Source: Oscillospiraceae bacterium (lineage in GTDB: Bacteria > Bacillota > Clostridia > Oscillospirales > Ruminococcaceae). Taken from it: a stretch of DNA of 64,000 nt. Location of the stretch: the NCBI GenBank assembly GCA_017483465.1, contig JAFUWN010000009.1, positions 1-64,000 of the forward strand. Direction: 5' to 3'. The notes beneath the pieces are model-generated. The model did no database searches, was not told the DNA's origin, and worked only from the letters and a program-made list of their open reading frames with translations. The stretch's first letter is position 1. Each line of letters begins with the position of its first letter. This document shows positions 1-64,000 of the stretch, piece by piece. The position numbers and the translations under genes are program-made.

Positions 1-1425
1 CAGTCCGTGAGGGCCTACGTTCTGAGCTACATGATAGAAGCTCTGCTTCAGATGATGCATCATGGTCTGAGCCTTGGACGCATCATTATCATAAGGCACT
101 AATTCATCAAGAATGCCGTAATCACCGGATTCTTTGATATAAGCCGCAACCGAAAGAATCATCCACAGCGGATCATCAGAGAAATCGCCGCCGATTTCGT
201 CATTGCCCTTCTTAGTCAGAGGCTGATACTGATGATAGCAGCCGCCGTCTTCAAACTGTGTGGAGGCCAGATCAATCAGACGTTCTCTTGCTCTGTCCGG
301 AATCTGATGCACAAAGCCTAATAAGTCCTGATTGGAGTCACGGAAGCCCATACCTCTGCCGATACCGGATTCAAAATAAGATGCCGAACGGCTCATATTG
401 AAAGTAACCATGCACTGATACTGATTCCAGATATTGACCATTCTGTTCATCTTGTCATCCGGAGTCTTGACAGTATACTTGGACAGAAGAGCATCCCACA
501 TTGCTTTTAATTCTGCGAGACCTTCTTCTACTTTTTCAGTGCTGTTATACTGCTGAATCATTTCATACGCACGGGACTTGTTCAGGCTCTTGCCATCGGA
601 GAGGAATTTTTCTTCCTTCGGATTTTCCACATAGCCTAAGATGAAAATTAATTCTTTTGTCTCGCCGGGTTTGAGATCAACAGCGATACAATGAGAAGCA
701 ATCGGAGACCAGCCGTCAGCCTTGGAATTGGCAGATTTTCCGGCTGTTACAGCCTGCGGATTTTCAAAGCCGTTATACAGACCCATGAAAGATTCACGGT
801 CACAGTCAAAGCCTTCGATTTCAGAATTGACTGTATAGAATGCAAAATGATTTCTGCGTTCTTTGTATTCTGTCTTATGGAACATAGTAGAGCCTTCCAC
901 TTCCACTTCACCGGTATTGAAGTTTCTCTGGAAATTGGTGCTGTCATCCTGTGCATTCCACAGACACCATTCAATCATGGAGAAGAATTTGAAATTCTTT
1001 TCAGTATCGCCTTCGTTCTTGAGAACAACTCTCTGAATTTCGCCGTTATAATCCTGCGGAACAAAGAAAGTCACTTCTGCGGAAATATTATTTTTCTTAC
1101 CTGTGATCACAGTATAGCCCATACCGTGACGGCATTCATAAGAATCCAGTTCTGTTTTAGCCGGAGACCAGCCCGGAGACCAGATTGTTCCGTTATCATT
1201 GATATAGAAATAACGGCCGCCCATATCGACAGGAACGTTATTATAGCGATAACGTGTGATTCTTCTCAGACGGGCATCTTTATAGAAATGATAGCCGCCT
1301 GCTGTGTTGGAGATCAGAGAGAAGAAAGCCTGTGTTCCGAGATAGTTAATCCAAGGATAGGGTGTTCTGGGAGATGTGATGACATATTCTTTGTTGACAT
1401 CATCAAAATGACCAAACTTCTGCAT
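1..1425 (-). CDS. Cellobiose phosphorylase, GH94 (5' part; runs off the window)
   Basis: Intracellular phosphorolysis of cellobiose to glucose 1-phosphate and glucose. The first 475 codons are present and open to the window edge; full-length relatives have about 800 residues. The translation starts [20 protein letters not shown] and contains the family-typical segments [20 protein letters not shown] and [16 protein letters not shown]. The catalytic aspartate of GH94 enzymes should lie just beyond the part seen. The start is set by AAGGAG eleven bases upstream of ATG. A promoter with the TATAAT box at 1495-1500 lies upstream. The next upstream gene on the same strand is an aldose epimerase, consistent with sugar handling after uptake of cellodextrins. 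Cellodextrin or another GH94 specificity cannot be excluded, but the N-terminal sequence fits cellobiose phosphorylases best. Confidence 0.93.
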
Positions 1426-1474
1426 AGCAAAAAAACTCCTTTTCATGATAAATTATTTTAGTTTTTATTGTTCC

Positions 1475-1492
1475 TGATAATAGAACTTATCA
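1475..1492 (-). promoter_or_regulatory. Inverted repeat at the GH94 transcription start
   Basis: TGATAA and TTATCA arms separated by six bases, immediately downstream of the GH94 -10 box at 1495-1500. The position suits a repressor operator, but no cognate regulator is identified and the arms are short. Confidence 0.35.
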
Positions 1493-1494
1493 AT

Positions 1495-1523
1495 ATTATA
1501 GCATATTCCGGAAATATTAGCAA
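1495..1523 (-). promoter_or_regulatory. Sigma-A promoter of the GH94 gene
   Basis: TTGCTA (1518-1523) and TATAAT (1495-1500) on the minus strand with 17 bases between. The spacer holds the palindrome TTCCGGAA (1506-1513), a motif repeated around here. Confidence 0.75.
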
Positions 1524-1610
1524 GCCTTTTCCGGTATTTTTTCCGGAAAGTGACTGCTGAAATTCTCCTTGATTATTTGTGCATTTTGTCTGAAAGATAT
1601 GAAACAAATT

Positions 1611-2618
1611 TTACAGAATCGTGAAGAAATGCTGATGAAATACTGTGCTCTCGTTCGGTGCAAGTTCTTGATAGCCGGTAACAGCATCAGGCATATCCAG
1701 ATTCGGAGCATCAATCATAGCAGACATCGGCTCAGGACAGAAATAATTATTAAAGCCCTTGTCATTCCAGAAAATCCAGAATTTATATTCTTCGCCGACT
1801 TCATAGCAGATTTTCTTCCTGGATTTGATATCCTCGGCAATGATACCATAAAGATTATCGCCCTTGTATTCGCCGTGTTCAGCGAAATACATTTCGTTGT
1901 CAATATTCTGGAGCACCGGCTTGCGTGTGCCGTTTTTATATTCCTGATCCTGTACGGTCAGATCAACAAATTCGCCTGTCGGCAGACATCTTTCGTTCAG
2001 AATCCAGCGTTTTCCGATCGGTGCGAAAATTCTTTCATCTTCCTGCTTTGCGTTATCTATGAACGGAGAATTGATTGTCGTGTGAGTCGCTACAGAAACC
2101 GGCATCTGCTTGTCTGATAAATTCGTCAGTCTGAATTCATATTCCAGTCCGCAGGAAGAAAGCGTGAATAAAAATTCTGCTTTGAACTTGATCGGTAAAT
2201 ATCTGAAAAATTCGTCATTTTCATCATAGAGATATTCTGTTCTGCACCATGCGGAATTGGCATCGGCTTTATGCTCTGTCACTGTATGCGTTCTCTTGTG
2301 CAGAAAACCGTGAATATGATTGTGATACGGTGCTTTCTCATTCACAGGGAGCTGATATTTCGCATCCGAAGTCTTCAGCACGCCGTCTGCAAAACGATTC
2401 GGAAGATAGAGTGTCGGAAGCCCCCATACTTCAGCCGACTGCAACAGACTCTTGAATGTATTCTCCGGACTGAAACGGAAAAATTCAACTCCGTTCTTAT
2501 CATCATGCAGGCGAATCACATTCGAGCCTACCTGCGGAGCAATCAGTGCTGTATAGCCTCCTGCTTCGAGCTGAACACAGGTCATTCCGCCGAATTCAAT
2601 CATTTTTGTCTGATTCAT
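1611..2618 (-). CDS. Aldose 1-epimerase (galactose mutarotase-like) family protein
   Basis: 335 residues, about the usual length for the GalM superfamily, with the beta-sandwich mutarotase pattern: an N-terminal segment NVIRLHDDKNGVEFFRFSP, the histidine motif NHIHGF near residue 100 and ATHTTINSPF near residue 185. The likely role is interconversion of sugar anomers, or recognition of a sugar in a mutarotase-like fold, in the cytoplasm; no signal peptide is seen. It has its own promoter and an AAGGAGG ribosome site, and lies upstream of the cellobiose phosphorylase on the same strand. Phosphorolysis and hexokinase entry both depend on sugar anomers, so the pairing makes sense, but the exact sugar is unknown. 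Confidence 0.82.
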   Translation of the reverse strand: MNQTKMIEFGGMTCVQLEAGGYTALIAPQVGSNVIRLHDDKNGVEFFRFSPENTFKSLLQSAEVWGLPTLYLPNRFADGVLKTSDAKYQLPVNEKAPYHNHIHGFLHKRTHTVTEHKADANSAWCRTEYLYDENDEFFRYLPIKFKAEFLFTLSSCGLEYEFRLTNLSDKQMPVSVATHTTINSPFIDNAKQEDERIFAPIGKRWILNERCLPTGEFVDLTVQDQEYKNGTRKPVLQNIDNEMYFAEHGEYKGDNLYGIIAEDIKSRKKICYEVGEEYKFWIFWNDKGFNNYFCPEPMSAMIDAPNLDMPDAVTGYQELAPNESTVFHQHFFTIL

Positions 2619-2655
2619 AAAAATTCCTCCTTATGAGTTATATTAACATATTTTT

Positions 2656-2684
2656 ATTATAGCATGAAATTCCGGATTTGTCCA
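2656..2684 (-). promoter_or_regulatory. Sigma-A promoter of the aldose epimerase gene
   Basis: TGGACA (2679-2684) and TATAAT (2656-2661) on the minus strand, 17 bases apart. As in the GH94 promoter, the spacer carries a TCCGGA core. Confidence 0.72.
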
Positions 2685-2780
2685 TAGAAAAAATATGAAT
2701 AAATTCTATCATATTTTCCGGAATCCATCCTGTATTTTTATGCAGTAAGCAGATTTTTAAAATAAATTTTCCGGAAGTTA

Positions 2781-2809
2781 TTGTATTTTTCTGGAAATAT
2801 CTGTATAAT
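2781..2809 (+). promoter_or_regulatory. Sigma-A promoter of the LRR-dockerin gene
   Basis: TTGTAT (2781-2786), 17-base spacer, TATAAT (2804-2809), followed by a leader of about 65 bases and the site AAAAGGAG before ATG 2881. Confidence 0.75.
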
Positions 2810-2880
2810 AAACTTATCAGGTTTTAAACATTTTCTTAATCTTGAAATGTTGATAATTAATAAAAAGGAGAACACGATTT

Positions 2881-4191
2881 ATGAATTTCAAAAAAGTAGT
2901 ATCTGTGATTTCTGCTTTGTGCATGATGAGTACAGTCATGCCGATTTTTCCGGCTCAGAATACACATACCATTACTGTACAGGCTTATGAAATCGGTGAA
3001 GATAATCTTGGCTATGACTTGAAAACCAATTCTGAAACCGGTGAAAATTATGCAGTCATATTAGGAACAAAAGAAAAAAGAGCAGAAATTATCATTCCTG
3101 AAACATTTACTGCCTCTGACGGAATCTTATATCCGGTTACAGAAATTCAGGGAGCAGGCTTTCTTAGCAGTGGTGCATTTTGTAATGATGATGTTCTGGA
3201 ACGTGTTGTCATCGGAAAAAATGTGAAGACAATCGGTCAGGAAGCTTTTGAAAATGATACTGTCCTGAAAGAAATTCAATTCTCTGAAGGTCTCGAAACA
3301 ATAGAACCTTGGGGCTTCAGCAAATGCACTGCTCTGGAATCAGTTACACTCCCTGCTTCTTTGAAACTGATAGAAGGTCAGGCTTTCCGTGAGAATGAGA
3401 ATCTTAAAACAGTAGAATTTCTCGGTGGAAATGATCTTGTAATCGGCAGTTATGCATTTTATGGAGATAAAGCTTTAGAGACACTTATCATGGGCGAAGG
3501 TGTTTCTGAAATCAAAGATGCTTTTTCTTACTGCGAAGCACTCAACAATGTACAGTTATCTCCGACATTGAAAACAATCGGCACAAATGCTTTTTCTTAC
3601 TGTACTGCTCTGACAGAAATTGAAATTCCTGCGAGTGTGGAAACAGTCGGAGAAAGTGCATTTCACATGGACAGCAATTTAAAGACAATTAAGCTCAATG
3701 AAGGCTTGAAAACAATTGCAAGAACTGCTTTCTGGCTTACAGGAGTAGAAGAACTTACTATTCCATCTACAGTAGAATCAATTGGAAATCAGGCATTTGA
3801 ATGCAGAAATCTGAAAACAATCACATTTCTCGGCAAAGAAACGCCGGTTGCCGGAAGTATTCCCAAAACTGCTGTTATCCGAGGATACGAAGGATCTACT
3901 GCTCAGGAATATGCAGAGAAAAACGGTTACACTTTTGAACTGATTGATTCTGAACCGGAAACATCAGAATCAGAATCGCAGACAGAACAATATCAGCAGG
4001 GCGATGCCGATGGAAACGGAAAAATTGATATTCTGGATGTCATCACGCTCAATAAAGCCGTGATGGGCAAAGAATCCCTCACAGAAAATTCCCTCAAAGC
4101 GATTGACTTCAACAGCAACGGAAAGCCCGATTCCGAAGAAGCTCTTACGGTTCTGAAATATATTGTCGGTCTGATTACCGAACTTGCATAA
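2881..4191 (+). CDS. Secreted leucine-rich-repeat (LRR_5/BspA-type) protein with C-terminal dockerin
   Basis: 436 residues. A signal peptide covers roughly residues 1-36. Residues 80-330 are repeats of the LRR_5 type (patterns such as LKTIGTNAFSYCTALTEIEI). A Ser/Glu/Gln linker follows (about 350-373), and residues 374-436 are a type I dockerin with two calcium loops, DADGNGKIDILD and DFNSNGKPDSEE. It should be exported and attached by its dockerin to a cohesin-bearing scaffold; BspA-type repeats usually mediate binding rather than catalysis. Own promoter and a strong terminator make it a single-gene unit. The binding target is unknown. Confidence 0.88.
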   Translation: MNFKKVVSVISALCMMSTVMPIFPAQNTHTITVQAYEIGEDNLGYDLKTNSETGENYAVILGTKEKRAEIIIPETFTASDGILYPVTEIQGAGFLSSGAFCNDDVLERVVIGKNVKTIGQEAFENDTVLKEIQFSEGLETIEPWGFSKCTALESVTLPASLKLIEGQAFRENENLKTVEFLGGNDLVIGSYAFYGDKALETLIMGEGVSEIKDAFSYCEALNNVQLSPTLKTIGTNAFSYCTALTEIEIPASVETVGESAFHMDSNLKTIKLNEGLKTIARTAFWLTGVEELTIPSTVESIGNQAFECRNLKTITFLGKETPVAGSIPKTAVIRGYEGSTAQEYAEKNGYTFELIDSEPETSESESQTEQYQQGDADGNGKIDILDVITLNKAVMGKESLTENSLKAIDFNSNGKPDSEEALTVLKYIVGLITELA

Positions 4192-4199
4192 AAACAAAC

Positions 4200-4226
4200 A
4201 GCACAGCTTTTTTGGCTGTGCTTTTT
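4200..4226 (+). terminator. Intrinsic terminator after the LRR-dockerin gene
   Basis: 8-bp stem AGCACAGC/GCTGTGCT with a T-rich loop, followed by TTTTTCTTT. Confidence 0.85.
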
Positions 4227-4353
4227 CTTTGCCCGCAGCCGAAAAAATATCCGGTTTTATACTGTAAAAATTCCCGTATTTGTGCAAAATCACGATTTTC
4301 AGGGATTTTGTCCGGAAATGTCCGGTTTCGGCCTGAAAAATCTCATTTTCCAC

Positions 4354-4382
4354 TTGCAAAATCTGCGAAAGCATGGTATAAT
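4354..4382 (+). promoter_or_regulatory. Sigma-A promoter of the YfhO-family gene
   Basis: TTGCAA (4354-4359), 17 bases, TATAAT (4377-4382) preceded by TGG, an extended -10. Confidence 0.8.
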
Positions 4383-4450
4383 AATCACATCTGCGGTTTT
4401 TATGCGGATTTTCAATCAATCAAAAAATAATCAGAATGAGGAGGAACAAC

Positions 4451-7378
4451 ATGGAAAATTCAACAGCGGAGAAAATACCTGCTTCCAGATCTTCTGCTTC
4501 TCAGCCTAAAAAATCGGCTGTCAGCGGAAATCCTGTGAAAGACTGGTTCTTCCGCAATCGTTACTATCTGATGGCTTTTTTCATCCCGGTTGTGCTGATG
4601 TATATCTGCTATGCGATTTTCGGACTGTATCCGTTCGGTGAACAGTCTGTGCTGGCTCTGGACTTCAATGCACAGTATGTCTATTATTTTGAGGCTCTGC
4701 GTGATGCATTCTGGGGTGACGGCAGTATCTTCTACAACTGGAGCAGAAACCTGTCCGGCGGGTATATGGGTGTAATCGGCTATTATCTGGCCAGCCCGTT
4801 TACTTTGATTGTCATGCTTCTGCCGGAAAAAATGATGCTGACGAGTCTGCTGATCATGATTCTGGCAAAAATCGGCACGGCAAGTCTGACTTTTCATCAT
4901 TATCTGATCAAAAGCAAGAAATTACAGCCGCTTCCGGCCTTGATTTTCGGAATTTTATATTCTCTGATGGCATATATGGTCATTCAGACGATTGACCCTA
5001 TGTGGCTGGATGGTCTTGTTTTTCTGCCTTTGATTGCTCTGGGAGTCGAATATCTGATTGATGACGGCAGAAAGATTAATTATATTATTCCGATTGCAGT
5101 CATGTTTGTAGCAAATTTCTATATCGGCTATATGATCGGTATTTTTACAGCAATTTATTTTATTTATTATTTATTCTTCGGCACAGAACAGAAGAACCGG
5201 AAAGTTTCTGATCTGTTCTATACCTGTGTCACATTCGGTGTATGTACAATCGCTGCTGTGATGTGTGCGGCATTTATGATTCTGCCTGTATATAAGGCTC
5301 TGTCTTTAGGTAAATTTGATTTTACTGATCCTGACTATAGTTTCAAGACACAGTTTGACCCGATTATTTTATTCCGTCAGCTGCTGACCTGTCAGTATGA
5401 CTCTGTGAATGTACAGGGCAGTCCGGAAATTTACTGCGGTATTTTAACAGTCGTATTGCTGCCCCTGTTTTTCATGAACAAGAAAATCACAATGAAGCAT
5501 AAAATCGGCTACGGATTTTTATTATTTGTGATGTTCTTCAGCATGTATATCAAACCTGTAGACATGTGGTGGCATGGCGGACAGGTTCCGAACTGGCTCC
5601 CGTTCCGGTATTCTTTCATTGTATCTTTTATTTTATTATCTATGGCGGCAACTGCCTACAAAGAATTAGAGCATACTGACCCTGCCAAACTCGGCGGTGT
5701 ATTCTTCGGATTCCTGGCACTGTGCTTATATATCAACTCTCAGCAATATGAAAGCATGGATGAAATGAAATCTATCTGGCTTTCTGTCGGTTTATCTGCG
5801 GTTTATCTTCTGTTACTGGCCGGCATCATCAATCAGAAAAACAGCAAAGTTCTGCCGATTGTATTATTATGTGCCGTTTCCGGTGAACTGGTATTCAATA
5901 CCATTGAAACCATGCACGCTGTTGATAAAGAAGTTGCTTATTCTTCCCGTGCTTCTTACCGGACTTTCGTACAGTCCGGCCGTGCCGCTACAGAGCTTAT
6001 GGAAAAATATGATAAAGAACACAGCAACGGTATTGACGGCGGTCTGTACCGCTCTGAAAAAACCTATACCAGATGTGTCAATGATAACATGGCTTTCGGT
6101 CTGAAAGGCCTGACACATTCCAGTTCTGTCATGAATGCCCAGACTTTGAACTTCATCGAAACAATGGGCTATAACATGAGAAGCTATTACTCCAGATATG
6201 ACGGTACAACAGAACTTGCCGATTCTCTGCTTGGCATCAAGTATGTATTATATAAAGACGATTCTTTCCCCCGTCCGCTTCTGCATCCGTCCTATCAGAA
6301 AGTAGAAGAATATAATTTTGATGACTATGACGATAAAAACTCCGACGGCACTCCTAAAAACAAGACAATCGAAATCTATCAGAATCCCAATGCTCTCGGC
6401 ATCGGTTACCTGGTGGATGATGATCTTCTGAAAATTGATCATCTGGGCAATGATAATCCTTTTAACAGTCAGAATGTCCTGTTAAGCACCATGATGGGTG
6501 AAACTTATTTTGATGAAGCCGGTCAGATCGGTTCCGTAACAGAATATTATACTCCCGTTTCTGATGTGGAAACCGTTCTCGGTGCTGTTACTGTTTCGGA
6601 TTATAACGGTCAGCCCACTTATACCAAAATGGACAGCGGTGACCCGACTATTGACTATCGCTTTACTGTTACTCAAAATAAAAGAATCTATGCGTATCTC
6701 AAAACCGAAAATGAACAGGCTGTCAATCTCTGGCTCGGTGTCTGGGATAATATCACTGAAAATTATAATTTCAAATCTTACGGCAGATATTTTGAAACCA
6801 GAAACTATTGTATTCTTGACTTAGGTGTCTATGAACCCGGCACACAGATCGCCCTTCGTGTTACAATCGATAACGATCAGAATGCTACGATCATCAAAGC
6901 TCCCTATTTCTATTATTTCAATGAAGAGGTCTTCCAGGAAGATATTGATGTTCTCAAAACACAGCAGATGCAGATTCAGAAACAGAATGCCACTTATATC
7001 CGGGCTACTGTCAACGCTCAGGAAGGTCAGATTCTCTTTACTTCTATCCCCTATGAAGAAGGCTGGACCGTAAAAGTCAACGGAAAGAAAGTCCAGGTGT
7101 CCCGTGTGGATGAAAACGGCAATCCTTTTAATGAAACTGTTGATGCTCCTCAGTGTCTCAAGGCTATGATCTATGTCCCCTTTGAACAGGCCGGAACATA
7201 CACTGTTACCATGAGTTATATGCCGCCTTATTTCTTAGTAGGTCTCGGAATGCTTGCAATCGGTATCGGCGTAATTATTATGTTCTATCTCTATGACAGA
7301 AAAAATAATAAAGTCCTGATCGCTAAAGTCCGCACTAAGAAAAGAGAAGCCATGCAGGCCGAAAAAGCCGCATCTTAA
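4451..7378 (+). CDS. YfhO-family multi-pass membrane protein (GT-C-type, cell-surface glycan)
   Basis: 975 residues. A short cytosolic N terminus is followed by about a dozen hydrophobic helices in residues 35-480, a large soluble region to about 930, and a last membrane helix near the C terminus ending in a basic tail. The early loop ALDFNAQYVYYFEALRD and the segment WSRNLSGGYMGVIGYYLASP are typical of YfhO proteins, a GT-C-fold family; Bacillus YfhO is implicated in glycosylating lipoteichoic acid. By family it should transfer a sugar from a lipid carrier outside the membrane; donor and acceptor are unknown. ATG 4451 is preferred over the in-frame ATG at 4436 because GAGGAGG (4438-4444) lies six bases before it. 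Confidence 0.85.
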   Translation: MENSTAEKIPASRSSASQPKKSAVSGNPVKDWFFRNRYYLMAFFIPVVLMYICYAIFGLYPFGEQSVLALDFNAQYVYYFEALRDAFWGDGSIFYNWSRNLSGGYMGVIGYYLASPFTLIVMLLPEKMMLTSLLIMILAKIGTASLTFHHYLIKSKKLQPLPALIFGILYSLMAYMVIQTIDPMWLDGLVFLPLIALGVEYLIDDGRKINYIIPIAVMFVANFYIGYMIGIFTAIYFIYYLFFGTEQKNRKVSDLFYTCVTFGVCTIAAVMCAAFMILPVYKALSLGKFDFTDPDYSFKTQFDPIILFRQLLTCQYDSVNVQGSPEIYCGILTVVLLPLFFMNKKITMKHKIGYGFLLFVMFFSMYIKPVDMWWHGGQVPNWLPFRYSFIVSFILLSMAATAYKELEHTDPAKLGGVFFGFLALCLYINSQQYESMDEMKSIWLSVGLSAVYLLLLAGIINQKNSKVLPIVLLCAVSGELVFNTIETMHAVDKEVAYSSRASYRTFVQSGRAATELMEKYDKEHSNGIDGGLYRSEKTYTRCVNDNMAFGLKGLTHSSSVMNAQTLNFIETMGYNMRSYYSRYDGTTELADSLLGIKYVLYKDDSFPRPLLHPSYQKVEEYNFDDYDDKNSDGTPKNKTIEIYQNPNALGIGYLVDDDLLKIDHLGNDNPFNSQNVLLSTMMGETYFDEAGQIGSVTEYYTPVSDVETVLGAVTVSDYNGQPTYTKMDSGDPTIDYRFTVTQNKRIYAYLKTENEQAVNLWLGVWDNITENYNFKSYGRYFETRNYCILDLGVYEPGTQIALRVTIDNDQNATIIKAPYFYYFNEEVFQEDIDVLKTQQMQIQKQNATYIRATVNAQEGQILFTSIPYEEGWTVKVNGKKVQVSRVDENGNPFNETVDAPQCLKAMIYVPFEQAGTYTVTMSYMPPYFLVGLGMLAIGIGVIIMFYLYDRKNNKVLIAKVRTKKREAMQAEKAAS

Positions 7379-7388
7379 AAAACATCCA

Positions 7389-7415
7389 GAAAGGACGGTG
7401 TATCGCCGTCCTTTC
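7389..7415 (+). terminator. Hairpin after the YfhO gene
   Basis: 10-bp stem GAAAGGACGG/CCGTCCTTTC with a 7-base loop. There is no good T tract, so it may be a weak terminator or an mRNA 3' end structure. Confidence 0.5.
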
Positions 7416-7471
7416 GTGTATCACAAAAAGCTGCTTTCTCATATACTGAAATTAAAACAGGAGGATTAAAG

Positions 7472-7930
7472 ATGTATTTCTATGAGCTTTTACATGCCTG
7501 TAATGATTCTGCTCTGACAGAAGAATTTCTGAAACTCTTTCAAAATTCTCCGGATTTGAACCACACACGGGAAGTTTTTACAGAATTTCTTAAAAATATT
7601 AAAAATCTTGCACCCGAACTCTCTGAAGAATGGACGCTCTTCATCACAAAAGAACAGGATCAGAACGGTCAGGATTATGCTCATGTCTATGCAAAAAATC
7701 CACATGAAAATGAAAATTTCGGAATCGAAATCACTCCATGGAAAGAAGTCCTCGGCTGGCCTGTTAATCCCGATTCTCTCGCCTCTTTTGACAGAGAAGT
7801 GCTCACTGCTGCTGTACTCTGGGAAATTACCTGGTTCGGCTATGATGAAACTGCTATTCAGAAAAAAGTTGAAAGCTGGAATACACAACATGATTCAGAT
7901 AAATCAGAAGGAGATGAAGATATTTTATGA
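7472..7930 (+). CDS. Small acidic cytosolic protein, DUF6557-like
   Basis: 152 residues, acidic, with no signal peptide or membrane helix. The opening MYFYELLHA and the C-terminal LWEITWFGYDE resemble from memory the DUF6557 family (start TFYELL, end LWxLTFYG), whose function is not known to me. AGGAGG lies nine bases before ATG. Its stop overlaps the thrB start in ATGA (7927-7930), so the two are translationally coupled. The coupling suggests co-production with homoserine kinase but does not show a shared function. Confidence 0.72.
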   Translation: MYFYELLHACNDSALTEEFLKLFQNSPDLNHTREVFTEFLKNIKNLAPELSEEWTLFITKEQDQNGQDYAHVYAKNPHENENFGIEITPWKEVLGWPVNPDSLASFDREVLTAAVLWEITWFGYDETAIQKKVESWNTQHDSDKSEGDEDIL

Positions 7931-8814
7931 TTACGCTGCAAGTTCCTGCAACAAGTGCTAATTTAGGTGCCGGATTCGATGCCCTCGGCCTTGCTCTGCA
8001 ATATTATAATACCATCGAAATGGAAGAAAGTGATACAATCGAGATTTCTGCCCCCGAAAATCCCGGTGTTCCTACTGATGAACATAATTTGATCTATACT
8101 TCCGCTAAAGACCTGTTTGAAGTCTGCGGAAAAAAATTAACCGGCCTGAAACTGATTCAGCATGATAATATCCCTATGACCCGTGGACTCGGTTCAAGTT
8201 CTGCCTGTATCGTCGCCGGACTGGTCGGTGCAAATACTCTGCTCGGAAATCCGCTCAATACTGATGATCTTGTTGATCTGGCTGCTCAGATCGAAGGCCA
8301 TCCGGATAATACTGCTCCGGCTCTGCTCGGCGGTATCGTGACTGCCGTTTTCGACGGCCGCCGTGTTCACTGGGTCAAACAGGAAGTCTATACAAAATTA
8401 AGATTTGTCGCTATGATTCCCGATTTTGAACTCAAAACCGAAAAAGCAAGAGCCTGTCTGCCCTCGGAAGTTTCTCATAAAGATGCGGTCTATAATCTGT
8501 CCAGAGCGGCTCTGTTTTCGGCCTCTCTGCTGACCGGAAAATTTGAGAATCTCCGGACTGCGACACATGATAAACTCCATCAGCCCTACAGAATGGCCTT
8601 AATCCCCCATGCAAGAGAAGTATTCGATATTGCCTATGCTCATGGTGCTTATGCCGCTTATATCTCCGGTGCAGGGCCTACCGTGATGGCAATCGCTGAC
8701 GAGGAAAATACTTATTTCGCCGGGAAAATGCGTTTCTCGCTTGATAATGCCGGTCTCAAGGGCTGGAAAGTTCATGATCTCAAGATTGATAATGCCGGCT
8801 GTGTATTGCTATAA
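7927..8814 (+). CDS. thrB: Homoserine kinase
   Basis: 295 residues, normal length. It phosphorylates L-homoserine with ATP on the threonine branch of the aspartate pathway, in the cytoplasm. It is a GHMP kinase: PATSANLGAGFDALG at residues 7-21, the ATP-loop motif GLGSSSA at 87-93, EGHPDNTAPALLGG near 120, and the C-terminal GAGPT. The start overlaps the preceding stop by four bases (ATGA). A strong terminator closes the two-gene unit. No threonine attenuator or T-box is visible upstream; the other thr genes are not in the window. Confidence 0.96.
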   Translation: MITLQVPATSANLGAGFDALGLALQYYNTIEMEESDTIEISAPENPGVPTDEHNLIYTSAKDLFEVCGKKLTGLKLIQHDNIPMTRGLGSSSACIVAGLVGANTLLGNPLNTDDLVDLAAQIEGHPDNTAPALLGGIVTAVFDGRRVHWVKQEVYTKLRFVAMIPDFELKTEKARACLPSEVSHKDAVYNLSRAALFSASLLTGKFENLRTATHDKLHQPYRMALIPHAREVFDIAYAHGAYAAYISGAGPTVMAIADEENTYFAGKMRFSLDNAGLKGWKVHDLKIDNAGCVLL

Positions 8815-8818
8815 TCTG

Positions 8819-8847
8819 ATCTGTCCGGAAATCCGGACAGATTTTTT
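8819..8847 (+). terminator. Intrinsic terminator after thrB
   Basis: 10-bp stem ATCTGTCCGG/CCGGACAGAT with loop AAAT, then TTTTTT. Confidence 0.9.
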
Positions 8848-8869
8848 GTTGATTTTTATTAAATTCCTC

Positions 8870-8898
8870 TTGACAAATATTCTGATTTTTGTTATAAT
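8870..8898 (+). promoter_or_regulatory. Sigma-A promoter of the small gene at 8972
   Basis: Consensus TTGACA (8870-8875), 17 bases, consensus TATAAT (8893-8898) with an upstream TGT. A very strong promoter for a 77-residue protein. Confidence 0.85.
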
Positions 8899-8971
8899 TG
8901 AAACAGTCCGTCAGATAATGTGATCATTCATATAAATCGAAAGTTAACCAAGTAACAAATGAGGAACGATT

Positions 8972-9205
8972 ATGAACATATACGAATTAGAATCGAAACT
9001 GAATAAAATAAAAGTTCCAAAAGATTGCTACTCTATAATGAAAGGCGAACTACCTAACGAAGTATACTGTCTGACTTCTGAAAATGGAAACTGGATTGTA
9101 TATTATAGTGAAAAAGGAAATCGTTCTGGTTTGACTGTATTCAAAAGCGAATCAGAAGCCTGTATTTATTTTTATAACAAGTTAAAGGAATACGGAAGAA
9201 AATAG
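8972..9205 (+). CDS. Small hypothetical protein, possibly an orphan toxin-immunity protein
   Basis: 77 residues, no signal peptide. The body has the pattern LPNEVYCL...WIVYYSEKGNRSGL...FKSESEACIYFYNKL, which I associate from memory with small cytosolic immunity proteins of polymorphic-toxin systems (Imm59-like). This is a recollection, not a search result. The site ATGAGGAACG before ATG 8972 is a weak Shine-Dalgarno. The gene stands alone under a near-consensus promoter, is more AT-rich than its neighbours, and has no toxin gene beside it, so it could be a captured immunity gene protecting against neighbours' toxins. Confidence 0.65.
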   Translation: MNIYELESKLNKIKVPKDCYSIMKGELPNEVYCLTSENGNWIVYYSEKGNRSGLTVFKSESEACIYFYNKLKEYGRK

Positions 9206-9308
9206 TTGTAAATTCTGATTTATCACAGTAAAAAAAATCTGACTGAATATCATAAAAATTGATAACCTGTTATTTTATTTCTAAATCAGTTAGTCTGGTT
9301 AACGCATA

Positions 9309-9337
9309 TTGTATTATTCCTATCGATATGCTATAAT
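9309..9337 (+). promoter_or_regulatory. Sigma-A promoter of nifS-nifU
   Basis: TTGTAT (9309-9314), 17 bases, TATAAT (9332-9337). The 100 bases before it hold only short AT-rich inverted repeats (ATAAC/GTTAT); no clear iron-sulfur regulator site is seen. Confidence 0.72.
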
Positions 9338-9373
9338 ATAATAAAAATTATCAAAAAAGAAGGTTTTTGACAA

Positions 9374-10567
9374 ATGGAAAAACGTTATATCTATGCTGAT
9401 CATGCTGCTACCACAGCTGTATCTGATGAAGTTCTGAAAGAAATGCTCCCCTATTTTCAGGAACATTTCGGCAATGCCTCCAGTATTTATTCCAAAGGCC
9501 GTGAAAATGAACGTGCTATCCTCGATGCCCGTGCCAGAATCGCAAAATGCCTCAACGCTGACCCAAAGGAAATCTATTTTACTGCGGGCGGTTCTGAATC
9601 CGATAACTGGGCAATCAAAGGCTCTGTTGATAAACTTGCCGCTAAAGGCAAAAAGCATATTATCACGACTGTGTTTGAACATCATGCTGTTCTGCATACC
9701 TGCGAATTTCTCGAAAAACATGGTTTTGAAGTAACTTATCTGCCTGTTTCTCCTGAGGGCTTAATCAATCCCGAAGATGTCGAAAAGGCGATCCGGGAAG
9801 ATACTGCTTTAGTTACGATTATGTATGCCAATAATGAAATCGGCACTATCCAGCCGATTCCGGAAATCGGTGAAATCTGCCGCAAGCATAAAGTCCTGTT
9901 TCATACCGATGCTGTTCAGGCAATCGGCAATGTGCCGATTGATGTCAAGGCTCAGAATATTGATATGCTCTCGATCTCTGGTCATAAATTCCATGCTCCG
10001 AAAGGTATCGGCATTCTGTATGTCAAGAAAGGCATTCTGCTCTCGAATCTGATTCACGGCGGCGGTCAGGAATCCGGCAAACGTGCCGGAACAGAAAATG
10101 TCGCCGGTATTATCGGCATTGCCAAGGCTCTGGAACTCGCTACAGAAAATATTCCTGCCAAGATTGCAAAACTGACTCCGCTCAGAGACAAGCTGATTGA
10201 CGGTATTTTAAAAATCGACCAGACCAGACTCAACGGCGACAGAGAAAAAAGATTATGCGGAAATGTCAATATTTCCATTGTCGGCATCGAGGGTGAAAGC
10301 TTATTATTAATGCTCGATCATTACGGCATTCAGGCTTCTTCCGGTTCGGCCTGCACATCCGGTTCGCTCGATCCGTCTCATGTATTATTATCACTCGGAC
10401 TGGTGCATGAAGTCGCTCACGGTTCGTTAAGATTAAGTTTCGGTGAAGAATTTACCGAACAGGATGCGGATTATATTCTCGAAGTTCTCCCCCAGATTGT
10501 GAACCGCCTCAGAAGCATGTCACCTATGTGGGAAACCCTTACCAAACAAAATAAAAAATTAGTCTGA
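9374..10567 (+). CDS. nifS: Cysteine desulfurase, NifS/IscS type
   Basis: 397 residues. A PLP enzyme that takes sulfur from cysteine as an enzyme-bound persulfide for iron-sulfur cluster assembly. Visible landmarks are [11 protein letters not shown] at the N terminus, the PLP lysine in [10 protein letters not shown] (Lys205), the histidine pair FEHHAV near 103, and the persulfide cysteine in SSGSACTSG (Cys327). The ribosome site is AGAAGG. The stop is 20 bases from nifU, so desulfurase and scaffold are made together, the usual minimal clostridial arrangement; no isc or suf regulator is adjacent. Confidence 0.96.
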
Positions 10568-10587
10568 TTGACAGGAGGAATGTTATC

Positions 10588-11019
10588 ATGAATTACAGTG
10601 AAAAAGTCATGGACCATTTTACAAATCCCAGAAATGTCGGTGAAATCCCCGATGCTGACGGCATCGGAGAAGTCGGCAATGCCAAGTGCGGCGATATCAT
10701 GAAGATGTATCTCAAAATTGACGGCGATACAATCTCTGATGTGAAATTCAAAACATTCGGCTGCGGTGCGGCTATCGCTACTTCTTCCATGGCAACGGAG
10801 ATGATCAAGGGCAAAACTATTGATGATGCCCTCAAGCTCACAAACAAAGCCGTGATGGAAGCTCTTGACGGTCTGCCGCCTGTGAAAGTACACTGTTCCG
10901 TGCTCGCAGAAGAAGCCGTAAAAGCCGCTCTGACGGATTATTATACGAAACAGGGCGTTGATGCGAAATTAATCGTCGGTGAAGTGCCTTCCTGTGAAGA
11001 ATGTCATGAACATGATTAA
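10588..11019 (+). CDS. nifU: Iron-sulfur cluster scaffold, NifU/IscU N-terminal type
   Basis: 143 residues. It carries the nascent iron-sulfur cluster built with sulfur from the upstream desulfurase. The three conserved cluster cysteines are Cys34 (NAKCGD), Cys59 (TFGCGAA) and Cys103 (VHCSVL). The start MNYSEKVMDHFTNPRN is typical of IscU. The C-terminal tail carries two extra cysteines (SCEEC). A perfect AGGAGG-type site and a strong terminator bound the gene. Confidence 0.96.
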   Translation: MNYSEKVMDHFTNPRNVGEIPDADGIGEVGNAKCGDIMKMYLKIDGDTISDVKFKTFGCGAAIATSSMATEMIKGKTIDDALKLTNKAVMEALDGLPPVKVHCSVLAEEAVKAALTDYYTKQGVDAKLIVGEVPSCEECHEHD

Positions 11020-11027
11020 ATCTTTCG

Positions 11028-11063
11028 ATCAGCAGCAGAATTCCTCTGCTGCTGATTTTTTTT
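11028..11063 (+). terminator. Intrinsic terminator after nifU
   Basis: 11-bp stem ATCAGCAGCAG/CTGCTGCTGAT, 7-base loop, eight T residues. Confidence 0.93.
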
Positions 11064-11069
11064 AATCTC

Positions 11070-11098
11070 TTGACAAACACAAAAGAAAGTGCTATGAT
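11070..11098 (+). promoter_or_regulatory. Sigma-A promoter of the zinc-ribbon membrane gene
   Basis: TTGACA (11070-11075), 17 bases, TATGAT (11093-11098). Confidence 0.82.
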
Positions 11099-11120
11099 GA
11101 TCTCAAAGAGGTGAGAGCAC

Positions 11121-11603
11121 ATGAAAGTCCTGAGCTGTCCGCAGTGCGGAGGAACTGTCTATCTGACACAATATCCGGGAGTGTATCACTGCCGCTACTG
11201 CCGTACACTTGTCTATGAAGAAACCGTACAGAAACTGGAGCTGAAAAAACAGGAACTTGACTTGTCAAAACAGATTCTTGCTGAAACACAGGCCGCAAAC
11301 CTGAAACGTGCCGAACGTGTCAGAAACTGGCATAAACTTTGTTCTGTATACTGGGGTTTTATTCTTATTACATTTTTTCTGGGAATGGCCGGGGCAGTCT
11401 TTTCTTTCCCGGCTTCGATTGGCGAATATCTGACATATTGCATTCTTCTCAGAGTTCCGGTTTCTCCGGTGATTGCGGCTCTCCGGCCGGATGCCTCTTA
11501 TTCTGCCGATGCTCCTCCGATCTGCAGTAAAGTCGTCCTGGTGGGCATATTCTGGATATTCGACATGGTATTATGGTGTTTTCTTCTTATGATGCTGGTA
11601 TAA
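11121..11603 (+). CDS. Zinc-ribbon membrane protein of unknown function
   Basis: 160 residues. An N-terminal zinc ribbon is made by CPQC and CRYC (first 30 residues), followed by a charged, probably coiled-coil stretch (about 35-70) and membrane helices near 75-95 and at the C terminus (about 140-160), with a weaker hydrophobic stretch between. The site AGAGGTGA precedes ATG. Own promoter and terminator. The layout, a cytosolic ribbon on a membrane anchor, suggests a small sensor or adaptor, but nothing in the sequence names a partner. Confidence 0.78.
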   Translation: MKVLSCPQCGGTVYLTQYPGVYHCRYCRTLVYEETVQKLELKKQELDLSKQILAETQAANLKRAERVRNWHKLCSVYWGFILITFFLGMAGAVFSFPASIGEYLTYCILLRVPVSPVIAALRPDASYSADAPPICSKVVLVGIFWIFDMVLWCFLLMMLV

Positions 11604-11615
11604 TAAATCATTCAG

Positions 11616-11641
11616 ACTCTGCATTTCTGTGCAGAGTTTTT
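11616..11641 (+). terminator. Intrinsic terminator
   Basis: 8-bp stem ACTCTGCA/TGCAGAGT with a 6-base loop, then TTTT. Confidence 0.82.
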
Positions 11642-11651
11642 GATTATATAG

Positions 11652-11680
11652 TTGACAAAATTCTGTTTTTGTGTTAAAAT
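11652..11680 (+). promoter_or_regulatory. Sigma-A promoter of the phosphatase operon
   Basis: TTGACA (11652-11657), 17 bases, TAAAAT (11675-11680). Confidence 0.8.
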
Positions 11681-11725
11681 TGACATGTATGTATATTTGT
11701 TGTTTTTTCTGAAAGGAGACTGTGC

Positions 11726-12427
11726 ATGATTTATGTCATGTCGGATGTTCATGGTGAATACCAGAAATATCTTAATATGCTGGAACTGATTCAGTTTTCT
11801 GACAAGGATTCTCTTTTTATTCTCGGTGATGTCGTGGACAGAGGGTCTGAACCTGTTTCCGTTCTGAAAGATATGATGCTCCGGCCGAATGTCTTTCCGA
11901 TCATGGGCAATCATGATTTTCTGGCTTATTATTTATTAAGCAAACTTGGCAGCAGCATTACAGGCGAGACTATCGAAAATACACTTGAAGTTGACGAAGT
12001 ACAGGACATTCTGGAATGGATTGATGACGGCGGTGCTTCCACAGTCGCACAGTTCCAGAAACTCACCCCTGAAGAACGTCAGGATATTCTGGATTATATT
12101 GCCGAATTTCCGTTCTATGAAACGATTGATGTCGGAGAAAATACATTCATTCTGGTTCATGCAGGACTCGGCAATTTCCGGCCGGATAAGAAACTGAGCG
12201 AATATTCTGCTGCTGATCTGATTACTACCCGGGAAGACCCTGACCGGAGATTCTTCGACAACGAACATATTTATATTATTACCGGTCATACACCCACCCC
12301 GCTGATCAGCGGAAAACCGGAAATTTATCACAGTGCCAATAATATTTATATCGACTGCGGTGCCTGTTTCGAGTCCGGCCGGCTTGCCTGTCTCTGTCTT
12401 GATACTATGCAGGAATTTTATATTTAA
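11726..12427 (+). CDS. Calcineurin-like metallophosphatase (Ser/Thr phosphatase or Ap4A hydrolase type)
   Basis: 233 residues with every block of the PPP-type metallophosphoesterases: DVHGEY (metal), GDVVDRG, GNHDF, HAGLG and GHTPTP. It is cytosolic. The family contains protein serine/threonine phosphatases (PrpE-like) and diadenosine tetraphosphatases; the sequence alone does not choose. The site AAAGGAGA precedes ATG. It heads a three-gene operon with a membrane protein (25 bases downstream) and an SGNH hydrolase. Confidence 0.9.
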   Translation: MIYVMSDVHGEYQKYLNMLELIQFSDKDSLFILGDVVDRGSEPVSVLKDMMLRPNVFPIMGNHDFLAYYLLSKLGSSITGETIENTLEVDEVQDILEWIDDGGASTVAQFQKLTPEERQDILDYIAEFPFYETIDVGENTFILVHAGLGNFRPDKKLSEYSAADLITTREDPDRRFFDNEHIYIITGHTPTPLISGKPEIYHSANNIYIDCGACFESGRLACLCLDTMQEFYI

Positions 12428-12451
12428 TTGCAAAGGGGAATGTGCTTTATT

Positions 12452-12919
12452 ATGAATATGAAAAAAATCGGAATGCAGATGAGCATTCTCATGGGAATTT
12501 CCATGAGTTTCTGCTTGTCACTGACAGGCATTCTTTCTTCCGGACATTTTACCGTTCCGGCTTTTCTGAGCAGTTTTCTGATCAGTACGATAATCAGCCT
12601 GATCATTGGTTTTTTTGTGCCGATGAAGAAAGTCGGCGATACTGCCGTTCAGAAAGCAAATCTGACTCCCGGCACTCTCGGTGCAAGATGTCTGGAAAGT
12701 CTGATTTCTGATCTGATCTATACACCGGTTCTGACACTCTGCATGACAGCTCTGGCATATCATACCGCTGTCAGTCACGGACAGGAAATGCCGCCTTATC
12801 TTCTGATGTTTCTCAAATCGCTGCTGCTGAGCATGATTGTCGGCTATATTCTCATTTTTATTCTGACTCCGGTTTATCTGAAACTTGTTATGAAAAAAAA
12901 TACACCTCCGGAGCCATGA
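12452..12919 (+). CDS. Four-helix membrane protein, unknown
   Basis: 155 residues, with hydrophobic helices near residues 8-25, 32-52, 85-105 and 118-145 and a basic C-terminal tail. The helix pair around SFLISTIISLIIGFFVPM is repeated in looser form in the second half, an internal duplication reminiscent of DUF2798 proteins; this is tentative. ATG 12452 is preferred to upstream in-frame ATGs because those overlap the only ribosome-site candidate, AAGGGG (12433-12438); the spacing of 13 is long, so the start is uncertain. Confidence 0.72.
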   Translation: MNMKKIGMQMSILMGISMSFCLSLTGILSSGHFTVPAFLSSFLISTIISLIIGFFVPMKKVGDTAVQKANLTPGTLGARCLESLISDLIYTPVLTLCMTALAYHTAVSHGQEMPPYLLMFLKSLLLSMIVGYILIFILTPVYLKLVMKKNTPPEP

Positions 12920-12965
12920 ACTGATCTGTTTTTTATGAATTTTCCGGAAAGGAGGAAACGCTGTT

Positions 12966-13640
12966 ATGAATTATTTTTCCATCATGGGTGACTCTACCAG
13001 CAGTCTTGTCGGCACTGTGCCGGAAGGCTACAGAGTTCACTATGACTATGAAGAAATGCAGAAAAATGCCATCCGCTATATCAGTGACATGTGGTGGGCA
13101 AAAGTTATCACCCATTTCGGCGGGAGAATCTGTGTCAACAATTCCTATGCCGGAAGCTGTGTCGCCGGAAAACATCCTTTCTCCGGAAACAGCATCAAAC
13201 GCACAGAACTGCTTCATAACGGCAATATTGCTCCGGATATTATTCTTGTCTATATGGGGATCAAAGATTTCGGCAGAGGTGTACCGATTAAAAATAAAAA
13301 TCCGCTCTGGAAAAATCCGCTTTATTTTGAAGATGCCTATGCCTTGATGCTCAAACGCATTCATAATACCTATCCCAATGCCCAGATTATCTGCGGAACT
13401 GTTGCAAGAACCTATCATGCTAAAATCCGCAACTGGCAGTTTCCTGAAGAATTTGCCGGAATCCCTCTCGAAGAATACAACGAATCTATTCGGTTTCTGG
13501 TACAGAAATTCAAATGCAGACTGGCCGATCTTTCCGAAAGAAAACTATACTGTGAAACTCTGGACGGCACACATCCGACTCTGACCGGCCATGAAGAACT
13601 GGCTCACGGCTGGATTGACTGTCTGCTGGATATTTTGTAG
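12966..13640 (+). CDS. SGNH/GDSL-family hydrolase
   Basis: 224 residues, no signal peptide. Block I is MGDSTSS with the nucleophile serine in GDS, near the N terminus; the block V catalytic pair is DGTHPT near residue 198. The block III segment YMGIKDFG replaces the usual GxND with G-I-K-D, so the oxyanion asparagine is not in its standard place. Substrates of such cytosolic esterases are often acetylated sugars or lipids; here unknown. AAAGGAGG precedes ATG; last gene of the phosphatase operon. Confidence 0.85.
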   Translation: MNYFSIMGDSTSSLVGTVPEGYRVHYDYEEMQKNAIRYISDMWWAKVITHFGGRICVNNSYAGSCVAGKHPFSGNSIKRTELLHNGNIAPDIILVYMGIKDFGRGVPIKNKNPLWKNPLYFEDAYALMLKRIHNTYPNAQIICGTVARTYHAKIRNWQFPEEFAGIPLEEYNESIRFLVQKFKCRLADLSERKLYCETLDGTHPTLTGHEELAHGWIDCLLDIL

Positions 13641-13648
13641 CAGAACTA

Positions 13649-13677
13649 TTGCATTTTTCAGGAAAACAGTGTATAAT
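13649..13677 (+). promoter_or_regulatory. Sigma-A promoter of prfB
   Basis: TTGCAT (13649-13654), 17 bases, TATAAT (13672-13677). Confidence 0.8.
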
Positions 13678-13714
13678 AAAATAAAAAGCTTATCATATCA
13701 CAAGGAGATTATTT

Positions 13715-14836
13715 ATGATTTTACTGGATGAATTAAAAGTCGAAATGAACGGCTATCGAAAAGAACTCGACGAACTCGGCGAAGTGCTCAATATCAAAAA
13801 AGCCAGGGAAGAACTCAAAGATTTACAGGAACAGGCTACTGCTGCCGATTTCTGGGATGATCTCGAAAATTCCCAGAAAGTTCTTCAGAAAACCAAACAG
13901 CTCGAAAACAAAATCACAGACTATGAAAAAATGCAGTCCCGTCTTGATGATATTCTGACTATGATTGAACTCTGCATGGAAGAAGAAGACGAGGATATGC
14001 AGAATGAAATTGTCACGGAAATTGCCGATTTCAAACAGGCTCTGGAAAATAAAAATCTCGAAACGCTCCTGTCCGGCGAATATGACAGCAAAAATGCAAT
14101 TCTGACATTCCATGCCGGTGCAGGCGGTACCGAAGCTCAGGACTGGGCTGAAATGCTCTATCGTATGTATAACCGCTGGGCTGAACGCCATAATTTCAAA
14201 GTTCAGCTTCTGGATTACCTCGACGGCGAAGAAGCCGGCCTCAAGAGTGCCTCTATCATGGTAGAGGGTGAAAATGCTTACGGCTATCTCAAATCCGAAG
14301 CAGGTGTTCACAGATTAGTCAGAGTTTCCCCTTTCGATGCCTCCGGCAGAAGACATACTTCCTTTGCGGCTCTCGAAGTCATGCCGGAAATGGATGATAA
14401 TATTCAGGTCGAAATCCGTGACGAAGATATTGAAATGGAAGTTTACCGCTCCAGCGGTGCAGGCGGTCAGAAAGTCAATAAAACCAGTTCTGCTGTTCGT
14501 CTGATTCATAAGCCGACCGGTATCGTGACTTCCTGTCAGACTCAGCGAAGCCAGTATCAGAATAAAGACTATGCCATGAAAATGCTCGTTGCAAAATTAG
14601 TCGAAATCAAAGAGCGTGAGCATTTAGAAAAAATTTCTGATATCAAGGGCATTCAGAAAGAAATCGGCTGGGGTGCTCAGATTCGTTCTTATGTCTTCAT
14701 GCCGTATACTCTTGTCAAAGATCACAGAACCAATTTTGAAAACGGCAATATCAATGCTGTCATGGACGGCGATTTAGACGGCTTTATTCATGCCTATCTG
14801 AAATCGCTTTCTCACGGCACTCTTGAACAGAATTAA
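13715..14836 (+). CDS. prfB: Peptide chain release factor 2
   Basis: 373 residues in one open frame. It recognises UAA and UGA stop codons and triggers peptide release on the ribosome. The stop-recognition tripeptide SPF is at 205-207 and the GGQ hydrolysis motif at 250-252. No in-frame TGA or CTTTGA slip site is present near codon 25, so the programmed +1 frameshift that autoregulates RF2 in many bacteria is absent; the sequence reads straight through ELGEVLNIKKA. The site AAGGAG is well spaced before ATG, and a bidirectional terminator follows. Confidence 0.97.
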   Translation: MILLDELKVEMNGYRKELDELGEVLNIKKAREELKDLQEQATAADFWDDLENSQKVLQKTKQLENKITDYEKMQSRLDDILTMIELCMEEEDEDMQNEIVTEIADFKQALENKNLETLLSGEYDSKNAILTFHAGAGGTEAQDWAEMLYRMYNRWAERHNFKVQLLDYLDGEEAGLKSASIMVEGENAYGYLKSEAGVHRLVRVSPFDASGRRHTSFAALEVMPEMDDNIQVEIRDEDIEMEVYRSSGAGGQKVNKTSSAVRLIHKPTGIVTSCQTQRSQYQNKDYAMKMLVAKLVEIKEREHLEKISDIKGIQKEIGWGAQIRSYVFMPYTLVKDHRTNFENGNINAVMDGDLDGFIHAYLKSLSHGTLEQN

Positions 14837-14841
14837 TTAAA

Positions 14842-14881
14842 AAGCGGCTGAACGCACTTGTTCAGCCGCTTCTGTTTTTTT
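14842..14881. terminator. Bidirectional terminator between prfB and the GH74 gene
   Basis: 12-bp perfect stem AAGCGGCTGAAC/GTTCAGCCGCTT with a 6-base loop; T runs on both strands. The tail touches the stop codon of the convergent GH74 gene. Confidence 0.93.
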
Positions 14882-17507
14882 ACTTGATCGGGAATTCACT
14901 TGCTTTGATAATTCCGACAATGGATTTCAGAATATTCAGAGAATCTGTTGCATCCGGTGTGCCGCTCTGATCGACATCGGCATTTTTCTTGCCGCCTGCT
15001 GTCAGGGGTTCCTTGCCCATAATCGCTTTATTCAGCGTGATGACATCCAGAATATTGACAATGCCGTTTTCATCCGCATCGCCCCAGAGAATCTCATCAG
15101 ATTCAGAAGTTGTTTCTGTAGGCTTGGTTGTCGGTTCGCTTCCGTCGGAGAGTGCTCCATAGACAATACCGCATCCGACTGTGGACATGTAGACTTTACC
15201 AAATTCATTCATATCGCCAACCAGATAATTTCCGTTACCTGTACCGCCATAGAGATGCTTTGTATTAATGCAGAGCCATGTCTTGCCGCCGTCAGTTGAA
15301 CGATAAATTCCCTCTGCACCGTCATCCGTCAGCTTACCGTACATATACAGGGCATTGACATCGCCTTCCTTTTCAGGAGCACCATAGCCCATTGTTTTAC
15401 AATATGATACATTATCCAGCTTTTCGCTTGTGACTGTACCATCATCGGCAACTGTGACATGATACATACCATACCAGCCGCCGGCAAGCATAAGATCGCC
15501 CTTTGTCCCCAGATAAGCAATTCTTCCCGCACTGTCGCACTGGTCATACATACAGATGTCTGTGCTCTTGAATGTCTTTCCGCCGTCCTTGCTGACACAT
15601 AACTTATACTGTGCATCACTGGCATCCGGTTCTGTCTTGGAATAGAACCAGCTGGAATTATAATATGTTACATAAGCATAAACTGTATTCGGATCTTCCG
15701 GCTCGATAAATACCATTGTCGGCTTGGAACCATATGCAGACGGAATTCCCTCGCATGATGTCCATGTTTCACCCCAGTCATCACTATAAGAAACCGAGCT
15801 GCTGTCTTTGCTGGTATTGAAAACCCTGTAAGTCGATTTATCAATCTGAGCAATCGCAAGCTTACCGCCCTTTACAGCCGGACTGAATGCATTCCATGTC
15901 TTGCCTCTGTCAGTTGTATAATAACCCGAGCCGTTATCGCCCTCGGCAATTCTTGCCCAGACATCTGTATTTTGAGTGCATACGGCAATTGCTGATGTAC
16001 TGCCCATATTCGGCTGATACTGCAAGCCGATTGTTTCCGGATTTTCATGTACAAAACCGTCATAGTCACCGATTGCTGATAAGTCCAGTCCATCCGCTGT
16101 ACTGGTAAAATCAAGAGAAACGACTTCTTCGATTCCATCCGGATGGAATGTGAAGACAGGTCTCTTTTCAGGGTCTGTACTCCAGATATTCTCCGCAATA
16201 AATACACCGTTACCGGAAGTGATAAACATTCTGTCAGAATTTCTCGGGTCAGTCACTACCGTACCAGACCAGTGAATTGCCTTATCACGAATCCATGCAT
16301 AGCCGCCATCCTGTAAATATTCAGAAATCGGCTCCTGTCCCCATCCGGCAGATTTTCCCGGAGTAAAATTCTCCCATGTCTTACCGCCGTCGAACGAACG
16401 GAAATACTGATCGCCCCATGTAGCACCGTGATCATCTGTCCATGCTTCCCAGAGCTGATCTTCCCATTTGCCGCATGTACCGGCAATCATATGATCCGGA
16501 TTGCTCGGGTCAGCCCAGACAGAGCCAAAACCTTTATCACTGTCCAGAATCTGTGTGACTGTGCCTGTAGACGGTTCATAACGATAGCCGCCGCCGGATG
16601 CTCCGTTGAAAGCAAGTCCTGCAATATAGGTAATCAGCAGATTGCCATTGACATCAAGGTTAATTCTGGACGGATAGACATCCGTAGGCAGATCTTTACT
16701 CAGAACACTGAACTTATCATCTTTTGTGCTGGCAACATGAACATTCGCTGTACCTGTCGCAGAGGTGCCGACATATACTTTTCCGTCAGAAATGGCAATC
16801 GCTGCTACACCGTTCTGATGATTATATTCATCACTTGTAACAGATCTTGCAAGGGTATCTGTCCAGGTCGGCCATTTGGTTGTTTCTGCGAATAAGCCTA
16901 AATCATCATAGCCAATCACAGGCTCCCATGTTTCACCGCCGTCTGTTGATTTAATTAAAGCAGATTTTGAATTCTGATCTGATGTAACATCACCGCCGGC
17001 ATAGATGACTTTCGGATTATCCGGATCGACTGCAATTGCTTCACCGCACTGACGGCCGTCACCGTTACCCATAACTTTGATCAGATTTGTGACATCAATT
17101 TCTTGAAAGCTCTTGCCGCCGTCAGTTGTCTTGAAGATCACTGTTTTTTCTGCCGAGAAATAAGCACATCCGCAGAGAAAATATACTGTATTGTCATCTG
17201 TCGGGTCAACTGCCATGGCATCGACACTCAGCAGACCTCTGTCAGCATCGTTGATAAAATCAAGAAGCTGTTCCCAGCTTTCTGTATCGTAGTTATAACG
17301 ATACGCTCCGCCTACGTCAGTACGGGCATACATGACATCTTTACCGGTCACGATACCCGATACAAAGCCGCCGCCGCCGATTTTCATTGTTCCCCATGTA
17401 TAGGAATCTTCCAGCGAATCCACGGCCGATGCCGGCAGAAATGCCGCACAGCTGCACAGTACTGCTACACTTGCCACAGCAGCTGCCATTCTCTTCCATA
17501 ATTTCAT
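14880..17507 (-). CDS. Secreted GH74 xyloglucanase with C-terminal dockerin
   Basis: 875 residues. Signal peptide about 1-32, ending near LPASAVDS. The body is the GH74 double seven-bladed propeller: the start TWGTMKIGGGGFVSGIV, an Asp in ARTDVGGAYRY matching a family catalytic acid, and many Asp-box turns (STDGGETW, SFDGGKTW, STDGGKTW). Thr/Glu linker, then a dockerin at 809-875 with loops DADENGIVNILD and DVDQSGTPDATD. It should hydrolyse the xyloglucan backbone outside the cell while docked on a scaffold. The second ATG (17507) is chosen over ATG 17519 because the latter abuts the ribosome site GAGAGG. Confidence 0.94.
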   Translation of the reverse strand: MKLWKRMAAAVASVAVLCSCAAFLPASAVDSLEDSYTWGTMKIGGGGFVSGIVTGKDVMYARTDVGGAYRYNYDTESWEQLLDFINDADRGLLSVDAMAVDPTDDNTVYFLCGCAYFSAEKTVIFKTTDGGKSFQEIDVTNLIKVMGNGDGRQCGEAIAVDPDNPKVIYAGGDVTSDQNSKSALIKSTDGGETWEPVIGYDDLGLFAETTKWPTWTDTLARSVTSDEYNHQNGVAAIAISDGKVYVGTSATGTANVHVASTKDDKFSVLSKDLPTDVYPSRINLDVNGNLLITYIAGLAFNGASGGGYRYEPSTGTVTQILDSDKGFGSVWADPSNPDHMIAGTCGKWEDQLWEAWTDDHGATWGDQYFRSFDGGKTWENFTPGKSAGWGQEPISEYLQDGGYAWIRDKAIHWSGTVVTDPRNSDRMFITSGNGVFIAENIWSTDPEKRPVFTFHPDGIEEVVSLDFTSTADGLDLSAIGDYDGFVHENPETIGLQYQPNMGSTSAIAVCTQNTDVWARIAEGDNGSGYYTTDRGKTWNAFSPAVKGGKLAIAQIDKSTYRVFNTSKDSSSVSYSDDWGETWTSCEGIPSAYGSKPTMVFIEPEDPNTVYAYVTYYNSSWFYSKTEPDASDAQYKLCVSKDGGKTFKSTDICMYDQCDSAGRIAYLGTKGDLMLAGGWYGMYHVTVADDGTVTSEKLDNVSYCKTMGYGAPEKEGDVNALYMYGKLTDDGAEGIYRSTDGGKTWLCINTKHLYGGTGNGNYLVGDMNEFGKVYMSTVGCGIVYGALSDGSEPTTKPTETTSESDEILWGDADENGIVNILDVITLNKAIMGKEPLTAGGKKNADVDQSGTPDATDSLNILKSIVGIIKASEFPIK

Positions 17508-17566
17508 AGTAATACACATTCCTCTCTATATAAATCATTTTTGCTGAATCATCAGCATATATTTCT

Positions 17567-17595
17567 ATTTTACTATATTCCGAATAAAAATGCAA
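17567..17595 (-). promoter_or_regulatory. Sigma-A promoter of the GH74 gene
   Basis: TTGCAT (17590-17595) and TAAAAT (17567-17572) on the minus strand, 17 bases apart. Confidence 0.77.
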
Positions 17596-17645
17596 TAGCT
17601 AAAGCAAAAAATTCTTCTAATTTATTTTTATTTTCTCATGACAAA

Positions 17646-18323
17646 TTAAAACCGACAGCCGATTATTTTTCCATTGCTTCCTTTGATGATAAGAAATGCA
17701 GGGTTATCATGTATCGTTACGAATGTATAGCCATCTTCTGTTACACCTGACGGCATACAAGCACTGATATACCATATATCATATTCTTCATAATATGCTG
17801 TATCATAAACAGGCGTTGTCCTTTCTGCAATTGCAATTTTCACACCGTTCCTGTCAAGATACTCAGCCTCTGCCCGATCGATATAACCCTGACCAAGAAC
17901 CTCGATGAAAACTTCTCTTGCCTTTGAGATTAAATCCTGTTCGCTGTCAATTTTGCCTAAAGTATTATTTTTTATTCGAGAAACACTGTTCATAAAAAAA
18001 TCAATTTCGTTATCATAAGTAATATAATCCGTTCCGGTATAAATTGTATATGGCTCTTTATCATATCCATTCCATCTTTCATTGCATACAAATGCAATTG
18101 CTTCAAAAATATCTTCATCAGCTTTATTTTCAGTTTCTGTCGTTTCAGAATCAGCATCTGTGGCAACAGTTGAAACAGCAGTTGTCGTTTCAGAACTTAT
18201 CGCAGAAACAGTATCGCTTGTTTCTGTAATTTGATGTTCGGAAACGTCTGCAACATCTGTTTTATTACTGCATGAACAGAATATGATTAAGATCAAAATA
18301 CAAATAAAACTATATCTTTTCAT
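17646..18323 (-). CDS. Putative lipoprotein, unknown function
   Basis: 225 residues. The N terminus MKRYSFICILILIIFCSCSN is a lipoprotein-type signal with an atypical lipobox (FCS-C). A Ser/Thr/Glu-rich linker follows (about 25-68), then a soluble domain of about 155 residues ending DNPAFLIIKGSNGKIIGCRF. The closing WYISACMP...VTIHDNPA...GKIIG recalls NTF2-fold immunity or lipoprotein domains, but this is only a resemblance. AAAGGAG precedes ATG. More AT-rich than its neighbours, with no obvious promoter of its own in the 84 bases upstream; it may be read through from the dockerin genes. Confidence 0.75.
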   Translation of the reverse strand: MKRYSFICILILIIFCSCSNKTDVADVSEHQITETSDTVSAISSETTTAVSTVATDADSETTETENKADEDIFEAIAFVCNERWNGYDKEPYTIYTGTDYITYDNEIDFFMNSVSRIKNNTLGKIDSEQDLISKAREVFIEVLGQGYIDRAEAEYLDRNGVKIAIAERTTPVYDTAYYEEYDIWYISACMPSGVTEDGYTFVTIHDNPAFLIIKGSNGKIIGCRF

Positions 18324-18363
18324 TTATATTCTCCTTTCACAGAGTATCTGGTTAAACAGGAAG

Positions 18364-18385
18364 CCCCCGCCTTTTCAGACGGGGG
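18364..18385 (-). terminator. GC-rich hairpin after the dockerin gene at 18408
   Basis: 8-bp stem CCCCCGTC/GGCGGGGG (one G-T pair) with loop TGAAAA on the minus strand; the T tract is poor, so termination may be partial and feed the lipoprotein gene. Confidence 0.6.
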
Positions 18386-18407
18386 AGAACATCACTTAAT
18401 TTTCTAT

Positions 18408-20168
18408 TTATGCCAAGCCGACAATCTTTTTCATCATTGTCAGAGAATCTTCGGAATCCGGTACGCCGTTCTGATTGAAATCAATATAAGCAATTTTATC
18501 TTTATCCATAGATTCTTTACCGAGTACGGCTTTATTGACTACTATGACATCTACAATATCAAGTTTTCCGCTTCCGTCCGCATCGCCTGTTACCATTTCA
18601 GATACTACCGGATTGATTGTGATCTCTTTTTCTTTCGGCAGAACTAACATAATTTCTGTGCCATCCAGTACAAATTCATAAGTTTCTCCTACTTTCAGAT
18701 CATCCATATAGATGGGTGCTTCATGTCCTGTATACTCCGCTGACTGATATGATGCTGTATAGATCACACCGTCTGCATCTTCGGCTTTCAGAATCCGGTT
18801 CTCATTCGATTTGACTGTCAGTTCTTTGACTGTTCCATAGTACTCCGAGGCTGTGCCGAGTTTCTCAATCTCTGTATTTTCCGGAGTCTTGCCGTATTCT
18901 TCCCATTCAAACAGATCATTCGGAATTTTTACTACATCACCGTATTCCAGCGTGATTCCCTCAAGATATTTACTGCTCAAAGAACGCTGTTCACTGAAAT
19001 AATATCTGTTCCCCTGATCTCCGATATAGATTGCTATGACAGAATCCTCCTGTTTCCGTTCCGTATCTGCCGAAGTATTCACAATATCTGTAATCATCAG
19101 GATTCTGTCTTCTGTCATTGCACACTTGACAGTATCGCCGATTTCCAGATTCTGAATCGGAATATCAAATTTCCAGTCAACATAGTTATATAAATCATAG
19201 TTATATCTGTAATCTGTACCGTCTGCATCTGTTAAGATCATTTCCGGATATTCACCCGGATGATTTACTGATACTGTCATTTCCTTAATCGGATAGAAAT
19301 CTTCTACTGTTCCGAGTTTTTTCAGATGACTCGGCTCAAACTGTGCCGGATAAGTTTCATATACCATATAGTCCCCAAAATAAACATCGCCATACTGAGG
19401 AAGTTCGTCTGAATCTACTGCACCGAATATAAAATTAAAATAGGATAATGCCCATCCGCTCCATTTTCCATCAGTATCGACTGCATACACCCCGTCCCCC
19501 TTACTCATGAAAATAATATTTGTACCATATTCAGAATCAGAAGTTTTCAAATCCGGTACTGTGCCATCACCTTTTTTAACAGAAAGCACCTGCATCGGAT
19601 AACTAAATTCAGAATCTTCTGCATTGACTGCACAGGTTACAATATCGCCGACAGATACATCTTTCAGAGAATAAACAGAATCATAGAGATAATCATAATC
19701 TTGATAAATCCAGTAGTTTCCGGTTTCCGTATCTGTCAGCCGAGTCCAGTACACACCACCTGTATCTTCGGAATGCTTTGTAACAACATAATCTTTTGTA
19801 TTTGTGAAAAATTCGAGTTCATTGCCCTGATTCGTGATTGTACTGTCTTCTTCAAATACAAATTCTCCGAGCGTTGTGCCTCCGCCTCTGGAAGGCGACA
19901 TAATATAGAGTACATCACCGACAACAGGAAGTGTGCTTCCTTCTGCAAGATATGTTGTCATTTCTTCTGCTGAAATCGCATAATTAAAGAAACGATTCTC
20001 TGTGACAATATAGCTTTCCGGCTGATTCTCTTCATTATAGTTAATCAGAGAAACCCGGCATGTCCACGGAATCACTTCCGCCTGTACTGACATCGGAAAT
20101 GCGGATGTCAATCCGGTCAGACACATCAGAGCTGTCAGACCTGCGAATAACTTTCTTGTTTTTTTCAT
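18408..20168 (-). CDS. Secreted modular dockerin protein, three unknown beta-rich modules
   Basis: 586 residues. Signal peptide 1-30; three diverged copies of a module of about 150 residues at roughly 31-195, 215-365 and 375-515; dockerin at 528-586 with loops DADGSGKLDIVD and DFNQNGVPDSED. Each module shows a pattern GDVxxI, then LGTxxxFxxxKxxTV, then DxDGxxYxY, then a GDxxxxxx strand. I recognise no catalytic motif or carbohydrate-active family. Likely a structural or binding component of a cellulosome-like complex. ATG 20168 is chosen by AAAGGAGG 8 bases upstream. Upstream lies a sequence element shared with its paralogue at 21552-23354. Confidence 0.85.
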   Translation of the reverse strand: MKKTRKLFAGLTALMCLTGLTSAFPMSVQAEVIPWTCRVSLINYNEENQPESYIVTENRFFNYAISAEEMTTYLAEGSTLPVVGDVLYIMSPSRGGGTTLGEFVFEEDSTITNQGNELEFFTNTKDYVVTKHSEDTGGVYWTRLTDTETGNYWIYQDYDYLYDSVYSLKDVSVGDIVTCAVNAEDSEFSYPMQVLSVKKGDGTVPDLKTSDSEYGTNIIFMSKGDGVYAVDTDGKWSGWALSYFNFIFGAVDSDELPQYGDVYFGDYMVYETYPAQFEPSHLKKLGTVEDFYPIKEMTVSVNHPGEYPEMILTDADGTDYRYNYDLYNYVDWKFDIPIQNLEIGDTVKCAMTEDRILMITDIVNTSADTERKQEDSVIAIYIGDQGNRYYFSEQRSLSSKYLEGITLEYGDVVKIPNDLFEWEEYGKTPENTEIEKLGTASEYYGTVKELTVKSNENRILKAEDADGVIYTASYQSAEYTGHEAPIYMDDLKVGETYEFVLDGTEIMLVLPKEKEITINPVVSEMVTGDADGSGKLDIVDVIVVNKAVLGKESMDKDKIAYIDFNQNGVPDSEDSLTMMKKIVGLA

Positions 20169-20218
20169 AATAATTCCTCCTTTATGTTGAAGCATTTGGT
20201 TTGCGTTTTGGATTTGCT

Positions 20219-20256
20219 TTCTATCTATATAACAATCAAGTCAGAAAAATATTGGA
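20219..20256 (-). promoter_or_regulatory. Shared promoter-like element A (dockerin module family)
   Basis: In gene sense: TTTTTCTG, 7 bases, TGTTATATA, then GATAGA. TGTTATATA (20226-20234) looks like an extended -10, but no TTGACA-like -35 exists at 17 bases. Near-identical to the element at 23402-23439. Confidence 0.55.
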
Positions 20257-20300
20257 AAAAAATTTTTTATTTTTTTGAAATTTCACAGAAAATTCATAAA

Positions 20301-21536
20301 TTATTCCAGACCGACTATTTTTCTCATCATTGTGAGTGAATCTGCTGAATCCGGTACTCCGTTCTGATTGAAATCTATATGAGAGATTCTCTTTGAATTG
20401 AAACTCTCTTTTCCCATTATTACTCTGTTAATCATAATCACATCGAGAATATCAAGTTTCTGATTGCCGTCTGCATCGCCATCCAGTACAAAAGACAGCA
20501 TCATGATCGGCTTTCCTCTGGGATTCAGAGCACAGAGAATTTTATCTCCGTTCTGCACTTCTTTTATATCAGGAATATCCGGCATGAAAAATTTAATTTT
20601 ATCTCCCCGATATTCTAAATAATAAGGCAGATATAATTGATATTCCTGTTCTCCGTTACTTACTTTCAGATAAGAATAGGTTGCTATTCCTGTGACAGTC
20701 AGTTCCGCTGTCGGAGCACTCAGTACAGAACCGATGATCTGCATATCATGCGGACGATATTCATAAGCCGCACTGGGCTGAAAACTAAATTCATTGCCGT
20801 TTCCTGTCGAGATTGCTGAAATATTCCGGACTCGGAGAATATCACCGAAATGCAGTTCCTCATCTTTCAGAAAAGTTAATTCTGATCTCTTGAAATACCA
20901 CGGCTGACCGCCTGCTGATATTGCATAATATTCCGGATTTTCGGCATCATCCACGCCGACAACATAGGCATAATAAATATGATCCAGTTTTTCAACAGGT
21001 CTTACGGGTGTATCTTCACAGAATGCAAATGTATATTGACATTCAAGTTCTGCCTGATTCATGCCGTAACGATAATCAAATTCCTGATACTCACTGTAAG
21101 TATATAGATTATGATTCAGATCTTCAAGAAGATATTCCGTTCTCGGATGAGTATCCTCAATAGTTTTAATCTCTTTTATGATAACAGTTTTATTTTGAAA
21201 TACTTCCGAAACTTTTTCAGAAATACGCTGTGTACCATCTGCAAATTTAATCTGAATCGGCCATCCGTTCCGGATATAATAATTGCCTTCGATTGTGAAC
21301 ATAGTTTCTGAGGCATACCAATAATCATAATCAGAAGTCAAAGAGAAATCCGCCGGAATATGATGCAGTTCACCATTGATATGATAATAATATTCCGCAA
21401 GTTTTTCATTTGGATTGATGATAATAAAAAACGAATCATAATTAGTTTCTTCGGCTCTGACCGGAAAATTTATCAGCATACCGCCCAGACAGCAGAGAGC
21501 TGTCAGGGCGGTAATCATTATTTTCACTAATTTCAT
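20301..21536 (-). CDS. Secreted modular dockerin protein, two unknown beta-rich modules
   Basis: 411 residues. Signal peptide about 1-28; two copies of the same module as in the flanking paralogues (roughly 35-180 and 187-345); dockerin at 353-411 with loops DADGNQKLDILD and DFNQNGVPDSAD. The module hallmark CQYTFAFCEDTPVRPVE closes the first copy. ACAGGAGA precedes ATG. Its start is only 15 bases from the stop of the three-module paralogue upstream, so the two are co-transcribed. No enzyme motif is visible; a binding or scaffold-decorating role is inferred from architecture only. Confidence 0.85.
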   Translation of the reverse strand: MKLVKIMITALTALCCLGGMLINFPVRAEETNYDSFFIIINPNEKLAEYYYHINGELHHIPADFSLTSDYDYWYASETMFTIEGNYYIRNGWPIQIKFADGTQRISEKVSEVFQNKTVIIKEIKTIEDTHPRTEYLLEDLNHNLYTYSEYQEFDYRYGMNQAELECQYTFAFCEDTPVRPVEKLDHIYYAYVVGVDDAENPEYYAISAGGQPWYFKRSELTFLKDEELHFGDILRVRNISAISTGNGNEFSFQPSAAYEYRPHDMQIIGSVLSAPTAELTVTGIATYSYLKVSNGEQEYQLYLPYYLEYRGDKIKFFMPDIPDIKEVQNGDKILCALNPRGKPIMMLSFVLDGDADGNQKLDILDVIMINRVIMGKESFNSKRISHIDFNQNGVPDSADSLTMMRKIVGLE

Positions 21537-21551
21537 AAAATTCTCCTGTGA

Positions 21552-23354
21552 TTATGCTAATCCGACAATTGTTTTGAGAGTATTCAGAGCATCTGTCGAA
21601 TCCGGAATCTGATTGTTATTATAATCCATATATTTAATCTGTTCCGGCTGAATCGCTTCTTTTCCGAGAACGGCTTTATTAATCACAATCACATCTAAAA
21701 CATTTGTGATTCCGTTTCCGTCCGCATCGCCTGTGAAATCCGGATTGCTTTCCTGATTACCCGAAGTATCTGCTATGATTTCTTCTGATTCCGGTAACGG
21801 GATGATTGCACTGTCACGATAAAAAGCGAATTCTCTTTCTGTACCTTTTTGGCAACGCATCGGAATATCTGAACTGAAACTGTCTTCTATAGAATAATAA
21901 TATTCTGTACCTGCTTCATCTGTCAGATGATAAGTAAATATCCGAAAACTCGGAATCACAGGAGCACCGTCATAAACTTCGCTCTGAGCAGTCAGTGTTT
22001 TATGTTCCATCAGATCAGAACAGTTCCCGATTTTTGTGAGTGTTGTTTCTTCATCGAGAGTGAGTGTATAGACAGCTCTGTAATTTTCCATCGCTGTTGT
22101 TTCAAATCCGCCGTCTGCAAGGAAAATATCGCCATAAGAGACATGATCGCCTAAATCTCCGGTGAAATACAGTTTTCTGTGAGCATAATTTGTTACGGAA
22201 AGCTCTTTCGGATAATAATATTCCAGCATATAATGATCTTCTGCGGCTACATTCGTGACGATAAAAAATTCATCTGCATTGAAATTTTCCGGCTGTACGG
22301 TTTCTCTGACCGGAAGCAGAGCCGTATCATCATAGACAGCAAATGTATATACATCACCGATCTGAGCGTTTTCAAGACTGATTTCATAATCAAATTTATC
22401 ATATTCCTGACGATACGGATATTGATTTCCCTCGCTGTCTGTGAATACATATTCTCCGATACTTCTGTGAACGGTCGAGCCGTCTGCTGGATATACATGC
22501 AGTTCACCGCCGGACGTGAGAGTCAGTTTTTTGAGTTCAAACTGATCGGAAGCTGTTCCGATGCGATTCACATAACCGCCATCGAAATAAACTACTTCTG
22601 CGGGTTCGGAATCTGTAAAAAAATAATCATCGCCGATTGTGAAAACATCACCGTACTGAATATCCTGAATTTCAGAAGCAAACTCTTCTTCCGGAAGATA
22701 GATCATTTTTGATTTTATCAAGCCTGTAGTTGTGAGGCCGGTTCTGACAGTATCGTAATATTGGCCGATATATCTGTCTTTTTCTTTTCCGGTGATAATC
22801 ATGAAAGGCTCGAGATCGGGAGCAGGTTCCGTGCCTGTGACTCTGACAGGGGTATCATGATAGAATGCGAACTGATAAATATCTCCAATCCCGGCATATT
22901 CCAGACTCAATGAAGATTTAAAAAATTCAGAATCAGCCTGAGCATAAGAATAAGTATTTCCCTCGCTGTCAGTCAGTTCAAATACACCCGAATCAATATT
23001 TGTAATCTGAACATATTTCACTGCAAGCTGACTGCCCTCCGGATTGCGGGTGAAAGAAACATCTTCCGGGAGTGTCAGCGTTCTGATGTTCGTACCGTCA
23101 AGCTGATAATCGCCGTCGATTGTCAGGACATCTCCGCCGGTGATTCTTTCTTCCGTCCAGAATTTCACAGGTTCTGTTGAAACCTGACCGTCTGCATCCA
23201 TACAATGAAGCAAGCCCCAGCATCCGGCAGACTGCATGGTTTCGACAATAAAGCAGTCATCCGGAGCTTCGGCACTGACCGGAAGCAGATTCATCAGCAT
23301 TCCTGTCATTACAAAAGCGGTCAGCCCTGCCGATATTCTACTTGTTTTTTTCAT
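21552..23354 (-). CDS. Secreted modular dockerin protein, three unknown beta-rich modules
   Basis: 600 residues. Signal peptide 1-30 (ends VSAEA); modules at about 32-173, 183-350 and 361-521, each ending in a strand like GDIYQFAFYHDTPVRV or GDVYTFAVYDDTALLPVR; dockerin at 542-600 with loops DADGNGITNVLD and DYNNNQIPDSTD. It leads the operon with the 411-residue paralogue. AAAGGAGG is 7 bases before ATG, and shared element B lies upstream. The three paralogues differ in module number (3, 2, 3), as expected from duplication by recombination between modules. Function unknown; not a recognised carbohydrate-binding or cohesin family. Confidence 0.85.
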   Translation of the reverse strand: MKKTSRISAGLTAFVMTGMLMNLLPVSAEAPDDCFIVETMQSAGCWGLLHCMDADGQVSTEPVKFWTEERITGGDVLTIDGDYQLDGTNIRTLTLPEDVSFTRNPEGSQLAVKYVQITNIDSGVFELTDSEGNTYSYAQADSEFFKSSLSLEYAGIGDIYQFAFYHDTPVRVTGTEPAPDLEPFMIITGKEKDRYIGQYYDTVRTGLTTTGLIKSKMIYLPEEEFASEIQDIQYGDVFTIGDDYFFTDSEPAEVVYFDGGYVNRIGTASDQFELKKLTLTSGGELHVYPADGSTVHRSIGEYVFTDSEGNQYPYRQEYDKFDYEISLENAQIGDVYTFAVYDDTALLPVRETVQPENFNADEFFIVTNVAAEDHYMLEYYYPKELSVTNYAHRKLYFTGDLGDHVSYGDIFLADGGFETTAMENYRAVYTLTLDEETTLTKIGNCSDLMEHKTLTAQSEVYDGAPVIPSFRIFTYHLTDEAGTEYYYSIEDSFSSDIPMRCQKGTEREFAFYRDSAIIPLPESEEIIADTSGNQESNPDFTGDADGNGITNVLDVIVINKAVLGKEAIQPEQIKYMDYNNNQIPDSTDALNTLKTIVGLA

Positions 23355-23401
23355 AACAATTCCTCCTTTGATGAAACTAATCTATTTATGTTCGGATTGT
23401 C

Positions 23402-23439
23402 TTCTATTTATATAACAATTAAAACAGAAAAATATTGGA
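23402..23439 (-). promoter_or_regulatory. Shared promoter-like element B (dockerin module family)
   Basis: In gene sense: CCAATATTTTTCTG, 7 bases, TGTTATATAAATAGAA. It matches element A over about 38 positions with few changes. The 360-base gap between 23355 and 23716 holds this element, an AT-rich stretch with a short ATCTGT/ACAGAT hairpin near 23518-23542, and the divergent vanY promoter. Confidence 0.55.
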
Positions 23440-23615
23440 AATTTTTTTGAAAATGATTATAAAAATTATAGAATATTTATCCTCAAAATACAATTGGCAG
23501 AATATCCAAATTCAAACCATCTGTCTTGTAAAAAACAGATAAATTATAAACATGTCCGGTTTTTCGACATTTTTCACAAATTCATAAAAAAATTAAAAAA
23601 AACTGAAAAAAACAG

Positions 23616-23644
23616 GTGACAAACCGTTTTTTTTGTGCTATAAT
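23616..23644 (+). promoter_or_regulatory. Sigma-A promoter of the VanY-family gene
   Basis: GTGACA (23616-23621), 17 bases, TATAAT (23639-23644). Confidence 0.75.
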
Positions 23645-23716
23645 AAATATCAGTATGCATGATACAAATCCATCAGAAGTGATACACCCGATTTTTAATA
23701 AGAAAGGATTTTGCCA

Positions 23717-24937
23717 ATGGCACAGGAAACTGCTAAAAAACGCCGCAAAGACAGAGCAAGAGCCTCTTTTCTCCTGCTGATGCTCAGCGTTGTGTTAGTG
23801 TTCGGATTCGGTTTAATTGTCGGAAAACAAAATATGAATCAGCTGCAGCAGGTCGAAGCAGTTCCACAGCAGGAATCAGAACCGGAAGAGGCTCCGCCTG
23901 TTACGGAAAATACACCGGCGGAAGCTGTTCCGGTCGAGAATGTTCCCGAAACAACTCCGGAATTTCATCAGGCAACCGGCTTCTGGAGTGTTGAACCGCA
24001 TGTTTATCTGCGTGTGAATCATACCAAAGCTCTGAACCTTGCCTGCAATCCCGATGTCAACCTCTCCGAAGCAATCTACGGTGTCAGTGATGAAGGAATT
24101 GCACTGGTCGATGAACATGGCCTGATTACAGGCGTTTCCAGAGGGGAATGCACTGTCTCTGTATTCTGCGGCACGGAAACACTCCGGATTCCCGTTACCG
24201 TCCGGGAACTGGTCGTGGAAAACGGCTGTACCTATGTCGACGGCATCTTAGTCGCCAATAAAAGCATCAGTCTGCCGGAAGACTATGACCCCGGTATGCT
24301 CCCCGAAACTGCCGAAGCGTTTGCGGAATTACAGGAAGCCGCCAAAGAAGAAGATCTGAATATCTATCAGGGCTCCGGCTACAGAGATTACCAGTATCAG
24401 ATCACCTGCTATAACAGTCTTGTCAATGCCTACGGCGAAGAATATGCCGATAAAATTTCTGCAAAGCCCGGACATTCCGAACATCAGACGGGCTATACCG
24501 TAGACTGCAATTCCATCAACGAAACGTTCATCAATACTCCGGAGGGGCAGTGGCTGGATCAGCACGCTCATGAATTCGGCTTTATTATCCGCTATCCGGA
24601 AGGAAAAGAAGATATTACCGGTTACAGCTATGAATGCTGGCATATCCGCTATGTAGGTGTAAAAGCCGCTACGGAAATGTTTGAACAGGGTCTGACTCTG
24701 GAAGAATATCTTGATATTGTCTCTATTGAAAACGACATCCCCCCGCTGGAAACAGAATCCGATTCCGAGGAGATGTCCGGTCAGACAGATGAAATTTTTA
24801 TCCAGAACAGTGAAATGCTTCCGGAAGAATCTTTCCAGGAAAATCAGATTCCTGAAGAAGATACAGATGTACCGTTTGTTCCCGAGGCGGATGAAGATGA
24901 AATTGAAATCATTGATGCTCCGCTGGAAGCTCCGTAA
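23717..24937 (+). CDS. VanY-family D-alanyl-D-alanine carboxypeptidase, membrane-anchored
   Basis: 406 residues. An N-terminal basic stretch and one membrane helix (about 18-38) anchor it; a Glu/Pro linker follows; residues about 90-170 form an Ig-like BIG2-type domain (GITGVSRGECTVSV-like turn); the peptidase domain follows with SGYRDYQYQ, the zinc motif SEHQTGYTVDC and ECWHIRYVG. It trims the terminal D-Ala of peptidoglycan stem peptides outside the membrane. The long acidic C-terminal tail (about 340-406) is unusual and of low complexity. ATG 23717 is preferred to TTG 23711 because AAAGGA (23703-23708) is then 8 bases away. Confidence 0.92.
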   Translation: MAQETAKKRRKDRARASFLLLMLSVVLVFGFGLIVGKQNMNQLQQVEAVPQQESEPEEAPPVTENTPAEAVPVENVPETTPEFHQATGFWSVEPHVYLRVNHTKALNLACNPDVNLSEAIYGVSDEGIALVDEHGLITGVSRGECTVSVFCGTETLRIPVTVRELVVENGCTYVDGILVANKSISLPEDYDPGMLPETAEAFAELQEAAKEEDLNIYQGSGYRDYQYQITCYNSLVNAYGEEYADKISAKPGHSEHQTGYTVDCNSINETFINTPEGQWLDQHAHEFGFIIRYPEGKEDITGYSYECWHIRYVGVKAATEMFEQGLTLEEYLDIVSIENDIPPLETESDSEEMSGQTDEIFIQNSEMLPEESFQENQIPEEDTDVPFVPEADEDEIEIIDAPLEAP

Positions 24938-24947
24938 GCAATATTCA

Positions 24948-24981
24948 GAAAACTCCGCCGTGCCGGAGTTTTCTTGTTTTT
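24948..24981 (+). terminator. Intrinsic terminator after the VanY gene
   Basis: 10-bp stem GAAAACTCCG/CGGAGTTTTC, loop CCGTGC, then TTGTTTTT. Confidence 0.9.
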
Positions 24982-25009
24982 CCGGTATATTCTGTAGATA
25001 TGCCGTTTC

Positions 25010-25476
25010 TTAGGAACAGGCATTACAGGCATATCCCCGAACAGAAGAAAGCTGACAAGATTTCCTTCTGTCACGGTTCGCCATTCTACCGAAGGGGTTC
25101 GCCATCCTTCTGCAACATAGCTTGTAAAAATCACATAATCCTTTCCGGTTCCGGAATCCGTCAGCAGTACAGAACCCTATGCTGTATTACTGACAAAGAA
25201 ATCGGCTGTTCTCCCCTGTGTCAGCAGAGAACCTGTCACGATACTTTTCACAGCTCCGTGACAGATGATGCTGTTTGTACCGGCAAGTTCGGTCATTTCC
25301 AGTCTGTTTTCTGCCATGATATGCAGAATATCGCCTATTTTCAAGCCTTTTTCCGGCAATGTCCTGTATATCTGCTTTGGCAGATAGTACGAACCGCCTT
25401 TCTGATCTGCGAGAATATACTCTCCTGTATCGGCGGCGACTGTCACAAAATCGTATTCATAAAATTTCTGATGCAT
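25010..25476 (-). pseudogene. Relic of the modular dockerin family, interrupted by an amber stop
   Basis: From ATG 25476 (with AAGGAG 9 bases upstream) 99 codons are open, then TAG at 25174-25176. The same frame continues with GSVLLTDSGTGKDYVIF and GNLVSFLLFGDMPVMPVP, which match the last strands of the modules in the three dockerin paralogues (compare GDVYTFAVYDDTALLPV). It therefore covers about one module. It has no signal peptide and no dockerin, and its frame runs on into the vanY terminator without a natural end. A shared-type element lies upstream. A single sequencing error at the TAG is possible but would still leave a one-module fragment. Confidence 0.72.
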
Positions 25477-25535
25477 GTATTTCTGCTCCTTTTCTGAATT
25501 TTAGTTTTTAAAATAGACAGAATTTTTCTCATTTC

Positions 25536-25583
25536 TCTTATTTATATAACATCTGTGAAACCAAAAAATCAGAAAAAATTTTA
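25536..25583 (-). promoter_or_regulatory. Shared promoter-like element C (relic gene)
   Basis: In gene sense it contains TTTTTTCTG and TGTTATATAAATAAGA, as in elements A and B, but with 18 rather than 7 bases between the two parts. The spacing change may mean the promoter is decayed. Confidence 0.45.
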
Positions 25584-25680
25584 AAAAATTATATATTTTG
25601 TATGAACGCACAAAAACAAAACATTCTTTTTATGCACAATGTTGAATTTCTGAAACCCTATAGCATTTTATCTCTGAATA

Positions 25681-25689
25681 TGTTATAAT
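25681..25689 (+). promoter_or_regulatory. Extended -10 promoter before the small membrane gene
   Basis: TGTTATAAT, a perfect extended -10, 37 bases before ATG 25726. No convincing -35 is seen. Confidence 0.6.
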
Positions 25690-25725
25690 AAAATTAATTA
25701 TAATCCCGGAAACGGAGGTGATTCT

Positions 25726-25866
25726 ATGAAAAATTTCGTAAAAGCAGTCGGCTTTATTACCCTCTCTTTCAGCGTATTCTGGTTAAGCTACCGTCTGACA
25801 GACAAATATCTGAATAAATTCAGAAGAAATTATATTACCATCGAAAACGAACATGTCAGTGTCTGA
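25726..25866 (+). CDS. Small single-helix membrane protein (46 residues)
   Basis: MKNFVKAVGFITLSFSVFWL begins a 46-residue protein with one hydrophobic helix (about 7-22) and a basic, then acidic tail ending ENEHVSV. A perfect GGAGGTG lies 5 bases before ATG, the extended -10 promoter is just upstream, and only 30 bases separate it from the FAD oxidoreductase, so translation is likely and it leads that operon. No family recognised; it could be an accessory subunit or anchor for the following membrane proteins. Confidence 0.7.
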   Translation: MKNFVKAVGFITLSFSVFWLSYRLTDKYLNKFRRNYITIENEHVSV

Positions 25867-25896
25867 CAGGTATGCTTTTTCAGAAAGGAGCAAGGA

Positions 25897-27471
25897 ATGA
25901 AGGAAGTCGCAATCATCGGTGCAGGGCCGGCAGGATTGACTGCCGGCTATGAACTTTTAAAACAGACATCCGGACAGTATCATGTTACAATCTATGAAGA
26001 ATCCCCCTATATCGGCGGCATTTCCAGAACCGTGAACCATCACGGAAACAGAATGGATCTGGGCGGTCACCGCTTTTTCTCCAAAAATCAGGAAGTCATG
26101 CACTGGTGGCAGACGATGATGCCGTTTCAGGGCGAACCCTCTTTTGATGATATTCAGCTTGGCAGAGAAAAATCTCTTGTTCCCGGCGGTGCCGACCCCG
26201 AAGCAGATGACAGAGTTATGCTCATCCGGAACAGAGTTTCCAGAATTTATTATCATCATAAATTTTTTGATTATCCTGTCTCACTCAAATGGGATACAAT
26301 CAGAAATATGGGCTTCGGCACGACTGTACAGGCAGGATTCAGTTATATGAATGCCTCTGCTTTCCGGAGAAAAGAAAATTCCCTGGAAGATTTTTATATC
26401 AACCGTTTCGGGAAAAAATTATATTCCATGTTCTTTGAAGGCTATACCAAAAAATTATGGGGCAGACATCCGTCACAGATTTCTGCCGACTGGGGGGCAC
26501 AGCGTGTCAAAGGGCTTTCCGTCTCTGCTGTGATGCTGGATATGTTTCATAAAATCACCGGAATTCAGGATAACAGCCGGAAAGAAACTTCTCTGATCGA
26601 AGAGTTCTATTATCCGAAATACGGCCCCGGTCAGCTCTGGGAACTGACTGCCGAAGAATTCCGGAAACTCGGCGGTGAAATTATCCTCAATGCCAGAGTC
26701 TGCGGGATTCATACCAATCAGAATCAAATAGAATCCATCACGTATCAGAAAAATCAGCAGGAGACCGTCACAATCCCCGTAGATATTCTGATTTCCTCCA
26801 TGCCTCTGAAAGATCTTGTAACCGGCATGAACGACGTTCCTGCACAGGAGGCCGCTATTGCCAAAGGCCTGCCTTATCGTGATTTTGTGACGATCGGCCT
26901 GCTTGTGAACCGTCTGGCGCTCAGAAACGAAACCAATATCCCGACACTCGGAAATATTGTTCCTGACTGCTGGATTTATGTCCAGGATACCGGAGTCCGG
27001 CTCGGCAGAATCCAGATTTTCAATAACTGGTCGCCCTATATGGTACAGGATCCCGCCCGTCAGGTCTGGCTTGGTCTGGAATATTTCTGCACCGAAGGCA
27101 GCCGTTTCTGGCAGCTGACTGACGAACAGACTCTTGCATTTGCTGTGGAAGAACTCCGCAGCATGGGCATTCTCGCTGAAAATACCGAAATTCTTGATTA
27201 TCACAGAGAACAGGTTAAAAAAGCATACCCGGCCTATTTTGATACTTATGCATCGATTGATCAGCTGATTGCCTATCTGAACCGGTTTGAAAATCTCTAC
27301 TGTGTCGGCCGGAACGGTCAGCACAGATATAACAATATGGATCATTCCATGCTGACTTCTTTCGAGGCTGTAAAAAATATCCTTTCCGGCAGAAAAAACA
27401 AGTTCAATATCTGGGATGTCAATACAGAACAGATTTATCATGAAACCGATATACAAGAGGATTCCCTATGA
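25897..27471 (+). CDS. FAD/NAD(P)-dependent oxidoreductase, glycan-cluster type
   Basis: 524 residues. The N-terminal dinucleotide-binding motif is [15 protein letters not shown], followed by an acidic second strand and [20 protein letters not shown], typical of the amine-oxidase/UDP-galactopyranose-mutase-like group found beside polysaccharide and lipid-linked sugar genes. It has no signal peptide. The C terminus closes the FAD site with [18 protein letters not shown]. The stop overlaps the next start in ATGA. The substrate is unknown: relatives act on sugar nucleotides or polyprenyl compounds, and the membrane glycosyltransferase-like neighbour favours a surface glycan role. Confidence 0.85.
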
Positions 27472-29117
27472 CACAGAATCAGAACACTGAAAAAAAACAG
27501 AAAATCCTTACGATTCTGAAACGACTGGGGAGCATAACCCTTTTGCTGCTGCCGCTGATTGCTGTCGGCTATTATGTTCTGTTCCCGTCAAGGGGCTATT
27601 TTCACTCTGATACAACAGATACTATCATGTGGGCAGAAGCTTCTTATCAGAGCGGAACACTCTTCAATCCGGATTTCAGTTATGCCTGTCTCCTGCCGTT
27701 CGGAACCAATCTGATCATGACGGCTCTCATGCCTCTGACGGGTACTTCTATGACAACGCATGTAATCGGCATGTTTCTTTTCTTCCTGCTTTTTTCCGGA
27801 GGACTGCTTCTCATGCTCCGGCAGATGGGCTGGAAACTCGGCTGGATTGCCGCCGCAGTCTTTACCGTACTGATGACCTGTTCCGGAAGCATCAAACTCA
27901 GAGAAATCTTCTGGGGACATACGATCTATTACAGTCTGGGGGTCTGGTTTATTTTCATCGGACTTTCCCTGATCTTCCGGCAGAGAGATCTGACCGAACA
28001 GGCCGGAACACTGAAACGGAAAATTAAAATAAAGAAAAATCGTCTGCATACCGTTCTCTGCATGATTTTACTCTGTCTGTGGTGCATGTTTGCAGGCAGC
28101 GACCAGATTACGGCTGTCACCATTTTTGCTCTGCCCGTGATCGGAGCCGTCTTCTGCGAACGCTGGTTTGACAGAGATTCCAAAATTCTGTCTCTAAAAA
28201 ATATCCATGCCGGCATTATCATACTGGTCATGATCATCGGCACGATCGCAGGTTTTTTATTTACCAAAATCGCCGCCGGAACGATCACAGCCGCTTATGA
28301 AGAAGCCTATTCCCAATATTCCGACATGAGCACCTGGGCAGAAAATTTTCAGAAATTCCCGACAGCATGGCTGACTCTGCTCGGAGCAGAAATCAAGGCC
28401 AATACACCTCTGATGAGTCCCAAAAGTGTAAAATCGCTTCTGAGTGTCATCACAGCTATGATTCTGCTGTTTCTTCCGATTGCAGCATTATTCTGCTATC
28501 GGAAACTAGAAGATGCAAAATTCAGAATTCTGCTTCTGACATACTGGTTTATGACTTTGCTCATCATGATGGGCTATATTATGGGGAAACTTTCCGTTGC
28601 AAACTGGCGGCTTTCTCCGATTGCTGCCATGGCCGCTGTCGTTTCTGTCGGATTTCTCCGCTGGGGGATTTCGCAGATTTCATGGCAGAGGCTTACTGCC
28701 CTGCTTATGATTCCCGTCATGCTTGTGAATGCCATGCATATGATTACGCTTTTCAGTATGCCTGCGGATAATACTAAAAGCAATTATCTCTATACCCTTG
28801 CCGGAGAACTGGAGAAAAGAAATCTCACTTACGGCTATGCGACATTCTGGCAGGCAAATGCTCTGACAGTCATTTCCGATTCTGCCGTAAAATGCCGGAG
28901 TGTGGAAATAGATACCTCCGGAATCTGGCTCCGGCCGTATCAGTGCAATACGCATTGGTATCAGGACCAGCCGGAACAGGAAAACTATTTTCTTCTGCTT
29001 TCTGCACAGGAAGCACAGACACTCAGAAATATAGATTATATTCTTCTGACACATCCGCATGAAGAATTTTCTGTTAATAAATATGAAGTCTGGGTATTTA
29101 CCAAAAATATTTTCTGA
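27468..29117 (+). CDS. Multi-pass membrane protein, GT-C glycosyltransferase-like
   Basis: 549 residues with about ten to twelve hydrophobic helices and a soluble C-terminal part (about 440-549). The first loop, [20 protein letters not shown], has acidic residues where GT-C enzymes keep their catalytic Asp/Glu. It is coupled to the oxidoreductase by an ATGA overlap. I infer transfer of a sugar from a polyprenyl-phosphate carrier on the outer face of the membrane. No closer family is recognised; a non-enzymatic flippase-like role is the alternative. Confidence 0.72.
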
Positions 29118-29126
29118 AAAAGCAAA

Positions 29127-29163
29127 GCCTCTGCTGAGTTTCAGCAGAGGCATAATTTTTTTA
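29127..29163. terminator. Bidirectional terminator
   Basis: 11-bp stem GCCTCTGCTGA/TCAGCAGAGGC with loop GTT and a T tract on the plus side; A-rich before it, so it can also serve the convergent pseudokinase gene. Confidence 0.9.
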
Positions 29164-31149
29164 TTCTTCCTCATCCGGAACGGGCGGAGCTGTTTCATAA
29201 TCCGGAATTTCCGGTTCTGAATCCTCCAGTCCGGGAGCAGTCTCAGGAGCTTCTTCGGTACGTTCCGAATCATTTTCGGTTTCATTGCCCTCGGGAGCTA
29301 CGGAGGGAGCTGTTTCGAGCTGAACACCGGAATTATCTGTACTGCTTTCCACGACAATTTCAGAAACGGGTTGTTCCGTCGGAGCAACAGTTGTCTGCGG
29401 CGGTTCTGTCGCAGGAGTAGTCTCCGGATTGCTTGCATAGAAAATTTTCAGCGTTTCTTCCCCGGACAGATTGAAAATTTCTCCGGCCTGCTTATTCATT
29501 TCGACGATATAGCCGGTTTCAAAACTGTAATTCACAACTGCTTCTGTAGTATAACGGCCGCTCATGCCGAGAGCATCCAGTTCTTCTTCATATTCCATCA
29601 AAGTTTTGCCGGCATATTCCGGAATCTGTACAGAAGACGGCCCCTGACTGACGATAACTTTCACGACCGCACCGCTGTTGAAAGGCTGTCCGGCTTCGAT
29701 ACTCTGCCAGATAATCAATCCGGCTTCATAATCATCACTGTACTGATAAGACGGTTCTAAATACAGCCAGCCGTCTGTTTCGAGCTGTTCTTTCTTGATT
29801 TCATAACGCATTCCGACCAGCAGAGGCATCTGACTGTCGCCCTGCAGTTCTGTACCGGGTTCGGCTTCTCCGGAAGATTCTGTCACGATATTATTTTCTG
29901 TGACCGTTTCTTCTGCCACAGTTGTAGTTTCTGTCGAAGAATTGACAGAAACCGTACCGGAGCGGTTCATCAGGCCGATGATAATAATTGCAAGAATCAG
30001 GAGAATACAGATCGTCATGACTGCTGTGATCAGAGGCATTCGATATTTTTCGATGATACTTTCCTGTCCTGTACCGGTATCCTCCACATCAATACTGTCT
30101 CTGTTCTGATTTTCTTTTTTATTTTCCTTTTTTTTCTTTTGTTTTTCCGGAACTGAAATCACTCTTTCAGATTCCGGCTCCTGAGGCTCTTCCGTCTGTT
30201 CAAACAGCTGTGTGACGAGTTCTGTAATAGTCTGTGTCCGCTGCTGAGAATCCAGACACATGCCTTTCATGACAGCTTCGGAAACATTTTTCGGGATATT
30301 CTGATTCAGTTCACACGGCGGTGAAAGATTATCCTGCTGAAGACGGCTCGGAGCATCCACAGGCTGACAGCCTGTCAGCAGTCTGTATAACACGGCACAG
30401 ATACCGTAAACATCTGTAAAGCTTCCCTGCTGTGCACCGGGGGTATACTGTTCCGGAGCGGCATAGCCCTGGAAAATTTCCGAAGGCAGTTCCAGATTCA
30501 TAGTTCTCACATCATAGATACTAAACCCGCATAACCGGAGTTCCGTCTTAGGTGTGACATAGATTGTATCAGGACTGATTGCCCTGTGTATCACACCGTT
30601 ATTATGCATCAGACTCAGAGTCGTAAAGAAACTCGGGAACAGTTCAGAGACCTGCTGCCATGTCAGTTCTCCGGCATGGTCTTTCAGATACTCAACAAGT
30701 TTGATTCCCTCAAGATATTCATAAATTACATAAGTAGTATTATTGGCATCAATAATATCCAGCGTAGGGATAATATGCTGTAAATTCCGCATCTGAGCGA
30801 GTTTTCTGTTTAATTCCTTGAATTCTTCTTTCAGGGTCTTATAGGGAATGACACGATTGGGCTGCACATTGATTGCAGCCCGTCCCCGTACACGCTTGCA
30901 CAGTCCGGCGGGGCAATATTCCCGGATCAGCACTTTACAGCCGATGGATGAATTATAGCCGATATAATTTGCCCCTTCGCTGTTATGGCCGATTTTTACA
31001 CCAATGATATATTTTCCGTTCAGTTCCGTACCGGGCGGAGCATAATTAGGGTCATAGGGGGTATCTTCTTTATAACCGCAGGACGGACAAGTATTTAATT
31101 TTTCCGGTTTCAGATTCATGCACCGATAGCAGCGGTTTTGTATTTCCAT
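29161..31149 (-). CDS. Zinc-ribbon, kinase-like (pseudokinase), membrane-anchored PASTA protein
   Basis: 662 residues. Zinc ribbon Cys7, Cys10, Cys21, Cys24; Hanks-type kinase-like domain about 45-318; Lys/Glu linker; one membrane helix about 371-394; two PASTA repeats outside (about 430-563); Thr/Glu/Pro-rich tail. The fold markers YAAPEQY and the helical lobe are kept, but the ATP lysine is Arg76 (VLIRE), the catalytic HRD is HRA (188-190, Asp lost), the following KPxN is SPDT, and DFG is GFS (208-210). Catalysis is therefore unlikely. PASTA domains bind peptidoglycan or muropeptides, so it may transmit wall signals by binding. ATG 31149 follows AAAGGGGGA; the longer frame to 31227 overlaps the promoter. 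Confidence 0.88.
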   Translation of the reverse strand: MEIQNRCYRCMNLKPEKLNTCPSCGYKEDTPYDPNYAPPGTELNGKYIIGVKIGHNSEGANYIGYNSSIGCKVLIREYCPAGLCKRVRGRAAINVQPNRVIPYKTLKEEFKELNRKLAQMRNLQHIIPTLDIIDANNTTYVIYEYLEGIKLVEYLKDHAGELTWQQVSELFPSFFTTLSLMHNNGVIHRAISPDTIYVTPKTELRLCGFSIYDVRTMNLELPSEIFQGYAAPEQYTPGAQQGSFTDVYGICAVLYRLLTGCQPVDAPSRLQQDNLSPPCELNQNIPKNVSEAVMKGMCLDSQQRTQTITELVTQLFEQTEEPQEPESERVISVPEKQKKKKENKKENQNRDSIDVEDTGTGQESIIEKYRMPLITAVMTICILLILAIIIIGLMNRSGTVSVNSSTETTTVAEETVTENNIVTESSGEAEPGTELQGDSQMPLLVGMRYEIKKEQLETDGWLYLEPSYQYSDDYEAGLIIWQSIEAGQPFNSGAVVKVIVSQGPSSVQIPEYAGKTLMEYEEELDALGMSGRYTTEAVVNYSFETGYIVEMNKQAGEIFNLSGEETLKIFYASNPETTPATEPPQTTVAPTEQPVSEIVVESSTDNSGVQLETAPSVAPEGNETENDSERTEEAPETAPGLEDSEPEIPDYETAPPVPDEEE

Positions 31150-31198
31150 TCTGACCTGTTCCCCCTTTCTTGATTTTTTAAAATTAGTCCTACTTATT

Positions 31199-31227
31199 AT
31201 TTTAACAGTTTCGGACGATGTTGTCAA
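31199..31227 (-). promoter_or_regulatory. Sigma-A promoter of the pseudokinase gene
   Basis: TTGACA (31222-31227) and TAAAAT (31199-31204) on the minus strand, 17 bases apart. Confidence 0.82.
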
Positions 31228-31311
31228 CCTTTTTCCGGCTTTGTCAATATTTTATTTGCAGATTTGTATTTGTTTTGTAACATTCTTTTATTTTTCAGCA
31301 ATCTTTTGTTC

Positions 31312-32586
31312 TCAGATCTGAATTAAATTTTTATTCAGCAGTTCCTGTGCAGCGAGCAGAATGCTGATTCTTCCGCTGTTCCAGCTCAATCCGCCCTGCA
31401 GCCATGCCGCATAGGGTTCACGCAGAGGGCCGTCAGCAGAAAGTTCGATAGAAGCACCGTTTGTGAATGCTCCTGCTGCCATGATCACCTGATTTTCATA
31501 ACCGGGCATATCCCACGGTTCCGGTGTGACATAGGCATCTACCGGAGAGCCTTTCTGGATTCCCTGACAGAAAGCGATTAAATTTTCAGCTGTGCGAAGC
31601 TCTACGGCTGTGACAATATCCCCTTTCGGATCGTTCGTAGCCGGTGTGCATTTAAATCCTAATAATGTAAATAATTCAGAAGCAAAAGCCGCTGTTTTCA
31701 AGGCATTTGCCACAATATCCGGAGCGAGATACAAACCCTGAAACAGTTCCCGGTTCATACCGAGCGTACAACCGACTTCTTTTCCCAGACCGACACAGGT
31801 CAGCCGATAAGCACATAATTCAACAAGTTTCGACTTTCCGGCGATATAGCCGCCTGTCCGGGCGATACCTCCTCCGGCATTCTTGATCATGGAACCGATA
31901 ATTACATCAGCTCCGACCGAAGGCGGTTCAATTTCTTCGACAAATTCGCCATAGCAATTATCTGTCATGATGATCACTTCCGGATTGGCTTTCCGGATAG
32001 TTTCACAGAGCGTTTTCAGTTCTTCGATTGTAAATGCCGTTCTCAGGTCATAGCCTCTTGATCTCTGAATATATGCAATTTTTGCTCCTGCCAAATTTTC
32101 AGAAACGGCTTTTAAATCCGGTTTTCCCTCCGGAGTCAGACTGATGATTTTATATCTTACTCCGAAATCTTTCAGCGAACCGTTACCGGCCTTACCGGTG
32201 ATACCGATCACTTCATGCAGCGTATCATAAGGCATTCCGGTGACGAAGACAATTTCATCATCCGGCCTTAACAAGCCGAATAAAGCGACACTCAGTGCAT
32301 GTGTGCCGGACACAAAATTATGTCTGACAAGAGCATCTTCCGTTCCGAGCACCTGTGCCCAGACAGCATCCAGAACGTCACGGCCTAAATCGCCGTAGCC
32401 GTAGCCTGTACTTGCACCGAAGCAGGCTTCACTGACTTTATGATCTGCAAAGGCTTTCAGGACTTTTGCAGCGTTATGTCTTGCCGTCCGGTCGATTTTC
32501 GCAAAACATGCCGAGCAGTTTTGTTCAGCCTGTTCTGCAAGAGCTTCCAGACGGGAATCAATTTCAAAAAAATCATGTATCGCCAT
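31312..32586 (-). CDS. PLP-dependent methionine gamma-lyase family protein (YnbB/aluminium-resistance type)
   Basis: 424 residues. A cystathionine beta-lyase-like fold-type I PLP enzyme: FGASTGYGYGDLGRDVLDAV, RHNFVSGTHALSVALFGLL, the PLP aspartate segment IIMTDNCYGEFVE, and the Schiff-base lysine in GSMIKNAGGGIARTGGYI. Proteins of this group are often labelled aluminium-resistance proteins; the physiological reaction is not settled. ATG 32586 is selected by AAAGGA upstream and overlaps the GNAT gene by 14 bases. Last gene of the murD operon; the 84-base AT-rich gap before the pseudokinase promoter holds no clear terminator. Confidence 0.9.
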   Translation of the reverse strand: MAIHDFFEIDSRLEALAEQAEQNCSACFAKIDRTARHNAAKVLKAFADHKVSEACFGASTGYGYGDLGRDVLDAVWAQVLGTEDALVRHNFVSGTHALSVALFGLLRPDDEIVFVTGMPYDTLHEVIGITGKAGNGSLKDFGVRYKIISLTPEGKPDLKAVSENLAGAKIAYIQRSRGYDLRTAFTIEELKTLCETIRKANPEVIIMTDNCYGEFVEEIEPPSVGADVIIGSMIKNAGGGIARTGGYIAGKSKLVELCAYRLTCVGLGKEVGCTLGMNRELFQGLYLAPDIVANALKTAAFASELFTLLGFKCTPATNDPKGDIVTAVELRTAENLIAFCQGIQKGSPVDAYVTPEPWDMPGYENQVIMAAGAFTNGASIELSADGPLREPYAAWLQGGLSWNSGRISILLAAQELLNKNLIQI

Positions 32587-33367
32587 TATCAAGCAGTCCT
32601 TTCGTGATGCTGTCCTGTGCATCTTCCGTGCGTTCGAGCACATATTCCGTATCAATGACTTTAAAGCCGATTTCCCGATAGAAACTTTCACGAATATCCA
32701 GTGCATACAGAACAGCCTTTTTATCGAACTGGGCTAGCCATCCGGCAAGCCATCTCAGGAACATTCTGGCATGTCCGAGGCCTCTGGCTTCCGGCAGAGT
32801 CGCCACCTGTCCGACCAGCACATGATTATCAATATCAAACATAATCGTCGCAGTCGTACTGTTTTTATATGTCAGTACATGACTGACACCGTGGCGTGAT
32901 CTGTGTGAAGTATCTGTAAGCCATAAAGCATAATCTTCCAGATTCGGGAATCCGGCATGAAGAATCTGATAGACTTCTTCCAGAGAGGGATTAAATTCAA
33001 CAGCTTCTTCTTCAAAATCAGTATTTTCCCTGTCGGGCTGAAGTTCAAACGTAGTTCTGTGAAGCGACTGATAATCTTTCAGAAGATAAGATAATTTTTC
33101 TCTGACAGGTTCATTGCACTCGATTCTGAACGGCTTATGCATATTCAGAAAAACGGCTAAATTTTCGAGTTCTGATTCATCAGCACTGACAATCAGGACA
33201 GTACTGTTAAAACTCAGCAGGATACCGTCCTCACCGACAGTATAGAACTGACAGAACGGATAATCAATACCATAAGCTTTATAATACGAATACATTTTTC
33301 TGCCTCTCCAGGTTTTCCGGAGCAGATAGGTATTCAGATCGCAGTCTTTTGTAATTTTTCTAATCAT
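32573..33367 (-). CDS. GNAT-family acetyltransferase
   Basis: 264 residues with an N-terminal half of unknown type and a C-terminal GNAT domain; the acetyl-CoA loop is in QVATLPEARGLGHARMFL (about 197-214), and the terminal strand ESFYREIGFKVIDTEYVL is typical. It should acetylate an amine of a small molecule or protein, unknown. The start overlaps the upstream M42 peptidase stop in ATGA and the end overlaps the gamma-lyase gene, so all are translationally linked. Confidence 0.85.
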   Translation of the reverse strand: MIRKITKDCDLNTYLLRKTWRGRKMYSYYKAYGIDYPFCQFYTVGEDGILLSFNSTVLIVSADESELENLAVFLNMHKPFRIECNEPVREKLSYLLKDYQSLHRTTFELQPDRENTDFEEEAVEFNPSLEEVYQILHAGFPNLEDYALWLTDTSHRSRHGVSHVLTYKNSTTATIMFDIDNHVLVGQVATLPEARGLGHARMFLRWLAGWLAQFDKKAVLYALDIRESFYREIGFKVIDTEYVLERTEDAQDSITKGLLDNGDT

Positions 33368-34395
33368 AATTCATGCATTCTTTCCAGCATTTTTTCAGCC
33401 AGCTGATAAGTTTGTGTCATATCACTGATCTGTGCCGTACAGTAAGGCGAATGGAGATAACGGCACGGAATTGATAATGCAAGTGTTCTGACTCCGGTGC
33501 GGGAAATATGTACCGACCCGGCATCGTTGCCGCCTGCAATACGGGATTTTGTCTGACAGGGGATGTTTAATGTTTCGGCTTCGGCAAAAGCAGTTTTATA
33601 TAATTCTTTATCGTAGATTGTCGCCCTGTCCATGAATAATGCGACAGGCCCTGCACCCAGATGACATACGGCATTGCCGTCATGTACGCCGTCAAGATCA
33701 GCGGCTGTTGTGGTTTCCAGAATCAGAGCAAAATCCGGATTGATAGCATAAGCCGCTGTTTTACTGCCTCTCAGTCCGATTTCTTCCTGTACGAAAAAGC
33801 CGAACCAGGTATCATAAGCAATTTCTGATTCCAGTAATTTCAGCATTGCCGCACAGCCGAAACGATCATCAATCGCTTTCGAGGCGACCCGATTTCCGCC
33901 GAGTTCCGTCCATTCACTGTGATAACATACGGAATCGCCCCGTAAAATATGCAAATCTGAAGTTTCGGCTCTGGAATTTGTACCAATATCAAGAATCAGA
34001 TCTTTTTTCTCCGGTTTTTTCTCCTTTTCCTTGCTCGTCAGCTGATGAACCGGCTTACAGCCGATCACACCGAATCTGTCAGCTTCCGGAAGATAGACTG
34101 CTCTGCCGATGGCGACATCAGGGTCAACACCGCCGACGGTATCAAGCAGACATTTTCCATCCGGAAGAATATCTGTAATAATAAAACCGACTTCATCCAT
34201 ATGAGCACCGATCAGAACCGTATTTTTTGCTTCTTTTCTGCCTTTTTTACGCACTAACAAATTTCCGAGTGCATCTGTCCGGCATTCCAGAATATCCGGA
34301 AAAGATCTGATTTTTTCTTCCAGATATTCCCTGATCTTCGATTCATCTCCGGAAATGCCGTTCAATGCACATAATTCTTTCAGATCATTCAGCAT
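33364..34395 (-). CDS. M42-family metallo-aminopeptidase (first paralogue)
   Basis: 343 residues. Dinuclear-zinc M42 (glutamyl aminopeptidase/endoglucanase-annotated) family: GAHMDEVGFII, the bridging Asp in SKAIDDRFGCAA, the catalytic QEEIGLRGS and the late ligand segment CRYLHSPYC. Such enzymes form large tetrahedral complexes that trim peptides in the cytosol. The start overlaps the neighbouring paralogue by 7 bases. The lysine-rich insert SKEKEKKPEKKDL (about 121-133) sits where other family members have a short turn. Confidence 0.92.
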   Translation of the reverse strand: MLNDLKELCALNGISGDESKIREYLEEKIRSFPDILECRTDALGNLLVRKKGRKEAKNTVLIGAHMDEVGFIITDILPDGKCLLDTVGGVDPDVAIGRAVYLPEADRFGVIGCKPVHQLTSKEKEKKPEKKDLILDIGTNSRAETSDLHILRGDSVCYHSEWTELGGNRVASKAIDDRFGCAAMLKLLESEIAYDTWFGFFVQEEIGLRGSKTAAYAINPDFALILETTTAADLDGVHDGNAVCHLGAGPVALFMDRATIYDKELYKTAFAEAETLNIPCQTKSRIAGGNDAGSVHISRTGVRTLALSIPCRYLHSPYCTAQISDMTQTYQLAEKMLERMHEL

Positions 34396-35408
34396 TCTGC
34401 ACCCCTCCTGAGATATTCTGCAATCAGTTTTCCGGTATATTTAATATCATTCAGATCAATCACTTCGACAGGCGTATGCATATAGAAAAGCGGAATCGAG
34501 AGCGTACATGCTTTCACACCTTCACGGCAGACAGAGAAATCATCTGCATTTGTTCCGGTTCTGCCATGCATGACCTCAATCTGACAAGAGATATTTTTTT
34601 CGGCTGCAAGGCAAACCAGATCACGGGAAATTTTTTTCGATAATGACGGAGAAAATCCGATCATAACACCCTCTCCGGCCTTGCCTGTTCCCTGTGTACC
34701 GTCTCCGGCAAAGGAAACATCAACCGCAAGGGCAATATCCGGATTGATCGCATAACAGCCTGTTTTTGCACCTGCTCCGTTGACTTCCTCACGATTTGAG
34801 AATAACACACTGACTTTACAGGGAATTTCTTCTTTTTTGAGTTCATCCAGAGCATATAAAACAGAAGCAATTCCGGCACGGTCATCCAGACACGGAGAAG
34901 CAAACCGATCTCCGGCGAGTTCTTCTGTAATCCCTGTGAATGTCACGCTGTCGCCTAAAGACAGGATGTTTCTGAGTTCTTCGGCCGGATAGCCTGTATC
35001 AATCCGGACTTGCTCAATTTTCTGGACTTTTTCTTCTCCCTGATTCAGATGCGGCGGAAGTGTGCTGATAATGCCGGGAATCTTTTTCTTTCCGTGCAGA
35101 ATGACTTTCTGTGCCGGAAACCAGCGTCTGTCCAGACCGCCGACGTTTCCGACTCCGACAAAGCCGTCATCAGTAATTTCTGTAACAATCAGGCCGATCT
35201 GATCAAGATGAGCATCCAGCATGATATGCACGGCATCCGGTTCGGAACTGCCCATAGAACCGATCACATTGCCGTTCTGAATATGGGCATCCGGACAGTA
35301 TTTTTTCAGCTTTTCACAGGCGACCTGTGCAATTTCCGACTCATCTCCGGAAATTCCTGAGGCTGTACATAAATCTGATAACAATTTTTTCAGAGATTTT
35401 TTATTCAT
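34389..35408 (-). CDS. M42-family metallo-aminopeptidase (second paralogue)
   Basis: 339 residues with the same metal and catalytic motifs: DAHLDQIGLIV, SPCLDDRAGIAS, SNREEVNGAGAKTG and the ending segment FYMHTPVEVIDL. The two paralogues are clearly diverged rather than recent copies, and could form a mixed oligomer or handle different N-terminal residues. AAGGAG inside the murD end lies just before ATG 35408, two bases after the murD stop. Confidence 0.92.
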   Translation of the reverse strand: MNKKSLKKLLSDLCTASGISGDESEIAQVACEKLKKYCPDAHIQNGNVIGSMGSSEPDAVHIMLDAHLDQIGLIVTEITDDGFVGVGNVGGLDRRWFPAQKVILHGKKKIPGIISTLPPHLNQGEEKVQKIEQVRIDTGYPAEELRNILSLGDSVTFTGITEELAGDRFASPCLDDRAGIASVLYALDELKKEEIPCKVSVLFSNREEVNGAGAKTGCYAINPDIALAVDVSFAGDGTQGTGKAGEGVMIGFSPSLSKKISRDLVCLAAEKNISCQIEVMHGRTGTNADDFSVCREGVKACTLSIPLFYMHTPVEVIDLNDIKYTGKLIAEYLRRGAEC

Positions 35409-35410
35409 AA

Positions 35411-36802
35411 TTATGATAACTCCTTGATTAATCTCTTGAAATGCTGTCCACGGACTTCAAAATTCGGATACCAGTCGAAACTTGCACATGCCGGAGACAA
35501 TGTGACAATATCGCCGGATTTTGCTTCTTTATGAGCCGTTTCCACAGCTTCTTCCATGGAATTGACATGAATGATCTTTAATTCTTCCGGATGATAATTC
35601 TTTGCAGAAGTAACAGCCTTTTCGATCTTATCAGCCGTCAGACCCATCAGAATCAGAATCTTGACTTTATCGCAGACTGTTTCTGCCATAGGTTCAAACG
35701 GGATTTTCTTGTCATAGCCTCCGGCGAGGACAATCAGTTTCTGATGAAAGCTGTTCAGACCGGCAAGGACTCTGGTCGGACTGGTGGCGATACTGTCGTT
35801 ATAATATTTTACGCCGTCGAGTTCACGGACAAATTCAATTCTATGCTCGACTCCGCCGAATTCTTTTGCGACTTTCACAATGGCCTCGACCGGAACTTCT
35901 CCCCAGAGGACTGCAATCACACCGAGGAAATTTTCTACATTATGCATTCCCGGAATTCTGATTTCATCTTTATGAATCACCGGGGTGATCTGATTATTTT
36001 CAATATAGCATAATACTCCGTCATCACGCAGAAAAGCTCCTCTTTCGGGGATTTCTCTTCTGGTGAACCAGTTCAGTTTTCCACGCACCAGACCGGCAAG
36101 ATCTTTTGTTCCCTGATTATCCAGATTCAGAACCGTTCTGGAAAAGGCATTCTGATGTATGATTAAATTCGTCTTCGACTGGGTATATTCTTCCATTGTG
36201 CCGTGAACATCCAGATGATTCGGTGTGATATTCGTAATCAATGCCGTATCCGGAGATTTTCTCATAGAAATCAGCTGAAAGCTGGATAATTCCACGACAG
36301 CGGCATCCTCTTCCTGAATTTCTTCGATGATCGGCAGAAGTGCCCGGCCGATATTTCCGCCTTTATGGACAGTTTTTCCGGATTCTGCTAAAATTTCAGC
36401 GATCAGGGTCGTAGAAGTTGATTTTCCGTCAGAACCTGTCACACCATAAATCTTACACGGACACAAATCAAAAAATACTTCCATTTCCGAGGTAATAACC
36501 ACACCTGCCTGACGAGCCTTTGTCAGTGCCGGGTTATTGAAATACATTCCGGGGGTTCTGAACACAACATCAAAATCCGTGAGAGAATCAAGATAATTTT
36601 CACCCAGAACAAATTTTACTCCCAGAGCAGATAATTCGTCATAAACTGCCTGAAACTGATCTGCATTTCTTTTATCGCAGACTGTGACAGCAATTTCTTT
36701 TTCCCTGAATTTCCTGATTAATTCCGTATGGCTCACACCCGTACCGATGAAAGCTACGTTCTTGGATTTCATATCTTCAAAAAAAGCCTGAATTTTACTC
36801 AT
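35411..36802 (-). CDS. murD: UDP-N-acetylmuramoylalanine-D-glutamate ligase
   Basis: 463 residues. It adds D-glutamate to UDP-MurNAc-L-Ala in the cytosolic stage of peptidoglycan synthesis. N-terminal Rossmann-like domain (AFIGTGVSHTELI), central ATPase domain with GVTGSDGKSTSTTL, then NITPNHLDVHGTMEEY, and the C-terminal ligase domain with DSIATSPTRVLAGL and the acidic patch LSPACASFDWY. ATG 36802 is selected by AGGAGG 5 bases upstream; the longer frame runs back through the promoter. It is separated here from the usual mur cluster and leads a peptidase/acetyltransferase operon, which may link wall synthesis to peptide turnover. Confidence 0.95.
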   Translation of the reverse strand: MSKIQAFFEDMKSKNVAFIGTGVSHTELIRKFREKEIAVTVCDKRNADQFQAVYDELSALGVKFVLGENYLDSLTDFDVVFRTPGMYFNNPALTKARQAGVVITSEMEVFFDLCPCKIYGVTGSDGKSTSTTLIAEILAESGKTVHKGGNIGRALLPIIEEIQEEDAAVVELSSFQLISMRKSPDTALITNITPNHLDVHGTMEEYTQSKTNLIIHQNAFSRTVLNLDNQGTKDLAGLVRGKLNWFTRREIPERGAFLRDDGVLCYIENNQITPVIHKDEIRIPGMHNVENFLGVIAVLWGEVPVEAIVKVAKEFGGVEHRIEFVRELDGVKYYNDSIATSPTRVLAGLNSFHQKLIVLAGGYDKKIPFEPMAETVCDKVKILILMGLTADKIEKAVTSAKNYHPEELKIIHVNSMEEAVETAHKEAKSGDIVTLSPACASFDWYPNFEVRGQHFKRLIKELS

Positions 36803-36845
36803 AACAGCCTCCTGTAAATACTTGAAAATTAACATGTCATATTCT

Positions 36846-36874
36846 ATTATAGCAGATTCTTTCTCAAAAATCAA
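36846..36874 (-). promoter_or_regulatory. Sigma-A promoter of the murD operon
   Basis: TTGATT (36869-36874) and TATAAT (36846-36851) on the minus strand, 17 bases apart. Confidence 0.77.
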
Positions 36875-36904
36875 TGTTTTTCAGAAAAAACTTGACATTC
36901 CGCA

Positions 36905-36932
36905 GAAAAAAACGCCCTCCGGAACAGAGGGC
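36905..36932 (-). terminator. Intrinsic terminator after the dockerin gene at 36964
   Basis: On the minus strand, stem GCCCTC/GAGGGC with a 7-base loop, then GTTTTTTT. Confidence 0.85.
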
Positions 36933-36963
36933 TGTCTTGTATTTCAGTATCACAGGGAATTGT

Positions 36964-37665
36964 TTATGACAGTGTATCAAGCAATCCGACAATATATTTC
37001 ATGATAATAAGGGCTTCTTCGGAATCCGGCCTGCTGTTTTGATTCAGATCAACAGCTTTCAGCTGTATTTCGGAAAGCGTTTCTTTTCCGAGGATTGCTT
37101 TATTGATACTGATCACATCCAGAATATCAATTTTACCGTCCTGGTTAGCATCTCCGGAAACTGACGTGACAGTCGCAGTTGTAGTAGTTGTTATAGTTTT
37201 CGTATCAGAAGCCGGAACTGTCTGTGGTTCAGAACTTGAAATCATCAGTTCTATCGTACCTGTTCCGATTTCTCCGGTCATCTGATGGCGATACGTATAG
37301 GTAATCACAGCTTTTCCGGGAAGTGCATTTTCTGCACAGCGGATGATAATTTCATTTCCGGAAGAAACTGAACTGTTCAGATCAGCATTTTCTGATAATT
37401 CTACAGTGAGATAGGGATTATCCGATTCCAGATCAATTCTTGAAACAAATACCATATTGAACAGAGCGATTTTTTCTTCTCCGGCAGAAATAGTTTCCGG
37501 TGCATCGGTAACAGACATAACTGCCACAGGAGTCGTTCTGATATAGCTTGTTTCTGCAGATGTTTCTACGGCAGTTTCCTGAGCATAAGAAATCACAGCT
37601 CCGGCATTTAGGATTACAAACATTCCTGTCAGGAATGCCGAAATTTTTCTGATCTGTTTTTTCAT
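36964..37665 (-). CDS. Small secreted protein with cohesin-like-length domain and dockerin
   Basis: 233 residues. Signal peptide about 1-28. Residues about 45-145 form a compact beta-rich domain with ISAGEEKIALFNMVF at its start and GKAVITYTYRHQMTGEIGTG at its end; a Thr/Val linker follows; the dockerin is at 171-233 with loops DANQDGKIDILD and DLNQNSRPDSEE. The beta domain has no family I can name; the spaced VSRIDLE...PYLTVEL pattern is compatible with an Ig-like binding domain. ATG 37665 is preferred because AAGGAGG directly abuts the alternative ATG at 37674. Confidence 0.82.
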   Translation of the reverse strand: MKKQIRKISAFLTGMFVILNAGAVISYAQETAVETSAETSYIRTTPVAVMSVTDAPETISAGEEKIALFNMVFVSRIDLESDNPYLTVELSENADLNSSVSSGNEIIIRCAENALPGKAVITYTYRHQMTGEIGTGTIELMISSSEPQTVPASDTKTITTTTTATVTSVSGDANQDGKIDILDVISINKAILGKETLSEIQLKAVDLNQNSRPDSEEALIIMKYIVGLLDTLS

Positions 37666-37688
37666 AACTATCATCCTCCTTTAAAAAT

Positions 37689-37717
37689 ATTGTAGCAGAT
37701 AAATTGTCAGCTGTCAA
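37689..37717 (-). promoter_or_regulatory. Sigma-A promoter of the dockerin gene at 36964
   Basis: TTGACA (37712-37717) and TACAAT (37689-37694) on the minus strand, 17 bases apart. Confidence 0.8.
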
Positions 37718-37755
37718 TCGTTTTTCAGAAAAAACTTGACTTTTTATCAGAATTA

Positions 37756-37774
37756 TGTTATTGTTATAATAACA
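37756..37774 (+). promoter_or_regulatory. Extended -10 promoter overlapped by an inverted repeat (candidate DtxR-like operator)
   Basis: TGTTATAAT-type extended -10 (TATAAT 37765-37770) is embedded in TGTTATT-GTTAT-AATAACA, 7-bp arms around 5 bases. A repressor bound here would block the promoter, so self-regulation by the downstream regulator is plausible. Confidence 0.5.
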
Positions 37775-37808
37775 GGTTTTATTTTCAGAACAGAAAGGAT
37801 GTGGATTT

Positions 37809-38219
37809 ATGGAATTATGTGCAGGGCAGTACCGCTATCTGCTGTGTATCTATCGTTTGGAAAAAGAAAAAAGCCGGATCCGCTGTGTCGATATTGCGAA
37901 TGATCTGGGCGTTACCCGTCCGAGTGTCAGCAAAATGATGAAGTGTATGGTCAGAATGGAATTAATCGAACCTGATTATTGTGAAGCTGTCAGACTGACT
38001 CCGGCCGGAAGAGAAATCGCCGAACATTTCAATCAGGATTATGATATGACATATGCATTTTTCCGGAGGATTCTCAAACTCACTCCGGCAGAATCAAAAG
38101 AACATGCATTTTTGTTTCTTTCGACATTTCCGACCGATACCGTCAAGAAATTAGGCACAGTAACAGGCCGGAGTCTGGAACATATCAAAAAAAGCAGACC
38201 CGTAGAGAAAAAAATATAA
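37809..38219 (+). CDS. DtxR/MntR-like winged-helix metalloregulator
   Basis: 136 residues, close to MntR in length. The winged helix (about 8-65) reads IRCVDIANDLGVTRPSVSKMMKCM, typical of DtxR/MntR proteins. The dimerisation part keeps an E-x-x-E-H cluster (ESKEHAF), matching part of the MntR metal site, but the N-terminal Asp and the inter-domain His of MntR are not evident, so the metal response may be altered or lost. It precedes a MIF-like tautomerase by 54 bases. AGAAAGGATG is the ribosome site. MarR-type annotation is the alternative. Confidence 0.75.
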   Translation: MELCAGQYRYLLCIYRLEKEKSRIRCVDIANDLGVTRPSVSKMMKCMVRMELIEPDYCEAVRLTPAGREIAEHFNQDYDMTYAFFRRILKLTPAESKEHAFLFLSTFPTDTVKKLGTVTGRSLEHIKKSRPVEKKI

Positions 38220-38230
38220 ATAAAATAAGA

Positions 38231-38256
38231 TATCATATTATATGATAAATTTATCA
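38231..38256. promoter_or_regulatory. Overlapping palindromes between the regulator and the tautomerase
   Basis: TATCATAT-T-ATATGATA (38231-38247), a 17-base palindrome with one central base, overlaps TGATAAATTTATCA (38243-38256), a 14-base perfect palindrome. Three TGATA/TATCA half-sites lie 18 bases before the tautomerase ATG and next to its AAGGAG. It may be a DNA operator or an mRNA fold hiding the ribosome site. Confidence 0.5.
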
Positions 38257-38273
38257 AAAGGAGAACTATTATT

Positions 38274-38615
38274 ATGCCGTTTATTAACATCAAGACAAAT
38301 CAGTCCGTTTCCAAAACTCAACAGGAGGTTATCAAATCCGGACTCGGAAATGCGATCAGCACTCTGCCGGGAAAATCCGAACAGTGGCTTATGGTCGGAA
38401 TCGAACCAGAATATATTCTCTATCATCAGGGTACCGATGCTCCGGCTGCTATGGTAGAAGTTCAGCTCTATGGAGGGGCTTCCGGTTCGGCTTACAGCAA
38501 ACTCACCGGACAGATCAGCGAGATTCTTAATTCTGAACTGAGTATTCCGAAGAACAGAATCTATGTCAGCTATTTCAGCACTTCCGACTGGGGCTGGAAC
38601 GGCGGCAATTTCTGA
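38274..38615 (+). CDS. MIF/tautomerase-superfamily protein
   Basis: 113 residues, the length of macrophage migration inhibitory factor. Proline follows the start Met (MPFINIKTNQ), giving the catalytic N-terminal Pro1 of the superfamily after Met removal. Middle motif EQWLMVGIEPEYILYHQG and the C-terminal NRIYVSYFSTSDWGWNGGNF match MIF's ending. By family it could carry phenylpyruvate tautomerase activity; bacterial function is unknown. No signal peptide. AAGGAG precedes ATG. Confidence 0.9.
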   Translation: MPFINIKTNQSVSKTQQEVIKSGLGNAISTLPGKSEQWLMVGIEPEYILYHQGTDAPAAMVEVQLYGGASGSAYSKLTGQISEILNSELSIPKNRIYVSYFSTSDWGWNGGNF

Positions 38616-38631
38616 AAAAGAAAATTTTCAG

Positions 38632-38660
38632 GAGTGTACAGCAATGTACACTCTATTTTT
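38632..38660 (+). terminator. Intrinsic terminator after the tautomerase gene
   Basis: 9-bp stem GAGTGTACA/TGTACACTC closed by GCAA, then TATTTTT. Confidence 0.9.
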
Positions 38661-38673
38661 GCCTGAAATACGT

Positions 38674-38705
38674 AATTGTAAAGCACCGGTTGACAAATTG
38701 TAAAG
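38674..38705 (+). promoter_or_regulatory. Direct repeats before the XRE regulator promoter
   Basis: AATTGTAAAG occurs at 38674-38683 and 38696-38705, exactly 22 bases apart, about two helical turns, just upstream of the -35 box. Candidate binding sites, possibly for the XRE protein itself. Confidence 0.45.
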
Positions 38706-38714
38706 TCCGCTTGC

Positions 38715-38743
38715 TTGTATGTAACTGCAAAATCTGCTATACT
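38715..38743 (+). promoter_or_regulatory. Sigma-A promoter of the XRE regulator
   Basis: TTGTAT (38715-38720), 17 bases, TATACT (38738-38743). Confidence 0.7.
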
Positions 38744-38793
38744 GAAATCATGGAAAACAAATCAAATCATATTTTTACAGGAGGAAATCAATC

Positions 38794-39720
38794 ATGATTT
38801 TTGCAGACAAATTAATCGAACTCAGAAAAAAGAACGGTATCTCTCAGGAAGAACTTGCTGAAAAAATGCAGGTCAGCCGTCAGTCTGTTTCTAAATGGGA
38901 AGGTGCTCAGTCTGTTCCCGATCTGAACAAAATTCTGAAATTATCTGAAATCTTCGGAGTCAGCACGGATTATTTATTAAAAGATGAAATTGAAATTTCT
39001 GATTCAGAAACCGGTATCTCTCTTGAAAAATCAGAATCTGAAACACTCCGTCCGGTATCTCTCGAAGAAGCCGGGAAATTTTTGGAAATCAATCAGCAGT
39101 GTGCTGTCCTGAAAGCTGTATCTGTTATGCTGTTTATTCTTGCTCCGGCGATGTATTTTCTGCTGACGGAGATCAGCGAGATTCTCGCAGCAGTGATATT
39201 ACTTGTTCTGATTGCTGTCGGCGTAATGCTGCAAATCTTATCCGGTCAGAAGCTCAAGCCTTATGATTATCTTTCAGAATCAGCAATCGACACGGCCTAT
39301 GGTGTTTCCGGCATGGTCAAAGAGCGTCAGACTGCCTATGCTGTCAGACATACTATCGAAATTATTATTGGTATTATGCTGTGTATTCTGAGCGTAATTC
39401 CGGTTTTGATATCCGGCAATGATTACTGCATTGCTCTGACACTGGGGATTATTGCCGCCGGTGTGGGTCTTTTAGTCAAGACAGGGAAATTTTCTTCCGG
39501 ATTTCAGAAACTGCTCGAAGAAGAACGCTATTCCAGAAAAGAAAAGGAGAATTATCAGAAAAAGGCTGATATTGCAGGTATTTACTGGCTGACCGTGACA
39601 GCAGTCTACTTAGCATTGAGTTTTATTTCGGGTCACTGGGAATTTACATGGATCATCTGGCCTGTAGCCGGTGTATTCTTCGGCGTGATTGCAATTATTA
39701 CCAAGCATTCTTATAAATAA
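38794..39720 (+). CDS. XRE-family regulator fused to a membrane domain
   Basis: 308 residues. An N-terminal HTH_3 domain (about 5-60; LIELRKKNGISQEELAEKMQ and SRQSVSKWEG) is followed by an acidic linker and about six membrane helices in three pairs (near 108-150, 185-232 and 262-305). Such membrane-tethered Cro-like regulators are common in Firmicutes and probably sense membrane or envelope conditions; the target is unknown. AGGAGG lies 8 bases before ATG, and direct repeats flank its promoter. Confidence 0.85.
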   Translation: MIFADKLIELRKKNGISQEELAEKMQVSRQSVSKWEGAQSVPDLNKILKLSEIFGVSTDYLLKDEIEISDSETGISLEKSESETLRPVSLEEAGKFLEINQQCAVLKAVSVMLFILAPAMYFLLTEISEILAAVILLVLIAVGVMLQILSGQKLKPYDYLSESAIDTAYGVSGMVKERQTAYAVRHTIEIIIGIMLCILSVIPVLISGNDYCIALTLGIIAAGVGLLVKTGKFSSGFQKLLEEERYSRKEKENYQKKADIAGIYWLTVTAVYLALSFISGHWEFTWIIWPVAGVFFGVIAIITKHSYK

Positions 39721-39739
39721 ATCTTATCATAAACGCAGA

Positions 39740-39772
39740 AACAGCACAGCTTTTTCAAGCCGTGCTGTTTTT
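39740..39772 (+). terminator. Intrinsic terminator after the XRE regulator
   Basis: Stem built from AACAGCAC and GTGCTGTT with an inner GCTT/AAGC helix, then TTTTT. Confidence 0.82.
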
Positions 39773-39803
39773 CTGCTGTATATATCTTTGGAGATGGAGA
39801 ATA

Positions 39804-42209
39804 TCAAAAACCTATATAATTTTTATCAACATAATAATTATCAGTATAAAAATATCTTTCGGTATCTGATTTATTATTATAATAATAATTTTCGTGCTGA
39901 ATCAGTTTCTTGACAGATTCGGAATATTCCGCCGGAATCAGATATCTGCTTCCGTTGATATAAATCAGATAGCAAGGTTCTGCGGAAATGTAATGTTCTC
40001 TTGCATGACTCAGAACCTCATATAATTCCGGATAATAACTTTGAATGCTCCCGCTGATGTTGTATAACGGCACAATATCACAATAAACATAATCTTCTGT
40101 ATTGTTAAAAGCAACATAATTTCCCTGATTCGGCAGATATGACGGATAATTCAGACTGCCTGTCTTATACTGTTCCGGTGCATAGATTCTGATATCCAGT
40201 TTAGAGCGGTTATAATAACTATCCTGATTATCCGGAATCGCCTCAGCAAGATCATATTCTGTAAAGCCGTGTTCTTTCAGAAATGCTACTGTTCCGGTAC
40301 AGCTTTTATATACGGGCATCGAACGGATATAGCCAATGATTTCGCCTTTACAAAATTCATCAAATGTCATAGCTTTCATATCTGTCTGATAAATATCTGC
40401 GAATGTTCTGATTGTATTTTCTGTATCAGAAATATAAATCTGCTGATTGCTGTTATTAGAAGTATTAGAATAAAAGCAGAATAACTCAAAAGAATACTGA
40501 TACGGATATTCATACTGATGTGTTTTATCATTATACTTCCGTGCATCGCTCAGGAGCCGGCTTCTCATCAGTTTTCCCTGTGATTCGGCATAAGCATCCG
40601 TTCCCAGACAGATTTTCATCAAATCCAGCATTTCGTCAGGATAGAGCTGATAGCTTCTGTGAATAGTCGTGCCTGCAATGGTATGATAGCTGATTGTGAA
40701 TGTATTGTAATCCAAACGATAATAAGGGAATGAATCATACTCGTCATACTGTTCGTAAGAAGTATAGCCATCTATTGAGCCATCATAAGTATACTCCAGA
40801 CCATACTTATTAATTTCAACGATCTGCTGTAAATTTTCTTCGAGTGTATCATGATTCTTGAAATAATTTCTATGAAATTCTTCGATCTTCTGAATCGTTT
40901 CTTTATCTTTGTATGTCAGGTTGTAATTCAGTCCCTGTGAGTAATCCGGTATATTGAAGTAAATCTCAACAGATGATACTGTCGAAACAGCAGGGATATA
41001 TTTTGTTCTGCCGAAACAGTCAGTAGAAATTGTCAGAATATATCCGCCGATTGCTACGGCGACTGTTACAATATAAGTTACAACACTGAGCCAGAATTTC
41101 TTGAAGCCTCTCTTCCGGATGACTTCCATAATAAAATAAACAATCGCACTGAACAGAATCACAGCAATAATTGCATCGTCCTCAGCCGCACTGATGCACA
41201 GGATACAAACGACAATCGCTGAAATAATGACATAATACAGCCAGATATAAACAAATGGACTGCTGACCTGTTCGGCTTTTCTGTTCTGATAGAGTTTCCA
41301 TGCGAGGAATAACAGTGCTGCTGTCAGCAGAATGATCACAAAAATCCATCTGAGATAGGCCGGCATTAAACCGCTTGTTTCTACGCTTCCGCCGTAGCCT
41401 GTGTAAGAATTACCATAATCAGAGATACGGTCAAAATCAATGCCTTTTTCTGCCAGCAGATAAATCAGGTAGATCAGACCGCCGATCGGACTGGTATAAC
41501 CGATGAAATCCCATGAATATTCAAAATCCAGACCATCCACCTGATAGGTGATGACTGCTAATACTGCCGCAAATGTTCCGGGGAGAAGCAGATTCAATAA
41601 AAGATTTGTATAGATATTTTCAAACAGTGTTCCGCAGCAGCTTGCACAAACTGCCGAGATTGTATAATACATCCACATCAGGACGAATAAGCCCAGTGTT
41701 CCGAGAAAATAATATAAATAAAATTCATGTACTTCGCTTGCCTGATCTGAGGTTAAATTAGAAATTATCAAAGGTGTCATAACCAGCATGATCACCCAGC
41801 CCAGCAGGACAGCGACAAGATACGGAACGGCATACATCGTAAATCCGCCCAAGTAATCACTGAAAAATCTCTGAGTACCGTTCAGAGGCAGAGAATAGAG
41901 CATATCGACTCTGGTTTTATTCCATTCTTCCTCGAAAGCTCTGATTCCGCAGAATATCCCTAATAATACTGCAATCGCCGCACAGAAACCGCCGATCAGC
42001 ATATATGGCTCTGGTTGAAAACCATAATAAAAATCTGTACCGTTTTTATCATCGAGTGTTTCCAGATAGCTGCTTATCATAGCCGAACCTAAAAATAACG
42101 GAATGCCTAATAAAGATAAAATACAGGTGACAATTGCAAATTTCCGGTTCTGACTGATGATTCTGACAGCGTTCTTCGCCGGATAATTATTCAAAAACTT
42201 TGCTGTCAT
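39804..42209 (-). CDS. ABC transporter permease, large two-domain membrane protein
   Basis: 801 residues. Twelve or so hydrophobic helices occupy the first half (about 20-420), followed by a soluble region of about 380 residues rich in tyrosine and asparagine. The N-terminal part, with RAFEEEWNKTRVDMLYSLPLNG, is typical of ABC-2-type permeases paired with YtrB-like ATPases. AGGT-type ribosome site 8 bases before ATG, which lies 23 bases inside the ATPase gene. Probably exports or extrudes an envelope-active compound together with the ATPase. The large soluble part is unusual and unassigned. Confidence 0.85.
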   Translation of the reverse strand: MTAKFLNNYPAKNAVRIISQNRKFAIVTCILSLLGIPLFLGSAMISSYLETLDDKNGTDFYYGFQPEPYMLIGGFCAAIAVLLGIFCGIRAFEEEWNKTRVDMLYSLPLNGTQRFFSDYLGGFTMYAVPYLVAVLLGWVIMLVMTPLIISNLTSDQASEVHEFYLYYFLGTLGLFVLMWMYYTISAVCASCCGTLFENIYTNLLLNLLLPGTFAAVLAVITYQVDGLDFEYSWDFIGYTSPIGGLIYLIYLLAEKGIDFDRISDYGNSYTGYGGSVETSGLMPAYLRWIFVIILLTAALLFLAWKLYQNRKAEQVSSPFVYIWLYYVIISAIVVCILCISAAEDDAIIAVILFSAIVYFIMEVIRKRGFKKFWLSVVTYIVTVAVAIGGYILTISTDCFGRTKYIPAVSTVSSVEIYFNIPDYSQGLNYNLTYKDKETIQKIEEFHRNYFKNHDTLEENLQQIVEINKYGLEYTYDGSIDGYTSYEQYDEYDSFPYYRLDYNTFTISYHTIAGTTIHRSYQLYPDEMLDLMKICLGTDAYAESQGKLMRSRLLSDARKYNDKTHQYEYPYQYSFELFCFYSNTSNNSNQQIYISDTENTIRTFADIYQTDMKAMTFDEFCKGEIIGYIRSMPVYKSCTGTVAFLKEHGFTEYDLAEAIPDNQDSYYNRSKLDIRIYAPEQYKTGSLNYPSYLPNQGNYVAFNNTEDYVYCDIVPLYNISGSIQSYYPELYEVLSHAREHYISAEPCYLIYINGSRYLIPAEYSESVKKLIQHENYYYNNKSDTERYFYTDNYYVDKNYIGF

Positions 42210-43092
42210 AGCCTAACACCTCCAGCTCATAAATAAAGATTTCTTCGAGTGACAAGGGAATCAGATCAGCAACAACAGGCTCATAGCCGGCAAGTGCCTG
42301 ATGAATCTGTTCTTCGCTGCCCTTAGCGATAATATGATAGATACTCTGCGTTTTCTCGAAATGGAGTATTTCCAGACCGGGGAAATCCTCTCTTGTGAAG
42401 ATTCTCTCTTTGTCTCTGAATGCCGCCTGAATCTTATGCACAGCACCTTTCAGGCTGTCCAGTTCCCTGTTGAATACGATCTTGCCATGATGAAGCAGAG
42501 CGGCTGTATCGCACATTTCGTTAATTTCTTTCAGATTATGCGAGGAAATTACAACCGTCAGCTCCCGTTCGCACATGGCATCGACAAGCATTCTCTTGAC
42601 GATAATTCTCATAGTCGGATCGAGGCCATCGAAAGCCTCGTCTAATAACAGATACGGTGTACAGCAGGAAATGCCGATAATCACAATTGCCTGACGTTTC
42701 ATGCCTTTTGAAAACGTACTGATTTTCTTATCCATCGGCAATTGAATTATTTTTTCCAGTCTCTCGAAAATTTCTTCTGAGAATTCCGGATAAAACTGCT
42801 TATAGAAATTTTTCAGCTGTCTGAGTGTAAATCCGCCGAACTGAACGGTTTCATCATTGATGAAAAATACTTTCTGTTTGGCTTTTACGTTATCATAGAC
42901 AGGCTCGTCATCAATTAAGACCTCACCGGATTCGGGTTTATAAATTCCGCTGAATAATCTGAGAATCGTGGATTTTCCTGCACCGTTCGAGCCAAGCAGA
43001 CCGAAGGCCGTTCCTTTGGGAATATCCAGATTCACACCGTCCAGAGCACAGAAATCCTCAAACTGCTTGACGGTATTTTTTAACTGCATCAT
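42187..43092 (-). CDS. ABC transporter ATP-binding protein (YtrB-like)
   Basis: 301 residues. Walker A GLLGSNGAGKSTILRL, signature STFSKGMKRQ (a FSKGM variant of LSGGQ as in YtrB-type proteins), Walker B PYLLLDEAFDGLDP and the switch His in VVISSHNLKE. It powers the downstream permease. It starts two bases after the regulator's stop, overlapping downstream with the permease by 23 bases, so three genes form one unit. Confidence 0.94.
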   Translation of the reverse strand: MMQLKNTVKQFEDFCALDGVNLDIPKGTAFGLLGSNGAGKSTILRLFSGIYKPESGEVLIDDEPVYDNVKAKQKVFFINDETVQFGGFTLRQLKNFYKQFYPEFSEEIFERLEKIIQLPMDKKISTFSKGMKRQAIVIIGISCCTPYLLLDEAFDGLDPTMRIIVKRMLVDAMCERELTVVISSHNLKEINEMCDTAALLHHGKIVFNRELDSLKGAVHKIQAAFRDKERIFTREDFPGLEILHFEKTQSIYHIIAKGSEEQIHQALAGYEPVVADLIPLSLEEIFIYELEVLGYDSKVFE

Positions 43093-43094
43093 AA

Positions 43095-43466
43095 TTATAT
43101 CTCTCCTTCCTGATTTTCCTCAATCATGTCAATACGTTTCTGAAGCATTTCTTTCTCGATTCCGATTTCGAGGGCATGTCTGACAGCGTTATCAAAATCT
43201 GTCAAAATACGTTCCTGTGCCAGGAGTTTATCCGGTTTTGCGATAAAACTTCCTCTGCCGGCGAGTGAATAAATAATACCGTCACGCTCCAGAAGCGAAT
43301 AGGCTTTTGCGACCGTATTGGGATTCACGCCTAATTCTGTAGCAAGATTACGGACACTGGGCAATTTTTCCTGTTCGGTCAGAACACCTTTGAGAATCAG
43401 CTCGATCACTTTTCTGTAAAGCTGTTCATAGATCGGAACCCGGCTCATTAAATCAATATCAAACAT
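43095..43466 (-). CDS. GntR-family regulator, YtrA subfamily
   Basis: 123 residues. The winged helix (about 10-75) has PIYEQLYRKVIELILKGVL and the recognition helix NPNTVAKAYSLLERDGIIYS; only a short C-terminal helix follows, the length that defines the YtrA subfamily. In Bacillus subtilis YtrA represses its own ABC operon and responds to cell-wall antibiotics; the same gene order here supports this role. The likely operator is at 43505-43525 between promoter and gene. Confidence 0.93.
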   Translation of the reverse strand: MFDIDLMSRVPIYEQLYRKVIELILKGVLTEQEKLPSVRNLATELGVNPNTVAKAYSLLERDGIIYSLAGRGSFIAKPDKLLAQERILTDFDNAVRHALEIGIEKEMLQKRIDMIEENQEGEI

Positions 43467-43504
43467 TTTTTCATACCCCGCTTTCTGGATTTTAATGTCA
43501 TAAA

Positions 43505-43525
43505 TGTATTATCTGAATTAGTACA
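43505..43525 (-). promoter_or_regulatory. Candidate YtrA operator
   Basis: In gene sense TGTACTA, seven bases, TAATACA: an imperfect palindrome with half-site TGTAYTA, placed just downstream of the -10 box. Confidence 0.6.
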
Positions 43526-43530
43526 GTTAT

Positions 43531-43559
43531 AGTATAGCATATTTATCCGCATTTGTCAA
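43531..43559 (-). promoter_or_regulatory. Sigma-A promoter of the GntR-ABC operon
   Basis: TTGACA (43554-43559) and TATACT (43531-43536) on the minus strand, 17 bases apart. Confidence 0.85.
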
Positions 43560-43584
43560 GCGTTCTGATAAAATTTTTATTCTA

Positions 43585-43617
43585 TAAAAAAAGAATCTCC
43601 GGAAAACCGGAGATTCT
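43585..43617 (-). terminator. Intrinsic terminator after the six-repeat protein
   Basis: 11-bp perfect stem AGAATCTCCGG/CCGGAGATTCT, loop of four bases, T run on the minus strand. Confidence 0.92.
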
Positions 43618-43644
43618 GGAAATATTCTGTTTTAAGCTTTCTGC

Positions 43645-45903
43645 TTATTTTACATTGAATACCTGTCTGTCAGCAGTAACGTCTTTATTTGCAGTTGTTG
43701 TCACAGCGACTCTGTAAGTATACTTGCCTGCACCGAGCTTGTTGAATTCGATATATTTATCTACATTCTTGAGATCATAGCTCTTGGAATTCGGAGCAAC
43801 AGACTTGCTTGTCACAAGCTTGTTATTGGAATCATAAACAGCAACAGTGAGAGCCTTGATGGTATCATTGGCAGTAACAGTACCCTTGACAGATACAGCC
43901 TTACCCTTGGAAATGGTTTCCGGAATGCTGGTACCGTTTGTCAGTGTGATGCCCTTTGTTGTTTTTGCACTGTTGTCGCCATTACTGGCTGCACTGTTTG
44001 TGCTTGTAGAAGTTGCATTGCCGACTGTGAAATTCTTGTTTACAATGACATAATTGCTGTTATTGGCATTAGAAGCAAATACCATGTAAGTATAATTGCC
44101 GTCTGTCAGCTTGTTGAATTCTACATAATTATCCAGTTTGGAAACATCATAAGTCTTAGTGTTCGGAACAGCAGTTTTGCCTGTTACCAGTTTCTTATTG
44201 CTGTCATATACGCCGACTGTTACAGATGTCATATTGGAGTTTGCAGAAGTAACAACGCCCTTAACAGTCACCATGCTGCCCTTTTTCAGAGTATCCGGAA
44301 CATTTGTGCCGTTTGCGATGGTCATTACATCTTTGCCGTCAGATACTGTGAATGTCTGGTTTACGAGTTCATAATTCTTGTTCACGCCGTTGGAAGCGAT
44401 AACTTTATAATTATAAGTACCCGCACTCAGCTTGTTGAATTCCACAGCACTGTCAAGCTTGCTGACATTGTATGTCTTAGCATTGGGTTCTGCGGTTTTG
44501 CCTGTCACCTGCTTGCCGTTGGAATCATATACACCAACTGTTACAGATGTCAGATTAGAAGAAGCCGAAGCAATTGTGCCCTTAACGGCAACACCCTTGC
44601 CCTGAGATACGGTTGCCGGTACAGTAGTACCGTTTGCGATTGCGATTGCATCAGAAGCAACCTGTCCTTCACCGATTGTAAATGCTTTGTTCACCATAAT
44701 ATAATTCTTGTTTGTTCCGTTGCTTGCAAATACCATGTAAGCATAAGTACCGTCAGTCAGCTTGTCGAATTCTACATAATTATCCAGCTTGGAAAGATTA
44801 TAAGTCTTGGAATTCGGGATAGCTGTCTTGCCGGTTACGAGCTTGCCGTTGGTATCATATACACCGACTGTCAGGCTTTCGATATTGGAAGAAGCAGAAG
44901 TTACTGTACCCTTGACGATTACAGATCTGCCCTTGCTGAGTTTGTCCGGCACTTCTGTACCATTGGCAAGAGCCAGCACGTCTGTTGTATTGGCAGCAGT
45001 CTGCTGATTTGCATTATCAGCTGCTGTATCCTGCTTCTGTTCGGAAGTTTCTGCGGCAGGCTTTGCCGTACCGTCAGCAGAAACTGCAAATCTCTGGGAA
45101 GTAACGGCATATTCTTTATTTGCTGCATTGGTAACCAGTACTTTATAAGTATAAGTACCGTCTGCAAGCTTATTGAATACAATATCGTTATCCAGCTTAT
45201 TGACATTGTAGGACTTTGCATTCGGCTGTGCAGACTTGCCTGTTACCATCTTGCCGCTTTCGTCATATACACCAACTGTTACAGATGTAATATTAGATTC
45301 GGCAGAAGCTACAGTACCCTTGACAGTTACAAACTTTCCGCTCTTGAGAGATTCCGGCAGAGTTGTGCCGTTGGAAATGCTCAGTGTATCTGTTGTTGCG
45401 GGAGCAGCAGGTGTTTCAGCCGCTGTTTCTGTGCCGGATGTGCTTGCAGGAGCAGCCGGAGCACTTGTTACAGTAAAGCTCTTATTGGTCAGCACATAAT
45501 TGGTAGTTGTGCCGTTGGTTGCAAATACCATGTAAGTATAAGAACCCGGTGCAAGCTTAGCAGAAGCAACATATTCATTCAGTTTGGAAATATCATAAGT
45601 CTTTGCTTTGGGCAATGCACTTTTTCCGGTAACGAGCTTTCTGCTGGAGTCGTAAATGCCGACTGTCACAGAAGTAATATTGGAATCTTCAGAAGAAACC
45701 ACACCCTGTACCTGAATGCCCTGACCCTGTGTAAGTGTATCCGGTACGGCAGTACCGTTTGTAATTGCAATGGCATCATTTGCTGCAGAAGCAGTCAGAC
45801 CGACAGAATTATTTTCTGCACGGAGCACTGGCAGAGCAGCAGCACCTGATGTCACAACAACGGCAGCGAGGACACCGGCAGCAATTTTCTGACTATTTTT
45901 CAT
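43645..45903 (-). CDS. Secreted protein of six tandem beta-sandwich-like repeats
   Basis: 752 residues. Signal peptide about 1-38, then six copies of a repeat of about 95-105 residues, each opening with NGTxxPxxxxxG and carrying SVTVGVYDSNGKLVTGK and KLDNYVEFNKLxxGTYTYxV. Copies 1 and 2 are followed by Ala/Pro/Thr- and Ala/Gln-rich linkers. In Ruminococci similar repeats accompany cell-wall amidases or glycosidases, but here no catalytic domain, sorting signal or dockerin is present, so it may be a pure adhesin or wall-binding protein. ATG 45903 is chosen by AAGAGGA upstream and the signal peptide start MKNSQKIAAG. Confidence 0.85.
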   Translation of the reverse strand: MKNSQKIAAGVLAAVVVTSGAAALPVLRAENNSVGLTASAANDAIAITNGTAVPDTLTQGQGIQVQGVVSSEDSNITSVTVGIYDSSRKLVTGKSALPKAKTYDISKLNEYVASAKLAPGSYTYMVFATNGTTTNYVLTNKSFTVTSAPAAPASTSGTETAAETPAAPATTDTLSISNGTTLPESLKSGKFVTVKGTVASAESNITSVTVGVYDESGKMVTGKSAQPNAKSYNVNKLDNDIVFNKLADGTYTYKVLVTNAANKEYAVTSQRFAVSADGTAKPAAETSEQKQDTAADNANQQTAANTTDVLALANGTEVPDKLSKGRSVIVKGTVTSASSNIESLTVGVYDTNGKLVTGKTAIPNSKTYNLSKLDNYVEFDKLTDGTYAYMVFASNGTNKNYIMVNKAFTIGEGQVASDAIAIANGTTVPATVSQGKGVAVKGTIASASSNLTSVTVGVYDSNGKQVTGKTAEPNAKTYNVSKLDSAVEFNKLSAGTYNYKVIASNGVNKNYELVNQTFTVSDGKDVMTIANGTNVPDTLKKGSMVTVKGVVTSANSNMTSVTVGVYDSNKKLVTGKTAVPNTKTYDVSKLDNYVEFNKLTDGNYTYMVFASNANNSNYVIVNKNFTVGNATSTSTNSAASNGDNSAKTTKGITLTNGTSIPETISKGKAVSVKGTVTANDTIKALTVAVYDSNNKLVTSKSVAPNSKSYDLKNVDKYIEFNKLGAGKYTYRVAVTTTANKDVTADRQVFNVK

Positions 45904-46003
45904 AAAAACAATCCTCTTTTCTTTCTCTTTGATTTCTTTGGGGAAAGCGTGACATCTGCGATAAACAAGATATGAGATTAGACTCCACCCCAATTATAGA
46001 ATT
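45904..46003 (-). promoter_or_regulatory. 5' leader of the six-repeat protein gene
   Basis: About 95 bases between the promoter and the start. The leader begins with GGGGTGGAG and contains CTTTCCCC before the ribosome site, so a long-range GGGG/CCCC pairing is possible. I recognise no riboswitch class. Confidence 0.35.
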
Positions 46004-46032
46004 ATTATAACATACTTTTTTTAATTAGTCAA
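46004..46032 (-). promoter_or_regulatory. Sigma-A promoter of the six-repeat protein gene
   Basis: TTGACT (46027-46032) and TATAAT (46004-46009) on the minus strand, 17 bases apart, with TGT before the -10. The rest of the gap to 46172 is AT-rich without further structure that I can see. Confidence 0.8.
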
Positions 46033-46172
46033 TATATGGATTTCAAACTTATTGAAATTCGACTCCTTGCCCAAAATTTACAGAATATTTCCGGTCATTT
46101 TTCACAAATTGCCAAGAGATTCCGGAAGATAAAACCAGATTCTCAGAAATTTGTATTTTTAAATAAAATCGC

Positions 46173-46201
46173 TTGCATTTTTTGAAAAAATATGTTATAC
46201 T
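46173..46201 (+). promoter_or_regulatory. Sigma-A promoter of the cytoplasmic LRR gene
   Basis: TTGCAT (46173-46178), 17 bases, TATACT (46196-46201) with an extended TGT. Confidence 0.78.
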
Positions 46202-46242
46202 TATCATAAATTATTTTTATTCAGAAAGGATGATTTTTTAAA

Positions 46243-48405
46243 ATGGCAATCAAAAATATTAACTCCGCCGGTGTGCTGATTCCGCCGAAAAGTACGACAA
46301 AAATCGGCTTTCAGGAATATATGTACAGTTATTCCCTGAAAGAAATTCAGCTGCATGAAAATTTTACCCGTATCGACGGCGGCGGATTCCGTGACTGTCC
46401 GGCTCTTACGACACTGACGATTCATACCAATTTCAAACATATGGGCGATCAGGCTTTTGCCTCCAGTCCGTTACAGCATCTGCATGTGATTCATGAGGGG
46501 AAAACTTTTGATTTCGATTTTCCTGTCCGGATTACCGGAAATGATGTCATGAGCGTGATGCAATCCGTGATTTCCCAACAACCGCAGGGAAGTTTTTCTG
46601 CTACGGTCATAAAATATTATGTGCTTTTGAATTTATTTTTTGAATTCTCTGGCGAAGAGAATTCTAAAGCCGTCAAGAAAAGCGTGCTCCGCATTGCAAC
46701 TGCTCTGATCAATGCCAAAGATACCGAAACTTTCCGGAAACTGATCGCTCATACGGAATTTTTCAATGCCAAGCAGATTGCTTCTCTGAAAGATCATGCC
46801 AAAAATAAGAAAAATATCGCTGAAATCAAGAAATTACTGAATGATTTCCAGCCTGCCGGTGCAGAAGAATCCGCTCCGGCAAAGCCCGTCCGCAAGAAAA
46901 CAACTGCTAAAATTGATGTAAACGAAATTCTGACCATCGAGAAAGGCAGACTTAAAGCCATTGCTGACGGCGATTATAAAGAAATAATTCTGCCTGATAC
47001 GATCAAGGCGATTAACAAGGGCGTATTTGATACGTTCAAAATCAAAAAGCTCGTATTTCCGGCGAGTCTGAAAAAAATTACGCAGCAGAATTTCAAGGGA
47101 GCTGTCAATCTCTCTGAAATTATCATCTCAGACGGCACGGCCGAAATCGGCAAAGATGCATTCCGTGAGTGCAAGAACCTGAAAAAAATTACCATTCCGG
47201 CCTCTGTCAGGACAATCGGAGATTTTGCATTCAAAAACTCTTCCAGACTCGCTGAAGTGCAGATTGCTGACGGTATAGAATCCATCGGAAGTGAAGCATT
47301 TCTCGGCTGTAAGGCTCTGAAAGCAATCCGGATTCCGGCTTCTGTTACAGAACTCGGAAATGCTGTTTTTGTAGACTGTATCAAACTCGAATCCGCTGTT
47401 CTGAATACTTCCGTCAATGCCCGGTGGAGCATTCAGTTTATGAACTGCAAGGCTCTGCAAACGATCAGTTCTGAAAATGATGCTGTCAAGATCAGAGATA
47501 ATATCATCTATGATCAAGACATGAAAACTATTCTCTTTATTCCTGACGGAATCGAAACGCTTGTCCTTCCGGAATCACTCGAAAATGCTGAAATCTCTGG
47601 AAAAGTCAAGAATCTGACTTTCTATCAGAATCAGAAAATCCGGTTTCAGACAGAAACTCTTAAAAAAATCAGCATGATTGCCGGAGATAAAACATATTCT
47701 ATTGATGTCCCTGAAAAAAATCAGCTCTTTGAATTTTCACAGGATTACACATGGCAGGAACTTCATCACAGTTCCCATGCTGTGAGTGATCTGCTTGATG
47801 ATATTATTGATACTTTGCAGACCGGAGAAATTCCGAATGGCTATCATAATCTCGGAGAAGTCAGCTGGCTCGATTATGAGGGCTGCGGCCCTGTGCATAC
47901 TGCAAGCCTGTTTCCTCTGAGATTTCAGCTTGCTGAATTTCTGCATGATTTCTATCAGAAAGATCTTCTCGAAACCGGCCGTCAGCAGGTTGACTGTTTT
48001 GTTGACAGTTATATCAGAGGCGAACAGAATCCGCAAGTTCAGCAGGTTATTTTAGAATATTTCCCTTTTAAGCCTCAATATCTCCCCTGTCTTGACAAAT
48101 ATCCGGCTCTGCTGAAACTCGCCGCCGAAGATGCCGTAAAACTGGGAACAGTTTCTGTACTGAAATCTCTTAAAACTTATCCGGAATTGATAGCCCCCTG
48201 TATCAGCCTGTTTATCGAATACGGCACATCCGAAAAAATTCAGAAAATTCTTGAAAAATATCCGCAGTATTTCAATGCAGATACAATTGACGGCTTTATC
48301 AATACTGCCATCGAAACAGAAAAGCACGAAATACAGGTATTATTATTGGAATATAAAAATCAGCATATCGGTTTTTCTGACCCTGCTGAAAAATTGAAAT
48401 TATAA
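46243..48405 (+). CDS. Cytoplasmic leucine-rich-repeat (LRR_5) protein
   Basis: 720 residues without signal peptide, membrane helix or dockerin. A short LRR start (about 30-75), an alpha-helical middle (about 95-200), a Lys/Pro linker with PAKPVRKKTTAK, then LRR_5 repeats (about 235-450) with IPASVRTIGDFAFKNSS-type units, a helical region (about 500-600), and a C-terminal ankyrin-like part (LEKYPQYFNADTIDGF and EIQVLLLEYKNQ). This makes it different from the exported LRR-dockerin protein at 2881. It may be an intracellular protein-binding scaffold. GAAAGGA precedes ATG; own promoter. Confidence 0.82.
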   Translation: MAIKNINSAGVLIPPKSTTKIGFQEYMYSYSLKEIQLHENFTRIDGGGFRDCPALTTLTIHTNFKHMGDQAFASSPLQHLHVIHEGKTFDFDFPVRITGNDVMSVMQSVISQQPQGSFSATVIKYYVLLNLFFEFSGEENSKAVKKSVLRIATALINAKDTETFRKLIAHTEFFNAKQIASLKDHAKNKKNIAEIKKLLNDFQPAGAEESAPAKPVRKKTTAKIDVNEILTIEKGRLKAIADGDYKEIILPDTIKAINKGVFDTFKIKKLVFPASLKKITQQNFKGAVNLSEIIISDGTAEIGKDAFRECKNLKKITIPASVRTIGDFAFKNSSRLAEVQIADGIESIGSEAFLGCKALKAIRIPASVTELGNAVFVDCIKLESAVLNTSVNARWSIQFMNCKALQTISSENDAVKIRDNIIYDQDMKTILFIPDGIETLVLPESLENAEISGKVKNLTFYQNQKIRFQTETLKKISMIAGDKTYSIDVPEKNQLFEFSQDYTWQELHHSSHAVSDLLDDIIDTLQTGEIPNGYHNLGEVSWLDYEGCGPVHTASLFPLRFQLAEFLHDFYQKDLLETGRQQVDCFVDSYIRGEQNPQVQQVILEYFPFKPQYLPCLDKYPALLKLAAEDAVKLGTVSVLKSLKTYPELIAPCISLFIEYGTSEKIQKILEKYPQYFNADTIDGFINTAIETEKHEIQVLLLEYKNQHIGFSDPAEKLKL

Positions 48406-48407
48406 TC

Positions 48408-48436
48408 TTGACAAATCCGACATATTCTGCTATAAT
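48408..48436 (+). promoter_or_regulatory. Sigma-A promoter of the zinc-ribbon gene at 48469
   Basis: Consensus TTGACA (48408-48413), 17 bases, consensus TATAAT (48431-48436); the -35 follows the preceding stop codon directly. Confidence 0.87.
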
Positions 48437-48468
48437 ATTAAAAAATATTTTTTACGGAGGTACTTATC

Positions 48469-49014
48469 ATGGATGAAAAAAGAATCTTCACTCTGAACGA
48501 CAGTTTCACTTTTGAGGAAATTGTCCGTGTGCTCGAACAGTATCTGAGCATTAACAAGCATCTGACAACGCAGAGATTCAATCTCGAAAACAGAGCGATT
48601 CTTCAGTGTGTGGACAGTGATTCCAGCTGGAAGCAGTTTCTTGGTCTTGATGCCGCTCTGACGGTAGAATTAATCCAGACCGGAAACAATACGCTTGTTG
48701 TCAATATCGGCAATGCAAAATGGCTTGATAAAGTCGGAGCCGCCGCAGCCGGAGCATTATTCTTCTCTCCGCTGATTGTTGCAGCCGGAATTGGTGCCGT
48801 TCGTCAGGCCGTTCTTCCGACAGAAATTTTCACTTTCCTGGAAAGCAAGCTTGGCAGTTCTGTTCAGAAATTCCAGAATCCGTTTGATGCCGCAGCCGAA
48901 ACCATCCGGAATGTCGTAGAGCCTAAGCAGAACAATGCTGTTACATGTCCCTGCTGTGGAGCACAGGTTTCCAATTCGTTCAGTTTCTGCTCGAAATGCG
49001 GAACAAAATTATAA
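48469..49014 (+). CDS. Zinc-ribbon protein of unknown function
   Basis: 181 residues. The N-terminal half is a soluble domain (FTFEEIVRVLEQYL; SSWKQFLGLDAALTVELI) and residues about 85-110 are a glycine/alanine-rich hydrophobic hairpin (VGAAAAGALFFSPLIVAAGIGA), followed by a helix and a C-terminal zinc ribbon with CPCCGAQVSNSFSFCSKCG. Such hairpins can insert in membranes or form oligomers. TACGGAGG precedes ATG. Strong promoter and terminator make it a single-gene unit. No function recognised. Confidence 0.8.
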   Translation: MDEKRIFTLNDSFTFEEIVRVLEQYLSINKHLTTQRFNLENRAILQCVDSDSSWKQFLGLDAALTVELIQTGNNTLVVNIGNAKWLDKVGAAAAGALFFSPLIVAAGIGAVRQAVLPTEIFTFLESKLGSSVQKFQNPFDAAAETIRNVVEPKQNNAVTCPCCGAQVSNSFSFCSKCGTKL

Positions 49015-49030
49015 TTTTATTAAAAAGCAC

Positions 49031-49071
49031 AATCCTGAAAGCGGTCTGAACTGCTTTCAGGATTATTTTTT
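49031..49071 (+). terminator. Intrinsic terminator
   Basis: 12-bp perfect stem AATCCTGAAAGC/GCTTTCAGGATT, 10-base loop, then ATTTTTT. Confidence 0.93.
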
Positions 49072-49105
49072 ATACTCCTGCTGTGATTAATATCAATCAG
49101 AATTT

Positions 49106-49357
49106 TCATTTTGTTATTTTTTTATCTATAAGTGTCACTATTTCATCATTGATTTTCATTGTGTATTGGATACAATTGAACGTGTTAAAAGTAAACATAT
49201 CACAGGACAAAATAGAGACGTCTACACATCGTTCATCATATCCCACTGTATCTCTCATATTCCAGAGGCCTTCAATATAAAGATTATTGAGAGTATTATC
49301 AGGATTGTTCCAAATCAGTTTGCAACTTCCAATCAGGTACTCGGTTCTATTGCTCAT
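49106..49357 (-). CDS. Small hypothetical protein
   Basis: 83 residues, no signal peptide, starting MSNRTEYLIGSCKLIWNN. The body alternates short strands (CVDVSILSCDMFTFNTF and YTMKINDEIVTLIDKK). ATG 49357 is preferred over ATG 49363 because GGAGGAG abuts the latter. A perfect sigma-A promoter precedes it. It is more AT-rich than its neighbours and looks like a single-gene cargo unit; an orphan immunity protein is one possibility, but I recognise no family. Confidence 0.65.
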   Translation of the reverse strand: MSNRTEYLIGSCKLIWNNPDNTLNNLYIEGLWNMRDTVGYDERCVDVSILSCDMFTFNTFNCIQYTMKINDEIVTLIDKKITK

Positions 49358-49395
49358 AGTCATCTCCTCCGTAAATTCTGATTTATCTTAGCAAT

Positions 49396-49424
49396 ATTAT
49401 ACTGCCAAATATTTATTTTGTCAA
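49396..49424 (-). promoter_or_regulatory. Sigma-A promoter of the small gene at 49106
   Basis: TTGACA (49419-49424) and TATAAT (49396-49401) on the minus strand, 17 bases apart; both boxes are consensus. Confidence 0.85.
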
Positions 49425-49544
49425 TACTATGTCCGGCTCACAGAGCATGGCTTTTTTCTCAGAAATGCGTATATTTTTCTATAATCTGTCTATACTTATC
49501 AAAAAGCACGACAATGCTGATTCAAGAAAGGCGGTTATGAATTC

Positions 49545-51419
49545 ATGCAGGCAATACTTTACTGTGATAAACAAACGGACTGCATTCCTGTCCGTGACTG
49601 TCCGGAAGCTCTGCTTCCGCTGTGCAATCTGTCTCTGATCGAATATTTACTTCACTATATCGAACAAAAGGGCTTTCAGAAAGCGATTCTGCTGGCTGCT
49701 GACGATCGTGTCCGGCATCTGACCGAAACACTTGATTTTAAAATTCCGATTCAATATGCCCGTTCACTGGCTTCGCTTCATGCGGATATGCCGACACTTC
49801 TGCTCCGGCGGCTGTGTGTGCCTGACTGGGATATGGGAGAACTTTTCTCTCTGAGCCGTGAAACGCCTGTCAGGTTATTTCATGCCGACAGTTCCCCGAC
49901 ATTTGCCGAACTGCATCCGCAAGGGTCTGTTCTGCTCGAACCGGAAGCCACTGTCACAACAGAACTTTCTTATTTCCGGCAAATCCGGACACCTGCCGAA
50001 TACCGGACAATACAGCAGAATTTATTATCTTCCTCCGGAAAGCTTCGCCGGAATCGTATCGGTGAGGGCACAAAAATTCCGGTTTCGGCCGTAATTGATG
50101 ATATGACCGTGATAGGCAATGACTGTATAATCGGCGAAAATGCGAAATTAGAGGGCTGTTGTCTGGGCGGCGGCGTACAGATCGGAGCAGATACGGTTCT
50201 GAAAGACTGTGTGATCTGCCGGAAAGCTCTGATTGATGCCGGAATGCACCTGGAAAATGCAGCTGTACCGGAAAATACGGTATTATATCCCGACTCCGGA
50301 ACGGCAAAAAACAGGAAACATCTTGTTTCACAGGAAGACGGTATCTGCGAGGGGCTTCCGAAATGGAATACTGCGGAAACGGCTCTGAAAGCCGGTTCTG
50401 CCCTGACGGTACTGAGCAGCAGAATTGCAGTCGGCTACAGTCATAAAAACAGTGAAAGCCTTGCAGCGGCAGCCATTGCCGGAGCGGTGGCACACGGAGC
50501 CTCTGTCTGGTCAGCCGGAGAATGTGCCTTATCACAGCTGATTTATCTTGCCGGACTGACAGATTGTGATATTCTGCTCTGGATTCAGGGGGAAAAAATC
50601 ATGCAGCTGCGGCCGTTCAATGCCGGCGGCTTTCCTCTGACCGAACAGCAGGCCAACCGGGTATGGCAGGCACTGGAAGCCGATACCTGCCGGCATGTAC
50701 CTCAGTCCGGCAGTCTGCATCATGCCGAATCTCTTCATGCATTATGGGCAGAATCCTGCCGGAAGCTTCTGTCGGCTCCGGAATTTGATATTACTGTCAG
50801 CTGTGCGAATACTGCTCTCCGCACGATGGCACAGGAATTGTTTTCCGGCGGCACAGGACAGAGAATCACGCTTTCTCTTTCGGAAGACGGCACAAAAATC
50901 ACGGCATTTTCATCAGAATCCGGAATGCTCCGTCACGAGCAGTTATTATTATTATCTCTCCTGTCTTTCAGAGAACAGAATCAGCCTCTTGCTGTTCCGG
51001 CGGAATTTCATCTGTCTGCGGAAGAATTTGCGGCTCAGTATCACGGAAAGATCATCCGGGTTCATGATTTTCAGGATTCCGGTGCAGAAATTTACAAAGC
51101 TCAGGGCATCTGCACAGACGGCATAAAATTATTCTGTCATGTACTGCGGGTTCTGCATGAAAAACATCTGACTCCGTCACAGGCGGCGGCTCTGCTTCCG
51201 GAATTATGCACCGTACAGCATGAAGTCAGCACTTCTCTGACCCGGCAGAGCATTGCACAGCTGTGTGCCTCAAATCCGGATGCAAGAATCAGTATTCTCA
51301 TGCCGCCGCACAGTAAGCTTGTGAAACTCCGTGTTCATGCCGATTCTGTCGAGACTGCCGCCGAACTCTGCGGATTCTGGGAAAAGAAACTCCGGATTCT
51401 GGAATCGGAAGAATCCTGA
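49545..51419 (+). CDS. Degenerate nucleotidyltransferase/phosphomannomutase fusion (apparent pseudoenzyme)
   Basis: 624 residues with the layout of NDP-sugar pyrophosphorylase/phosphohexomutase fusions: N-terminal Rossmann-like domain (about 1-160), left-handed beta-helix hexapeptides (about 165-270; VIGNDCIIGENAKL), mutase-like region (about 285-624). The active-site signatures are gone: GGxGTRLxPLT is CDKQTDCIPVRDCPEAL, the mutase phosphoserine loop TASHNP is replaced by WIQGEKIMQLRP, the metal loop DGDADR is absent, and RPSGTEP is replaced by MPPHSKLVKL. The frame is intact and about full length, so it is probably a conserved non-catalytic protein rather than a dying gene. Start spacing (AAAGG, 13 bases) is loose. 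Confidence 0.78.
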   Translation: MQAILYCDKQTDCIPVRDCPEALLPLCNLSLIEYLLHYIEQKGFQKAILLAADDRVRHLTETLDFKIPIQYARSLASLHADMPTLLLRRLCVPDWDMGELFSLSRETPVRLFHADSSPTFAELHPQGSVLLEPEATVTTELSYFRQIRTPAEYRTIQQNLLSSSGKLRRNRIGEGTKIPVSAVIDDMTVIGNDCIIGENAKLEGCCLGGGVQIGADTVLKDCVICRKALIDAGMHLENAAVPENTVLYPDSGTAKNRKHLVSQEDGICEGLPKWNTAETALKAGSALTVLSSRIAVGYSHKNSESLAAAAIAGAVAHGASVWSAGECALSQLIYLAGLTDCDILLWIQGEKIMQLRPFNAGGFPLTEQQANRVWQALEADTCRHVPQSGSLHHAESLHALWAESCRKLLSAPEFDITVSCANTALRTMAQELFSGGTGQRITLSLSEDGTKITAFSSESGMLRHEQLLLLSLLSFREQNQPLAVPAEFHLSAEEFAAQYHGKIIRVHDFQDSGAEIYKAQGICTDGIKLFCHVLRVLHEKHLTPSQAAALLPELCTVQHEVSTSLTRQSIAQLCASNPDARISILMPPHSKLVKLRVHADSVETAAELCGFWEKKLRILESEES

Positions 51420-51438
51420 AAAGCAGTCTGCTTTTTTT
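51419..51438 (+). terminator. Short hairpin terminator
   Basis: 7-bp stem AAAAGCA/TGCTTTT with a 3-base loop and a T run; it overlaps the preceding stop codon. Confidence 0.7.
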
Positions 51439-51491
51439 CTGTTGTTTTTATAAAAACTATCCAATTCTATCCGGAAGTCTCTGCTCCGCTC

Positions 51492-51520
51492 TTGACAAAA
51501 TCTTTCATTTGGATTATAAT
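51492..51520 (+). promoter_or_regulatory. Sigma-A promoter of the rnj operon
   Basis: Consensus TTGACA (51492-51497), 17 bases, consensus TATAAT (51515-51520). Confidence 0.87.
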
Positions 51521-51526
51521 AGAAAT

Positions 51527-51846
51527 TAAGTATTGCAGTCTCTCTGCTTACAGGGAGAACGTTTTTCTGGATTACTTCTGATTTTTTGGCTGTATGCCTG
51601 AAATAAAATGTTTTCATCCGTGTTATGCAACCCATCTGCGCACTCAAAACAATGGAAGCCTTTGTGCTTCCGTACTTACTGTCCGTTCTGACGGTGCGGA
51701 AACCGTCAGCCAAACAATCTGCAAATGAATTACTGCATTCTTCTTTCTGTGAGTATATAAATTCAGATATTTCTGTCTATTCACCACACACAGCAGCAGC
51801 AGAAAGACACAATGCAGCATTTGTGTACTATGAAACGAGGTATCTA
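51527..51846 (+). promoter_or_regulatory. Long hairpin-rich 5' leader of the RNase J gene
   Basis: About 320 bases from the predicted transcription start to the preferred TTG start. Hairpins: GGAAGC/GCTTCC (51654-51671), CTGACGGT/ACCGTCAG with loop GCGGAA (51688-51709), and ACACAA/TTGTGT with a bulged inner helix (51808-51827) directly before the ribosome site. An open frame from ATG 51625 through here lacks a ribosome site and encodes nothing resembling RNase J. It may be an autoregulatory leader. Confidence 0.5.
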
Positions 51847-53646
51847 TTGAACAATCAGAATTTACACACAAACCGGAATGCAGGGCAGAGTCCGGATTTT
51901 AAACCAAGAAAATATACCCCTGCACAGAATGCCGAACAGAAATTATATCGGAATCCGAAAAGAAATCCGAAATATCATGAACAGCACCGGGCATCGGTAC
52001 GGATTATTCCGCTCGGCGGTCTGAATGAAATCGGCAAGAATATGACCGTATTTGAATGCAGCAATGATATGTTTATTCTCGACTGCGGTCTTGCGTTTCC
52101 GGATGCGGAAATGCCCGGCGTTGATATTGTCATCCCGGATTTTTCTTATGTCATTCATCATAAAGACAAATTAAGAGGCATTGTCATCACACACGGTCAT
52201 GAAGATCATATCGGCGGTCTGGCTTATCTGCTGAAAAAAGTCAATGCACCGGTCTACGGTTCGGCAATGACAATCGGCCTGATCAAGCATAAGCTTGAAG
52301 AACACGGAATCCTGAACAAAGTTCCCCTGCATGTCATGGACGCCCGGAAAACCATGAAAATGGGCTGTATGACAGTAGAATTCATCAAAGTCAATCATTC
52401 GATCCCCGGTTCTATGGGTGTGATCATCTATACCCCTGCCGGTGTGATGGTGCATACCGGAGACTTCAAAGTCGATTTTTCTCCGGTAGACGGCGAACGG
52501 ATTGATTTAGGCCGTTTCGGAGAACTCGGCAACAAAGGCGTTCTCGCACTGATGGCAGATTCTACCAATGCCGAACGTGCCGGCTATACGCCCTCAGAAA
52601 GCAAAGTCGGGGCATCGTTCGAGAAATTATTTGCCAAAGCCGGAAACCGGAGAATTATTATTGCAACTTTTTCATCCAATATTCATAGAGTACAGCAGAT
52701 CATCAATATGGCTGCCAAGACCAAACGAAAAGTTGCTGTCCTCGGCCGGAGCATGGTCAATGTCATTGCCACGGCTCTGGAGCTGGGGTATCTCGAAGTT
52801 CCGAAAAATATTATCATTGATATTGAAACAATTGATCAGTATGCCCCGGAACAGCTTGTGCTGATTACAACCGGAAGCCAGGGCGAGCCGATGTCTGCTC
52901 TCACGAGAATGGCAATGCATGACCATAACAAAATCAATATCACGCCATTGGATTTTATTATTCTCTCAGCGACTCCGATTCCCGGAAATGAAAAGCATGT
53001 GACAAAAGTCGTCAATGAATTATTAAAATCCGGTGCGGAAGTCATCTATGAATCCATGTATGATGTCCATGTTTCCGGCCATGCCTGTCAGGAAGAACTG
53101 AAACTCATGCTTGCTCTGACAAGACCGAAATTCTTTATCCCCATGCACGGAGAATATAAACATCTTGTCAAGCACAGGGGGCTTGCTCTGGAAATGGGCA
53201 TTCCGAAAGAAAATATCCTGCTTGCCTCGATCGGCAACGTGATCGAAACCGACGGCAGTACCATGCAGATTGTCGGTCAGGTACCGGCCGGCCGGACTCT
53301 GGTCGACGGCCTGGGTGTCGGCGATGTCGGCTCGATCGTGCTCCGGGACAGAAAACATCTTTCTGAAGACGGCCTGATTATTATCATCATCGGTATTCAG
53401 AAAACAACAAACGAAATTGTTGCCGGTCCTGATATTGTCTCCCGTGGCTTTGTCTATGTCCGTGAAGCCGAAGATATGATGGTACAGGCAAAACTGCTCA
53501 TGAAGCGTGTTCTTGACGGCTGTTCCTATGCCGAACTCAGAGAATGGGCCTCTCTCAAAACCAAACTCCGTGACAAGATGTCAGAATTTATTTTTGAACA
53601 GACAAAGCGCAGTCCTATGATTCTGCCGATTATCATGGAAATCTGA
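51847..53646 (+). CDS. rnj: Ribonuclease J
   Basis: 599 residues from TTG 51847, which has ACGAGG 6 bases upstream. A basic, disordered N terminus (1-50) leads to the metallo-beta-lactamase domain with VRIIPLGGLNEIGKNM and the zinc motif HGHEDHIGG (116-124), a beta-CASP domain (ATFSSNIHRVQQI; HVSGHACQEELKLM; MHGEYKHL), and the C-terminal domain. The enzyme does 5'-to-3' exo- and endonucleolytic mRNA decay. The same frame is open back to ATG 51625 (673 residues), but that start has no ribosome site. It heads an operon with gdpP, rplI, dnaB and tilS, and precedes gdpP by 38 bases. Confidence 0.93.
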   Translation: MNNQNLHTNRNAGQSPDFKPRKYTPAQNAEQKLYRNPKRNPKYHEQHRASVRIIPLGGLNEIGKNMTVFECSNDMFILDCGLAFPDAEMPGVDIVIPDFSYVIHHKDKLRGIVITHGHEDHIGGLAYLLKKVNAPVYGSAMTIGLIKHKLEEHGILNKVPLHVMDARKTMKMGCMTVEFIKVNHSIPGSMGVIIYTPAGVMVHTGDFKVDFSPVDGERIDLGRFGELGNKGVLALMADSTNAERAGYTPSESKVGASFEKLFAKAGNRRIIIATFSSNIHRVQQIINMAAKTKRKVAVLGRSMVNVIATALELGYLEVPKNIIIDIETIDQYAPEQLVLITTGSQGEPMSALTRMAMHDHNKINITPLDFIILSATPIPGNEKHVTKVVNELLKSGAEVIYESMYDVHVSGHACQEELKLMLALTRPKFFIPMHGEYKHLVKHRGLALEMGIPKENILLASIGNVIETDGSTMQIVGQVPAGRTLVDGLGVGDVGSIVLRDRKHLSEDGLIIIIIGIQKTTNEIVAGPDIVSRGFVYVREAEDMMVQAKLLMKRVLDGCSYAELREWASLKTKLRDKMSEFIFEQTKRSPMILPIIMEI

Positions 53647-53684
53647 GCAGCTGCATTTCAGATTCAGGAAAGGGGTGTGAAAGG

Positions 53685-55631
53685 TTGAAACCCAAGTATC
53701 ATGCAGCACTCTGGGGGCTGACCATACTGCTGCTTCTGCTGACTGTCATCACAGCAGCAGTCTTATATCACAGCGGTACAAAATACAGTTTTCTGTACAG
53801 TCTGCCGGCATTTCTGCTTGTGGGTGTCACCGGATTTACACTCCTTGACTCGCACAGAAACCGCATCCGATATATTGCCCGGCTCAACAAAGAATGCACC
53901 GAAGCCGAACTTGCTACATTCCAGCAGCTTGATATGGGGCTGTGTGTTCTGGATGAAGAAGGCATTCTTCTGCATTATAACGAATATTTCAGCGAACATA
54001 TTCTCGATGCCGAAGACATGTTCGGCCGGGAACTCGGCAGTTTTCTGCCTTTGAATACTTCTCTGGATTTTCAGGAAATTCACTGGCAGGACTGTTATTA
54101 TCAGGTCAGAGCTGTTTCCTATCAGGGACAGGAAAAAAATCTGACTGCATTTCTCTGGAGAGATATTACAGAACTTGAAAAAATCAGACAGGATTATCAT
54201 AATTCCCGTCCCTGTGTCATGTTGATTATTGTCGATAACTATGAAGATTTAATCCAGAATGCCAAAGAAAGTGTCCGTCTTGAGCTGAGTGCTTCGATTG
54301 AAAAACTGCTTGAACAGTTTATTTCTCAGACCAACGGCATTCTCAAGCGGCTCCGGAACGATAAATTTATTGCCGTTCTTGAAGAAGAACATGTGCAGGC
54401 TCTGATTGCAGAAAAATTCCGGATTCTGGACGATGCCCGCAATATTCATGCCGATGACAAGAACTGTGTGACATTCTCGATCGGCGTGGGTGCAGGTGCG
54501 GTCAATATGCAGGAAAGTGAAACCTGGGCGGGTCAGTGTCTGGATATGGCTCTTGGCCGGGGAGGAGATCAGGCCGCTGTCAAATCTGATGAAGGCTTCC
54601 GGTTTTTCGGCGGTGTCTCCAAAGGTGTCGAGAAAAAATCCAGAGCTAAAACCAGAATTATCGCCCAGGCCATTCAGGATTTAATCCTGAACAGCTCGAA
54701 TGTTTATCTGATGGGTCACAGATTTGGTGATCTGGATTCCATCGGCTCGGCCTGCGGTCTTGCCGGAGCGGTCAGACTGATGGAAATCCCTGTGAATGTT
54801 GTAGTGGATCCGGAAAAGAATCTCTCAAAACAGCTGATTTCTCTTGCCGAAGCAGATCTCGGAAAAGATCTGTTTCTGACTCCGCAGCAGGCAATTGATA
54901 CCATCACGGATGATACACTTCTGATTATTGTCGATACGCATAACAAAGACATTCTGGAGAGTCAGAAATTATATCAGTCTGCCAAAAAAGTTGTTGTGAT
55001 TGACCATCACAGAAAAAATGTCAATTATGTAGACAATGCCGTTGTTTTTCATCATGAGCCTTATGCCTCTTCTGCCTGTGAGATGGTAACGGAACTGATT
55101 CAATATTTCAAGCTTGATCAGGCTGTCAGCTCCTGCTGTGCGGACTGTCTGCTTTCCGGCATCATGCTAGATACGAAAAATTTCGTCATGCGTACCGGAG
55201 TCCGGACGTTTGAAGCCGCCGCCTATCTGAAAAAAATCGGTGCAGATACGGTAAAAGTCAAAGGCCTGTTCTCCGGTTCGATTGAAGCCTATAAAAGCCG
55301 TGCAGAAATTGTCGGTTCGGCTGAGATTATCGGCTGTCATGCAGTCGCCATTGCTCCGGAAAGAACACCGGAAGTCCGTCTTGTTGCACCCCAGGCCGCT
55401 GATGAATTACTAAGCATTTCGCATGTAGATGCCGCTTTTGTCATTTATGCCGTTCAGGACTCTGTTTCGGTTTCCGCCCGTTCGTTAGGAGCTGTCAATG
55501 TACAGGTGATTATGGAACAGCTCGGCGGCGGCGGTCATCAGACAATGGCTGCCACACAGATACAGAACAGTACGCCGGAAGAAGTAAAACAACAGCTTCT
55601 TGCCGTGCTTGCCGAACTCCCGGCAGATTAA
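53685..55631 (+). CDS. gdpP: Cyclic-di-AMP phosphodiesterase, GdpP type
   Basis: 648 residues from a TTG start preceded by AGGGGTG. Two membrane helices (about 6-28 and 36-53), a PAS-like sensor (about 75-165), a degenerate GGDEF domain (about 170-300), then DHH (VYLMGHRFGDLDSIGS, IIVDTHNK, VVVIDHHRKN) and DHHA1 (EQLGGGGHQTMAA). It hydrolyses c-di-AMP to pApA, which governs potassium, osmolyte and wall homeostasis. The order gdpP-rplI-dnaB is classical in Firmicutes. Confidence 0.95.
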   Translation: MKPKYHAALWGLTILLLLLTVITAAVLYHSGTKYSFLYSLPAFLLVGVTGFTLLDSHRNRIRYIARLNKECTEAELATFQQLDMGLCVLDEEGILLHYNEYFSEHILDAEDMFGRELGSFLPLNTSLDFQEIHWQDCYYQVRAVSYQGQEKNLTAFLWRDITELEKIRQDYHNSRPCVMLIIVDNYEDLIQNAKESVRLELSASIEKLLEQFISQTNGILKRLRNDKFIAVLEEEHVQALIAEKFRILDDARNIHADDKNCVTFSIGVGAGAVNMQESETWAGQCLDMALGRGGDQAAVKSDEGFRFFGGVSKGVEKKSRAKTRIIAQAIQDLILNSSNVYLMGHRFGDLDSIGSACGLAGAVRLMEIPVNVVVDPEKNLSKQLISLAEADLGKDLFLTPQQAIDTITDDTLLIIVDTHNKDILESQKLYQSAKKVVVIDHHRKNVNYVDNAVVFHHEPYASSACEMVTELIQYFKLDQAVSSCCADCLLSGIMLDTKNFVMRTGVRTFEAAAYLKKIGADTVKVKGLFSGSIEAYKSRAEIVGSAEIIGCHAVAIAPERTPEVRLVAPQAADELLSISHVDAAFVIYAVQDSVSVSARSLGAVNVQVIMEQLGGGGHQTMAATQIQNSTPEEVKQQLLAVLAELPAD

Positions 55632-55695
55632 TCATGATAATTAATTTTATTAATTATAAATTTATTTTACTTAGCAGAAAGGATGAAGATTTCCG

Positions 55696-56142
55696 ATGAA
55701 AGTTATTTTTATTCAGGATGTCAAAGGCTCTGCCAAAAAAGGCGATATGAAAGAAGTCGCCGACGGCTATGCCCGCAATATGCTTCTGAAAAAAGGTCTT
55801 GCTGTTGAAGCCACTCCTGAAAATATCAACAAGCTTCAGGGGCAGAAAGCTTCCGCACAGCACAAAAAAGACGTAGAAAAGCAGAATGCCGAAGAAATCA
55901 AAGCTGTCATCGACGGCAAAACGGTAACAATTAAAGCCAAGGCCGGCACCGGCAGCAGACTGTTCGGTTCTGTGACATCTGCACAGATCGCTCAGGAACT
56001 CGAAAAACAGTACGGCCAGAAAATTGACAAGAAAAAAATCGGCCTGAAATCAGAAATCAAGGCATTCGGCAGTTTTTCTGCGGAAATCCGCCTGTATACC
56101 GGAATTTCAGCCAATATCGGCATTGAAGTCATCGAAGCATAA
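55696..56142 (+). CDS. rplI: 50S ribosomal protein L9
   Basis: 148 residues, standard length. The N-terminal RNA-binding domain has [20 protein letters not shown] and the signature [13 protein letters not shown], followed by the long connecting helix and the C-terminal domain. It binds 23S rRNA at the L1 stalk base. GAAAGGATG lies upstream. A hairpin follows the gene and may attenuate dnaB. Confidence 0.97.
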
Positions 56143-56148
56143 CATCAC

Positions 56149-56176
56149 GGGCGGCATTCTGAAAGCCGCCCTTTAT
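56149..56176 (+). terminator. Hairpin between rplI and dnaB (attenuator-like)
   Basis: 7-bp GC-rich stem GGGCGGC/GCCGCCC, 9-base loop, then TTTATTC. The short T tract suggests partial read-through, letting rplI be made in excess of dnaB. Confidence 0.6.
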
Positions 56177-56196
56177 TCAGGGAAAGGGGAGTATTT

Positions 56197-57537
56197 ATGC
56201 CTGATTTTGAACAGCTCAGTATGCCTTACAGTCTGGATGCAGAACAGACAATCTTAGGAGCAATTCTAATTGATTCAGATTCTCTCGGCATGGTAATGGA
56301 ACAGATCAAGCCGGAGTGCTTCTATGTCGAACAGCACAGGGCATTGTTTACTGTCATCACAACAATGGCCGCTTCCGGACATCATATTGATGCTATCACA
56401 GTTCTGGATAAAGCCGTGAATGCACATATTTTCGAGAATGCCGCAGAAGGAAGGAATTATCTTGCCAATCTGGTGGAGCTTGTTCCGACTACGGCAAATC
56501 TGGCAAGTTACTGTAAAATTGTTGCGAATAAATATTATATCCGCTCTCTTGCAGAAACAGCACAGAAAATTCTGCATGATATTCAGAACGGCGAAACCAA
56601 TGCACAAATGCTGCTTGACAGTGCCGAACAGCAGATTTTTTCAATCCGTCAGGGCAGAGATATCAGCGGTCTGACACCCATCCGGGAGGTCGTAGCAGAT
56701 ACTTATAATCAGATCGGCCGTCTTGCAGGGCCTGACAGGGAAAAATACAAAGGCATGGGCACAGGCTTTGCTTATCTGGACAGCCTGATTTCCGGTCTGA
56801 ACAAATCTGATCTGATTCTGGTCGCTGCCCGTCCGGCAATGGGGAAAACCGCCTTTGCATTGAATCTGGCTCAGAACGTAGCGAAAACCCATCCGGACGA
56901 AGCTGTCTGCATTTTCTCACTGGAAATGCCGAGAACACAGCTGGCTGCCCGTTTATTATCCACCTCTGCACAGGTGGATTCCAATAAACTCCGCAACGGC
57001 AGACTCAGCGGTGATGACTGGCTCCGGCTGGCCGCAGGTGCAAGCTATCTGAGCAATATGCCGATTTATATTGATGATACCGCAAGTATCACCGTACCGC
57101 AGATCAAGGCCAAACTCCGGAGAATCAAGAATCTCGGACTTGTGGTAATTGATTATCTCGGCCTGATTCAGAGTACGCTCAGAACCGAAAATAAAGTCCA
57201 GGTTGTTGCAGAAATTACCCGTCAGCTCAAGATCATGGCAAAAGAACTCAACGTACCTGTGATTTTATTATCCCAGCTTTCCAGAGGCCCGGAAAGCCGT
57301 ACAGATAAAAGGCCGATGCTTTCTGATCTGCGTGATTCCGGCTCAATCGAACAGGATGCCGATATTGTGTTATTTCTCTATCGTGATGCGTATTATAATA
57401 AGGACAGCAAAACACCGAACGTAGCAGAATGCATTGTTGCTAAAAACCGCCACGGAGAATGCGGTACAGCTAATCTGATCTGGGACGGACAGTTCACAAG
57501 ATTTTCTTCTATGGAGAAATCCGATGCATCCGCCTGA
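56197..57537 (+). CDS. dnaB: Replicative DNA helicase
   Basis: 446 residues, standard. The N-terminal domain begins PYSLDAEQTILGAIL, and the RecA-like motor holds Walker A in ARPAMGKTAFALNLA, FSLEMPRTQLAARLL, Walker B VVIDYLGLIQ, and the late motif DLRDSGSIEQDADIVLFL. It unwinds DNA ahead of the fork. It overlaps tilS by 14 bases and has GGAAAGGGGA upstream. Confidence 0.97.
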   Translation: MPDFEQLSMPYSLDAEQTILGAILIDSDSLGMVMEQIKPECFYVEQHRALFTVITTMAASGHHIDAITVLDKAVNAHIFENAAEGRNYLANLVELVPTTANLASYCKIVANKYYIRSLAETAQKILHDIQNGETNAQMLLDSAEQQIFSIRQGRDISGLTPIREVVADTYNQIGRLAGPDREKYKGMGTGFAYLDSLISGLNKSDLILVAARPAMGKTAFALNLAQNVAKTHPDEAVCIFSLEMPRTQLAARLLSTSAQVDSNKLRNGRLSGDDWLRLAAGASYLSNMPIYIDDTASITVPQIKAKLRRIKNLGLVVIDYLGLIQSTLRTENKVQVVAEITRQLKIMAKELNVPVILLSQLSRGPESRTDKRPMLSDLRDSGSIEQDADIVLFLYRDAYYNKDSKTPNVAECIVAKNRHGECGTANLIWDGQFTRFSSMEKSDASA

Positions 57538-58891
57538 GGCAGTCAGAACGTTTCTGGACAAGTATCAGATTCAGAATACGCATATCACCTGTGCATTATC
57601 CGGCGGAGCAGACAGTGTTTGTTTATTATACTGCCTGCTGAAATATCAGAAAAAATATCATCTGGAAATTTCAGCGATACACATTCAGCATAATCTGCGT
57701 GGGGAAGAGAGTCTCCGGGATGAAAATTTCTGCCGTTCACTGTGTGAAGCGTTCAGGATTTCTCTGAAAGTGATTTCTGTCGATGTACAGGCTTATCAGC
57801 AGCAGCACGGCATTTCAGTTGAGACCGCCGCCCGTGAATGCCGGTATCAGGCTTTTGCAGAACATGCCAGGGGTCTTGTTGCCACGGCACATACTGCATC
57901 TGATCAGCTGGAAACCGTACTTTTCCGGCTTGCGAGAGGTACAGGCACAAAAGGGCTCTGCGGCATTCCTGAACGCCGTGGAAATTATATCCGGCCTTTA
58001 TTGCAGTCCGGCCGGAAAGAAATTGAAACATTCCTGTCTGATCAGAATCTTGTCTATATCACAGATTCTACTAATCTCGATACGGTCTATACAAGAAATT
58101 TCATCCGGCATAAGATCACCCCGCTGTTTTCAGAGCTTTGTCCGAACGGTGCGGAACATTCTGTTTCTATGATGACAGATATTCTCACACAGGAAGAAAA
58201 TTTTCTGGAGCAGACTGCTCAGGCTGTTTATATTCAGCATTATAAAAATCATACCATGCAGAATCTGGACAGTCTTCATCCGGCATTACAAAGACGCTGT
58301 ATTGCTCTGTTTCTGGAGGAAAATCAGATCAAGCCGGATTACCGCATGATTCTCATGATTCAGAAAATAATTTCTCATGGCGGTCAGGCTGAAATCATCC
58401 GAGGCAAAATCACAGCCCGAGTCAGTCAGCATATTTTATTTCTGGAAAAACAGCGTTCTGAGATTTCTGAAAAGATTCTGCAAATCGGCGAAAATCAGCT
58501 TTTTCCGGAATATCTTGTCAAAACGGAACTGATCACAAGAAAAAATTCTGCTGAATTTGAAAAAATTCACACATTGTTTGCAAATTCTGCTTTGGATTAT
58601 GATATAATAAAAGGGTCCGCAGTTCTGCATGACAGAAAAAACGGCCTGCACTTCCGGCCGGCCGGAAAAATGCATACAGTTTCTGTTAAGAAATGGCTTC
58701 AGACACAGCCCGTTTCAGAAAGAAAATATCTGCATTATCTCTCGGATGAAAACGGTCTGCTCTGGGTGCAGAATCTGGGCATTGCCGAACGTGCCGCCGT
58801 CACAAAAGCGACACGGCATATGCTGATTCTGCATGTTCACAGAACTGACACGGAATCAACATCAGACTATCACAATTCTGATGTATACTAA
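57524..58891 (+). CDS. tilS: tRNA(Ile)-lysidine synthase
   Basis: 455 residues. It modifies C34 of the tRNA-Ile CAU anticodon to lysidine, essential for AUA decoding. The PP-loop is LSGGADSVCLLYCLL at the N terminus; IQHNLRGEESLRDENFC, TAHTASDQLETVLFRLARGTG and the long C-terminal part complete the family pattern. It lies between dnaB and ftsH; the usual hpt between tilS and ftsH is missing. Confidence 0.95.
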   Translation: MHPPEAVRTFLDKYQIQNTHITCALSGGADSVCLLYCLLKYQKKYHLEISAIHIQHNLRGEESLRDENFCRSLCEAFRISLKVISVDVQAYQQQHGISVETAARECRYQAFAEHARGLVATAHTASDQLETVLFRLARGTGTKGLCGIPERRGNYIRPLLQSGRKEIETFLSDQNLVYITDSTNLDTVYTRNFIRHKITPLFSELCPNGAEHSVSMMTDILTQEENFLEQTAQAVYIQHYKNHTMQNLDSLHPALQRRCIALFLEENQIKPDYRMILMIQKIISHGGQAEIIRGKITARVSQHILFLEKQRSEISEKILQIGENQLFPEYLVKTELITRKNSAEFEKIHTLFANSALDYDIIKGSAVLHDRKNGLHFRPAGKMHTVSVKKWLQTQPVSERKYLHYLSDENGLLWVQNLGIAERAAVTKATRHMLILHVHRTDTESTSDYHNSDVY

Positions 58892-58903
58892 ATCATCAAA
58901 AAA

Positions 58904-58930
58904 TTAGCAGTCTCACTTTGAGAGTGCCAA
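58904..58930 (+). promoter_or_regulatory. CIRCE-like inverted repeat before ftsH
   Basis: TTAGCAGTC, nine bases, GAGTGCCAA: 16 of 18 arm positions match the HrcA operator TTAGCACTC-N9-GAGTGCTAA with the exact spacing. The spacer also pairs (TCTCA/TGAGA), giving a 12-position stem with two mismatches and TTTTT after it, so a tilS terminator is a real alternative. A possible promoter TTGAGA (58918-58923), 16 bases, TATTAT (58940-58945) has its -35 inside the repeat, which favours an operator. Confidence 0.5.
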
Positions 58931-58985
58931 TTTTTCAGATATTATTTATTCTACAGAAAGTCAAAGTCAAAAAGGAGTGAAGCAC

Positions 58986-60893
58986 TTGACACCAAAAAGA
59001 AGCAGAGGCATTGCAGCCTATCTGATTATCGCAGCATTGCTGATTTTCCTTGCAGTCTATATGCTGCCCCGCCTCAACGAGAAAGAACCGGAATACACAT
59101 ATTCAGAGATCGTTTCGCATTTTGATAATCTTGAAGTCAAAGAGTATACACTCGATCTGGGAACAGGTGAACTGAATCTGACACTTAATGATAATGATGA
59201 AGTCACTTATTCTGTTCCGAATGTTTCTCTTTTCCTGAACGATACGGAAGATTACAGAATCAAGTATAACGAGAAAAATCCGGATGCTCCTCTGGAACAG
59301 GATTATTACAAGATTACAGACAATTCCTGGCTGATTACCTATGTTCCGACATTGATTATACTGGTCATGGGTATTGTGCTGTTTGTGTTCATGATGCGTC
59401 AGGCAGGGGGAACCAAATACACGAATTTCGGAAAGGCCAATATCAAGACACAGGCCGACAGCAAAAAGGCAACGTTCAAAGATGTTGCCGGTGCGGATGA
59501 AGAAAAATTCGAGATGGCCGAAATCGTGGATTTTCTTAAAAATCCGAGAAAATATGCCGAAATCGGTGCAAGAATCCCGAAAGGCGTTCTGCTGTTAGGC
59601 CCTCCCGGAACCGGTAAAACTCTGCTTGCAAGAGCAGTCGCCGGAGAAGCAGGCTGTCCGTTCTATCCGATTTCCGGTTCTGATTTCGTGGAAATGTTTG
59701 TCGGTGTCGGTGCCTCACGAGTGCGTGACCTGTTCGATACGGCAAAGAGAAACGCTCCCTCTATTATTTTTATTGATGAAATCGATGCAGTCGGCCGTCA
59801 CAGAGGTGCAGGCCTCGGCGGCGGTCATGACGAACGTGAACAGACCCTGAACCAGCTGCTCGTGGAAATGGACGGCTTTACCGGAAATGAGAGCGTGATC
59901 GTCATTGCTGCGACAAACAGACGTGATATTCTTGACCCTGCTTTGCTCCGTCCAGGCAGATTTGACAGACAAATCGTTGTCGGCTATCCGGATATCAAAG
60001 GCAGAGAAGATATTCTGAAAGTGCATACCAAAGGCAAGCCCCTTGCTCCGGATGTCAATCTGACAGATATTGCCAAAACAACAGTCGGCTTTACCGGTGC
60101 GGATTTAGAGAATCTCACAAACGAAGCCGCTCTGCTTGCCGCAAGAGCCAACAGAAAATCAATCACCAATCAGGATATTGCAGAAGCAACAATCAAAGTC
60201 GTAGCAGGCCCTGAAAAGAAATCCAGAGTCAAAACCGAACGGGAAGTGAAACTGACTGCTTATCACGAAGCCGGTCATGCAATCTGCACATATTACTGCC
60301 CGCATCAGGATAAAGTGCATCAGATCTCGATCATTCCCAGAGGTATGGCCGGAGGCTATACGCTGTCACTTCCGGAACATGATAAATCTTATAACAGTCT
60401 GAAAGAAATGCATGAAGAAATTATCGTTCTGCTCGGCGGACGGGTTGCCGAAAAGCTGATCATGGATGATATTTCAACAGGTGCCTCCAACGATCTGGAA
60501 CGTGCTACCCAGACCGCAAGAAACATGATTACCCGCTACGGATTCAGCGAAAAGCTAGGCCCTGTTGTCTATGGCAACGATCAGAGCGAACCGTTTCTCG
60601 GACGTGATTTCAGCAGTACGCCGAATTATTCCAATGAAGTAGCCGCTGAAATCGATGCCGAAATCAGAAACTTCGTAGAACAGGGTTATGCTAAGGCAGA
60701 AGAAATTCTCCGTACACATATTGATCAGCTGCATACTGTCGCACAGTATCTGATCAGACATGAGAAAATCGAAGGCCCTGACTTTGAAAAGCTCATGAAA
60801 GGCGAATCTCTGGATTTTCCGGAGGAATCTCCGGCAGAACCGGAACAGCCTAAAACAGATTTAACCAAATCGGAAAAGCCTGAAAGTTTTTAA
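58986..60893 (+). CDS. ftsH: ATP-dependent zinc metalloprotease FtsH
   Basis: 635 residues from TTG 58986, chosen over GTG 58977 because AAGGAG (58972-58977) overlaps the latter and is 8 bases from the former. Two membrane helices (about 8-26 and 115-137) flank an extracytoplasmic domain; the AAA module has Walker A GPPGTGKT (205-212), [11 protein letters not shown] and the [22 protein letters not shown]; the zinc motif is HEAGH (427-431). It degrades misassembled membrane proteins and regulators. A CIRCE-like repeat upstream suggests heat-shock control. Confidence 0.97.
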
Positions 60894-60903
60894 TCACAAA
60901 ATC

Positions 60904-60940
60904 AGCCCGGAAGTCAGACTTCCGGGCTTTTGTTATTTTT
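60904..60940. terminator. Bidirectional terminator after ftsH
   Basis: 11-bp perfect stem AGCCCGGAAGT/ACTTCCGGGCT with loop CAG, then TTTTG and TTATTTTT; it also ends the convergent membrane-protein gene. Confidence 0.9.
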
Positions 60941-61406
60941 CTATATGTTTCCGTCTGATCACAGCAATGGCTGTCATATAGACTGCCATAGCAAGGGGGA
61001 ATCCAAAAACTGTAAAATTCATCAGTATTTCCGGTTTCATATTATCTGTGAGGCCTAAAATAAAAAGAAAAACAAATACTAAAGCGATCATCATCAGAAC
61101 TGAAAACAGCAGGGCTATTAAAATATATAATATTCTGATTTTTATACTGCATGTATCTAAAATATCAATTCGTTCCGATAAAAAATATTGATAAGAAAAG
61201 ATCAGATACCCTGCATAGATACAAAATCCTAATATATAAAAAAAGAAATGATAGGAATAATTCGCCCCGCTGAAAATGATATCTGCATAATCACCGGTAT
61301 ATCCCCTGCCGATCATCTGAATCATCGCCGATACGCAGGCAATTACTATAGTCACTAACAGATACAGGCATTCGAGGCCTAAAAATTTTAAATATAATTT
61401 TCTCAT
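60933..61406 (-). CDS. Four-helix membrane protein, unknown
   Basis: 157 residues starting MRKLYLKFLGLECLYLLVTI. Helices near 8-28, 52-74, 90-115 and 125-147; the basic ends are cytosolic by the positive-inside rule. ATG 61406 is selected by CAGGAG 7 bases upstream; the longer frame to 61454 reaches the promoter. No family recognised. Its consensus promoter lies back to back with the spoVAD region. Confidence 0.75.
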   Translation of the reverse strand: MRKLYLKFLGLECLYLLVTIVIACVSAMIQMIGRGYTGDYADIIFSGANYSYHFFFYILGFCIYAGYLIFSYQYFLSERIDILDTCSIKIRILYILIALLFSVLMMIALVFVFLFILGLTDNMKPEILMNFTVFGFPLAMAVYMTAIAVIRRKHIEK

Positions 61407-61442
61407 TTTACATCTCCTGAATTTATGATTTTGATTAATCAT

Positions 61443-61471
61443 ATTATATCTCAATATTGTCTTTCTGTCAA
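61443..61471 (-). promoter_or_regulatory. Sigma-A promoter of the membrane-protein gene
   Basis: TTGACA (61466-61471) and TATAAT (61443-61448) on the minus strand, 17 bases apart. Confidence 0.85.
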
Positions 61472-61482
61472 TAAGATTCTGT

Positions 61483-61511
61483 GTATAAACTAAAAACTTT
61501 CAGGAATACTA
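61483..61511 (+). promoter_or_regulatory. Candidate sigma-G promoter of spoVAD-spoVAE
   Basis: GTATA (61483-61487), 17 bases, AATACTA (61505-61511), close to the forespore sigma-G pattern GNATR/CATNNTA. No sigma-A-type boxes are present. A TTCAGGAA/TTCCTGAA inverted repeat overlaps the -10. Confidence 0.5.
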
Positions 61512-61547
61512 ATTGCAGTCAGAAAATTCCTGAAGGAGGTTTTTATT

Positions 61548-62564
61548 ATGAGAATCGGTTCGAGTATCGCATTCAGTCAGCCGCACTCTCTCTATAGTTT
61601 TGCATCCATAGTCGGCCAGAAAGAGGGCGAAGGCCCTATGAAAAATTATTTCGATAAAATCGAGGCAGACCCGACTTTCGGAGAAAAAAACTGGGAGAAA
61701 GCCGAAAGCAGACTCCAGTCTGATACGTTTGCACTCGCCCTGCAAAAAGGCAGATTACAACAAATGGATATTGACTGCATCATTGCCGGAGATTTAATCA
61801 ATCAGTGTACGGGTTCGAGCTTCGCCGTCAGAGAAACGAAAATCCCGTATTTAGGTGTTTATGGTGCGTGCTCTACTATGGCGGAAAGCCTACTGATCGC
61901 CGGAATCTTAATCGACGGCGGTTTTTCAGGAAAATCCGCAGCTGTGACATCCTCGCACTTCTCAACGGCAGAAAGACAGTTTCGATTTCCCCTCTCCTAC
62001 GGAGGCCAGAGAACTCCCACAGCTCAATGGACATGCACCGCATCCGGAGCGGCGGTGGTGTCCGCCGAGGGAGGTGCTCCCTTCCTTATGGGCGGATGTA
62101 TCGGAAAAATTGCCGATCTGGGTGTGACAGATACTTCCAATATGGGAGCGGCTATGGCTCCGGCGGCGGCTGATACGATCATGAGATATTTACAGGACAC
62201 TCAGACCAATCCGGAAGATTATGATGCGATTGTTACAGGAGATTTAGGGAATATCGGTTCTCCGCTTCTGATTGATCTGCTGTTAAAGCAAGGCATTAAT
62301 ATCACAGCACAGCATCAGGACTGCGGCTCTCTGATGTTTGACGAACAGAAACAGGATACTCATGCAGGCGGTTCCGGCTGCGGATGTTCGGCAAGTATCC
62401 TGTGCGGCTATTATCTGCCGAAATTGCAGAATAACGAATTCAAGAAAATTCTTTTTGCGGCGACCGGAGCGTTATTATCTGCCATGTCTCCACAGCAGGG
62501 GGAAAGCATTCCGGGTATCTGCCATCTTGTAGAAATCAGAAGTCAGGAGGGATTAGCTTGCTGA
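61548..62564 (+). CDS. spoVAD: Stage V sporulation protein AD
   Basis: 338 residues of thiolase-like fold. It is part of the SpoVA channel that moves dipicolinic acid into the spore. The opening SSIAFSQPHSLYSFASIVGQ, DIDCIIAGDLINQCTGSSF, and GVYGACSTMAESLLIAG are family hallmarks. AAGGAGG precedes ATG. It overlaps spoVAE by 7 bases. The usual partner spoVAC, directly upstream in most clostridia, is absent here; the upstream gene is an unrelated membrane gene on the other strand. Confidence 0.96.
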   Translation: MRIGSSIAFSQPHSLYSFASIVGQKEGEGPMKNYFDKIEADPTFGEKNWEKAESRLQSDTFALALQKGRLQQMDIDCIIAGDLINQCTGSSFAVRETKIPYLGVYGACSTMAESLLIAGILIDGGFSGKSAAVTSSHFSTAERQFRFPLSYGGQRTPTAQWTCTASGAAVVSAEGGAPFLMGGCIGKIADLGVTDTSNMGAAMAPAAADTIMRYLQDTQTNPEDYDAIVTGDLGNIGSPLLIDLLLKQGINITAQHQDCGSLMFDEQKQDTHAGGSGCGCSASILCGYYLPKLQNNEFKKILFAATGALLSAMSPQQGESIPGICHLVEIRSQEGLAC

Positions 62565-62920
62565 TTGCATTCATCAAAGCATTTCTGATCGGCGGAGTGA
62601 TCTGTGCAATAGGACAGTTATTGATAGATTATACCAAACTCACTCCGGCCAGAATTTTAACTCTGTATGTCATTGCCGGAGTGATACTCTCCGGACTGGG
62701 AATTTATCAGCCTCTGCTGGATTTTGCCGGAGAGGGTGCAGGCGTTCCGCTGACAGGGTTCGGCCATCTCTTAGCAAAGGGAGTCCGGAAAGCCATTGAA
62801 GAACAAGGAGCACTCGGCATTCTGACCGGAGGGCTGACCTCAGCGGCCGGAGGGATTACAGCGGCTCTGCTCGCCGGACTGACTGCGGCGATTATTTTCA
62901 AGAAACGTGCTAAAACCTGA
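62558..62920 (+). CDS. spoVAE: Stage V sporulation protein AE (AEB type)
   Basis: 120 residues starting with TTG at 62558, preceded by CAGGAGG within spoVAD. Four membrane helices; GVICAIGQLLIDYTKLTPARI, AGEGAGVPLTGFGHLLAKG and the C-terminal LGILTGGLTSAAGGITAALL are family-typical. It forms the membrane channel of the spore dipicolinate transporter with SpoVAC. A strong terminator follows. Confidence 0.96.
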   Translation: MLIAFIKAFLIGGVICAIGQLLIDYTKLTPARILTLYVIAGVILSGLGIYQPLLDFAGEGAGVPLTGFGHLLAKGVRKAIEEQGALGILTGGLTSAAGGITAALLAGLTAAIIFKKRAKT

Positions 62921-62926
62921 AAAAAG

Positions 62927-62960
62927 CAGGATGCAGAAATTTTCTGCATCCTGTTTTATT
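62927..62960 (+). terminator. Intrinsic terminator after spoVAE
   Basis: 12-bp stem CAGGATGCAGAA/TTCTGCATCCTG with a minimal loop, then TTTTATTT. Confidence 0.9.
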
Positions 62961-62987
62961 TCTCCCTGAGATAAATCAGAAGATATG

Positions 62988-63278
62988 TTAAGGATCAGCA
63001 ATAAATCCATACTTTTCAAGAAAGGAATAACGAAAGCCTTTTTGCTTTATATAATCCCAAAAAATCTTTCGTCCTTCATCAGTCAGGTCATTAAGTTCTT
63101 GATATTCCAGATAAAGCCAACCGCCTGTTTCAGTTGATAAAATATCGCCTATATTACATTCTTCTACTCCTATTTCTTCTATTGAAACTGTCCATGGGCT
63201 TTCAGGCATGAATGGGCATTCTACTATGACATTGCTGTCATCAACCGCTATAACCGCCCAAGTATCTATTGGTATCAT
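62988..63278 (-). CDS. Small hypothetical protein
   Basis: 96 residues, acidic, no signal peptide. It starts MIPIDTWAVIAVDDSNVIVE; ATG 63278 is preferred because AAAGGAG lies 7 bases before it, while ATG 63296 is upstream of that site. The first 55 residues are strand-rich (WTVSIEEIGVEECNIGDIL) and the rest is helical (GRKIFWDYIKQKGFRYSFLEKYGF). It follows coaX by 27 bases, so it may be co-transcribed with it, although it is more AT-rich than its neighbours. I recognise no family. Confidence 0.65.
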   Translation of the reverse strand: MIPIDTWAVIAVDDSNVIVECPFMPESPWTVSIEEIGVEECNIGDILSTETGGWLYLEYQELNDLTDEGRKIFWDYIKQKGFRYSFLEKYGFIADP

Positions 63279-63305
63279 GAGACGGTCTCCTTTCAAATTC
63301 CGATA

Positions 63306-64000
63306 TTAAGATTTATTTTTCTGATAAATCAGAGACAAGCCTTTTAATAACAGATCATCATCAAGAATAATCTCAGACTTACAGAGCGGAATCACCGTTC
63401 CGGAAAGCCCTCCGGTTGCGATGACTGTACATTTTTCGCCGAGTTCCTCTTCGATTCTGGAGATCATACCGTCAAGAGAAGAGGCCGTCGCATACATGAT
63501 ACCGGATTTCATACAGTCTATCGTATTCGAGCCGATCACTTTCTTCGGAGCATCAAAACTGATTTTCGGAAGCTGTGAAGTCTTATCCACAAGGGCATTC
63601 ATAGAAACCGCCATTCCGGTCATGATGACTCCGCCGATATATTGCTTTTTAGAGTTAATCACAGAGAGAGTCGTAGCCGTACCCATATCAATAATAATCT
63701 GCGGAACGGGATATTCATGCAGTCCGGCAACGGCATCGACAACCAGATCAGAACCCAGCTGAGCCGGATTATCAATGACAATATTCAGACCTGTCTTGAT
63801 TCCTGCTCCTACGATCATGACATTTTTTCCGGTATATTTCATTACAGCCTCTTTGAGAGTTGCTGTCACGGACGGAACGACTGATGAAATAATTGCATCG
63901 TCGATCAGATCTTTTTCAATTCCATGCATATCGAGAGCCATCCGGATTCCGGAGGCATATTCGAGGGCAGTTGCTGACTGATTTGTGGACAGTCTTTCTC
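63306..64000 (-). CDS. coaX: Type III pantothenate kinase (3' part; 5' end beyond the window)
   Basis: The last 231 codons are present, entering in frame with ERLSTNQSATALEYASGIRM. It phosphorylates pantothenate in the first step of coenzyme A synthesis. CoaX markers are IISSVVPSVTATLKEAV, GIKTGLNIVIDNPAQLGSDLV, the ATP/catalytic strand IIIDMGTATTLSVI, and GGVIMTGMAVSMNAL. The N-terminal nucleotide loop is beyond the edge. The small hypothetical gene at 62988 follows at 27 bases. Confidence 0.94.
   Translation of the reverse strand, partial: ERLSTNQSATALEYASGIRMALDMHGIEKDLIDDAIISSVVPSVTATLKEAVMKYTGKNVMIVGAGIKTGLNIVIDNPAQLGSDLVVDAVAGLHEYPVPQIIIDMGTATTLSVINSKKQYIGGVIMTGMAVSMNALVDKTSQLPKISFDAPKKVIGSNTIDCMKSGIMYATASSLDGMISRIEEELGEKCTVIATGGLSGTVIPLCKSEIILDDDLLLKGLSLIYQKNKS

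Follow-up and report, generated by a model that had tools for sequence, protein, structure and literature searches.

A recurrent module of cellulosomal dockerin proteins, nearly confined to one genus of Oscillospirales, with a possible role in protease control

In staphostatin and Spi-type gene pairs, the inhibitor gene adjoins the gene of its secreted protease. The gene pairs described below resemble them in this adjacency, whereas the staphostatin and Spi systems, to our knowledge, are of other folds, concern another protease class and are not docked. Two dockerin proteins of clostridial cellulosomes come closer. PinA of Clostridium thermocellum is a docked serpin (PMC12484212). If the role that we propose is right, the likeness would lie in the control of proteases by a dockerin protein within the cellulosome; however, none of the 77 module-containing proteins that we collected matches a serpin, and the partner is here a trypsin-type and not a subtilisin-type protease, encoded in the same gene pair. 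Dpi, a dockerin-containing protease inhibitor of Clostridium cellulolyticum, has been reported to shield cellulases against proteolysis (Xu 2014, as cited in PMC12484212). Compared by description only, it is likewise a dockerin protein, whereas our modules match no Pfam inhibitor family at 1e-3. Ruminococcal cellulosome proteins consist to a large extent of unknown domains, as in Ruminococcus flavefaciens FD-1, with 118 dockerin proteins, 155 unknown domains and some of the genes in tandem (PMC2930009). The module family may be among these domains, again by description only; a word search of the main text of that paper returns neither 'trypsin' nor 'hypothetical'.

The window, that is the whole 64,000-nucleotide stretch of DNA analysed, comes from a Ruminococcus-type gut bacterium and contains three adjoining genes on the minus strand for secreted dockerin proteins of 595, 411 and 600 aa. 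In agreement with the original prediction, the open reading frames at these positions all encode a hydrophobic N-terminus (judged by eye), diverged copies of one module of about 150 residues, eight in total, and a C-terminal dockerin. The features are as follows (module scores are in bits, from leave-out profiles).

14880..17519, minus: neighbouring 879-aa BNR-repeat dockerin protein (BNR, Sortilin-Vps10, Dockerin_1)
18408..20195, minus: 595-aa secreted protein (signal peptide, modules A1-A3, dockerin)
18411..18593, minus: dockerin of the 595-aa protein (Dockerin_1, 23.0 bits)
18594..19043, minus: module A3 (50.4)
19044..19547, minus: module A2 (62.1)
19548..20078, minus: module A1 (57.0)
20301..21536, minus: 411-aa secreted protein (signal peptide, modules B1-B2, dockerin)
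20304..20483, minus: dockerin of the 411-aa protein (Dockerin_1, 26.1 bits)
20484..20981, minus: module B2 (47.6)
20982..21452, minus: module B1 (31.1)
21552..23354, minus: 600-aa secreted protein (signal peptide, modules C1-C3, dockerin)
21555..21737, minus: dockerin of the 600-aa protein (Dockerin_1, 2e-4, 21.9 bits; 26.2 bits in the second scan)
21768..22277, minus: module C3 (63.6)
22278..22814, minus: module C2 (81.9)
22815..23270, minus: module C1 (46.4)
23711..24937, plus: neighbouring VanY-type D-Ala-D-Ala carboxypeptidase (PF02557, 2e-39)
25003..25476, minus: broken stand-alone single-module gene, dockerin absent, no signal peptide seen (70.7 bits with one TAG)

The 411-aa gene starts 15 bases past the 600-aa gene. 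Dockerin type I (PF00404, cut-off 22.9 bits) was matched in all three proteins, the 600-aa protein falling just below the cut-off in the first scan and all three lying above it in the second. The host genome gave 105 dockerin matches and 11 cohesin matches, nine of the latter above cut-off. Since the module is unrecognised and the genome has these cellulosome parts, it is plausible that the three proteins are non-catalytic components of a cellulosome. The VanY-type gene, which by size and strand occupies the same place in relatives, is a marker of common gene order, and so is the gene of the 879-aa protein, which we take to be GH74-like.

Homology among the modules was assessed with leave-out profiles, from which close relatives had been removed. 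All eight scored between 31.1 and 81.9 bits, as compared to a best score of 12.3 bits among 199 shuffles per module, and a profile search of the whole host genome at E 1e-3 returned the eight modules and the broken copy and nothing else, which confirms the predicted copy numbers of 3, 2 and 3. A wide profile was needed because pairwise BLOSUM scores fail to connect the whole set (the pairs A3-B1 and B1-B2 score at chance level) and because the first profile, made of six modules, did not detect B2 and reached just 19.4 bits with A1. A weak match of that six-module profile in a 2998-aa frame of the host genome (E 0.02) disappeared with the larger profile at 1e-3 and is attributed to chance. The landmark motifs that had been described are present, but looser than claimed: in relaxed full form, GDxxxI was found in five of the eight modules (shuffle mean 1.3, maximum 5), DxDGxxYxY in four, and LGTxxxFxxxKxLT and GDxYxFA in two each. 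The fold is beta-rich by appearance, and tyrosine amounts to 8.4% of the modules with respect to 4.6% in window ORFs longer than 200 aa. In paralogue arrays the variation lies, by eye, chiefly in loops of the N-terminal half. Six same-genome pairs with dS below 1.2 gave dN/dS values of 0.29-0.46, with no sign of positive selection.

Profile searches against Pfam, NCBIfam and the PDB sequences gave no match of the module to a known family, as expected from the claim that it belongs to no recognised enzyme or carbohydrate-binding family. In the 77 module proteins, the accompanying domains at 1e-3 were Dockerin (59) and LRR (2); CAZyme, CBM, peptidase and protease-inhibitor domains, serpin included, were absent (Pfam, 1e-3). 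The NCBIfam CelK model matches 14 of the 77, presumably through the dockerin part. Matches to HupY and Gli349 (NCBIfam) fall in the leucine-rich part of one fused module protein, and Triabin reached E 0.0088 in one of 38 modules, which is chance level over 38 scans. In profile alignments (hhalign), the N-terminal half of the module matched DUF3006 (PF11213, a conserved protein of about 70 aa) with a probability of 50% and a score of 24.2, whereas 22 comparisons of module halves with unrelated profiles never exceeded 13.7. The C-terminal half did not match (12.0), and when the stand-alone family was taken by itself, its N-terminal half reached 13.5, within the range of the controls. In Pfam a single module of the 38 reached E 0.015, with a best score of 16.0 bits against a gathering score of 32.3, which rules out DUF3006 as a full family assignment; retained as a hint of fold, the alignment suggests that the N-terminal half may be a small DUF3006-like barrel.

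The module occurs in 32 of the 38 genomes of the genus and in three of 390 other genomes sampled across the class, two of the three weakly, and it appears to be an almost genus-specific extracellular domain. (One ORF listing was limited to ORFs of at least 130 aa and 25 bits, with the duplicate region L093 removed.) Outside the genus, it was seen in a protein that looks lipoprotein-like by eye and is not an enzyme (L076). In the module tree, each of A1-A3 has its own counterpart among the three modules of one protein in a relative (support 0.97, 1.00 and 1.00), and the same holds for both modules of the 411-aa protein. The copies in these two proteins are therefore old and their numbers predate the species split, so the view that the set is expanding in place does not apply to them. 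As for the 600-aa protein, C3 groups with a module from a relative (0.95) and C1 and C2 group together at only 0.26; a younger duplication of these two is possible.

The decayed single module that had been noticed nearby is real. It spans 25003-25428, one whole module interrupted by an in-frame TAG at 25177-25179, and so extends past the ORF at 25177-25476. Scored apart, its pieces gave 18.1 and 42.4 bits, the profile for the second still including its orthologues. However, it is not a relic of the dockerin set: its orthologues are independent genes that lack a dockerin and are intact in 11 other genomes, which contradicts decay in place. In four of these 11 genomes, the surrounding stretch examined holds no module-dockerin gene.

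The context of the module in relatives points to proteases. Twenty trypsin-like protease genes were found there, 17 of them with a dockerin of their own. A module gene lies directly downstream of 14 of the 20 (gap of at most 20 bp, or overlapping as called), and of 9 of 15 when the five loci at which the pairing was first noticed (discovery loci) are excluded. A same-strand module lies within 1.5 kb of 12 of the 20 proteases (7 of 15 without the discovery loci), as compared to 0.09 expected from a rough random-placement estimate; for this second count the module profile was built before the protease search, yet after the pairing had been noticed at those five loci. With a profile trained before further protease loci were added, the 14 downstream partners scored 17.6-134.5 bits, and the genes downstream of the other six proteases scored 9.1 and 11.9 bits in two cases and at most 2.1 in four. 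The gene behind these six proteases encodes a dockerin protein that lacks the module in three cases and gives a very weak match in two; in the last it is an ORF with neither module nor dockerin, cut by the contig end. The pairs are spread over about eight neighbourhoods (judged from gene sizes) and several branches of the module tree; the genomes that hold them are related and the cases are not independent. Protease-module gene pairs are conserved in the genus. The His-Asp-Ser triad is invariant in 14 aligned proteases, all 14 match Trypsin_2, and among solved structures a glutamyl endopeptidase is the closest (7e-14). Many module genes stand away from any protease. A radical-SAM/SPASM gene beside the protease in L043 (Pfam; a look-alike in L050), considered as part of a peptide-maturation operon, was taken as a chance neighbour; we presume it to be the widespread SCIFF maturase. 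A propeptide-like region in L040_8627 (residues ~190-412) found no support in Pfam or PDB.

At a threshold of 1e-10 the protease is absent from 26 of the 38 genomes of the genus, the genome of the window included. When this genome was compared to a 401-position protease profile, no match extended past position 151, and the protease part was unmatched even at E 10. A tblastn search gave E 0.34 or worse in 14000-26000; over the whole window the best matches had E 0.005, 0.062 and 0.44, and the first, at 12056-12385, was discarded because it lies in a metallophosphoesterase.

Considering that a module gene often stands directly behind a protease gene in relatives, the module may control secreted proteases. 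We tentatively favour the reading, judged from sequence and gene order, that it is an extracellular domain docked on the cellulosome that acts on proteases as inhibitor or control partner. In the genus, the gene of the trypsin-like protease, closest to glutamyl endopeptidases, often forms a tight same-strand pair with a downstream module-dockerin gene. The products would be held on the same scaffold, where the module partner would restrain the protease; alternatively, the module would protect the complex against proteases from outside. Proteins with several modules, among them the 3-2-3 set of the window, would then be multi-headed inhibitors. As the genome of the window has no such protease, this set would be orphaned, either guarding against foreign or unrelated proteases or left over. 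The pairing is an observation and inhibition is what we infer from it. A more specific version, somewhat more doubtful, is that the modules form a new inhibitor family with a new double-barrel fold in the cellulosomes of the genus, co-encoded with docked glutamyl endopeptidases and one- to four-headed, and that the stand-alone relative could guard the cell interior. The stand-alone copy, having no signal peptide, is an objection, as it fits an outside inhibitor badly.

Gene pairing looks the same for an inhibitor as for an activator, a chaperone or a targeting partner. A non-inhibitory partner of the protease, namely one that assists its secretion or folding, captures substrate or directs it to plant-wall or competitor proteins, would equally be expected to give tight gene pairs, and side-by-side placement fits the fact that protease and module protein mostly each have a dockerin. 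BspA-type leucine-rich repeats, which are often protein-binding, occur on two module proteins and would suit such a partner too. This explanation, which leaves the multi-module proteins of protease-less genomes unaccounted for, seems to us unlikely, although worth keeping in view.

The roles first suggested for these proteins (substrate binding, surface attachment or display) gained no specific support, and the context in relatives favours proteases. That the module binds carbohydrate or the cell envelope, the protease pairs being a side use, is somewhat less likely again. The tyrosine richness, the numerous module genes away from proteases and the GH26 and GH9 dockerin enzymes near some module genes (L155, L079) are consistent with it, and the non-catalytic starch-binding proteins of the dockerin-type complex of Ruminococcus bromii are a precedent (Sas20, PMC9112005). 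However, no chain among the 77 module proteins carries a CAZyme or CBM domain, no PDB sequence matches, though solved CBMs would be expected in that set, and the protein found outside the genus is lipoprotein-like. Finally, that the copies in the window no longer function and merely persist from a protease-partner system since lost is improbable: the missing protease, the TAG in the stand-alone gene and a protease remnant in a relative's corresponding cluster (L040) would fit, but three long ORFs with dockerins are intact and five of the modules in them are matched one-to-one by modules of relatives.

What is new here is a profile and a range for one unnamed cellulosomal domain family, together with a protease partner found in relatives and two amendments to the earlier view, on the age of the copies and on the supposed relic. 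If protease control by the docked module is real, rumen cellulosomes would contain a protease of their own together with the means to control it, a regulated proteolysis unit, which would bear on the maturation, turnover or protection of the cellulosome complex.

The 2.91-Mb host genome contains 105 dockerin matches and nine cohesin matches that pass the cut-off (a single 1466-aa frame holds five of these cohesins), and because of this content the host is predicted to be a cellulosome maker. The window genes considered here are the following.

18408-20195, minus strand: 595-aa gene with hydrophobic leader (by eye), modules A1-A3 and C-terminal dockerin
20301-21536, minus strand: 411-aa gene with hydrophobic leader (by eye), modules B1-B2 and C-terminal dockerin
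21552-23354, minus strand: 600-aa gene with hydrophobic leader (by eye), modules C1-C3 and C-terminal dockerin
25003-25476: broken stand-alone module gene with one in-frame TAG

The 600-aa gene is separated by 15 bases from the 411-aa gene, which is followed after 105 bases by the 595-aa gene. A 225-aa lipoprotein-like gene (17646-18323, minus strand) lies between a BNR-dockerin gene and this array; its family is unnamed, the best Pfam match being 0.0042, under the cut-off.

The modules, 150-179 residues long as cut, were compared with each other. Pairwise scores joined many of them (C2-C3 at z 18, A2-A3 at z 15.6); A3-B1 and B1-B2 were at chance level. The question was settled by profiles from which the module itself, and all rows alignable with it over at least 60 residues at 32% identity or more, had been left out. 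A1, A2 and A3 scored 57.0, 62.1 and 50.4 bits, B1 and B2 31.1 and 47.6 bits, and C1, C2 and C3 46.4, 81.9 and 63.6 bits, with a small bias since the underlying alignment was built from all modules; over 199 shuffles of each module, the highest score was 4.8-12.3 bits. By profile, the eight modules are thus one family, as originally proposed. The landmark motifs are looser than first written.

The module was also expected to be unrecognised, and searches of Pfam, NCBIfam and PDB sequences indeed gave no match to it. In the window proteins, Pfam and NCBIfam found nothing worth naming besides the dockerin, 38 modules scanned singly gave nothing below E 0.0088, and the best E of the module profile against PDB sequences was 0.54. 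In a set of 77 proteins that bear the module, Pfam with a threshold of 1e-3 found Dockerin_1 in 59, LRR_5 in two and no other domain; NCBIfam gave two leucine-rich matches in one protein and the CelK model in 14, which we take as the dockerin part. The N-terminal half of the module scored 24.2 (probability 50%) against the DUF3006 profile, for which 22 control comparisons of both halves with unrelated profile pieces stayed at 13.7 or less; against the C-terminal half it scored 20.7 (28%; shuffle maximum 12.4). These likenesses hint that each module may consist of two small barrels; the N-half of the stand-alone family (13.5) and the module C-half (12.0) did not match DUF3006. DUF3006, a conserved protein, occurs in 34 of 38 genus genomes as a single small gene (e.g. 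G000:C35:25351-25545), and no paper on it was found in the open-access collection searched.

A profile of 51 modules detected the family in 32 of 38 genus genomes, the window's included, and in four of 391 genomes of the class sample, again counting the window's own. Outside the genus there was one clear match (L076, 7e-17), a dockerin-less protein that carries two modules and looks like a lipoprotein by eye, and two weak ones (6.5e-5 and 4.6e-4). Proteins carry one to four modules. In L082:5352-7598 and L083:7006-8778, BspA-type leucine-rich repeats, module and dockerin share one chain; in L040:8627-10051 and L041:11891-13315, an unnamed repeat of about 100 residues stands twice between the module and a dockerin; its best Pfam match, DEP at 0.0018, does not reach the cut-off. 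Locus L045 (G012:C132, 1171-3608) holds three closely similar tandem module-dockerin genes, all of them broken by a TAG at one shared position of the module; either a pseudogene was duplicated here or the assembly is at fault.

In a tree of 126 modules, A1, A2 and A3 paired with modules 1, 2 and 3 of a relative's 601-aa protein (L037; support 0.97, 1.00 and 1.00), and B1 and B2 grouped with the same positions in the L038 411-aa and L037 409-aa proteins (0.98 and 1.00). Because of this position-by-position pairing, the arrays of the 595-aa and 411-aa proteins are inherited, contrary to the expansion in place that had been proposed. No full counterpart of the 600-aa protein was found in this tree; C3 paired with module 2 of the L039 protein (0.95), and C1 and C2, where a younger duplication may have occurred, grouped at a support of only 0.26. 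The gene at 25003-25476, first read as a decayed single module, is represented by intact counterparts in 11 further genomes, in four of which (L087-L090) no module-dockerin gene was present in the stretch seen around it. It is therefore an old, separate gene, broken in the window by one in-frame TAG that is either real or an assembly error. The counterparts have a single module (167-228 aa as called), no dockerin and no visible signal peptide, and of six that were aligned, five share 61-67% identity with the first. A VanY-size gene flanks 10 of the 11, assigned in the relatives by size, strand and order and by domain scan in the window only; on the opposite side is a 522-543-aa gene in nine, the remaining two being cut by contig ends.

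At five loci in relatives (L043, L044, L045, L050 and, as a remnant, L040) we observed a trypsin-like gene adjoining a single-module protein. With one such protease as query (1e-10), 12 of the 38 genus genomes gave matches, amounting to 20 genes once fragments were merged; the window's genome and the 25 others gave none. The dockerin is within the protease ORF in 17 of the 20; in L080 and L151 it is in a separate ORF, and L040 is a remnant. All 14 aligned proteases share an invariant His-Asp-Ser triad and match Trypsin_2, and their profile is closest to glutamyl endopeptidase 1p3c (7e-14). The L040 remnant (7870-8346, minus strand) lies within the relative's cluster corresponding to the window's, which hints that a protease may once have stood at this place in the window's ancestor.

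A same-strand module lies within 1.5 kb of 12 of the 20 proteases (11 downstream), as compared to a roughly estimated 0.09 under random placement, and of 7 of 15 without the five discovery loci, which had been noticed before the module profile was made, itself earlier than the protease search. The next same-strand ORF is within 23 bp or overlapping in 19 proteases (starts as called); in the twentieth, L080, a longer antisense ORF overlies a module gene 12 bp downstream. The genes directly after the protease, scored with a profile whose training preceded the retrieval of the additional loci, were as follows.

Genes directly following the protease
Module gene (14; 17.6-134.5 bits): L040, L043, L044, L045 (a TAG-broken fragment), L050, L080, L149, L150, L153, L155 twice, L156 twice, L157
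Very weak module match (2): L147 (9.1 bits), L152 (11.9 bits)
Dockerin only (3; 2.1 bits or less): L148, L151, L154
Neither (1; 2.1 bits or less): L146, cut by contig end

Without the discovery loci, a module follows in 9 of 15. L043, L045 and L050 are related cases, as are L155-L157, leaving about eight distinct neighbourhoods as judged by gene sizes. Could the unnamed dockerin proteins directly 3' of the protease at L148:1622-3414, L154:7419-8426 and L151:5100-6086 be alternative partners? Protease-inhibitor pairs such as the staphostatins and Spi usually have this layout, a protease with a secreted, non-catalytic partner directly behind it, which the module gene directly after the protease would resemble.

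The pairing does not prove inhibition, and we give slightly less than an even chance to the best-fitting reading, that the module is a protease inhibitor. It fits best because the pairing spans different neighbourhoods and module branches, and because the family shows no CAZyme fusion, many-headed forms and loops that are variable by eye. It is weakened by the 26 genus genomes, the window's included, without a protease match, by the lack of any inhibitor family matching the module, and by the purifying selection found on it. No description of a docked trypsin-like protease paired with this module was found in the open-access collection searched, most subscription papers lying outside it. Proteases, serpins and unknown modules are mentioned in PMC4081043, and strain FD-1 is credited in PMC2930009 with 118 dockerin proteins that contain 155 unknown domains, with three serpins and with several peptidases; the four tandem 'UNK-Doc' genes that it also reports may belong to the module family. 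Docked protease inhibitors, PinA and Dpi, are described in other cellulosomes (PMC12484212); if the module inhibits, it would be comparable to these dockerin-bearing proteins.
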